Shown: positions 1 to 32,597 of the stretch, in pieces | How the letters are laid out: each line of letters opens with the position of its first letter | How positions within the stretch are numbered: the stretch's first letter is position 1 | Source: Oscillospiraceae bacterium | Lineage (GTDB): Bacteria > Bacillota > Clostridia > Oscillospirales > Ruminococcaceae | Direction: 5' to 3' | Assembly (NCBI GenBank): GCA_017533485.1 | Contig: JAFXIC010000049.1 | Coordinates: forward strand, 1 to 32,597 | Length of the DNA stretch: 32,597 bases | The notes under the pieces: generated by a model | What the model was told of the DNA's origin: nothing | The model's database searches: none | Seen by the model: the letters and a program-made list of their open reading frames with translations, nothing else | Made by a program: the position numbers and the translations under genes

Positions 1-6
1 CTATGG

Positions 7-66
7 TTTTCCCCTTTCAATCCCCTTTCCGTTACCCATCCCCCTCTAGCGGCGTGCTCTTACGAT
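7..66. repeat. 60-bp dispersed intergenic repeat, copy 1
   Basis: This stretch is the same as 19446-19505 at 59 of 60 positions; the single difference is g at 49 versus t at 19488. It is C/T-rich on the plus strand, so the minus strand has four runs of three or more G. Positions 5-47 are also imperfectly repeated in inverted orientation at about 165-206, so the copy may be one end of a small 200-bp element with inverted ends. It encodes nothing visible. The left boundary cannot be judged because the window begins here. Confidence 0.85.
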
Positions 67-192
67 AAAAATGGTTGAAAAAAATATGCGTGCAGATGAT
101 TTTCGGTTTGTATTGGGTGTTCTGATTCTAGAATACGTTAGGAAAATCATGGGTTTCGGATAAGAGAGGAGGGGTTGAGTTGGAAGGGGGTA

Positions 193-265
193 CAAGGGGG
201 AAAACCAGAAGGGGAGGAGAGAATGCGCGGGAGCGCTCTTTCCTCCCCTATGGGTGTCCCCCTTG
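193..265. repeat. Long imperfect hairpin in intergenic DNA
   Basis: Nested arms can be read directly: outer CAAGGGGGA (193-201) with TCCCCCTTG (257-265), inner GGGGAGGA (211-218) with TCCTCCCC (241-248), and GCGC (225-228) with GCGC (233-236) around a four-base loop. It lies downstream of the aminotransferase gene and next to the repeat at 7-66. It could be a repeat-derived structure or an RNA 3'-end hairpin; there is no U-tract after it on either strand. The remaining bases of 1-297 hold no gene that I can support. Confidence 0.7.
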
Positions 266-290
266 GTTTATTTTCACGAATAAAAACCAA
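263..290 (-). terminator. Hairpin just after the aminotransferase stop codon
   Basis: On the minus strand TTGGTTT (290-284) pairs with AAACCAA (269-263), extended by ATT/AAT around a short loop, eight bases after the stop codon. It has no U-tract after it, so it is only a possible end of the trmB-to-aminotransferase operon. It shares three bases with the larger hairpin at 193-265, so the two may be alternatives. Confidence 0.35.
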
Positions 291-297
291 AGATAGA

Positions 298-1470
298 TTA
301 TTTCGTATGACGGCGGATAAACCGTTCCATACGATCAGCCGCTTCCGATAAGTGCTTCAGCGAATACGCATACGAAATCCGGATATTATCCTTTCCGCTC
401 TCGCCGAATGCGCTTCCCGGTACAACCGCAACGTGTTCTTCCTGCAAAAGCTGTTCACAGAAAGTCTCGCTGTCCATACCGGTGGACGAAATATTCGGAA
501 ACAGGTAGAACGCACCTGCGGGCGGGAAGCAGTAAAGTCCCATCTGGCGGAACCGCTCCAGCAAAAACCGGCGGCGATGGTCATATTCCTCGACCATATG
601 TGCAACTTCCTTATCACAGCTTCTGAGAGCTTCGATTGCCGCACGCTGCGACAGCATCGGCGCACACATAATACCATACTGATGAATTTTTCGTGCCTGC
701 TCGATAATCGGTGCAGGCGCCGCCATCCATCCCAATCGCCAGCCTGTCATCGCAAAGGCTTTCGAGAAGCCGTTTATCACAATCGTCCGCTCCCGCATTC
801 CATCAATCACAGCAGGCGAACAATGCGTTGTACCGTAGGTCAGCTCGGAATAGATTTCGTCGGAAAGCACCATAATATCCGTACCCTCCAGCACCTTTGC
901 GATTTCGATATAATCCTCGCGCCGCATGATTGCGCCGGTGGGGTTATTCGGGAACGACATCATCAGAAGCTTTGTCTTTGGTGTAATTGCCTTGCGCAGC
1001 GATTCCGCAGTCAGTCGGAATTCATCTTTCTGATGGGTGGGGAGTGAAACCGGAACGCCGTCCGCCATCGTCACCAGCGGTGCATAGCACACAAAGCACG
1101 GTTCGGTAATCAGCACCTCATCTCCGGGATTGAGGAGGGTGCGGAAGGTTAAGTCCACAGCCTCCGAGCCGCCGACTGTAACGAGAATTTCATCATTCGG
1201 ACAGTAATCCAGTCCATACCGCCGCTTCATAAACACGGAAATCTCATCACGCAGCGGCTGGATACCGGAATTTGCGCCATAGAAAATTGCCTGACGCTCG
1301 AGCGTATTGATTGCCGCAGATCGGATCGGCCATGGCGTTCGGAAATCCGGTTCTCCGACGCCCAGCGAAATGACATCATCCATCGTTTCCGCAAGGTCAA
1401 AGAACCGGCGGATTGGTGACGGCTGGATGTCCTGTGTCCGCCTGGAGAGAATCTGGTCATAGGATTTCAC
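298..1470 (-). CDS. Class I/II PLP-dependent aminotransferase
   Basis: A 390-residue fold-type I aminotransferase of the AspC/PatA group, a cytoplasmic enzyme that moves an amino group from an amino acid to a 2-oxo acid with pyridoxal phosphate. Visible marks are the N-terminal DxISLGVGEPDF motif, FPNNPTG at 173-179, the DEIY motif with D204 and Y207, the Schiff-base lysine K237 in GFSKAFAMTGWRLG, and a C-terminal NIRISYA arginine that should bind the substrate carboxylate. Length is normal for the family. The start overlaps the stop of the upstream Lrp/AsnC-type gene by four bases (ATGA), so the two are translationally coupled and the regulator probably controls this gene or senses its substrate. 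The substrate (aspartate, aromatic or branched-chain amino acid) cannot be told from sequence. Confidence 0.93.
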   Translation of the reverse strand: MKSYDQILSRRTQDIQPSPIRRFFDLAETMDDVISLGVGEPDFRTPWPIRSAAINTLERQAIFYGANSGIQPLRDEISVFMKRRYGLDYCPNDEILVTVGGSEAVDLTFRTLLNPGDEVLITEPCFVCYAPLVTMADGVPVSLPTHQKDEFRLTAESLRKAITPKTKLLMMSFPNNPTGAIMRREDYIEIAKVLEGTDIMVLSDEIYSELTYGTTHCSPAVIDGMRERTIVINGFSKAFAMTGWRLGWMAAPAPIIEQARKIHQYGIMCAPMLSQRAAIEALRSCDKEVAHMVEEYDHRRRFLLERFRQMGLYCFPPAGAFYLFPNISSTGMDSETFCEQLLQEEHVAVVPGSAFGESGKDNIRISYAYSLKHLSEAADRMERFIRRHTK

Positions 1471-1943
1471 AGATAGACACCTCTTTCATCACTTTGCTCA
1501 TCCAGAATGGAGATGCCTTTATCCTTATAGCGTTTGAGTACGAAATGGGTGGTTGTGGAGAGCACGCCGTCGAGTGCGGAAAGCCGCTGTGCAACAAATG
1601 CCGCAATATCTCTGAGGCTGTAGCCGGTGACCGTAAGTCCGAGGTCATAGCCCCCCGACATGAGGGTAACGGACTCCACCTCATCATATGCCATTACGGT
1701 TTTCGCCAGCTCATCAAAGCCGCTGTCGGGCTTCGGTGTAATCTTCAGTTCGATATATGCAGAAACCGCGTCACGGTCCGCAAGCTCCTCATCCAGAATG
1801 ACGCTGTAACCGCGAATCACACCCGCTCGTTCCAGCTCTGTGATTTCGGCGGCAACCTCCGCCTCGGTCTTTCCCATCATCACTGCAAGCTCGGCATTGC
1901 TGAGTCTTGCATTCTGTTTCAGAAGCTGTAATAATTCTTTCAT
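1467..1943 (-). CDS. Lrp/AsnC-family transcriptional regulator
   Basis: A 158-residue protein with an N-terminal winged helix-turn-helix (about residues 1-50, with LSNAELAVMMGKTEAEVAAEITELE) and a C-terminal ligand-binding RAM/AsnC domain (about 60-140, including the VESVTLMSGGYDLGL segment). Such proteins bind DNA as dimers or octamers and respond to amino acids. The start is backed by AAAGGAGG eight bases upstream. It overlaps the pyrC stop by four bases and the aminotransferase start by four bases, so it sits inside a tightly coupled operon rather than being transcribed on its own. Its likely target is the neighbouring aminotransferase; this is inference from context. The effector is unknown. 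Confidence 0.92.
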   Translation of the reverse strand: MKELLQLLKQNARLSNAELAVMMGKTEAEVAAEITELERAGVIRGYSVILDEELADRDAVSAYIELKITPKPDSGFDELAKTVMAYDEVESVTLMSGGYDLGLTVTGYSLRDIAAFVAQRLSALDGVLSTTTHFVLKRYKDKGISILDEQSDERGVYL

Positions 1944-3241
1944 TCGGATATTCCTCCTTTAATCTCAACGGACGGATCCGCATAGCGAATCACGCCGTCG
2001 GTTATCGTAATGACAGGCTTTCCCTTGAGGGTCATGCCTTTCCAGACGGTATTTTTCGATTTGGAATGGAGCAGCTCCGGATCAACGGTCCATTCCAGCG
2101 CCGGATTCACCAGAATCAGCTCTGCTGCCGCACCCTCGGAAATGGTACACTGCGGAAGTCCGAGGAGTCTTCGCGGCGCATCACTCATCAGCCGCACAAT
2201 ATCGCGCAGCTCCAGCAATCCCGTATGATAAAACGCGGTAAGGGTTGCGGAAAGCGAGGTTTCCAGCCCCACGACACCATTGGGTGCGGTTTCAAAATCC
2301 GCCTTTTCTGCTGCGGTATGCGGCGCATGGTCTGTGATAATACAGTCGATGGTGCCGTCCAGAATGCCCTCGATGATCGCCTTCCGGTCATCCTCCGTCC
2401 GAAGCGGCGGGTTCATCCGGTAATCCGCATCGCGTGCCAGAAGTTTTTCTTCCGTCAGCATAAAATAATGCGGTGCGGTTTCACAGCTTACCTTTGCACC
2501 GCGTGCTTTTGCCTGTCGTACCGCGTCTACGCTGCCTCTGGTACTGACATGACAGATATGCACGCGCGTATCGGTTTTCGCCGCAAGCGCAAGATCACGC
2601 TCTGTAATCGAATCCTCGGAACGTCTGTCCATACCGCGCACACCAAGCTGCTCCGAGATTCTTCCGAGATTGATAATGCCGCCGTTTATGATTCCGAGAT
2701 CCTCACAATGGGAGACAACCAGCAAATCTTCGGCGTCTGCACGGCGGAGGGCTTCTTCCATCAGTTCTTCTGTCGGCACAGGTCTTCCGTCATCGGAAAG
2801 GGCTGCGGCACCGGCGGCTTTCAGCGCGGCATAATCCGCAAGTTCTTTTCCCTGTAAGCCCTTGGTAAGACAGCCTGCCTGATAGACCGAAACGCCCGTT
2901 TGTGCGGCGCGTTCCAGAAATTCACGGAGCTGTGCGGGCGCATCCATCGGCGGCGTCGTATTCGGCATACACAAAACGCCCGTAACACCGCCTGCGAGCG
3001 CAGCGGCACAGCCTGTCTGCAAGTCCTCCTTATGCGTCTGACCGGGATCACGGAAATGCACGTGCATATCGAACAGTCCCGGCATCGCAGCCAGTCCGCT
3101 TCCGTCAAGCAGAAGATCGGCATCCGCAGAAATCTGCGCCGCAATCTTTGCAATCCTGCCGTCCTGAATCAGAATATCACAAACCGCGTCCTGTGTACCG
3201 TCTACCGCGCGCACGCCGCGTATCAATATGGATTGTTTCAT
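1940..3241 (-). CDS. pyrC: Dihydroorotase
   Basis: A 433-residue class I dihydroorotase, the zinc amidohydrolase that cyclises carbamoyl aspartate to dihydroorotate in de novo pyrimidine synthesis. It shows the HxH metal motif in DMHVHFRDPG, the substrate-binding CMPNTTPP motif, a conserved lysine region (CLTKGLQGKELA), metal-ligand histidines in VVSHCED and HICHVST, and the catalytic aspartate in ITDHAPH followed by NGVVGLET. The ATG at 3241 is chosen because AGGTG lies upstream and the family begins at this point; the reading frame stays open 37 codons further without homologous sequence. The gene is not beside other pyr genes: it lies between a small unknown gene and an Lrp-type regulator. 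Confidence 0.95.
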   Translation of the reverse strand: MKQSILIRGVRAVDGTQDAVCDILIQDGRIAKIAAQISADADLLLDGSGLAAMPGLFDMHVHFRDPGQTHKEDLQTGCAAALAGGVTGVLCMPNTTPPMDAPAQLREFLERAAQTGVSVYQAGCLTKGLQGKELADYAALKAAGAAALSDDGRPVPTEELMEEALRRADAEDLLVVSHCEDLGIINGGIINLGRISEQLGVRGMDRRSEDSITERDLALAAKTDTRVHICHVSTRGSVDAVRQAKARGAKVSCETAPHYFMLTEEKLLARDADYRMNPPLRTEDDRKAIIEGILDGTIDCIITDHAPHTAAEKADFETAPNGVVGLETSLSATLTAFYHTGLLELRDIVRLMSDAPRRLLGLPQCTISEGAAAELILVNPALEWTVDPELLHSKSKNTVWKGMTLKGKPVITITDGVIRYADPSVEIKGGISE

Positions 3242-3267
3242 GAAAATGCACCTGCTTTCGCAATTCG

Positions 3268-3504
3268 TTACCGCACGCGTTTCTTTTTCTTCCGAAACGG
3301 CGCACGAAGTATTTTTCCGACAATGATACTGCCCAGTATCAGCTTCCACCATTGGTCAACACCCTTTGCAAAGAGCAGTCTTGCGCCCTCCTGCAAGGGA
3401 ATGGTATCGCTTGGTTTTTCGCTGCCGCTTCCGACAGCCGTCTGGGAACGATAGCCGATATCGAGAAATCGTCTGCCGTCCTTACTCTGAAAATGCTTCT
3501 CCAT
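3268..3504 (-). CDS. Small basic protein with one hydrophobic segment, function unknown
   Basis: A 78-residue frame lying between trmB and pyrC, overlapping the trmB 3' end by 23 bases and ending 26 bases before pyrC. The ATG at 3504 has AGGAG ten bases upstream. Near the C-terminus one hydrophobic stretch (WWKLILGSIIVGKIL) could be a single membrane helix, followed by a strongly basic tail (RKKKKRVR) that would face the cytoplasm by the positive-inside rule. I recognise no family. The good ribosome binding site and exact fit into the operon favour a real gene, but it could be chance coding in a gap. Confidence 0.6.
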   Translation of the reverse strand: MEKHFQSKDGRRFLDIGYRSQTAVGSGSEKPSDTIPLQEGARLLFAKGVDQWWKLILGSIIVGKILRAPFRKKKKRVR

Positions 3505-4219
3505 CGTTTTCCAGCTCCTGTGAACGGTTCTTCGGGGCATATTTCTCCGGCAGCTTTGCTTCGCCTGCCGGCGGTTTCGCAATCAGGAATTTTATCTTCT
3601 TTCCTTCATTTGTAAACATCTGCTCGTGCTCGGTACGGATATTGTCATCCGGCTCATCCGCATGAAGATCTGTGGTCCGATAGAGAATCTCCCAGCCGCA
3701 GTCTTCAAAATAAATGACGGATTCCGCAAACAGATCATCATCATCCGTTTTGAAATGCAGCTCGCCATGCAGAATTGACTGATACTGCACAAGCTGTCTC
3801 GGATGTGTCAGCCGGCGTTTTTTATGCGACGGCTTCGGCCACGGATTACAGAAATTGATATAGATGCGATCAACGCCGTCCTCCGGACTCAGCACCTCGG
3901 ATATCCGCTCGATATTGAGAATCGAGAGCCGCACATTGTCCGGGCTTCGGTCCAGTTCACGGAAGCGTGCTTCGATTTTCCGCTTCGCCATCCCCAGCAT
4001 CTCATCCTTAATATCAAACGCAAGATAATTATTCTCCGGTCTTCTCGCGGAAGCTTCGGATACCCAGCCGCCCTTTCCGCAGCCCAGTTCTACATAAAAC
4101 GGCTGCTGCGGACGGGGAAACCGGCTGCGCCAGCTTCCGCGCAGCGCAAAGGCGTCATCCATACAGAACGGAGATGCGGCGATTTCAGGCTTTGCCCACG
4201 GTTTATGACGGATTCTCAT
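3482..4219 (-). CDS. trmB: tRNA (guanine-N7-)-methyltransferase
   Basis: A 245-residue TrmB, which uses S-adenosylmethionine to methylate G46 in the variable loop of tRNA. The SAM-binding loop VELGCGKGGW is near residue 65-75, and the family signature NPWPKPSHKKRRL follows in the middle of the protein. Two in-frame ATGs are possible, 4228 and 4219. The ribosome binding site AAGGA directly abuts 4228 with no spacer but lies nine bases before 4219, so 4219 (MRIRHKPWAKPE) is chosen. It is the first gene of the minus-strand operon leading to pyrC and the aminotransferase and has its own promoter at 4257-4285. Confidence 0.94.
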   Translation of the reverse strand: MRIRHKPWAKPEIAASPFCMDDAFALRGSWRSRFPRPQQPFYVELGCGKGGWVSEASARRPENNYLAFDIKDEMLGMAKRKIEARFRELDRSPDNVRLSILNIERISEVLSPEDGVDRIYINFCNPWPKPSHKKRRLTHPRQLVQYQSILHGELHFKTDDDDLFAESVIYFEDCGWEILYRTTDLHADEPDDNIRTEHEQMFTNEGKKIKFLIAKPPAGEAKLPEKYAPKNRSQELENDGEAFSE

Positions 4220-4256
4220 AAATTTCATTCCTTTTTACATACATATAATTTTTTCT

Positions 4257-4285
4257 ATTATATCATATTTTTTCCCCGATTGCAA
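4257..4285 (-). promoter_or_regulatory. SigA-type promoter of the trmB operon
   Basis: On the minus strand TTGCAA, a 17-base spacer and TATAAT can be read, with an extended TG before the -10 box. It is 38 bases upstream of the trmB start. Its -35 box lies one base from the -35 box of the divergent promoter at 4287-4315. Confidence 0.8.
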
Positions 4286-4286
4286 C

Positions 4287-4315
4287 TTGACAGCGGATTT
4301 TTTTCAAGCTATAAT
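4287..4315 (+). promoter_or_regulatory. Consensus SigA promoter of the M24 peptidase gene
   Basis: TTGACA (4287-4292), a 17-base spacer and TATAAT (4310-4315) match the consensus at all 12 positions. The gene starts 51 bases further on. Confidence 0.88.
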
Positions 4316-4366
4316 ATTCTCATCCTTTGAACGCCCGATCGTCCGATTCCAAAGAGGAGGAAACCT

Positions 4367-5446
4367 ATGAACCGAATCGAAGCACTCTGTGACGTCGTCC
4401 GTACAGCAGAAGCCGATGCCATGCTGCTGACGGGGGAGGTCAATCTGATATATGCCACCGAAGCCACCGGACTGGAGGGGTATTGTCTGCTGCTCGCCGA
4501 CGGGACGGCGCTGTTTATCACCGACGGCAGATATATCGAAGCCGCTGAGATGATGCTTCCGGAGCGCGGCTTTCAGGTCATCCTGCGCACAGCCGATCTC
4601 ACATTCGGGGAATTCATGCTGACGCTGCTCCAAGCCCACAATGTCCGGAATCTGCTGTATGAGGATGATGTGCTGACGGTTCGCCAATACACCCGTTTCC
4701 GCACACTCTTTGAAGATATTACGCTTCACCCGATGCGTGACGGGATCGAGCGGCTGCGCGCAAGAAAATCAGAAGCGGAAATCGAAGCTGTCGTTTCGGC
4801 ACAGCGTATTGCCGAAAAAGCATTTGACGAGCTGTTGTCCGCGCTGCACGACGGAATCTCCGAGCGGGAAGCTGCCGCATTCCTCGACTACCGGATGGCT
4901 GTTCACGGCAGCGAAAAACCATCGTTCCAGACGATTCTCCTGTTCGGTGAAAATACAAGCAAGCCGCATGGCGTACCGTCCGACCGCAGACTCCGGAAAG
5001 GTGACCTGATTACCGCAGATTTCGGTGCGGTCTTCCGCGGCTATCATTCCGATATGACGCGCACCTTTGCATGGGGGGAAGTGACCGATGAAGTACGAAA
5101 AGTTTATGATATTGTACTTCGGGCACAAGCCGCCGCATTCGAACAGGCAAAAGCCGGAACCCCCTGCTGTGCGATGCATAACGCCGCACAGTCCGTCATT
5201 TCCGCGGCAGGCTACGGCGAATATTTCACCCACTCCCTCGGTCACAGCCTCGGTCTTGAAATTCATGAATCGCCTTCCGCCGCGAAAAGCTGTGGAACCC
5301 TGCTCGAAGACGGCATGATCCTGACGGACGAGCCGGGAATCTATCTCGCGGGACAATTCGGTATCCGTATCGAGGACATGGTTCTCATCCACGGCGACAC
5401 ACCGATCAATCTTACACATTGTCCCAAGTCGCTGCGGATTCTCTGA
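4367..5446 (+). CDS. M24-family metallopeptidase (Xaa-Pro aminopeptidase/dipeptidase type)
   Basis: A 359-residue cytoplasmic peptidase that removes residues next to proline. It has an N-terminal creatinase-like domain (about 1-130) and a C-terminal pita-bread catalytic domain. All five metal ligands are visible: D218 and D229 (TADFGA, SDMTRTF), H293 (SLGHSLGLE), E322 (TDEPGIY) and E336 (IRIEDMV), plus the conserved H201. The ATG at 4367 follows GAGGAGG at a good distance. It is a single-gene transcript between the consensus promoter at 4287 and the terminator at 5476-5515. Whether it is an aminopeptidase (PepP-like) or a dipeptidase (PepQ-like) cannot be decided; the length fits both. Confidence 0.92.
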   Translation: MNRIEALCDVVRTAEADAMLLTGEVNLIYATEATGLEGYCLLLADGTALFITDGRYIEAAEMMLPERGFQVILRTADLTFGEFMLTLLQAHNVRNLLYEDDVLTVRQYTRFRTLFEDITLHPMRDGIERLRARKSEAEIEAVVSAQRIAEKAFDELLSALHDGISEREAAAFLDYRMAVHGSEKPSFQTILLFGENTSKPHGVPSDRRLRKGDLITADFGAVFRGYHSDMTRTFAWGEVTDEVRKVYDIVLRAQAAAFEQAKAGTPCCAMHNAAQSVISAAGYGEYFTHSLGHSLGLEIHESPSAAKSCGTLLEDGMILTDEPGIYLAGQFGIRIEDMVLIHGDTPINLTHCPKSLRIL

Positions 5447-5475
5447 TATATAATATACAACATTCGAGCCGTATA

Positions 5476-5515
5476 AAAATAACCGACCGGAAATTCCGAT
5501 CGGTTATTTTTCTTT
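5476..5515. terminator. Bidirectional intrinsic terminator
   Basis: The stem AACCGACCGG (5481-5490) pairs with CCGATCGGTT (5495-5504) with one mismatch. A T-run follows on the plus strand and an A-run precedes it, so it can end both the M24 peptidase transcript and the converging lipoprotein transcript. Confidence 0.85.
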
Positions 5516-5582
5516 CTCGATGATCGTAAAATACAGAAACGCGGAAAAAACAGATCATCTCCGCACATACGCCCGATGGCCG

Positions 5583-6260
5583 TTACTCGGATGCCGGACC
5601 GAACGGATTCTTATAGTGCGTGATATCGGACTCTGTAATCTCACAGCTGATGGTATCGTTGCTGTAATACTTATAGGGTGTATAGACGAGTTTCAGACTA
5701 TCAAAACTTGCCGGTGTCTTGAATGCAACATAGCCATCCACACTCTGACCCACAGCAATTTCCTGGTTGAAGTTCATATAGGAATCCTTATGGATGGAGG
5801 CATAATACTGACGGGAATAGATTGCTGCCGAGACATCAATCACAGGCATATAGGAAACCTCGCCGTCTACATCGAGGGAGAAATGGGTACCGGTCGAGCA
5901 GTCGATCGGCTCACTGCTCTGGTTGGCAATCGTCATCTCGGCAACAAAGAATCTGCCGCCGGTGCTGGCTTTCGCGTCCAGCTCGGTTACATTATGAATG
6001 GTCATAGAAACCTTACCGCTATAATCAACCGCGGTACCGATCGCAGCAGCAACATTGCTGCCGGCAATACTTTCATCAATCGGATTATCCGGAATCGTCG
6101 GTGCATAAATCGGCTTTCCGGCAGGCTTTGTTTCCTCGGAAACAGTACCCTTGCTGCCTTCATCGCCGGAATTGTTTCTCTCGCATCCGCTCAGTACGGA
6201 CGCGGACAACAGCAGTGCCGCGGAAAGCAGCAGGGCTGTGGATTTGTGGAAATATTTCAT
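5583..6260 (-). CDS. Lipoprotein with a DUF4352-like immunoglobulin-type domain
   Basis: A 225-residue exported protein. The N-terminus is a typical lipoprotein signal: KYFHK, a hydrophobic core, and the lipobox LSGC with Cys about 26 residues in, followed by a charged and flexible linker. The rest (about 70-220) is a beta-rich domain resembling the DUF4352/telokin-like fold, with segments such as FFVAEMTIANQSSEPIDC and a YVAFKTPASFDSLKLVYTP end. The start at 6260 has GAGAGGA upstream; a longer frame without this start would lack a sensible signal peptide. It has its own promoter (6330-6358). The role is unknown; such domains are often found in surface proteins that bind partners or stress signals. 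Confidence 0.82.
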   Translation of the reverse strand: MKYFHKSTALLLSAALLLSASVLSGCERNNSGDEGSKGTVSEETKPAGKPIYAPTIPDNPIDESIAGSNVAAAIGTAVDYSGKVSMTIHNVTELDAKASTGGRFFVAEMTIANQSSEPIDCSTGTHFSLDVDGEVSYMPVIDVSAAIYSRQYYASIHKDSYMNFNQEIAVGQSVDGYVAFKTPASFDSLKLVYTPYKYYSNDTISCEITESDITHYKNPFGPASE

Positions 6261-6329
6261 AGCGGAACAGTCCTCTCTCTTGGTTTCATCCATCGCACCG
6301 CCTGGCGGCAGGATGCGCTCGATATTCTG

Positions 6330-6358
6330 ATTATATCATATTCTCCGTCAAATTGCAA
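6330..6358 (-). promoter_or_regulatory. SigA-type promoter of the lipoprotein gene
   Basis: On the minus strand TTGCAA, a 17-base spacer and TATAAT with an extended TG. The -35 box and the ATATGATATAAT region closely resemble the trmB promoter. Confidence 0.78.
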
Positions 6359-6392
6359 GCATATTTTCAAGAAATACAAAATCCATATAAAA

Positions 6393-6421
6393 ACGGAAAA
6401 GGCGGCTCTGAAAAAGCCGCC
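6393..6421 (-). terminator. Intrinsic terminator of the ferredoxin gene
   Basis: GGCGGCT (6401-6407 on plus) pairs with AGCCGCC (6415-6421) around a short A-rich loop, and the minus strand continues into TTTTCCGTTTTT. It lies 28 bases after the ferredoxin stop. Confidence 0.83.
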
Positions 6422-6449
6422 TGATTGGTTCCGTATTCTGTGTGGAAAA

Positions 6450-6620
6450 TCAGCCCTGCTGAGGAGCACCGACGGGGCAGGCATCTGCACAAGCGCCGCA
6501 GTCGAGGCAAGTATCAGCATTGATGACGTACTTACCGTCACCCTCAGAAATTGCGCCAACGGGGCAAGCGTCTGCACAAGCACCGCACTGGATGCATTCG
6601 TCAGAAATAATGTAAGCCAT
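6450..6620 (-). CDS. 2[4Fe-4S] ferredoxin
   Basis: A 56-residue clostridial-type ferredoxin, a soluble low-potential electron carrier for hydrogenases and oxo-acid oxidoreductases. Two complete cluster motifs of the form CxxCxxCxxxCP are present: CIQCGACADACP near the N-terminus and CLDCGACADACP near the C-terminus. The ATG at 6620 has AGGAGG at nine bases, which decides it over the longer open frame. It is transcribed alone, between its own promoter (6681-6708) and terminator (6393-6421). This supports an obligately or largely anaerobic host. Confidence 0.96.
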   Translation of the reverse strand: MAYIISDECIQCGACADACPVGAISEGDGKYVINADTCLDCGACADACPVGAPQQG

Positions 6621-6680
6621 TTCGTTGTACCTCCTATCCATATTCCGACATTCCCGAAGATATGGAATACCGGTAATCTT

Positions 6681-6708
6681 ATTGTAGCACAAATTTGAAA
6701 AATTGCAA
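6681..6708 (-). promoter_or_regulatory. SigA-type promoter of the ferredoxin gene
   Basis: On the minus strand TTGCAA, a 16-base spacer and TACAAT, ending about 60 bases before the ferredoxin start. Confidence 0.7.
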
Positions 6709-6738
6709 GTGTTTTTTCAAAAAATCTCATACTTTGTC

Positions 6739-6761
6739 AAAAAAGCGGTCGGATTGTCCGC
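6739..6761 (-). terminator. Short intrinsic terminator after the YitT-family gene
   Basis: On the minus strand GCGG (6761-6758) pairs with CCGC (6748-6745) around a nine-base loop, followed by six T. The stem is short, so the call is moderate. Confidence 0.55.
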
Positions 6762-6833
6762 GGAATTATCGCATCCCTGTCCGGGCACTTCATCGGATAT
6801 TACGCGAAAACAAACGTATCTGCATCCGTTTCC

Positions 6834-7715
6834 TCATTTCGTAGAGGGCGTATTGGAAAATACGTCCGCAATATCATTGATTGCAATAAACGCTTTTTTA
6901 TCGAGCGCGTGGACGATATCACGCATCATAGAGACCTGAAACCGGTTGATGATAATATAAATCATCGTGCGGCTGTTTCCGGAATAATAGCCTCTGACCT
7001 CCGAAACCGTAATGCCCGTTCCGAACGCACGCGAAAGCTCCTCACAAATTACATTCGGATTTTCGGTAATAATCGTTGCGGCTTTTACTTTATTCAAGCC
7101 CTCGACAATGAAATCAATCGTCTTGGACGCCGCCGCATAGGTCACAATCGAATACAGCGGCAGAATCCAGCTGTTCGACGCGATTCCGCAGATAATATAC
7201 AGAATGACGTTATAGATCATCACGAATGTACCGACGCTGATGCCGATCCGCTTTGCGAACAGGACCGAGAGCACCTCAATCCCGTCAATCGCACCGCCAA
7301 ACCGAATGGTCAGACCGCTTCCGATTCCGGAGATGATACCGCCGAAGATCGCGCATAGAAACAAATCCTGTTTCGCAAGCGGCGAGGCGAACGACACATC
7401 CACCGGCAGAACATCCGTAATCAGATATGCCGCAGCCGAATAGGTGACAACCGCAATCGCAGAATAGATCGTAAACTTTCTGCCCTGACGCCTGAGCCCC
7501 AGAATAAACAGCGGAATATTCAGTATAATCAGAAAAACCGAAAGCGATACCTTCCCCTCCGTCAGCTCTCCGAGCAGCATCGAAGTACCCGAAATGCCGC
7601 TGTCATACAGCGAAACAGGAGCCAAAAACATCGTTACACCAATGGCGTTGATGATGCCGGCGACGAGTATCAGCAAAACATTGATGATGTGCATCCGCTC
7701 AAACATCCGCTTCAT
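6834..7715 (-). CDS. YitT-family membrane protein (DUF161 + DUF2179)
   Basis: A 293-residue integral membrane protein. The first 200 residues carry about five to six hydrophobic helices (for example INVLLILVAGIINAIGVTMFL, VFLIILNIPLFILGL and a glycine-rich GGIISGIGSGLTIRFGG segment typical of the family). The last 80 residues form a cytoplasmic DUF2179 domain (AATIITENPNVICEELSRAFGTGITVSEVRGYYSG). Length and domain order are normal for YitT proteins, whose transport role, if any, is not established. The start follows AAGGAG at about 12 bases and is served by the promoter at 7778-7806. The gene stands alone. Confidence 0.9.
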   Translation of the reverse strand: MKRMFERMHIINVLLILVAGIINAIGVTMFLAPVSLYDSGISGTSMLLGELTEGKVSLSVFLIILNIPLFILGLRRQGRKFTIYSAIAVVTYSAAAYLITDVLPVDVSFASPLAKQDLFLCAIFGGIISGIGSGLTIRFGGAIDGIEVLSVLFAKRIGISVGTFVMIYNVILYIICGIASNSWILPLYSIVTYAAASKTIDFIVEGLNKVKAATIITENPNVICEELSRAFGTGITVSEVRGYYSGNSRTMIYIIINRFQVSMMRDIVHALDKKAFIAINDIADVFSNTPSTK

Positions 7716-7777
7716 CGTATTTCAACACTCCTTTTTTCTGAGCTCCCGCATAAAAATCTTATGCAGATTCTATTTGA

Positions 7778-7806
7778 ATGATACCATCCGAAGCCGAAAA
7801 AGTCAA
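7778..7806 (-). promoter_or_regulatory. SigA-type promoter of the YitT-family gene
   Basis: On the minus strand TTGACT, a 17-base spacer and TATCAT. A small hairpin (GCATAA/TTATGC, 7748-7764) lies in the untranslated leader. Confidence 0.75.
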
Positions 7807-7839
7807 GGGCTTTCAAAACGTATAAAATCCGCAAAATCC

Positions 7840-7868
7840 TTGACAAAGAAAGTCGGATTTGCTATAAT
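7840..7868 (+). promoter_or_regulatory. Consensus SigA promoter of the eight-gene glycan ABC operon
   Basis: TTGACA (7840-7845), a 17-base spacer and TATAAT (7863-7868) match consensus fully. The leader to the first start codon is about 110 bases. No clear operator dyad is visible around it, and no regulator gene is adjacent. Confidence 0.88.
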
Positions 7869-7983
7869 GAAATAGTATGGAGTATTATGACTTATATCGC
7901 TTTTGATGTTGAAAAAGCACGAAAATACGTACTATATTCAAATATCCGGAGCATACGGAATCGGCAAGGAAGGTGGGAATCGG

Positions 7984-10932
7984 ATGAAACAGAATATATT
8001 CTGCCGTATGGCAGCGGCACTGCTCGCAGGCTTTCTTTCGGTACAGCCGTCTGCTGCACTTTCCTGCACGGCATCGAACCTCCCAAAAACGGCGGATGCT
8101 TCCGTCTTATCCGCAGCCCCGTCTGCGGAGACTGACGAACCAGATTACTATACGCTGAAATTCGATCGCCGGATCAGTTACAGCGATTACTATGACAAGT
8201 ATGCAGACGCCCCGACACCCGATACCGAGCTGATGCTCTATGGTACACAGTACACTGCCGCAGAACACGGCACATTTTCAGTCGGTACAGTCGGTGAAAA
8301 TGCGGATGCACGCGAAAATATCCTGATCTGGAACAGTCCGCAGGGAGAGCTCTCCTATACGCTGGCGGTCGAAAAAGCCGGTGTGTACTGTGCCGAATTC
8401 TCCTATTACGCGCTGAAATCCCCCTCCAATTCAATAGAATTCGAGCTGCTGATTGACGGTACGCTGCCGTTCGAATCCGCGGCACGTATCTCTCTCAATA
8501 AGATTTTTGTCAACAAAACCGAAATCAAAACCGATGCGCGCGGCAATCAGATCCGCCCTTCACAAATCGAACAGCCTGCATGGCAGACCGCATTCCTGTA
8601 TGACGCGGACGGCTTATTCAATACGCCGCTTCGCTTCTATCTCTCTGCCGGCACCCATACCATCACCCTCAGAGGCGTCAAAGCCAATCTCGGCATCGAA
8701 TCCATCCGCTTCTGTCAGCCGGAACAGCCGCCTGTGCATCAGCCCCCGTCAGAACAGCAGCTTGCACAGACACCTTCCACCCGTTACCGGCTGGAGGGAG
8801 AAGCTGCCGTATACAAATCTGCTCCCACGCTCTGTCCTGCTTACGACAATAACAGCTACCTGATATCACCTTCCGATCCGGTGAAAATGGTCTATAATAC
8901 CATTGGCGGCGAAAACTGGAACCATGCCGGTCAGACCATCACATGGGAAATCCCCGAAGACGCACTCTCCCGCGACGGCTACTACCGCCTCGGCATCAAG
9001 GCGCGTCAGAATGTCATGCGCGGCTTCTATTCCAACCGCCGCATCTATATTGACGGGGAAGTGGCGGACGACGCCTTCTCACAGGTCAGATTCTATTATG
9101 ATACCGACTGGAACCTCACTGTTCCTTCCGCACCGGACGGTGACAGTGCATTCTTCTTCCTCTCCGCCGGTCAGAAGCATACCATCACCCTCGAAGCCAT
9201 TCCAGGCGAAATCGGAGAATCTATGCGCTATCTCGAATCCGTTGTCTCTGACCTCAATACCTGTTATCAGCAGATTCTGATGATTACGGGGCCGAATCCC
9301 GATCCGTACAATGATTATTATGTACAGGAGAGTGTTCCGACACTCCTCACGGATTTCAAACGGCTTTCGGATGCGCTGAAAGCCGCACAAAACGGCATCG
9401 AAACACTCTCCGGCACACTCGGCTCCGAGGCTGCCGCACTCCAGAGAATGTATGTGATTCTCGATAAATGTCTCGAAAAGCCAAGCCGTATCCCGAGCTA
9501 TGTCACACAGATGAAGGACAATATCTCCACAATCTCCACGTTTATCTGTGACTACCGCAATCAGCCGCTTGAAATTGATTATCTGGAGCTGACGTCCGCC
9601 GACACGGAGTTCTCCCCGCTCAAGGAAAACTTCTTCCGCCAGCTTGCATTCCGCTGGAAGGCATTTTTCGGCTCGTTCGGCGAAGAATATACCACGCTCT
9701 CCGATCTGGATACAGAAGATGAAGATGTCATCGAAGTCTGGGTCAATCTCGGCAGAGATCAGGCGCTCGTTGTCAAGGAACTCGTGGAGAACGATTTCGC
9801 ACAGCAATATCCCGATATCCCGATTGCAGTCAATCTGGTCGTAGGCGGCGTGGTCGAAGCAACCCTTGCGGATGAGGGGCCGGATGTCGCACTCTTCCTC
9901 GGCGGCGAATTCCCGATCAATCTTGCCTGCCGCGATCTTCTCGTTGATCTCAGCCGCTATGATGACATCGAAGATACCCTCGCACCCTTCCATCCCGAAG
10001 CTGCCGTACCCTATACCTATAACGGGAATATATACGGAATTCCCCTGACCCAGAGCTGGACGATGCTCTTTTACCGCACCGACATCCTCTCGGATCTTGG
10101 ATTTGAAGCCCTGCCGCGCACATGGCAGGATCTGGTCAATATGCTTCCTGCGCTCCAGCGCAGACATCTCGGCGTCGGACTGGTGCTCCCGAATACGAAT
10201 GTCGCACCGTCCACCGAAGCCGGCCATACCTTTGCAGCGCTGATGCTGCAGTCAGGACTGAATTACTATGACCCGCGCCAGACAAAAACGATGTTCGATA
10301 CCGTCACCGCTGTCCAATGCTTTGAACAATGGACAGACTTCTATACCGATTATAAATTCGCACAGACCTATGACCCGTACAGCTATTTCCGCACCGGTCA
10401 GTACCCGATGGTCATCGCCAATTACAGCTTCGCCAATCAGCTGACGGTTGCGGCACCCGAAATCCGCGGACTCTGGGATTTCACGGTGATGCCCGGAACA
10501 GTAAGACCCGACGGTACCTTCAGCCATGCCTCCAATTCTTCGGGCACCGGTGCTGTCATCTTCCGCCAGGTCGAACACCCCGATGACGCATGGACATTCG
10601 TAAAATGGTTCTGCTCCACGGAGGTACAGGCGGAATACGGTGCCAATATCGAGGGGCTGCTCGGTCAGATGGGACGCTATGAGGCGGCAAATTTCGAAGC
10701 ACTCTCAAAGCTGAACTGGTCCGCGAAAGAACTCGATGTCCTGAAAGCGCAATGGGAATCGCTCGAAGAAATCCCGATTCTCCCCGCTTCCTATGCCGTA
10801 ACCCGCAATATTATGAACGCATTCCGCGAAACAGTCAACGACAATGAAAATCCGCGCGATACCCTGATGTACTATAACAGCGATATGAATGACGAGATCC
10901 GGCGAAAGCGTGAAAACCTCGGTCTCGAATAA
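7984..10932 (+). CDS. Very large extracellular sugar-binding protein with two N-terminal carbohydrate-binding-like modules
   Basis: A 982-residue exported protein, more than twice the usual 400-450 residues of a family 1 solute-binding protein. Residues 1-35 look like a signal peptide; ALSC at the end is a poor lipobox, so lipid anchoring is uncertain. Two successive beta-rich modules follow (about 90-240 and 265-405); both end in the same pattern, FYLSAGTHTITLRG and FFLSAGQKHTITLEA, and resemble CBM35/CBM6-like jelly rolls. A helical linker (about 430-570) precedes the solute-binding domain (about 575-930), with GPDVALFLGGEFPINLACRDLLVDLS, PYTYNGNIYGIPLTQSWTMLFYRTD and a C-terminal PDDAWTFVKWF motif. 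ATG 7984 follows AAGGAAGG. First gene of the operon; it is the only binding protein for two permease pairs. Confidence 0.88.
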   Translation: MKQNIFCRMAAALLAGFLSVQPSAALSCTASNLPKTADASVLSAAPSAETDEPDYYTLKFDRRISYSDYYDKYADAPTPDTELMLYGTQYTAAEHGTFSVGTVGENADARENILIWNSPQGELSYTLAVEKAGVYCAEFSYYALKSPSNSIEFELLIDGTLPFESAARISLNKIFVNKTEIKTDARGNQIRPSQIEQPAWQTAFLYDADGLFNTPLRFYLSAGTHTITLRGVKANLGIESIRFCQPEQPPVHQPPSEQQLAQTPSTRYRLEGEAAVYKSAPTLCPAYDNNSYLISPSDPVKMVYNTIGGENWNHAGQTITWEIPEDALSRDGYYRLGIKARQNVMRGFYSNRRIYIDGEVADDAFSQVRFYYDTDWNLTVPSAPDGDSAFFFLSAGQKHTITLEAIPGEIGESMRYLESVVSDLNTCYQQILMITGPNPDPYNDYYVQESVPTLLTDFKRLSDALKAAQNGIETLSGTLGSEAAALQRMYVILDKCLEKPSRIPSYVTQMKDNISTISTFICDYRNQPLEIDYLELTSADTEFSPLKENFFRQLAFRWKAFFGSFGEEYTTLSDLDTEDEDVIEVWVNLGRDQALVVKELVENDFAQQYPDIPIAVNLVVGGVVEATLADEGPDVALFLGGEFPINLACRDLLVDLSRYDDIEDTLAPFHPEAAVPYTYNGNIYGIPLTQSWTMLFYRTDILSDLGFEALPRTWQDLVNMLPALQRRHLGVGLVLPNTNVAPSTEAGHTFAALMLQSGLNYYDPRQTKTMFDTVTAVQCFEQWTDFYTDYKFAQTYDPYSYFRTGQYPMVIANYSFANQLTVAAPEIRGLWDFTVMPGTVRPDGTFSHASNSSGTGAVIFRQVEHPDDAWTFVKWFCSTEVQAEYGANIEGLLGQMGRYEAANFEALSKLNWSAKELDVLKAQWESLEEIPILPASYAVTRNIMNAFRETVNDNENPRDTLMYYNSDMNDEIRRKRENLGLE

Positions 10933-10957
10933 TCCCCACGGAAAGGAGGACGACTGC

Positions 10958-11896
10958 TTGGAAGCACATCAAATCGGTCTGAAATCCAAAAAAGAACGCC
11001 GCCGCCAGCTCTGGCGTCAGGTCAGACAGAATCGCGATGTCTATCTGATGATGCTGCCGTTTATGGTGCTGTTCTTCGTATTTACCGTCATCCCTGTTGT
11101 CATGTCCCTCCCCATCGGTCTGACGGATTTTGATATGGCAAAATTCCCGCCGAAATTTGTCGGGCTCAGTAACTTCTATAACCTCTTTCTCAACGACAGC
11201 ATCTTTATCCACTCGATTCGTGTCACCCTCATTTTCGCTGTCTTTACCGGCCCGATCAGCTATATCCTCAGCTTCCTTCTGGCATGGCTGATCAACGAGA
11301 TGCGGCCCGTACTCCGCGTCATCTTTACGCTGATTTTCTATGCGCCGTCCATGGCGTCGGGCGTTTATGCCGTCTGGCAGCTCATCTTCTCCGGCGACAG
11401 CTATGGCATCGCGAATTCTGCACTGATGAACCTCGGAATCACCACCTCCGCCATCCAATGGCTCACCGATTCCAACTATATTCTCCCCGTCGTCATCCTC
11501 GTCCAGCTCTGGGTCAGTATGGGTGCCGGCTTCCTTGCGATGCGCGCAGGCTTCCAGAATATCGACCGCAGTATGTATGAAGCCGGTGCGATCGAGGGCA
11601 TCCGCAATCGCTTCCAGGAACTGATTTATATCACAATCCCCTGCATGGGGCCTTCACTGATGTTTGCTGCGGTGATGCAGATCGTTTCTGCCTTTACCGC
11701 CGATATCGTCGCAAGAAACCTCGTCGGCTTCCCAAGCACGGATTATGCCGCTCATACCATCATGACGCACGCCTTCGACTACGGCTGGGTACGCTTTGAA
11801 ATGGGCTATGCTTCCGCAATCTGCATGGTGCTGTTTGTGGTGATGTATCTCTGTAACCGCCTGATTTCCAAGGTGCTCGGAAAATATATGGATTAA
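10958..11896 (+). CDS. Sugar ABC transporter permease, MalF/LplB type (pair 1)
   Basis: A 312-residue membrane protein with six predicted helices. The EAA loop that contacts the ATPase reads YEAGAIEGIRNRFQELIYITIP near residue 205-225. The start is a TTG at 10958, chosen because AAAGGAGG lies eight bases upstream; the open frame further upstream runs back into the preceding gene. N-terminal residues (KSKKERRRQLWRQ) are basic and cytoplasmic. It is 25 bases after the binding protein gene and 19 bases before its partner permease. It forms the import channel with the next gene product. No ATPase is encoded here, so a shared MsmK/UgpC-type ATPase elsewhere is inferred. Confidence 0.93.
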   Translation: MEAHQIGLKSKKERRRQLWRQVRQNRDVYLMMLPFMVLFFVFTVIPVVMSLPIGLTDFDMAKFPPKFVGLSNFYNLFLNDSIFIHSIRVTLIFAVFTGPISYILSFLLAWLINEMRPVLRVIFTLIFYAPSMASGVYAVWQLIFSGDSYGIANSALMNLGITTSAIQWLTDSNYILPVVILVQLWVSMGAGFLAMRAGFQNIDRSMYEAGAIEGIRNRFQELIYITIPCMGPSLMFAAVMQIVSAFTADIVARNLVGFPSTDYAAHTIMTHAFDYGWVRFEMGYASAICMVLFVVMYLCNRLISKVLGKYMD

Positions 11897-11915
11897 GGAG
11901 GTGCCGGAGATATCT

Positions 11916-12788
11916 ATGGATCAACAAAAAAGATTAAAAGCCTCCAACCGGCCTGCCGGACGAAAAATCGGCGGTACTGTCCTTATCTTCCTGTTTTTGC
12001 TGGTGCTCGGCGGATTTATGGTGCTTCCGATCTGGCTGATGCTCGTCAACAGCGTCAAGCCCGTCAATGAAATGTTCCTCTTTCCGCCGAAATGGTATAC
12101 GCTGAATCCGACCTTCGACCATTTCCGTGACACCTACCGCGTCCTCAGCGCGATGTGGATTCCGTTCTCCCGATATGTCTTTAACAGCATCCTCGTGACG
12201 GTCGCTGTCACCGTCGCACAATGCGTCTTTTCTTCGATGGCGGCTTTCTGTCTTGCGAAATGCAGATTCCCCGGAAGAAAATTCATCAACGGTATCATCG
12301 TGCTTTCGCTCCTCTATAACAGCAATGTCATCTATCTCATGCAGTATATGGTAATGGCGAAGCTCCACCTCATCAATACCTATGCCGCGCTGATTCTCCC
12401 GACCGTCGCCTCCACAATGGGACTCTATCTGATGCGCCAGAGCATGGCTTCCGTTCCCGATGCCATGATTGAGGCGGCTAAGGTGGATGGCGCAAGCCTT
12501 TTTGCAATCTGCTGGAGAATCGTCATCCCGAACCAGAAGCCCGCACTCATGACGATGGCAATCTTCGCGTTCCAGAGTGCCTGGAATATCACAGGCGGAA
12601 GTCTTGTGTATGACGAAGCCTATAAAACACTCCCGACCGTGATCCAGCAGGCGGCTGCCGCAGGTATCTCCCGTCAGGGTGTCACGATGGCGGCGGCAGT
12701 CATCCTCTTTTTACCGCCGGTACTGTTCTTTATCCTCGCCCAGAGTCAGGTCATGGAAACCATGGCGCATTCGGGCATCAAAGACTGA
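11916..12788 (+). CDS. Carbohydrate ABC transporter permease, MalG/YtcP type (pair 1)
   Basis: A 290-residue membrane protein with six predicted helices and the EAA loop IEAAKVDGASLFAICWRIVIP. The N-terminal motif SVKPVNEMFLFPPKWYTLNPTFDHF is typical of this group of carbohydrate permeases. A GTG at 11901 is in frame but is part of the ribosome binding site AAGGAGGTG; the ATG at 11916 is correctly spaced and is taken as the start. It should pair with the permease just upstream. Confidence 0.93.
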   Translation: MDQQKRLKASNRPAGRKIGGTVLIFLFLLVLGGFMVLPIWLMLVNSVKPVNEMFLFPPKWYTLNPTFDHFRDTYRVLSAMWIPFSRYVFNSILVTVAVTVAQCVFSSMAAFCLAKCRFPGRKFINGIIVLSLLYNSNVIYLMQYMVMAKLHLINTYAALILPTVASTMGLYLMRQSMASVPDAMIEAAKVDGASLFAICWRIVIPNQKPALMTMAIFAFQSAWNITGGSLVYDEAYKTLPTVIQQAAAAGISRQGVTMAAAVILFLPPVLFFILAQSQVMETMAHSGIKD

Positions 12789-12811
12789 TTACACAGAAAG
12801 GAGGGAACGCA

Positions 12812-14341
12812 ATGAAGCGTCCTGTTCGCGCTCTGCGGCTGGCAGTATGCGGTCTGACTGCGCTGCTGCTCTGGACAAGAATGCCGTTTTCGGTATCTGC
12901 GGATGAACCGTATGATGTCTACCACTACAACGACCTCGGCGAAGCGATTCCCTCTCAGGCTGGCTATCTTGCAGAAACCTCCGTTTCCGGAACTGACCTC
13001 GGAATTTCTGCATTCTCCGAACCCTCCGACCTGTTTAAGGACATCGACGACTGTTTCTATATCGCGGACTCCGGAAATCACCGTATCGTCAAGATCAATC
13101 CCGATTTTACGGAAGTGCTTGCCGTCTACGACAGCTTCCGCCTCCCGGATGGTACGAAAACAACCCTCAATCACCCAAAAGGCATCTATGTTTCCCCCGA
13201 TACCGGACTTCTCTATATCGCGGACTCCGATAATGCCCGCGCACTCATTGCCGAGCCCGACGGAACCGTGCGTCAGGTCATCCAAAAGCCAAGCTCGCCG
13301 GTCTATGACCAGCAGCTTACCTTCCTTCCGCAGAAAATCCTCTGTGACAACGCCGGAAACGTATATATCATCCTCGGCAATACCACGAAAGGTGCCGCAA
13401 TGTTCGATCGGGACGGCAGCTTCCTCGGCTATTACGGTGCGAACAGCGTCAAACGGACACCGGCAGTCATCGCCAACTACTTCTGGAACCGCATCTCCTC
13501 CGAAGAATCCAGAAAATACCGTGTCCGCAATACCCCGACCGCCTTCGATAATTTTGATATCGACCGTGAAAAAGGCTTTATCTTTACCTCAACCTCCTCC
13601 GGAAACAGCAATACCGATATTGTCAAAAAGGTCAATCCGGAGGGACATAATCTCTTTTCCCATCTCTCCGGATTCGTCTGGGGTGATGAATTTTCCACCT
13701 GGTACGGCGGTACCGCTTACCAGACCAAGATCATTGATATCGACATCGGGGATGACCGCTCGATCAACTGTCTCGATACCACCACCGGCAGAGTCTTTCA
13801 GTATGATGAAGAAGCAAACCTCCTCTTTATCCTCGGTACCATCGGTGATCAGGTCGGCGGCTTTACACAGGGCGGTGTTGCTGCCGTCGAAACAAAAGGC
13901 GAAAACTGTGAGCAGATCTATGTCCTCGATTCGCTCAAGGGTACGGTCACACGCTTCTCACAGACTGCCTTCGGCGCGATCGTCCACAATGCCGCATCCC
14001 TTTATCAGCAAGGAAAATATGAAGAAGCACTGGAGCCGTGGCTGGAAGTGCTGAAATACGACGGAAACTACCGCAGGGCTTATATCGGAATCTCCAGTGC
14101 CTACTATAATATGGGCAGGTATCAGGAATCCATGGAATACGCCAAAAAAGCAGATTCCTCCAGCCGCTATAACCGTGCGTTCTCAAAATACCGCGCACAG
14201 TTCCTCAAGGCACATATGACCGAAATCCTCGGTGCGGCGGCAGGACTCTGGGCAGCCGCTTTCGCGATGCGCCGCATCATCCGCAAACGAAAAGCAGGTC
14301 AGCCTGCACAGTCTGACACGCAAGGAGGTGGCTTATCATGA
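12812..14341 (+). CDS. Secreted NHL-type beta-propeller with TPR and C-terminal membrane anchor
   Basis: A 509-residue protein. Residues 1-31 are a signal peptide ending SVSA. Residues 50-385 hold NHL-like blades; two are clear, with YIADSGNHRIVKINPDF and LLYIADSDNARALIAEPDG, and a later YVLDSLKGTVTRFSQ. Residues about 390-465 form TPR-type helical pairs (LYQQGKYEEALEPWLEVLK, AYYNMGRYQESMEYAKKA). A hydrophobic segment (about 468-490) and a basic tail RRIIRKRKAG end the protein, giving an outside propeller and TPR held by one C-terminal helix. AAAGGAGGG precedes ATG 12812. It may be a scaffold or sugar-sensing part of the import machine; an enzymatic role of the lactonase kind is less likely because no catalytic set was recognised. 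Confidence 0.85.
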   Translation: MKRPVRALRLAVCGLTALLLWTRMPFSVSADEPYDVYHYNDLGEAIPSQAGYLAETSVSGTDLGISAFSEPSDLFKDIDDCFYIADSGNHRIVKINPDFTEVLAVYDSFRLPDGTKTTLNHPKGIYVSPDTGLLYIADSDNARALIAEPDGTVRQVIQKPSSPVYDQQLTFLPQKILCDNAGNVYIILGNTTKGAAMFDRDGSFLGYYGANSVKRTPAVIANYFWNRISSEESRKYRVRNTPTAFDNFDIDREKGFIFTSTSSGNSNTDIVKKVNPEGHNLFSHLSGFVWGDEFSTWYGGTAYQTKIIDIDIGDDRSINCLDTTTGRVFQYDEEANLLFILGTIGDQVGGFTQGGVAAVETKGENCEQIYVLDSLKGTVTRFSQTAFGAIVHNAASLYQQGKYEEALEPWLEVLKYDGNYRRAYIGISSAYYNMGRYQESMEYAKKADSSSRYNRAFSKYRAQFLKAHMTEILGAAAGLWAAAFAMRRIIRKRKAGQPAQSDTQGGGLS

Positions 14342-14967
14342 TGGACCTGACACAGAAGCAATGGGTCGGACACGTCATCTTCCATCCGTTCGAAGGATTT
14401 GAAGATCTGCGCTGGAAAAAAGGCGGTACGCTGAAGTATACTGCGGTCATCCTCATCGCACTCTTTTTTGCACTGATCGCCTATGACAGATGGTGCGGAT
14501 TCCAGTTCCGTCCGCTTCCGGACGCACTCTTTTCAGTCACCCCCTATCTCATGAAGAGCCTTGTATACTTCGGAACATGGTGTGTCGGAAACTGGGCGGT
14601 CTGTACACTCCTCGACGGAGAGGGCACGCTCCGGAATATCACGATTTACAGCTCCTATGCGCTGATTCCGTATATCCTCTCCACATTTGTCAATGTCGTG
14701 CTTTCCCATATTCTCATTCAGGAGGAAGCCGTCTTCTTCCATCTCGTATACTACCTCGGACTCCTCTGGTCAACCCTCCTCCTCTTTCAGGCAATCAAGG
14801 CTGTCCATCAGTATTCCTTCCCCAAAACCCTTGCGGCAATCGCCCTCACCCTCGCCGCCATGCTCATCATCCTCTTTCTGGCAGTCCTCTTTTTAAGCCT
14901 GTTCCAGAAGGTCTATGTCTTTTTCTATTCGCTCTATACCGAAATCCTCTACCGGATTCGCACATAA
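14338..14967 (+). CDS. YIP1-family membrane protein
   Basis: A 209-residue integral membrane protein with about five hydrophobic segments (for example YTAVILIALFFALIAYD, ALIPYILSTFVNVVLSHI, LAAIALTLAAMLIILFLAVLFLSLF). The N-terminal HPFEGFEDLRWKKGG motif is typical of bacterial YIP1-domain proteins. The ATG overlaps the stop of the preceding gene by four bases, with CAAGGAGGTG upstream; a second ATG follows at once, so the start is 14338 or 14341. Coupling with the NHL/TPR gene suggests the two products act together in the membrane. Molecular function is unknown. Confidence 0.82.
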   Translation: MMDLTQKQWVGHVIFHPFEGFEDLRWKKGGTLKYTAVILIALFFALIAYDRWCGFQFRPLPDALFSVTPYLMKSLVYFGTWCVGNWAVCTLLDGEGTLRNITIYSSYALIPYILSTFVNVVLSHILIQEEAVFFHLVYYLGLLWSTLLLFQAIKAVHQYSFPKTLAAIALTLAAMLIILFLAVLFLSLFQKVYVFFYSLYTEILYRIRT

Positions 14968-14982
14968 GGGGAGGTGAAGAGA

Positions 14983-17373
14983 TTGCGAAATATACTGAAA
15001 CAAGGGATGGCGTTCTTCCTCTCGACAGTCTGTCTCCTGTCATTCCACTGTCCGCTCAGCCCTTTTGCGGCAGAAGATTCCGATACGGTACCCGACGCTT
15101 CCCAGCCGGATGCTTCATCTGACGCCGAGGCATGGACAAACCGCACAGCGGAAGATGTCCTGAAGCGTATGCGCTGTGCGGCAGAAAACGAGAATCTCGC
15201 ACTGTATGTCTGGAATACGGATACACTGGAAAAGGACGAGGAAGCGGAGGATATCTTCGCCCTCGTCAATCGCAAAAACGGATATATCTGGTGGTCATCC
15301 CCCATCAATGCGGCAGGCGACAAGATTGCAACACGTGTCCTTTCCAAAGAACTGCAATCCGCACTGGTACTGACCTATGCCGAGCCGGAAAACCGATCTT
15401 CCACAAAACATCGTTCTGGTGACAGTACAAAATGTACGGTCACCTCCCGCGATATGGAAAATGGTGTAGAGGTCACCTATTTCTTCCGGAAAGCCGGTAT
15501 CCGGATTCCGGTATCCTATACGCTTTGTGAAGATTATCTGGAGGTCAGCATCGACAGCCGGAGCATTACAGAAAAATTTGGAAAAGAAGATCCTGACAGC
15601 AAAAAATATATCCTCACCCAGTCGCTTTCTATGCTCAACGCATTTGGCGCGGCGGATTCCGAAGAAACAGGTTATTTTGTAATCCCCGACGGCTGCGGCG
15701 CACTCATTCACTTCAATAACCGGAAATATTCCGCCAAAACCTACAGCCAGCTGATTTACGGCGCGGATACAACTGCCGTTCCGCAGACCAAGGGGCCGAC
15801 GGTCGAGGGCGTTTCACTCCCGATGTACGGCATCTGTAAGGGAGAAAATGCAATCCTCGCAATCGCTGCGGGCGGCGACGGAAATTGTATGCTCAATGCC
15901 GATGTCAGCGGCACCGGACAGTCCAATACCGAATATAACCGCTGCTACTTCCAGTTCGTGCTGCGCGCACCCGATTCCTATTACCTCGGCGGCGACAGCA
16001 TCAATGCGCTCGATATCTACGAAAAGAATATCGAACCTGCCGACATCGCCGTTCGCTACTATCCGCTTTGCAGCGAAGATGCGGTCAATGCCGATCACAG
16101 CAAGGATCTCGATACGGTGGATATTGCTGCGAAATATCGGGAATATCTGCTTTCCGAGTGCGGTGTTGTTCCGACGGCAAAGCCCGATTCGACAACGCTT
16201 TGTGTCGATATCTACGGCGGCTGTATGAAACAGAAAAATATCCTCGGCTTCCCCGTTTCCATGAAAACCTGCATGACAAGCTATACCGACACACAAAATA
16301 TTCTGGAGCAGCTGAAAGCGAACGGGGTATCCGATCTCACCCTCACCCTCCATCAATGGACGGATGCCGGTATCAGCGGAAAAGTGGATTATAAGGCAAA
16401 GCCTTCCGCAGTCCTCGGCGGCGCGGAAGATTTCGACCAGCTCAAGACATATCTCGAAACACAGAAAATCGACTTCTATCCCAGCGTCAGCAATACTGCA
16501 TTCTATTCCGGAAACGGCTATTATGCGCTGCGCGATACCGCGGTGCGCGTCTCCGGCGCATTCGCCCGTATTGTCGATTATGAACGTGCTTACGGCGTTC
16601 CGTACAGCGATAAAAAACCGATGTCGCTGCTTTCGCCTTCCGCTTTTGACGCACTCTACAAAAAGCTTTCTGAGAATGCCCGGAAGAATGGCTTATCCGC
16701 GGTTGCAGTCGGTGCGCTTTCCTCCTCCCTCTACGGCGATTATGACAAAAAATCAACCGTTACCCGGGAACAGGCAAAGTCTCAGGTCGCAAACAGCCTC
16801 AGCTGCCTGCATTCGAATGTCGGACAGATTCTCTCGGAAGATCCCAATGCCTATATACTCCCCTATACCGATATCATTACCGATATGCCCCTTTCTTCGA
16901 GCGGCTTCAATCTCTTTGACGCAGATGTACCGCTCTATCAGATGGTGATGCACGGCGTCATTCCCTATACCACCAAAGCGGTCAATGCTTCGGCAGACCC
17001 CACAGAACTTCTGCTCCGCTCGGCGGCTACCGGCAGCAATCTGAGCTTCGATTTTCTCCACGCCGATATCAGTAAGCTCAAGGATACCGATTTTGATGTG
17101 TACTACTATGCAAACGATGCAAACTGGATTCGCTCCGCCGCAGAATACTACCTGTTCTTAAAGGATATCCTTACCGCCGTCAGCGATTCCTATATCATCA
17201 GCTACCGCGAAGACGAAAATACGATCCTGACACGTTATGCAAACGGCATCGAAATTCTGACCGATCTGGATGCCGCAGCCGTCACCCTTCAGGGAAAAAC
17301 CTATGCCCTGTCAGATTATCATACGGAAGGAGATGCAGGACTTGGCGGAATCATCCATCAGCAAACCCCGTAA
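14983..17373 (+). CDS. DUF5696-type secreted protein with glycosidase-like layout
   Basis: A 796-residue exported protein with a signal peptide (to about residue 31, ending SPFAA). Residues about 70-330 are a beta-sandwich resembling the N-terminal module of GH31/GH97-like enzymes, with IFALVNRKNGYIWWSSP and the family mark GYFVIPDGCGALIHFNN. Residues about 400-680 alternate helices and strands as in a TIM barrel (TQNILEQLKANGVSDLTLTLHQWTDAG; IDFYPSVSN; GLSAVAVGALSSSLYGDY; FNLFDADVPLYQMVMHG). I cannot name catalytic acids. TTG 14983 is preferred to GTG 14974 because the GTG is inside the ribosome binding site GGGGAGGTG. Family function is unknown to me; a role in processing or holding the imported glycan is inferred from context. 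Confidence 0.8.
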   Translation: MRNILKQGMAFFLSTVCLLSFHCPLSPFAAEDSDTVPDASQPDASSDAEAWTNRTAEDVLKRMRCAAENENLALYVWNTDTLEKDEEAEDIFALVNRKNGYIWWSSPINAAGDKIATRVLSKELQSALVLTYAEPENRSSTKHRSGDSTKCTVTSRDMENGVEVTYFFRKAGIRIPVSYTLCEDYLEVSIDSRSITEKFGKEDPDSKKYILTQSLSMLNAFGAADSEETGYFVIPDGCGALIHFNNRKYSAKTYSQLIYGADTTAVPQTKGPTVEGVSLPMYGICKGENAILAIAAGGDGNCMLNADVSGTGQSNTEYNRCYFQFVLRAPDSYYLGGDSINALDIYEKNIEPADIAVRYYPLCSEDAVNADHSKDLDTVDIAAKYREYLLSECGVVPTAKPDSTTLCVDIYGGCMKQKNILGFPVSMKTCMTSYTDTQNILEQLKANGVSDLTLTLHQWTDAGISGKVDYKAKPSAVLGGAEDFDQLKTYLETQKIDFYPSVSNTAFYSGNGYYALRDTAVRVSGAFARIVDYERAYGVPYSDKKPMSLLSPSAFDALYKKLSENARKNGLSAVAVGALSSSLYGDYDKKSTVTREQAKSQVANSLSCLHSNVGQILSEDPNAYILPYTDIITDMPLSSSGFNLFDADVPLYQMVMHGVIPYTTKAVNASADPTELLLRSAATGSNLSFDFLHADISKLKDTDFDVYYYANDANWIRSAAEYYLFLKDILTAVSDSYIISYREDENTILTRYANGIEILTDLDAAAVTLQGKTYALSDYHTEGDAGLGGIIHQQTP

Positions 17374-18310
17374 ACTGCGCAATCAGACGCACCGCTTATC
17401 ATATGAACGCCGAAAAGCCCTGTATGGATATGGATTTCTGGCACTCTGGCTCGTCGGTACGATCCTCTTTTTCCTCATCCCCCTCGGAAAATCCCTTTGC
17501 TACTGCTTTATGGATAACAATTCCCTCAAGCCGGATGTCGGCGGAATGCGTGAGGCGTGGCTGAGCATTTCCGATTTCGGATGGCTTGCGAACTTCCGGT
17601 ATGTCTTCGTACAAGACCCGTACTATAAACAACACCTGATTTCCGTACTGAAGGATACGCTGCTGACAACGCCGCTGATTCTCATCTTCTCGCTGTTTAT
17701 TGCTGTTATCCTCAATCAGAAATTCAAGGGCAGAGGCTTTGCACGCGCAGTCTTCTTTCTCCCCGTCATCATCGCAACCGGCCCGGTCTATAATATCATC
17801 AACGGTGATATCGCCGCAACCGGTGCGGACAGCGGTGCACAGTTTTCCACCCTCTTTGAAACCGATATTGTCGATGAACTGCTGGAATTTCTCGGTGTGA
17901 TGAATATTTCGGACAATCTTTCGAGCGTCATCAATACCGTTACCACCAATATCTTCGGGCTTGTCTGGAACAGCGGCATCCAGATTCTCATCTTCCTTGC
18001 CGCACTCCAGAATATCCCGCCCTCCGCGAAAGAAGCCGCATCCATGGAGGGTGCGACCGCCTGGGAATATTTCTGGAAAATTACTCTCCCCTATGTCAGT
18101 CCGATGATTCTCGCAAACTTTATCTATACCATCATTGATGCCTTTACCGCCGCCGATAACAGCGTCATGGCAAGAGTCCTCTCCAAACAGCTCGACTGGG
18201 ATTATGCCTATGCCGCCGCAATGGTCTGGAGCTATTTCCTCATCGTCATTCTCGCGCTGGCAATCACGGTCGGCATCATCAACCGCTATATCTTCTATGA
18301 AGTGGACTAA
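17342..18310 (+). CDS. Sugar ABC transporter permease, MalF type (pair 2)
   Basis: A 322-residue membrane protein with the EAA loop KEAASMEGATAWEYFWKITLP. It differs from the pair 1 permease by an extra outside or loop segment of about 55 residues (GDIAATGADSGAQFST to NISDNLSSVINTVTT) between two helices. The start is a TTG at 17342 with GGAAGGAG nine bases upstream; the nearer ATG at 17333 directly abuts the binding site. The gene overlaps the end of the DUF5696 gene by 32 bases, unusual in this operon and suggestive of strict coupling. Confidence 0.9.
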   Translation: MAESSISKPRKLRNQTHRLSYERRKALYGYGFLALWLVGTILFFLIPLGKSLCYCFMDNNSLKPDVGGMREAWLSISDFGWLANFRYVFVQDPYYKQHLISVLKDTLLTTPLILIFSLFIAVILNQKFKGRGFARAVFFLPVIIATGPVYNIINGDIAATGADSGAQFSTLFETDIVDELLEFLGVMNISDNLSSVINTVTTNIFGLVWNSGIQILIFLAALQNIPPSAKEAASMEGATAWEYFWKITLPYVSPMILANFIYTIIDAFTAADNSVMARVLSKQLDWDYAYAAAMVWSYFLIVILALAITVGIINRYIFYEVD

Positions 18311-18325
18311 GGGAGGTGCTGGAAC

Positions 18326-19441
18326 TTGAATACAAAACAGAATCCCAAGGCTCCCGAAGTCATTGAAACACCGACACCGCCTGCCGCCGCGGAATCCGGC
18401 ATCCCAGAATCCGCAATCCCCGATCTCAGAACACCGCATACAGTCGGAAACGGAATGTCCAAAAAAGAGGCGATGCAGATCCGGATGCAGAATATGAGCC
18501 GCAAGGAAATCTTCTACCTCCGAAAAAAACGGCTTGTCGAAAATATCTGGCCGGTTTTTCGCTTCCTCATCCTGTTCGGACTGGGATTTGTGATTCTCAC
18601 ACCCCTGATCTTTATGGTCAGCTACGGATTCCGGAGTGCGTCAGACATGAACGATCCGACCATTATCTGGATTCCGCGCCATGTTTCACTCAAGGTGATG
18701 AAAGAGACAATTCAGGCGATGGGGCTTCTTCGTTCCCCGCTGAACCGCGGAAATCCTCTTGTCAACACCATCCTCATCAATCTCGGCTGTTCGGTCTTTC
18801 AGGTGCTGTCCTGTGCCGTCACAGGCTACGGCTTCGCAAGATTTCAGTTCAAAGGGAAAAAACTCCTGTTCGGAATCGTCATCCTGATGATACTCGTTCC
18901 CGTTCAGGTCATCTCGATCCCCCTTTATATGACATTCAAGAACTTCTTTTTCGGTACCGTCAACCTCATTGACAGCTATGCGGTGATGTACCTGCCTGCG
19001 ATGACAGCCAACGGCATTCGTGCCGGTCTGATGATATTCATTTTCCGCCAGTTCTTCCGCGGACTGCCAAAGGAGCTGGAGGACGCCGCCTATCTTGATG
19101 GCTGCGGGCCGCTCGGCACCTTCCTGCGCGTGATGGCACCAAACGCCGCTTCGGCTTTCCTTACGGTATTCTTATTCTCTATCGTCTGGTACTGGAATGA
19201 TTTCTACACATCCTCGGTATTCTTCTCCAACACAAAAACAATGGCGCTGGTGCTGAAGAATCTGGATGCCGCGATCAATATCGAGATCTTTAAAAATGCC
19301 AATGCCAATGTCAGCGCGCGCGAAAAAATCGTCTGGCTGGAAGCAGGATGTCTGATATCCATTACGCCGATGCTGATTTTGTATGCCTGTCTGCAAAAGC
19401 ATTTCACCGAGGGTATTGAGCGTTCGGGACTGGTAGGATAA
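18326..19441 (+). CDS. Carbohydrate ABC transporter permease, MalG type (pair 2), with N-terminal extension
   Basis: A 371-residue permease with the EAA loop LEDAAYLDGCGPLGTFLRVMAP. It is about 80 residues longer than its pair 1 counterpart because of a cytoplasmic N-terminal region: a Pro/Ala/Glu-rich stretch (APEVIETPTPPAAAESGIPE) and a basic helix before the first membrane segment. The start is a TTG at 18326 with GGGAGGTG eight bases upstream. It is the last gene of the operon; the stop is followed four bases later by the 60-bp dispersed repeat and then by the terminator at 19672-19704. It should pair with the permease 15 bases upstream. Confidence 0.92.
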   Translation: MNTKQNPKAPEVIETPTPPAAAESGIPESAIPDLRTPHTVGNGMSKKEAMQIRMQNMSRKEIFYLRKKRLVENIWPVFRFLILFGLGFVILTPLIFMVSYGFRSASDMNDPTIIWIPRHVSLKVMKETIQAMGLLRSPLNRGNPLVNTILINLGCSVFQVLSCAVTGYGFARFQFKGKKLLFGIVILMILVPVQVISIPLYMTFKNFFFGTVNLIDSYAVMYLPAMTANGIRAGLMIFIFRQFFRGLPKELEDAAYLDGCGPLGTFLRVMAPNAASAFLTVFLFSIVWYWNDFYTSSVFFSNTKTMALVLKNLDAAINIEIFKNANANVSAREKIVWLEAGCLISITPMLILYACLQKHFTEGIERSGLVG

Positions 19442-19445
19442 TGAT

Positions 19446-19505
19446 TTTTCCCCTTTCAATCCCCTTTCCGTTACCCATCCCCCTCTATCGGCGTGCTCTT
19501 ACGAT
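19446..19505. repeat. 60-bp dispersed intergenic repeat, copy 2
   Basis: Direct repeat of 7-66 with one mismatch (19488). Homology begins four bases after the stop codon of the last permease and ends sharply after TACGATA. Unlike copy 1, no inverted partner of the C-rich end is found in the following 200 bases. Confidence 0.85.
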
Positions 19506-19541
19506 ATAGCGTACATTCTATCCTATTTCTTAAATGGGATT

Positions 19542-19635
19542 CCAAAGGGATAGTATCCCTTTGGCGGGGTTTGGGGCAGCGCCCCATAATAACTCCATCG
19601 GAGATACATATAAACAGGGTGCGGGGCAGCGCCCC
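19542..19635. repeat. Cluster of three small hairpins, two nearly identical
   Basis: A perfect 10-bp hairpin (CCAAAGGGAT, 19542-19551, with ATCCCTTTGG, 19555-19564; loop AGT) is followed by two copies of GGGGCAGCGCCCC (19573-19585 and 19623-19635), each a 5-bp stem, both followed by ATA. No coding sequence is seen between 19442 and 19724. The layout resembles REP-like intergenic elements rather than transcription terminators, since T-runs are absent. Confidence 0.7.
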
Positions 19636-19671
19636 ATATACCATCCTATCACAAGACACCACAAAACAAAA

Positions 19672-19704
19672 GCATCCGGCTGACCGTACAGCCGGATGCT
19701 TTTT
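19672..19704. terminator. Strong intrinsic terminator ending the glycan ABC operon
   Basis: An 11-bp perfect stem GCATCCGGCTG (19672-19682) with CAGCCGGATGC (19689-19699) is followed by TTTTT. The minus strand continues TTTTGTTTTG after the stem, so it can also end the converging lipoprotein transcript. Confidence 0.92.
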
Positions 19705-19724
19705 CGTTGATAGAACTATGGTTT

Positions 19725-21188
19725 TCAGGGTACCTGATAGAATGTCACAACGCTTCCGGTGAACAGCTTTCCGCCATCCGTACCGCCGCTGTATGCGCCG
19801 CCTTTTGTGACATAATGTTCGGATGTACCGCCGCTGACTGAACCGCCGTAGCTGACGGTATATTCAGTATTGACATTCAGATTCGGGCCGGCATATACGA
19901 CATATTTAAAGCTGCGCGGCGAGGTGAATGCCGCAATCGTATTTCCTGCCTGAGCGAACTGTACCAGCGTATTGGCAGGCTGTGCGGCAGAAAATACTGC
20001 GCCCATAACCGGTGCGCCGCAGGCGGAATTATCCGGCATCGTACAGGTATTGCCGATTGCATATACCGTACCGCCGTTGACCGCGAAGGTTCCGTCACAA
20101 TAAATTGCGCCCTTTTCTTCCCGTACACCGCCGATGAGAATGGATTCGCCGCCGTTGATATTGATATAGCCATCAGTTTTGATGCCGTTCGTACCGCCGT
20201 CACAGAATAAGGTGCCGCCGTTGATGTCGATTCCATCGTTGCAGTGCAGACCGCTCTTCGTAGAAGTAATATTGATGATGCCGCTGTTGATAATAATATC
20301 ATCATCGCTCTGGACACCGTGGGCATATCTGCCGTTGATATTCAGCGTACCCTCACCCTCGAAGATGATCGTATCCTCGGTGAAGATCGCGCCCTTATCC
20401 GCATCATGCGTACCGCCGTCAGAAATGGTATTCACCGTACCGGGCATCGTCTGGATGGTCAGCTTCTTTACCTGCTGACAGTTGATCGCAGAGCCTGCCT
20501 GATTGGTGATATCACATCCCGCAAGCTGCAAATACACTTTCTTATCGTCCGTCATAATATAAATCTGACCATCCGAAAGCGTACCGGAAATCTGATAGAT
20601 TCCGCCTTTTGTAATGGTAATGGTGCTGCCGGAAACCGTAATGCCGGTACCCTGATACTGGGCGGAATTGCCTTGCAGGTAGATATACTTGGTTTCTTTG
20701 ACTTTTGGTGTTTCTTCCGTTGTCGAAGTCGAAGCAGAAGTCTGTGCGGTTGTTTTGGTTGTGGTAGTAGTTTTCGAGGTCTGCTTCGTCGAGGATGTCG
20801 ATGCCGCGCTGCTTGCAGCAGAGGACTGTCCTCCCTGTGCATCCTGCGCGTCTGTTGCAGAAGCCGGTGCCTGTGTACCTTCGGATGCGCCGCCGTCCGT
20901 TACATCAGTACCGACCGGTTCTGTACCGGACTGACCGCTGCTGTCCGCATCGGGCTTTTTCTTATCTTCATTCTTCTTATCGTTCTTGTCCTCCTTCTCG
21001 TTCTTCTTGTCGGTATCCTCGTCGTCATCATCATCGTCTTCGTCCTCATCATCCGAGGGGATTGTGGTTGTCACGCCGGAATTTTCCGCAAGATCACTTT
21101 CGCTGTCACATCCGCTCAGCGGACAGACGGAAAGCAGAGCTGCCAGCAGGACTGCACAGATGCGCGCAGAGCGTCTATCCTTTTTCAT
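19725..21188 (-). CDS. Surface lipoprotein with Cthe_2159-like (DUF4353) carbohydrate-binding beta-helix
   Basis: A 487-residue lipoprotein: MKKDRR, hydrophobic core, lipobox LSGC. An unusually acidic segment (about 43-60, mostly D and E) runs into a K/E/D-rich stretch and then a Ser/Thr/Ala/Gln-rich spacer to about residue 160, as expected for a stalk through the cell wall. Residues about 165-487 consist of short repeated rungs with ININGG, DIIINSG, GIDINGGT, FAVNGGTVYAIGN, as in the parallel beta-helix of Cthe_2159, described as a polygalacturonate/cellulose-binding protein. ATG 21188 follows AAAGGA. It lies 78 bases downstream of the DUF4956 gene, with a hairpin between, and is the last gene of the VTC-DUF4956 cluster. 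Confidence 0.87.
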   Translation of the reverse strand: MKKDRRSARICAVLLAALLSVCPLSGCDSESDLAENSGVTTTIPSDDEDEDDDDDDEDTDKKNEKEDKNDKKNEDKKKPDADSSGQSGTEPVGTDVTDGGASEGTQAPASATDAQDAQGGQSSAASSAASTSSTKQTSKTTTTTKTTAQTSASTSTTEETPKVKETKYIYLQGNSAQYQGTGITVSGSTITITKGGIYQISGTLSDGQIYIMTDDKKVYLQLAGCDITNQAGSAINCQQVKKLTIQTMPGTVNTISDGGTHDADKGAIFTEDTIIFEGEGTLNINGRYAHGVQSDDDIIINSGIINITSTKSGLHCNDGIDINGGTLFCDGGTNGIKTDGYININGGESILIGGVREEKGAIYCDGTFAVNGGTVYAIGNTCTMPDNSACGAPVMGAVFSAAQPANTLVQFAQAGNTIAAFTSPRSFKYVVYAGPNLNVNTEYTVSYGGSVSGGTSEHYVTKGGAYSGGTDGGKLFTGSVVTFYQVP

Positions 21189-21208
21189 ACGTGGTTCCTT
21201 TCTATGGA

Positions 21209-21253
21209 TGCACAAAAAGACCAAGTCTTTCTCAGAGGCTCAGTCTTTTTGCA
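21209..21253 (-). promoter_or_regulatory. Hairpin between DUF4956 gene and lipoprotein gene, possible attenuator
   Basis: AAAAAGAC (21214-21221) pairs with GTCTTTTT (21243-21250), extended by TGC/GCA on the outside; on the minus strand the descending arm ends in five T. It could partly terminate the upstream transcript, lowering lipoprotein expression, or protect the mRNA end. No clear promoter was found between it and the lipoprotein start. Confidence 0.5.
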
Positions 21254-21266
21254 CCATTCGTTCGTC

Positions 21267-22028
21267 TTATTTTGCTTTCGTATCATAAATCTGATCGTCA
21301 TAGCGGTAGAGAACCAGTGTGACATTCAGATTGCCGTTCAGCGCACGGATATCATCAATAAATTTTTTCTGGTCTGCATCTGTTTTCACGCGGACTGCGT
21401 AAACGAGGTCAAAGAGTGTACCGAAATCGGTTGTCTTGACGCGGCGCAGACGCCATGTTGTCGTATATTTCTCCATGACCTTATCGAACAGGCCATTGTA
21501 GTTGAGATTTTCGGGGATTGTGACCTTGAGCGTCATATCCTGAACCTTGGGAGCGGCAAAATTGGTGAGGTGGAAGATCACGAGGACTGCGCTGACAAGG
21601 AGGAAGAACAGGAATGCATAACCGACAAAGCCGATACCGCAGACAACACCCATGCTCATTGCGAAGAAGATATAGGCGATATCACGCGGATCTCCGGGCG
21701 CACTGCGGAAACGTACCAGCGAGAATGCGCCGGTCAGCGAGATTGCGGCGGTCATACCGGCGGTCGTATTCGCGAGTACACACATCATGATAATGACAAC
21801 GCATACCAGCGTCGAGAGCATCGGCATCGTCAGCACATAGCTCTGGCTGTAACCTTCCTTCCGGTGTGTAAACATATACACGAGGGAAATCAGCAGACCG
21901 ACAACGAGTGCGGTCAGCACACAAGCAGAGACCTGACCGACAGTTGGCATATTGAGGTTGAATTCGGACTGATCGCTGAATACGCGTGCGAACAATTTGG
22001 ATGAACTGAGAGCGGAGAGATTAAGCAT
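21267..22028 (-). CDS. DUF4956-family membrane protein
   Basis: A 253-residue protein with four hydrophobic segments in residues 30-160 (VSACVLTALVVGLLISLVYMF, LTMPMLSTLVCVVIIMMCVLA, AYIFFAMSMGVVCGIGFVGYA, FLFFLLVSAVLVIFHL) and a soluble C-terminal domain (about 165-253). The motif GAFSLVRFRSAPGDPRDIAYIF between helices is the hallmark of DUF4956. ATG 22028 is supported by AAAGGAAGG upstream and overlaps the VTC gene by eight bases, indicating translational coupling. VTC and DUF4956 are a known recurrent pair, but I know of no settled function for the membrane partner; export or anchoring of the VTC product is inference. Confidence 0.88.
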   Translation of the reverse strand: MLNLSALSSSKLFARVFSDQSEFNLNMPTVGQVSACVLTALVVGLLISLVYMFTHRKEGYSQSYVLTMPMLSTLVCVVIIMMCVLANTTAGMTAAISLTGAFSLVRFRSAPGDPRDIAYIFFAMSMGVVCGIGFVGYAFLFFLLVSAVLVIFHLTNFAAPKVQDMTLKVTIPENLNYNGLFDKVMEKYTTTWRLRRVKTTDFGTLFDLVYAVRVKTDADQKKFIDDIRALNGNLNVTLVLYRYDDQIYDTKAK

Positions 22029-22785
22029 AACTTGCCTTCCTTTCGATGTCCTGTTTTGCAGCTTCAATTTGTCTGCGGACATGGTTTTTATAAGCGATTC
22101 CGTATTTCGAGAAGCTGATTCTGCGGATGCCGAGTTCGGACATCGCATTGCTCAGCCACATCGGAATCGAGCCGGGGACTTTAATTTCCATCAGGCGCTG
22201 GTCAGGGAGGATGAGCTGTTCGCCGTAGCTTTCTCTGCCGAGCGAAAGGTCATCTCTGCGCGCAGTAATCTTCCGGTCGAAGGTGAGGCGGAATTCCCCG
22301 TCCTCTTTCCCAAAGAAAGCCTCGCGCTGGTAGCTGATATACTGACGCGGTGCGATGGAATCATAAAAGTTCAAGAACACATCCAGCTCTTTCATAACCT
22401 GCTGGTCGATGAATCGCTCATAGTAAGGCTTGACACGTGTTTGGATGTATGCCTCCGCCTCGCTCAGCGTCATGGAAACGCGGCGTTTTGTGACGATACC
22501 GCCGATTTTCTTCTTCACCTCAAGAAAAACGTGATCATCAGCCTGTGCGGGCGAATAGTAGCTGCGGAGCCGCAGCTTTTCCTTATAGTAGGGCTTCTCG
22601 ATAGACTGCCGGATCAGGAAATTATCCGGTGTATCATAATAGAGATTGTAGATGCCGTATTCTTTTCCGTCGATGCAGAATTTATCCGGATTCATATATT
22701 CATGAACAACAGGAAGCAGACCGAGATATTGGTCCTGATTCAGCAAAAACTTGACTTCACGGCGTTGGAATGTGCTAATAGCCAT
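22021..22785 (-). CDS. VTC-domain protein, polyphosphate polymerase-like
   Basis: A 254-residue cytoplasmic protein of the triphosphate-tunnel (VTC/CYTH-like) fold. Basic and acidic tunnel residues are visible in order: RREVKFLL, KLRLRSYY, FLEVKKKIGGIVTKRR, RLTFDRKITARRDDL, LMEIKVPG and ISFSKYG. In yeast Vtc4 the equivalent residues make polyphosphate from ATP; activity of the bacterial family is less certain. The start is not secure: ATG 22785 fits the family N-terminus (MAISTFQRREVKF) but has a weak binding site, while a strong AAGGAGGGAGG lies further upstream, seven bases before an in-frame CTG at about 22818. A -10-like TATAAT (22888-22893, minus) lies upstream without a good -35 box. 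Confidence 0.87.
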   Translation of the reverse strand: MAISTFQRREVKFLLNQDQYLGLLPVVHEYMNPDKFCIDGKEYGIYNLYYDTPDNFLIRQSIEKPYYKEKLRLRSYYSPAQADDHVFLEVKKKIGGIVTKRRVSMTLSEAEAYIQTRVKPYYERFIDQQVMKELDVFLNFYDSIAPRQYISYQREAFFGKEDGEFRLTFDRKITARRDDLSLGRESYGEQLILPDQRLMEIKVPGSIPMWLSNAMSELGIRRISFSKYGIAYKNHVRRQIEAAKQDIERKASYA

Positions 22786-22954
22786 CTGATGTGCATTCCA
22801 TACGAAGCGGAACCGCAGGAATGCGCCTCCCTCCTTACTCGCTGAATTTTTTCTATCTCTATGCACAGCCCATGCGGCTGCAAAAATATTATAAAGCCCC
22901 CTGCTTAAAATAACCTGAATTTACAAACTGCAAAAAAGAGAAAAATATCAAACG

Positions 22955-23752
22955 TCAGTCTTTCAGCGTCAACCCCTGGCCATCCTTTTCGATACCGCCG
23001 GCAAGCAGCATGATTCCCTCAATCATACCCCATATTGCAGGAATAAAGCTGAGGAGGAAGCAGGAAAGCAGTGTAAGCAGAAGCTGTGCAACAGCTTTTC
23101 CGGTATAGCCGAGATAGAAATTGTGTGCGCCGAACATACCGAGCAAAAGCCCGAGAATTCCGGCTGTGGTTCTGGATTTCTGAGATTCCCCGAAATATGC
23201 GGGGGTCTGCGCCTGCGGCACATAACCTGCCTGCGGATTGCCGTAAGCATTTGTCTGGCCGTAAGCGTTGGACTGACCGTAGGCATTTGTCTGACCATAG
23301 GCGTTGGGCTGCCCGTAGGCATTGGTCTGACCATAGGCGTTGGGCTGACCGTAAGCATTGGTCTGACCAAAAGAATTCTGCTGGCCGAACGCATCGGTTC
23401 CGGCTGTACTCTGGGGCTGGCCGTAAGCATTCGTCTGACCGAAGGTCTGGGTCGGCTGGGGGGTCGGAACCGCGCCGATATCCTCCATCATTACGCTGCT
23501 GGCTGCCGCAGAAGAACCGAAGGGTTTAAATGTAACAGAAGTCGGCTGGGGCGGATTCGGATCTGCCATACGGGGGGATGAACCGAGCTGCGGGATCGGA
23601 TTGCCGCAGATTTCACAGACAATCGCACCTGCCATAATCATAGTGCCGCAGCTGCCGCAGTATTTCGTGCCCGTACCGGCGGCAAAGCCGCAGCTGGGGC
23701 AGACGATATCACCATCCGTCAATACTTCTGCACAATTCTTACAAAACATCAT
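22955..23752 (-). CDS. Zinc-ribbon and TM2-domain membrane protein with NAYGQ repeats
   Basis: A 265-residue protein in three parts. Residues 1-55 carry four CxxC pairs (CKNC, CPSC, CGSC, CEIC), two zinc ribbons. Residues about 80-180 are low-complexity and rich in Q, N, Y and G, with seven units of NAYGQT/P. Residues about 185-265 are a TM2 domain: two membrane helices with the turn motif GAHNFYLGYTGKAVAQ. AGGAG precedes the first of two adjacent ATGs by 11 bases. The next gene upstream (23833-24459) has the same layout without the repeat, so they are tandem paralogues, probably co-transcribed from 24562-24590. Function unknown; the repeat region could be a flexible or condensate-forming linker. 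Confidence 0.87.
   Translation of the reverse strand: MMFCKNCAEVLTDGDIVCPSCGFAAGTGTKYCGSCGTMIMAGAIVCEICGNPIPQLGSSPRMADPNPPQPTSVTFKPFGSSAAASSVMMEDIGAVPTPQPTQTFGQTNAYGQPQSTAGTDAFGQQNSFGQTNAYGQPNAYGQTNAYGQPNAYGQTNAYGQSNAYGQTNAYGNPQAGYVPQAQTPAYFGESQKSRTTAGILGLLLGMFGAHNFYLGYTGKAVAQLLLTLLSCFLLSFIPAIWGMIEGIMLLAGGIEKDGQGLTLKD
23241..23366. repeat. Seven in-frame 18-bp tandem units within the TM2 gene
   Basis: Seven consecutive 18-bp units (plus-strand form CCGTAAGCATTTGTCTGG and variants) encode a six-residue repeat of the NAYGQT type. Units alternate between two forms, so the higher-order period is 36 bp. Diverged single units (for example near 23418) flank the array. Such an array can change length by slippage without breaking the frame. 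Confidence 0.85.
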
Positions 23753-23832
23753 CGTGAATCACACTCCTGTTCTTTTACTATTATAGTTATATAGTCATAT
23801 GTCCGGAATCGGAAAATTGTCCCTTTTCGCAA

Positions 23833-24459
23833 TCATTCCAGAAGATTGCCGTTTCCGTCCTTATAATTCTTATTCGAAAGAATATCAATCGACTCGACGA
23901 CTGCCCAGAACCAGGATATCGGCAGTCCGCCGAAAATCGTCAGCATAAGATGCGCAATCCCTGCGCCTTGTTTTCCGAGATAGAAGTCGTGTACGCCGAG
24001 CATTCCGAGCACAAATCCGAGTATTGCCGCGGTTCCGCGCTTACAGGCATTTGCCGGTGCAACCGGTGCCGCTTTCTGTTCCTGAAGCCAGATGCCTTCG
24101 GTACTGCTCACCGGCGTCGGGTAGGGTGATGCACCGCGCATCGCATCCGGTTGGTTGGATGCAGCCGGATAAACCGGAGCCTGCTGGTGCGCCGCAAATC
24201 CCGCATAGGTTCCGCCGCGCTTGGCTGTATGATTTTGGGACGAATAGACGGGTGCCGGTTCTGATGCATACTGTGCTGCAAACTGTGACGCATCATCCCG
24301 CTCGACTTTCCTTCCGCAAAGGTCACAGACGACTGCGTAAGAAGGGGTTTCCGAGCCGCACTGCTCACAGAATTTGCTGCCCGTTCCGATTGCAAAGCCG
24401 CACTGGCGGCAGGCAACCTCTGTATCCGTCAGAATCTCACCGCAATTTTTGCAAAACAA
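23833..24459 (-). CDS. Zinc-ribbon and TM2-domain membrane protein
   Basis: A 208-residue paralogue of the adjacent protein. Four CxxC pairs (CKNC, CRQC, CEQC, CDLC) in residues 1-50 form two zinc ribbons; a polar linker (about 55-135) follows; then the TM2 domain with LGVHDFYLGKQGAGIAHLMLT and a final hydrophobic helix with SWFWAVVESIDIL. The start is a TTG at 24459, nine bases after AAAGGAGG; an ATG just upstream is out of frame. The leader between promoter and start holds a GCCGCC/GGCGGC hairpin (24514-24539) and the dyad at 24544-24568. No function is known for this architecture. Confidence 0.85.
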   Translation of the reverse strand: MFCKNCGEILTDTEVACRQCGFAIGTGSKFCEQCGSETPSYAVVCDLCGRKVERDDASQFAAQYASEPAPVYSSQNHTAKRGGTYAGFAAHQQAPVYPAASNQPDAMRGASPYPTPVSSTEGIWLQEQKAAPVAPANACKRGTAAILGFVLGMLGVHDFYLGKQGAGIAHLMLTIFGGLPISWFWAVVESIDILSNKNYKDGNGNLLE

Positions 24460-24543
24460 CGCACATTGCCTCCTTTATGGGGTCTCTGTATTGCTTTTCC
24501 GCGGGTATCTCACGCCGCCTTTCTGATCTCTCCGGCGGCAGGC

Positions 24544-24568
24544 GTATAATAACCCAGTCTTATTATAC
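24544..24568. promoter_or_regulatory. Perfect 9-bp dyad over the -10 region, likely operator
   Basis: GTATAATAA (24544-24552) and TTATTATAC (24560-24568) are exact reverse complements separated by seven bases. The right arm contains the -10 box of the minus-strand promoter and the left arm lies near its transcription start, which is where a repressor would bind. The left arm also spells TATAAT on the plus strand but has no good -35 partner. Confidence 0.65.
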
Positions 24569-24590
24569 CTTTTTTTCGTGTTCATGTCAA
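24562..24590 (-). promoter_or_regulatory. Consensus SigA promoter of the TM2 gene pair
   Basis: On the minus strand TTGACA (24590-24585), a 17-base spacer and TATAAT (24567-24562) match consensus at all 12 positions. The distance to the TTG start is about 100 bases. Confidence 0.87.
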
Positions 24591-24634
24591 GTGATTAACA
24601 AAAAATAAAGCCGCCCGAAATTCATCTTTTTCTC

Positions 24635-24663
24635 TTGCTATTTTGTCAAAAATATGATATACT
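24635..24663 (+). promoter_or_regulatory. Probable SigA promoter of the MoxR operon
   Basis: TTGCTA (24635-24640), a 17-base spacer and TATACT (24658-24663) match consensus at 9 of 12 positions, with an extended TG before the -10. The leader to ATG 24776 is about 105 bases. Confidence 0.65.
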
Positions 24664-24775
24664 GATAGGAAGCTGAAAAATAGATGTGCCGCCGCTCAGC
24701 CTCAAGCCCCTTCCCATCTGCTGCGGCGCGGATTTATACAGTCGATTTCATTCGTTCGAAAGGATGTGCAAGCAT

Positions 24776-25723
24776 ATGCAACCCGAACTCCAGAAGCTTT
24801 CCGATAGTATCTCGAAAGTCATCGTCGGTAAGGACGATGTCATCCGCCGCGTCCTCGCAGGTCTTCTCTGCGGCGGCCATATCCTCATCGAGGATGTTCC
24901 GGGCGTCGGTAAAACGCAGCTCGCTGCTTCCCTCGCAAAATCTGTCGGCGGCTCCTTTAATCGTATCCAGCTGACGCCCGATATCATGCCCTCCGATATC
25001 ACCGGTTTTTCTATGGTCAATCAGCAGAACTTTGAACTCGAATACCGTGCCGGAGCGGCGATGTGCAACTTCCTCCTCGCGGACGAAATCAACCGTGCTT
25101 CCCCGAAGGTTCAGTCCGCACTGCTCGAAGTCATGGAGGAACAGCAGGTCTCCATCGACGGTGTAACCCATAAGCTTCCGCAGCCGTTTATGGTACTCGC
25201 AACCCAGAACCCTGTGGAAACCTACGGAACCTACCACCTCCCCGAAGCACAGATGGACCGGTTCTTTATGCGCATCAGCATGGGCTATCCGACCGCTGAC
25301 GAGGAGCTTTCGATTCTTTCCCGTACCGAACATCACAACCCCCTCCTCAATATCACTCAGCCTGCGATCTCGCCGGAAGATATCCTCCGGCTTCAGGATC
25401 AGGTCCGCAGTATATTCGTCAGCGACGCCGTCAAGCAATATATCCTCTCGATCGTCGCTGCCACCCGTTCCAATGATATGCTGACGCTCGGCGCAAGCCC
25501 CCGCGGTTCCATCGCACTCTATAAAGCGGCGAAAGCAGAAGCCTTCCTCTCCGACAGAAATTTCGTTCTGCCCGATGATGTCAAGGCGATTACCGAACAC
25601 GTTCTCTCTCACCGCCTCATCCTCTCCCCAAAAGGCAAAACCAAATTTTCGGACGCATCACTGCTGCTCCGCGAAATCCTCGCGAAAGTCCCCGTCCCGA
25701 TGGAAACAGGTTCCTGTCAATGA
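24776..25723 (+). CDS. MoxR-family AAA+ ATPase
   Basis: A 315-residue cytoplasmic AAA+ ATPase. Walker A is VPGVGKT with K46, Walker B is LLADEINRA with D103 and E104, and the sensor region ATQNPVETYGTYHLPEAQMDRFFMR is characteristic of MoxR. The C-terminal lid domain follows (SPRGSIALYKAAKAEAFL). These proteins work as chaperone-like remodelers together with DUF58 partners. ATG 24776 is preferred over an ATG at 24764 because the latter is part of the AAAGGA binding site. The stop overlaps the start of the DUF58 gene by four bases. Confidence 0.94.
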   Translation: MQPELQKLSDSISKVIVGKDDVIRRVLAGLLCGGHILIEDVPGVGKTQLAASLAKSVGGSFNRIQLTPDIMPSDITGFSMVNQQNFELEYRAGAAMCNFLLADEINRASPKVQSALLEVMEEQQVSIDGVTHKLPQPFMVLATQNPVETYGTYHLPEAQMDRFFMRISMGYPTADEELSILSRTEHHNPLLNITQPAISPEDILRLQDQVRSIFVSDAVKQYILSIVAATRSNDMLTLGASPRGSIALYKAAKAEAFLSDRNFVLPDDVKAITEHVLSHRLILSPKGKTKFSDASLLLREILAKVPVPMETGSCQ

Positions 25724-27027
25724 CACCGGGATATATCTGTGCCGTTTGCGTGGCGGTTCTGTTCATGCTCTATTTCGATGGTCAGATCGGTGTGATGATG
25801 CTCGCATTTTTGATTGTGATGCCGATTCTTTCACTGATCGTGACGCTTTGGGTGCGCCGTTCGCTGACAATCTCTCTCCAGCTTCCTGACAGCACCGCAA
25901 AGCATAAATCTACCACGCTGACACTCATACTCGAAAAAAAGACCGTGCTGCCGATGCCGTTTCTGCGGCTGAAGCTGACCGCGGACGAACATTTCTTCCC
26001 CATCGACGCCAATGCCAAGCCCCTTCCTGCCGAACCGCAGCCGGGTCAGGGCTTCTTTTCCTATCTGCGCTATGTCAAGCGGTATAAGGAATGGCGGAAG
26101 CTCATCCATAAGCTCCCCACACCCGAAACACTCTATTTCAGATGCTCGATGGGAACGGAAAAGAGAAAAAAGCTGACCATTCCGGTCAGCGGTCAATACT
26201 GCGGTATGGGCAGAATATCGGTCTCGGAGCTTATGCTCTCGGATTTTCTCGCCATGTTCCGCTTCCGGATGCCGGAAATCCAGCCGGTCAGCATCCTCAT
26301 TCTCCCCGAAATCCCACAGCTCAAAGTCAGCAATGAGCTGTTCCGTACCGTTTCCAACGAAGCGGCAACCGCAGACGATGAATCCGATAATACGCCCGTA
26401 TATTCCGCAGTTTCAACCGCCGGCTATGAGCATCGGGATTATATCCCCGGCGACCCCTTAAAACGCATCAACTGGAAACTCTCCTCCAAACGTCACCGCC
26501 TTCAGGTACGGATGGATGAGCCGGTCGCGCTGACAAAACTTTCCGTTGTACTGGATTTCCTGCGGAGCTTTGATGAGATGCCGATGAAAGAGAAGCTGAA
26601 ACAGGAAGAACGGCTGCTCGAATCCGCACTCGGTCTGCTGAAGCTTTGTGCGTCTCAGGGCTTCCCGAGCGTTCTGCATTACCCCGACGAGAATTCACAG
26701 TGGGTCAGAGTGTCGGTCGATTCCCCCGACCAGATCGACAGTGAAGCACTCACCATCCTCCGCGGCGGCTTCCGCCCGATTTCGGAATTCAGCTGTGATC
26801 TGCTGCCGGCGGCGGCAGCACAGGAAAATCAGGCGATTACACTCTACTTTACCTCCCATATGGACACCGAAAAAGCCGCTAGACTCGAAAAGCTCCCTGC
26901 GTCATCCCTGTATGTGGTCATTCCGAAATCGGATGCCGATTCCGTACACGCAAATCTTTCACTCCCGAAAAATGCTTCGCTCTGGTATACCGATAAAGAG
27001 CATAATCTAACGCCTGCACACAGATGA
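25720..27027 (+). CDS. DUF58-domain membrane protein
   Basis: A 435-residue protein with two N-terminal hydrophobic segments (to about residue 45), a beta-rich middle region, and the DUF58 domain near residue 235-300 (YIPGDPLKRINWKLSSKRHRLQVRM), which continues with a von Willebrand A-like layout (KLSVVLDFLRSF). It is coupled to the MoxR gene through a four-base ATGA overlap and is followed 49 bases later by the transglutaminase gene. This three-gene set is widespread; MoxR is thought to act on the DUF58 protein, but the cellular role in Clostridia is not settled. Confidence 0.92.
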   Translation: MTPGYICAVCVAVLFMLYFDGQIGVMMLAFLIVMPILSLIVTLWVRRSLTISLQLPDSTAKHKSTTLTLILEKKTVLPMPFLRLKLTADEHFFPIDANAKPLPAEPQPGQGFFSYLRYVKRYKEWRKLIHKLPTPETLYFRCSMGTEKRKKLTIPVSGQYCGMGRISVSELMLSDFLAMFRFRMPEIQPVSILILPEIPQLKVSNELFRTVSNEAATADDESDNTPVYSAVSTAGYEHRDYIPGDPLKRINWKLSSKRHRLQVRMDEPVALTKLSVVLDFLRSFDEMPMKEKLKQEERLLESALGLLKLCASQGFPSVLHYPDENSQWVRVSVDSPDQIDSEALTILRGGFRPISEFSCDLLPAAAAQENQAITLYFTSHMDTEKAARLEKLPASSLYVVIPKSDADSVHANLSLPKNASLWYTDKEHNLTPAHR

Positions 27028-27076
27028 TCCCTGCATCCTGCCGGCGGAAGTCTCAAAGAAAGGAGGGATTCCTGCA

Positions 27077-29485
27077 ATGACAGCAACGCTGAAACGGTTC
27101 GCAGAGAGCCGGCTGATAAAATGGCTTCTTGACGCGAGAAGGCTGCCGCTTTATTTCGCGGTCACGGTCGTTACCGCAATCATGTACCACTATTTCGCGG
27201 CAATGACGCCGGTCTGGGCGATACTCAGCTTCTTTGCGGAGCTGCTGCTGTTCAAGCTGTTCCGGTTCGTCGAAAAACATCACTTCCTCGGCGGCATCTG
27301 TTTTTGTGCCGCAGGATTTGTGACACTCGCGCTCGCGCTGACGATGATTGTCATCGGTGAAAACCCTTCGATGACCAATAATCTCTTTGTGCCGGATAAT
27401 AATATGAATGATATTGATTTCTATATCTGGTTCCTCACGCCGCAGTCCGTTCTCAATGCAGTTTATCTCCCCTATACAATCGCGATCTTCCTCTTATTCA
27501 CCTTCTTCATCGGGTTCGTTACCTACTATTTTACCATTGTACGATACCGCATCCTGATGTCATTCGCAATCCTCTGCTTCCCGTTCGCGATTTATGCAAA
27601 GGAAGCCGAAGTCATGCCCGTACTCTGCATCATCCTGCTGTTCGCGTGTTATTTTGCGGTCATGATTTTCTGCCGCCAGCTCCATAACGAAAACCCTGAA
27701 ATCGTTCAGCAGTATTCCCCCGATGATGGACTGACCTGTACCGCGCAGCCCGTCTCCACACAGACGCTCCTGAACAATCCGCGTCCTGAAATTTCCGACC
27801 GCTCCGGCTGGCGCACTGGCGCACTTTTCCTCGCCGGCGCCTGTATCATCGTTCTGATGCTGCCGAAGCCGACGGTACACGAAGACCGAAGCTATATCGA
27901 AGGCCTGATTAACATGGCGGCGTTTACCGATGCGCTTCTGAACGCAATCTCAGGCTTCGAGTCCGAAAGTGACGGCGGCACAGCCTTCCCCGGCGCCAGC
28001 GCACAGACGCTTTACTATGCCAACGCGGATATACCCGCCAACCTCCGCCGCGCCACGTTTGCCCGTTATCACTACGATACCGACTCCTGGGAAGCCGCAT
28101 ATATGGACGAAGAAAATAAAGCCGAGCGGAATGTATATCCGACATTCCGGACCGCGCTCACGGAATTCTCGGAGTATCGCAAACAAATCCCAACTTCCGC
28201 ACACCCCACTACTGTATATGATATTTATCTGCTGCTGCGGGAGGTTTCGGAACGCCACCCCGATTTTGCAGAAAAATGGGGATTCTCCGAAATCGCGGAT
28301 ACTGCGCTCAGCCCCGAAGATTACCTCCATACCATTACAATGCACGCCGCAGCCTTCAACAGCAATATCTACATCGCACCAAACCAGACCTATACGGTCG
28401 CGACCGCACACCCCATCCAGCAGAATTTAACCGGCATCATTTACCGGAAAGCCCCGTCACGCGTCTACCGTGAGGAATTTACGTCCTTCTATTTAAGTGA
28501 CGCGATCGCACAGGAAGCCGCTGTTCAGTACATGATGGCGGATAAGAATTTCGAGGACTGGCTCACCATGCTGTCGGAAATGATATTCTCCTGTAAAGAT
28601 CTCTCGGAGGATGCACGCGACACGCTGGAAGATGTCTTTTCCGGATCTGTGGCTGCGGACGCGGCATATGAATTCTCGGCGATTCATTCCGAAACACCCG
28701 ATCGCGTTCTTCAGCTCGCGGAAGAACTGACAAGCGGATGCAGCTCCGATTACGAAAAAGCTTCTGCGATCTGTGACTACCTCGCACACGGCGACTATAT
28801 CTATGACCTCGAATATGTCAAGGCGGAGGATGAAAACGTCGAAACCTTCCTCTTTGAATCGAAAACAGGCGTCTGTTATGAATTCGCAACCGCAATGGTA
28901 GAGCTTTGCCGTGCCGCCGGTATTCCTGCACGCTATGTCGAAGGCTATTCGATGAGTGAACACTCCAGATCCGACCGGTATGATTTCGTGATTACCACCA
29001 AGCACGGCCATGCATTCGCAGATGTCTATATCGCAGGCTACGGCTGGATGTCAATGGACGCGACTGCACCGGATTTCAATGCGGCAGCCCCCGCTTCCGC
29101 CAAGAATATTATCCGCACCCTCCAGCTTGCAGGTCTGATTCTGCTGGCTGTATCCTTGCTGCTGATCCTGATGCTGACGATCATTCTCCCGTATTTCAGA
29201 GAGCGTGCATTCTGCCGCTGGTACGAAAGCCGCCGTGACGGTGCCGCGGTCGAAAAAGCATTCGCCCGTCTCCGGAAAGAATGGGACGCGGATCCCGCCG
29301 TAACCGCCCGCTGTCTCTGTGAGGAAATGGAACAACAGCTCCAATGTGATACCGCGCCGATGCGCAACGGCCTCGAACAGGCTGTCTACGGCACCGAATG
29401 CAGCCCCGAAACCGCCGACGCCGCATTCCGCTGCTACCTCGCACTGCGTGAGGCGTGGAAAAAACAAAAACATAAGAAAGCCTGA
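27077..29485 (+). CDS. Membrane-bound transglutaminase-like protein (TgpA type)
   Basis: An 802-residue membrane protein. About six helices lie in residues 1-270, then an extracytoplasmic region with the transglutaminase-like core at about 550-670, and a last helix (IRTLQLAGLILLAVSLLLILMLTIILPYF) before a cytoplasmic tail of about 100 residues. The catalytic triad is intact: C600 in TGVCYEFATAMVELCRAAGIPARYVEGY, H645 in HGHAFADVYI and D661 in MSMDAT. AAAGGAGGG precedes ATG 27077. It closes the MoxR-DUF58 operon. The substrate is unknown; a protease or cross-linking role at the cell surface is inferred. Confidence 0.93.
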   Translation: MTATLKRFAESRLIKWLLDARRLPLYFAVTVVTAIMYHYFAAMTPVWAILSFFAELLLFKLFRFVEKHHFLGGICFCAAGFVTLALALTMIVIGENPSMTNNLFVPDNNMNDIDFYIWFLTPQSVLNAVYLPYTIAIFLLFTFFIGFVTYYFTIVRYRILMSFAILCFPFAIYAKEAEVMPVLCIILLFACYFAVMIFCRQLHNENPEIVQQYSPDDGLTCTAQPVSTQTLLNNPRPEISDRSGWRTGALFLAGACIIVLMLPKPTVHEDRSYIEGLINMAAFTDALLNAISGFESESDGGTAFPGASAQTLYYANADIPANLRRATFARYHYDTDSWEAAYMDEENKAERNVYPTFRTALTEFSEYRKQIPTSAHPTTVYDIYLLLREVSERHPDFAEKWGFSEIADTALSPEDYLHTITMHAAAFNSNIYIAPNQTYTVATAHPIQQNLTGIIYRKAPSRVYREEFTSFYLSDAIAQEAAVQYMMADKNFEDWLTMLSEMIFSCKDLSEDARDTLEDVFSGSVAADAAYEFSAIHSETPDRVLQLAEELTSGCSSDYEKASAICDYLAHGDYIYDLEYVKAEDENVETFLFESKTGVCYEFATAMVELCRAAGIPARYVEGYSMSEHSRSDRYDFVITTKHGHAFADVYIAGYGWMSMDATAPDFNAAAPASAKNIIRTLQLAGLILLAVSLLLILMLTIILPYFRERAFCRWYESRRDGAAVEKAFARLRKEWDADPAVTARCLCEEMEQQLQCDTAPMRNGLEQAVYGTECSPETADAAFRCYLALREAWKKQKHKKA

Positions 29486-29522
29486 GATAAACTGCGATTC
29501 CGCGTCGGAACCGCAGTTTATC
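29486..29522 (+). terminator. Strong hairpin right after the transglutaminase stop
   Basis: GATAAACTGCG (29486-29496) with ATTCCG pairs with CGGAA and CCGCAGTTTATC (29506-29522) with one bulge. There is no T-run after it, so it may act as an RNA 3'-end stabiliser or a Rho-type site rather than a textbook terminator. The bases from 29523 to 29603 hold nothing else that I can name. Confidence 0.55.
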
Positions 29523-29603
29523 CCCTCTCATCCGCATTTTGGCGAATTTGAGCAGATGAAATATGCCCCGTTTCGTCAAAAACGCCAAAGCATCCGCAGA
29601 TGC

Positions 29604-29632
29604 TTGACAAACGAATGGATTTATGATATGAT
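29604..29632 (+). promoter_or_regulatory. SigA promoter of the rpmG-secE-nusG group
   Basis: TTGACA (29604-29609), a 17-base spacer and TATGAT (29627-29632). The transcript would start near 29639, leaving a leader of about 170 bases before rpmG. Confidence 0.85.
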
Positions 29633-29638
29633 AGATGT

Positions 29639-29663
29639 ACCTCTTTGCGGAGGTGCATTTTTT
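29639..29663 (+). promoter_or_regulatory. Possible attenuator at the very start of the rpmG transcript
   Basis: ACCTC (29639-29643) pairs with GAGGT (29650-29654), followed by GCA and six T (29658-29663). It lies at the predicted transcription start and has the form of a short terminator. The remaining leader (29664-29809) shows no start codon with a good binding site until rpmG. Confidence 0.45.
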
Positions 29664-29809
29664 GTGCCCGGATTTCTTCCGGTGGATATCGCTGTGCCGC
29701 GATTTCCAAGCTCCGCCCATGCAAAAAAGAGGGAGGCAAGCTTTCGTTCCGCTGCTCCATTTCTCAGATCGGAGAACGCGGGAAAATTTTAACAGGAGGT
29801 GCCGAAACA

Positions 29810-29959
29810 ATGCGTGTTAAAATCACACTTGCTTGCACAGAATGCAAGCGCAGAAACTATGTTTCTAAGAAGAACAAGAAAAATGACCCCGATAGACTCG
29901 AAATGAAGAAGCATTGCAGATTCTGCAACAAGCACACCATTCACAAGGAAACCAAATAA
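29810..29959 (+). CDS. rpmG: 50S ribosomal protein L33, zinc-binding form
   Basis: A 49-residue L33 of the large ribosomal subunit. All four zinc ligands are present (C9, C12, C36, C39), so this is the zinc-containing C+ form. ATG 29810 follows ACAGGAGGTG at a good distance; the longer open frame upstream is the leader, not protein. It precedes secE and nusG, the usual order in Clostridia, although the tRNA-Trp gene often found between them is absent here. Confidence 0.96.
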
Positions 29960-30107
29960 GCGACCGCAATCCGAACCATTCACTCCCTGCGGTAATTGCC
30001 GCGTTTGGCACAAAACGCCGTCAGACTGCCGCTCCATACCACAGCATAACAGAAGCATGATGCATCACACTGTGTTCATGTGACTGATGTGCGGAAAGGA
30101 ACAAACC

Positions 30108-30365
30108 ATGGCTAAGGACAAGGATCAGATTGCTGCGGAAAAGCCCGGCAAGAAGGACAAAAAGTCCAAAAAGAAAAACGGCATCGCAAAGTGGTTCAAG
30201 GACCTGAAATCCGAATGGAAGAAGGTTGTCTGGCCCACGAAGAAAACCGTTTTCAACAACAGTGTCGTCGTGTTTGTTACCATGATTGTGTTCGCACTCT
30301 TTACATTCCTGCTGGATACCGGCTTCTTAAAGCTCTTCCAGTTCGCAATCAGCAGCAAATCATAA
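30108..30365 (+). CDS. secE: Preprotein translocase subunit SecE
   Basis: An 85-residue single-span SecE, part of the SecYEG channel. A lysine-rich N-terminus (about 1-30) precedes the conserved amphipathic helix FKDLKSEWKKVVWPTKKTVFNNS and one membrane helix (VVVFVTMIVFALFTFLLDTGFL). ATG 30108 has AAAGGA upstream. The 148 bases between rpmG and secE contain no gene. Confidence 0.95.
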   Translation: MAKDKDQIAAEKPGKKDKKSKKKNGIAKWFKDLKSEWKKVVWPTKKTVFNNSVVVFVTMIVFALFTFLLDTGFLKLFQFAISSKS

Positions 30366-30431
30366 TCATGTGTGTAGCTTCGACACGAAAAAATGGCGCT
30401 TTCGCGCAGAAAGTAGAGGGGAGAACCCGCG

Positions 30432-30974
30432 ATGGCAAATGAATCGAATATCGCTCAGGCACAATGGTATGTGCTCCATACCTATTCCGGCTACGAAAAT
30501 AAAGTCGCGCAAAGCATCATGAAAGTCGTCGAGTATCGAAAACTCCAAGACCAGATTCTTGAAGTCCAGATCCCCGTCGAACAGGTTCATGAGATCACAG
30601 ACGGCAAGGAGAAAGATGTTACCCGTAAGATCTTCCCCGGCTATGTGCTCGTGAAAATGATTTATACCGACGAAATCGCTTACCATATCCGCAGTATCCG
30701 CGGTGTGACCTGTTTCGTCGGCTCCAGCCCCACAGACCCCACACCGCTGACCGAAAAGGAAGTCGCTGCGCTCGGCGTCGATCTCGGTCAGGTCATTGAG
30801 GTCAATGTCAGTGTCGGAGATACTGTTCGTATCGTCGGTACTGCAATGGACGGCTTTATGGGTATCGTACAAAGCCTCAATCCCGAAGAAGGAACCTGCA
30901 ATGTGCTCGTCTCCATGTTCGGTCAGGAAACACCCACAGAGCTTTCCCTCAGCCAGGTCGTCAAAACTGACTGA
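30432..30974 (+). CDS. nusG: Transcription termination/antitermination factor NusG
   Basis: A 180-residue NusG, which binds RNA polymerase and modulates pausing and termination. The N-terminal NGN domain (about 1-115) starts AQWYVLHTYSGYENKVAQSI and includes FPGYVLVKM; the C-terminal KOW domain has GDTVRIVGTAMDGFMGIVQSLN. ATG 30432 is placed 13 bases after AGGGGAG. It follows secE by 66 bases. Confidence 0.96.
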   Translation: MANESNIAQAQWYVLHTYSGYENKVAQSIMKVVEYRKLQDQILEVQIPVEQVHEITDGKEKDVTRKIFPGYVLVKMIYTDEIAYHIRSIRGVTCFVGSSPTDPTPLTEKEVAALGVDLGQVIEVNVSVGDTVRIVGTAMDGFMGIVQSLNPEEGTCNVLVSMFGQETPTELSLSQVVKTD

Positions 30975-31037
30975 TCTTACGCTGAAACAAAAGACGTACC
31001 CCTTTTTCAGACGGCTGCTTCTTCAAGATATGCCGTC

Positions 31038-31090
31038 GTGGGAGAGACAGCCGGCGCAGATCATGCTTCCCGGATGTCCCGCCATACCAC
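31038..31090 (+). promoter_or_regulatory. Structured mRNA element before rplK, possible L1-binding leader
   Basis: GTGG of GTGGGAG (31038-31044) can pair with CCAC (31087-31090), and GCCGG (31050-31054) with CCGG (31070-31073), GAC with GTC between them. GUGGGAG is the sequence of the L1-binding helix of 23S rRNA. A similar element lies before rplA (31606-31673). It ends 21 bases before the rplK start. Regulation by L1 is inference. Confidence 0.5.
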
Positions 31091-31111
31091 ATTTTTTGGA
31101 GGTAATTTACC

Positions 31112-31537
31112 ATGGCACAGAAAGTTGTAGGCTTTATTAAGCTTCAGATTGCAGCAGGAAAAGCGACTCCTGCTCCCCCGGTTGGCCCCGCTCTCGGTCA
31201 GCACGGCGTCAATATCATGGGCTTCTGCAAGGAGTTCAATGAGCGCACAAAGGGCGACGCAGGTATGATCATCCCTGTTGTCATTACTGTTTACGCAGAC
31301 CGTTCCTTTACCTTTATTACCAAGACTCCGCCCGCAGCTGTTCTCATTAAAAAGGCAGCTGGCATCGACAAGGCTTCCGGCGTTCCGAATAAGACAAAGG
31401 TTGCTACCATCACCAAGGAGCAGGTTCAGAAAATCGCTGAAACCAAAATGCCTGACCTCAATGCCGCTTCCCTCGAGGCTGCTATGAGCATGATCGCAGG
31501 TACTGCTCGTTCGATGGGCGTTGTCGTCGCAGACTAA
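31112..31537 (+). CDS. rplK: 50S ribosomal protein L11
   Basis: A 141-residue L11 of full length, part of the GTPase-associated centre of the ribosome. The family signature [34 protein letters not shown] is at the N-terminus, and the RNA-binding C-terminal domain includes [40 protein letters not shown] precedes ATG 31112. Codon choice (many GCT, AAG, CTC) is more biased than in the accessory genes, as expected for high expression. Confidence 0.97.
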
Positions 31538-31605
31538 GGCTTCATTCTGCACATTTCCCGCAATTACGGAAATGTTCTTGGAATGCCGCCCCGGCACGTC
31601 TGCCA

Positions 31606-31673
31606 GTGGGAGGAACCACATTCCGCCAAACCCGGCTCCGACAGCATATGACGCTGTACCGCCGGTGTACCAC
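31606..31673 (+). promoter_or_regulatory. Structured mRNA element before rplA, possible L1-binding leader
   Basis: GTGG of GTGGGAGG (31606-31613) can pair with CCAC (31670-31673); inside, CCGGC (31632-31636) pairs with GCCGG (31661-31665) and ACAGC (31641-31645) with GCTGT (31653-31657). The order of parts matches the element before rplK. A local hairpin of GTGG with the nearer CCAC (31616-31619) is an alternative. Confidence 0.5.
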
Positions 31674-31701
31674 GTAAGATGATAATAAGGAGTATTCTGA
31701 T

Positions 31702-32397
31702 ATGAAACACGGAAAGAAATATGTAGACAGTGCCAAAGCACTGGATACAACCAAGCTTTATGAGGCAAACGACGCGCTTGCGAATGTTTGCTCCCTCGCA
31801 AAGGCAAAATTTGATGAGACCGTAGAAGTCCACATCCGCCTCGGCGTTGACTCCCGTCACGCTGATCAGCAGGTTCGCGGCGCTGTCGTTCTCCCGAACG
31901 GCACAGGTAAGTCTGTCCGCGTACTCGTTTTCTGTAAGGAGGACAAGTATGAGGCTGCTCAGGCTGCCGGCACTGAATATGTCGGCGGTATGGACTATGT
32001 TGACAAGATCACCAAGGAAGGCTTCATGGATTTCGATGTCGTGATCGCTTCTCCCGATATGATGGGCGTTGTCGGTCGTCTCGGTAAGATCCTCGGCCCG
32101 CGCGGCATGATGCCGAACCCGAAGGCTGGTACCGTTTCTCCTGACGTTGCAAAGGCTGTTTCCGAAGCAAAGGCTGGTAAGATTGAGTACCGTCTCGATA
32201 AGTCCAACATCATCCACTGCCCCATCGGTAAGGTTTCCTTCGGTGCTGATAAGCTCGAAGAAAACTTCAATACCCTCGTTGAGGCTGTTGTAAAGGCAAA
32301 GCCGGCTGCTGCAAAGGGTACTTACCTGCGCTCCATCACCGTTGCTTCTACCATGGGTATCGGTGTGCCGATTGCTACCGCGAAGTATGGTGTCTGA
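31702..32397 (+). CDS. rplA: 50S ribosomal protein L1
   Basis: A 231-residue L1 of normal length, which binds the mobile L1 stalk of 23S rRNA and in many bacteria represses its own operon. Typical segments are [43 protein letters not shown] and [15 protein letters not shown]-like RNA-binding sequence ([13 protein letters not shown]). TAAGGAG precedes ATG 31702 by about 10 bases. The gene is followed by a terminator, so rplJ and rplL are not in this transcript. Confidence 0.97.
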
Positions 32398-32412
32398 TTC
32401 ACCTGAATCTTG

Positions 32413-32461
32413 AAAATTATGAGGAAGATGTGGATATTCCGCATCTTCCCTTATAATTTTT
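32413..32461 (+). terminator. Intrinsic terminator after rplA
   Basis: AAAATTAT (32413-32420) and GGAAGATG (32423-32430) pair with CATCTTCC (32442-32449) and ATAATTTT (32453-32460), giving a long stem ending in a T-run. It ends the ribosomal protein transcript before the tRNA promoter. Confidence 0.9.
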
Positions 32462-32471
32462 CAAAAAACAC

Positions 32472-32500
32472 TTGACATTATCCTTTTTTTGTGGTATAAT
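32472..32500 (+). promoter_or_regulatory. Consensus SigA promoter of the tRNA-Lys gene
   Basis: TTGACA (32472-32477), a 17-base spacer and TATAAT (32495-32500) match consensus fully, 22 bases before the tRNA. Confidence 0.9.
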
Positions 32501-32521
32501 GTTTTTTGTTCTATGGAACAT

Positions 32522-32594
32522 GAGAAATTAGCTCAGTTGGCAGAGCATCTCCCTTTTAAGGAGAGGGTCGAGGGTTCGAGCCCCTCATTTCTCA
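32522..32594 (+). tRNA. tRNA-Lys (anticodon TTT)
   Basis: A complete 73-base cloverleaf: acceptor GAGAAAT with ATTTCTC, D-loop AGCTCAGTTGGCAGAGC, anticodon loop CTTTTAA within the stem TCTCC/GGAGA, and T-arm GAGGGTTCGAGCCCCTC with one G-C-poor mismatch at most. The discriminator base is A and CCA is not encoded. It may be the first of a tRNA cluster running past the window end. Confidence 0.96.
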
Positions 32595-32597
32595 TTC

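Follow-up and report, generated by a model that had tools for sequence, protein, structure and literature searches.

The DNA analysed here (the window) is a stretch of 32,597 nucleotides from an Oscillospiraceae bacterium, in which eight genes, all on the + strand, lie tightly packed from 7984 to 19441, running from a promoter to a terminator hairpin (Table 1). This octet comprises a large extracellular solute-binding protein (SBP), two pairs of CUT1 permeases and, between them, proteins with NHL/TPR, YIP1 and DUF5696 domains. A previous sequence-only reading had described eight tightly spaced or overlapping genes with a consensus promoter and a terminator, and these are indeed present according to the open reading frames and the promoter and hairpin scans; its recognition of two permease pairs also agrees with the Pfam and NCBIfam matches. 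The promoter is the sole 12/12 match among the 28 promoter-like sites of the window (17.1 +/- 4.6 expected). The terminator is probably bidirectional, since the scan gave it for the - strand, while the + strand likewise ends in a T run. From this layout, the octet is predicted to be read as one transcript.

Table 1. Coordinates of the octet and of its transcription signals in the window.
Feature	Position	Strand	Evidence or remark
Sigma-70-type promoter	7840..7868	+	TTGACA-17-TGCTATAAT (TATAAT), extended -10 (TGC)
Large extracellular SBP, 982 aa	7984..10932	+	SBP_bac_8, SBP_bac_1
CUT1 permease A1 (UgpA/MalF type)	10889..11896	+	NCBIfam UgpA, GlcT
CUT1 permease B1 (UgpE/MalG type)	11901..12788	+	Pfam, NCBIfam
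Exported NHL beta-propeller and TPR protein	12812..14341	+	Pfam NHL 32.2 bits, TPR_2 28.8 bits
YIP1-domain polytopic membrane protein	14338..14967	+	Pfam Yip1; 4-nt overlap with the NHL/TPR gene
Exported DUF5696 protein	14974..17373	+	Pfam DUF5696 504 bits; remote GH129/GH101-fold relative
CUT1 permease A2	17333..18310	+	ORF opens at 17270, overlapping DUF5696
CUT1 permease B2	18326..19441	+	N-terminal extension of about 80 residues
Intrinsic terminator hairpin, 15 pairs	19668..19703	+	scan entry for the - strand

The octet products

The reading frame of the large SBP (7903-10932) opens with a TTG at 7903, and its probable start is the ATG at 7984, preceded by a ribosome-binding site (AAGGTGGG). 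The protein matches SBP_bac_8 (87 bits) and SBP_bac_1 (70 bits) in Pfam, with the domain covering approximately residues 575-903, after some 570 N-terminal residues of unknown fold, a half for which no match was obtained in Pfam or PDB. Its closest solved structure is Lin1841 (5ysb, E 6.7e-21), which aligns with the C-terminal half only and is a beta-1,2-glucan binder; naming the substrate through it was rejected, the relative being too distant.

Both permease pairs consist of a MalF/UgpA and a MalG/UgpE type, with NCBIfam matches below the equivalog cut-offs. The Pfam domain BPD_transp_1 is found in three of the four, the exception being A1, which has no Pfam match and is recognised by NCBIfam UgpA (67 bits, E 2e-18) and GlcT, both below their curated cut-offs. 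A loose pattern for the EAA-type loop that couples permeases to the ATPase is matched in 45/50 A1, 41/41 B1, 32/48 A2 and 59/60 B2 sequences. In the case of A2, the later in-frame ATG at 17333 is a likelier start than 17270.

Relatives of the NHL/TPR protein end in a C-terminal segment resembling a membrane anchor; in the window copy, crude hydropathy revealed no strong transmembrane segment. The YIP1 protein exceeds the gathering cut-off of Pfam Yip1 (PF04893), with 53.3 against 28.6 bits. Neither NHL/TPR nor YIP1 proteins are known as transport parts.

The DUF5696 protein and its glycosidase relatives

The GH129 alpha-N-acetylgalactosaminidase NagBb and the GH101 enzymes are described as structurally similar in excerpts of PMC8106489. 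The DUF5696 protein is connected to both through five bridging proteins, all of which match DUF5696 (48-76 bits) and four of which also match GH101 (22-35 bits), with the Pfam GH129 model reaching at most 20.8 bits on them (cut-off 25.6). A profile of these five proteins matches the solved NagBb (5wzn) with an E-value of 1.4e-236, and hhalign of 73 DUF5696 sequences against them gave a probability of 99.2 (E 3e-19) over 596 columns. Only profile-profile comparisons are clear: single-sequence hhalign of DUF5696 against one GH129-Pfam-matching and one DUF6259 protein was weak, and the DUF5696 profile alone returned nothing significant from PDB. Foldseek with the AlphaFold model placed NagBb first (E 2.9e-17, probability 1.00) and GH101 next, for a model of moderate quality (mean pLDDT 62, below 50 in the catalytic region 581-593) with an rmsd to NagBb of 8-10 A. 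The DUF5696 protein is therefore, by fold and by near full-length profile, a remote relative of NagBb and of the GH101 endo-alpha-N-acetylgalactosaminidases, from which it differs in being exported and tied to an importer, and in its catalytic positions.

NagBb D435 and E478, the catalytic nucleophile and acid/base, are not kept in the aligned columns of the 73 DUF5696 sequences, for which an HMM-guided alignment replaced a gappy MAFFT version of 3619 columns. The nucleophile column holds mainly R (18), G (16) and S (12), and the acid/base column E (19), D (15), N (10), S (8) and T (8); DUF5696 was therefore not filed as GH129. With these columns not conserved, it is probably a pseudo-glycosidase that would bind glycan without carrying out the GH129 reaction. 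Alternatively, it might be catalytically active, as an exported alpha-glycosidase or transglycosylase whose catalytic arrangement would be new, trimming the glycan ahead of its import. The GH129/GH101-like fold and the retention of D589 in 65/73 sequences and of D649 in 62/71 speak for such an enzyme, D589 making a different chemistry possible; however, both GH129 catalytic columns vary and conservation stays below 95% for every acidic barrel residue, so that we regard an active enzyme as doubtful. The literature search found no paper naming DUF5696, nor does the name occur in any of the GH129 papers among the matches listed.

Conservation of the locus in the phylum

In a phylum sample of 398 genomes, 55 full-length DUF5696 placements were found besides that of the window. 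NHL/TPR and YIP1 lie beside DUF5696 on the same strand in 54 of them, the remaining one being cut by a contig end, and two permeases follow DUF5696 in 52, two others being cut by contig ends; at L117, one permease is followed by 1.0 kb of contig. The reverse search, with a threshold of at least 188 bits (the next generic match scores 74), detected this NHL protein in 38/398 genomes, 37 of which are the 37 that carry full-length DUF5696. In G243 (L113), a partial NHL gene has no other octet gene on the 7.9 kb of contig behind it. The gene order of the octet is nearly constant across many bacteria, and in some taxa a genome carries several copies. Because the set is conserved across genomes, it is more than a chance assembly.

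These data bear on the earlier reading in several ways. It had tied a single system to the co-occurrence of the three middle genes with permeases in other genomes, which is what both searches found, and it had held that these genes were unlikely to be bystanders, a view that synteny and gene fusion uphold, ruling out the bystander interpretation. It had also treated NHL/TPR and YIP1 as two separate additions, which must be abandoned, since they form a single fused protein in 35 of the 55 placements. Two features had escaped it: the GH129/GH101-like nature of DUF5696, and the location, at other sites of the genome, of the gene for the expected second, ordinary SBP. The idea of one system survives in part: the co-occurrence is conserved, but the parts are modular, as the large SBP and pair 1 (module A) were not found within 9.5 kb in 13/55 loci and lie downstream in 6. 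The constant core is therefore NHL/TPR-YIP1-DUF5696-pair 2 (module B), and the octet consists of two modules.

In other taxa, the CAZymes that neighbour the locus are plant-polysaccharide enzymes of diverse kinds, which fits a complex glycan as cargo. They vary between loci, and reading the substrate from neighbouring genes gave no single answer. Among the neighbouring genes, the one regulator-like cluster seen to recur, in 5 loci, is LacI-like, a name assigned by eye on the basis of L056.

Dispersed binding proteins and the proposed importer

In the family of the window, an ordinary lipoprotein SBP without permeases is encoded mostly far from the octet. It tracks the octet, occurring in 32/37 octet genomes against 5/82 others (Fisher p 1.4e-18, relatedness ignored). 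SBPs of this orphan profile lie within 9.5 kb of 41/55 phylum loci, against 2/15 family and 0/11 close loci, and CUT1 permeases were seen in one of 30 fetched SBP neighbourhoods. At least two SBP matches, some of them pieces of one gene, occur in 29 of the 32 octet genomes with the SBP; several SBP genes thus lack permeases of their own and would share a pair, which we infer to be A2/B2.

It could be argued that the scattered SBPs serve other permeases and co-occur with the octet through shared ancestry only. The association statistic ignores phylogeny, five octet genomes of the family lack the ordinary SBP, and five genomes (G402, G413, G424, G434 and G492) have it with neither DUF5696 nor the NHL gene. 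Completeness is 99% or more in three of these (the main SBP copy of G424 being broken), which means that the octet is not the sole context in which this SBP is used. Against this explanation, SBPs of the same profile adjoin the octet in most of the phylum loci, and at the other CUT1 loci (L167-L176, including the two other pairs of the window genome and the one of G513) an SBP-size lipoprotein gene adjoins in 9/10. These lipoproteins were counted as own SBPs by position and look, and the three candidates scanned (L167, L168 and L169) gave no Pfam match. On balance, this alternative also seems doubtful.

Another proposal, which we consider unlikely, is that two independent CUT1 importers take up the products of one polysaccharide, with NHL/TPR-YIP1 and DUF5696 accessory to the second only. 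The halves do separate, as described above, and many loci with module B only have an ordinary SBP of their own; yet in the window's family the octet is undivided wherever the locus is long enough to judge, and six of the seven genomes with module-B-only loci also carry a full octet (none was seen in G240).

We therefore lean, with modest confidence, towards the octet being a composite CUT1 importer whose pair 2 serves several dispersed SBPs. In this scheme, the large SBP would deliver to A1/B1. In module B, an extracytoplasmic NHL/TPR platform would be held at the membrane with the YIP1 protein, to which it is fused in many taxa, and would act with the exported GH129-like DUF5696, probably a non-catalytic glycan binder, and with A2/B2. 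The partner of A2/B2 would be the ordinary lipoprotein SBP, whose gene adjoins theirs across most of the phylum; within the family of the window, this gene mostly lies elsewhere and would have multiplied, so that one octet would serve several scattered SBPs. ATP hydrolysis would be provided by a shared MsmX/UgpC-type ATPase encoded elsewhere. The products may form a physical complex, and the cargo would be a sugar, perhaps a plant cell-wall oligosaccharide. Ten SBP neighbourhoods inspected by eye give little support for a plant-glycan role there, being mostly housekeeping-looking rather than rich in CAZymes, with GH43- and GH3-looking genes at L160.

It is highly improbable that the octet instead senses surface glycans or the state of the membrane and signals through NHL/TPR-YIP1, since, despite the lack of known transport roles for these proteins and the several copies in some genomes, it has four permeases, mostly with the EAA-type loop, recurrent SBPs and CAZymes alongside, and a LacI-like neighbour as a sugar operon would have.

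The sharing of one translocation module by several binding parts encoded elsewhere has precedents in oligopeptide importers (AmiA/AliA/AliB with AmiCDEF, or the Borrelia OppA set) and in the shared module of ECF transporters. The proposed octet differs from them in its carbohydrate CUT1 class, its accessory surface proteins and its SBPs dispersed mostly as single genes. More tentatively, it may be a hub importer of a kind not described before, in which a membrane-anchored NHL/TPR/YIP1 platform and a non-hydrolytic, glycosidase-derived glycan receptor feed a fixed CUT1 pair common to many interchangeable, dispersed SBPs; with an ABC transporter at its centre, it would then correspond in function to SusCD. 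With Bacteroidetes SusCD and Gram-positive polysaccharide utilisation loci it would share surface glycan binding coupled to import, and, in other taxa, many of its copies likewise have CAZymes alongside; unlike SusCD, it has no SusC/SusD, relies on inner-membrane ABC permeases and includes no recognised active CAZyme among its eight genes. If this proposal is correct, DUF5696 and the bacterial YIP1 branch seen here, both orphan families, would gain functions, and their combination with NHL would mark a widespread glycan-import system; a glycosidase fold would apparently have been turned into a transporter binding part, and the uptake of many oligosaccharides by bacteria of the gut and of soil that possess few sugar permeases would be explained.

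The literature search found no paper combining the YIP1 family with an ABC permease and NHL repeats, joining a Yip1 domain with extracellular solute binding, or treating an orphan SBP with Ruminococc*. Among the matches listed, YIP1 occurs in none of the Caldicellulosiruptor transporter and C. bescii regulon papers, and NHL repeat in none of the latter. An Erwinia c-di-GMP paper that matched YIP1, ABC permease and polysaccharide was off topic, judging from its listing.

As in CUT1 importers of the UgpAEB and MalEFG type, SBPs (the large one and an orphan at G000:C37), heterodimeric permeases and an available stand-alone ATPase are found; the octet departs from them in its two permease pairs, in the 982-aa SBP with its unknown N-terminal half, and in having NHL/TPR-YIP1 and DUF5696 in the same operon. 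A shared ATPase, MsmK, is described for C. bescii in excerpts of PMC8579813 and PMC12096829. The single MsmX/UgpC-type match above the cut-off (485.8 bits against 432) lies at G000:C13, where no permeases adjoin it, and the octet itself carries no ATPase gene.

Conservation of a predicted eight-gene importer

In the window's genome (2.12 Mb, 88% complete), whose nearest named relatives are Ruminococcus/Oscillospiraceae genomes with herbivore guts as their main source, the eight-gene operon proposed from the sequence alone was recovered in full. Its genes are co-directional and encode a large solute-binding protein (SBP), permeases A1 and B1, an NHL/TPR protein, a YIP1 protein, a DUF5696 protein and permeases A2 and B2. 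The consensus promoter claimed for this octet was found upstream of it as a 12/12 sigma-70-type match with an extended -10, and the strong terminator as a 15-pair hairpin 3' of the genes, reported on the - strand and with a terminal T run on the + strand as well.

Features of the window and of fetched loci (L); names qualified as presumed are assumed by us
Location	Position	Strand	Feature
Window	7840-19704	+	Octet, span given in the sequence-only reading
Window	6834-7715	-	Gene for a presumably YitT-like membrane protein, divergent from the octet
Window	7806-7778		Promoter-like site of the preceding gene, back to back with the octet promoter
Window	about 19570-19640		Short hairpin-like repeat (GGGGCAGCGCCCCATA), twice, between the permease B2 gene and the terminator
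Window	19725-22866	-	Convergent genes, by look presumably for carbohydrate-binding (Cthe_2159-like), DUF4956-like membrane and VTC-domain proteins
L073	3662-6012		Permease B1 seemingly in two pieces, near a presumed IS110-type transposase-like gene on the opposite strand
L081	15274-19836		Octet copy adjoining an Omp85 gene
L163 (G407:C5)	3600-17000		Tandem array of roughly nine related SBP genes or fragments, some split; no permease found
L124	1-3648		Orphan SBP of the window's genome adjoining presumed BspA-like leucine-rich repeat proteins; similar neighbour in L147 (G504)

DUF5696 (PF18952) was matched in 46 of the 398 genomes of the phylum sample, 39 of them above the curated cut-off and 37, including the window's genome, at full length; copy numbers are lower bounds, because just the three best candidates were scored in many genomes. 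Stretches of up to 20 kb were then compared around every listed full-length placement besides the window's, 55 in total. The co-occurrence on which the single-system view depended is borne out there: a same-strand NHL/TPR gene is present in 54/55 loci, the remaining one being cut by a contig end, and YIP1 in 54/55, the two sharing one reading frame in 35/55. Two permease genes follow 3' of DUF5696 in 52/55 loci; two of the others are cut by contig ends, and in L117, which has one permease, the contig stops roughly 1 kb further on. The large SBP and/or A1/B1 lie upstream in 30 loci, downstream in 6 and were not detected within 9.5 kb in 13, the contig being too short to decide in 6. These 13 loci belong to seven genomes, six of which carry a full octet elsewhere, while none was seen in G240. 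The gene order is the same in 11 close relatives and 15 more family loci, as far as the contigs extend. L100 is a permuted exception, in which NHL-YIP1 stands 3' of permease B2. The Omp85 gene in L081 places the octet also in a genome with outer-membrane genes.

In the reverse direction, a profile of the NHL/TPR protein matched 85/398 phylum genomes at E 1e-10. The scores separate clearly into 38 genomes with at least 188 bits and other NHL proteins that do not exceed 74 bits. These 38 are the 37 genomes with full-length DUF5696 plus G243, whose NHL gene (L113) is partial and near a contig end; the 7.9 kb that follow it carry no further octet gene. DUF5696 adjoins NHL in 11 of the 14 NHL-led loci fetched, two being cut by contig ends and one (L113) lacking it. 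The case for the octet's genetic unity is strong. It represents a genuine composite importer of wide occurrence, of which literature searches on its parts (DUF5696, YIP1, NHL, multi-SBP CUT1, the carbohydrate ABC importer class) gave no description.

Likeness of the large SBP to sugar-binding proteins begins at about residue 575, and its N-terminal half, well conserved among relatives, gave no match to any known family or structure searched. Both NHL and TPR signatures were detected in the NHL/TPR protein, whose C-terminal segment looks hydrophobic in relatives and not in the window copy on a simple hydropathy scale. The EAA-type loop was found with a loose pattern in 45/50 (A1), 41/41 (B1), 32/48 (A2) and 59/60 (B2), and with a stricter one in 4/78, 64/67, 44/78 and 85/87, respectively.

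Fold of the DUF5696 protein

Pfam by itself is uninformative on the nature of DUF5696, and its profile alone had no significant match in the PDB. A connection was provided by five bridging proteins of the window's family (about 620-690 aa; DUF5696 score 48-76 bits). Four of them have GH101 Pfam matches of 22-35 bits, three exceeding the cut-off of 25, and the Pfam GH129 model reached at most 20.8 bits, in one protein (cut-off 25.6). Among solved structures, their joint profile matched NagBb, a GH129 alpha-N-acetylgalactosaminidase (5wzn), at E 1.4e-236, followed by 3,6-anhydro-D-galactosidase (1e-29) and GH101 enzymes (3e-7 and weaker). By hhalign, the bridging proteins were aligned to a Ruminococcus-type DUF5696 profile with probability 82 and E 1e-5, and to 73 DUF5696 sequences with probability 99.2 and E 3e-19 over 596 columns. 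NagBb is also the top PDB match (E 2.9e-17, TM 0.59 by target, rmsd 10 A) of an AlphaFold model of DUF5696 (11 sequences, mean pLDDT 62, pTM 0.67), followed by GH101, GH36, GH97 and GH31.

NagBb D435, which we take to be the GH129 nucleophile and whose position agrees with the bridging-profile match, aligns in the 73 DUF5696 sequences to R (18), G (16), S (12) and others, and the acid/base column (NagBb E478) holds E (19), D (15), N (10), S (8) and T (8). The LDGW-motif aspartate, mutated in the quadruple mutant 5wzq, aligns to T, N, S or V; D589 is conserved in 65/73. DUF5696 thus has the GH129 fold in common with these enzymes, and GH129 chemistry has probably been lost in it.

Dispersed binding proteins, energy supply and cargo

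In the window, the octet sets two permease pairs against one SBP. An orphan lipoprotein SBP of the same genome lies on another contig (C37), within 7.3 kb devoid of permeases, and the proteins in the loci that resemble it most are the ordinary SBPs adjoining the octet in other taxa. An SBP matching its profile (at least 35 bits) occurs within 9.5 kb of DUF5696 in 41/55 phylum, 2/15 family and 0/11 close loci. L048 and L052 have five consecutive SBP-like ORFs directly 3' of permease B2, one of them checked with Pfam.

In the family sample (119 genomes), the orphan profile matched 37 genomes at E 1e-30, namely 32/37 with a long DUF5696 match versus 5/82 without (27/37 versus 5/82 with a single-sequence query). 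The number of matches per SBP-bearing octet genome ranges from 1 to 11 (median 3.5), a single gene being in some cases matched in several pieces, and in 23 of these 32 genomes 0/97 matches lie on the octet's contig. Among the other nine, SBPs share a contig with an octet in G398, G485 and G503 (adjoining it in L134 and L132); G513 and G509 have them on the octet's contig, 114-2286 kb distant; G412, G431, G442 and G468 have none on any octet contig. CUT1 permeases were found in one (L180) of 30 SBP neighbourhoods chosen by hand, 28 from octet genomes, of 7-20 kb and several reaching contig ends. Housekeeping-like genes predominate in the ten inspected by eye, except for GH43- and GH3-looking genes in L160. 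In nine of ten other CUT1 permease loci (L167-L176), a permease pair adjoins a lipoprotein gene about as long as an SBP gene. These nine cover both further pairs seen in the window's genome (on C43 and C73) as well as that of G513, whereas L172 (G504) has a single permease; the three such lipoproteins scanned with Pfam gave no match.

Exclusive use of these SBPs by the octet is contradicted by five genomes with the SBP and without DUF5696 or NHL (G402, G413, G424, G434, G492), three of them at least 99% complete. The best-supported mechanism is a putative hub, in which a glycosidase-derived receptor would be combined with shared permeases and A2/B2 would serve several dispersed SBPs.

The window's genome encodes a stand-alone MsmX/UgpC-type ATPase (485.8 bits, cut-off 432). 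A stand-alone ATPase is likewise present in C. bescii, for which passages of two papers describe one MsmK common to CUT1 importers (PMC8579813, PMC12096829).

With regard to cargo, a Pfam scan of 75 of the 123 listed octet neighbours, from loci outside the window's own family, identified GH43 in 6, GH42 in 4, GH3 in 3, and GH10, GH26, GH27 (Melibiase_2), GH28, GH31, GH95, apiosidase and alginate lyase in 2 each; these predicted enzymes point, for those loci, to varied, mostly plant, polysaccharides.
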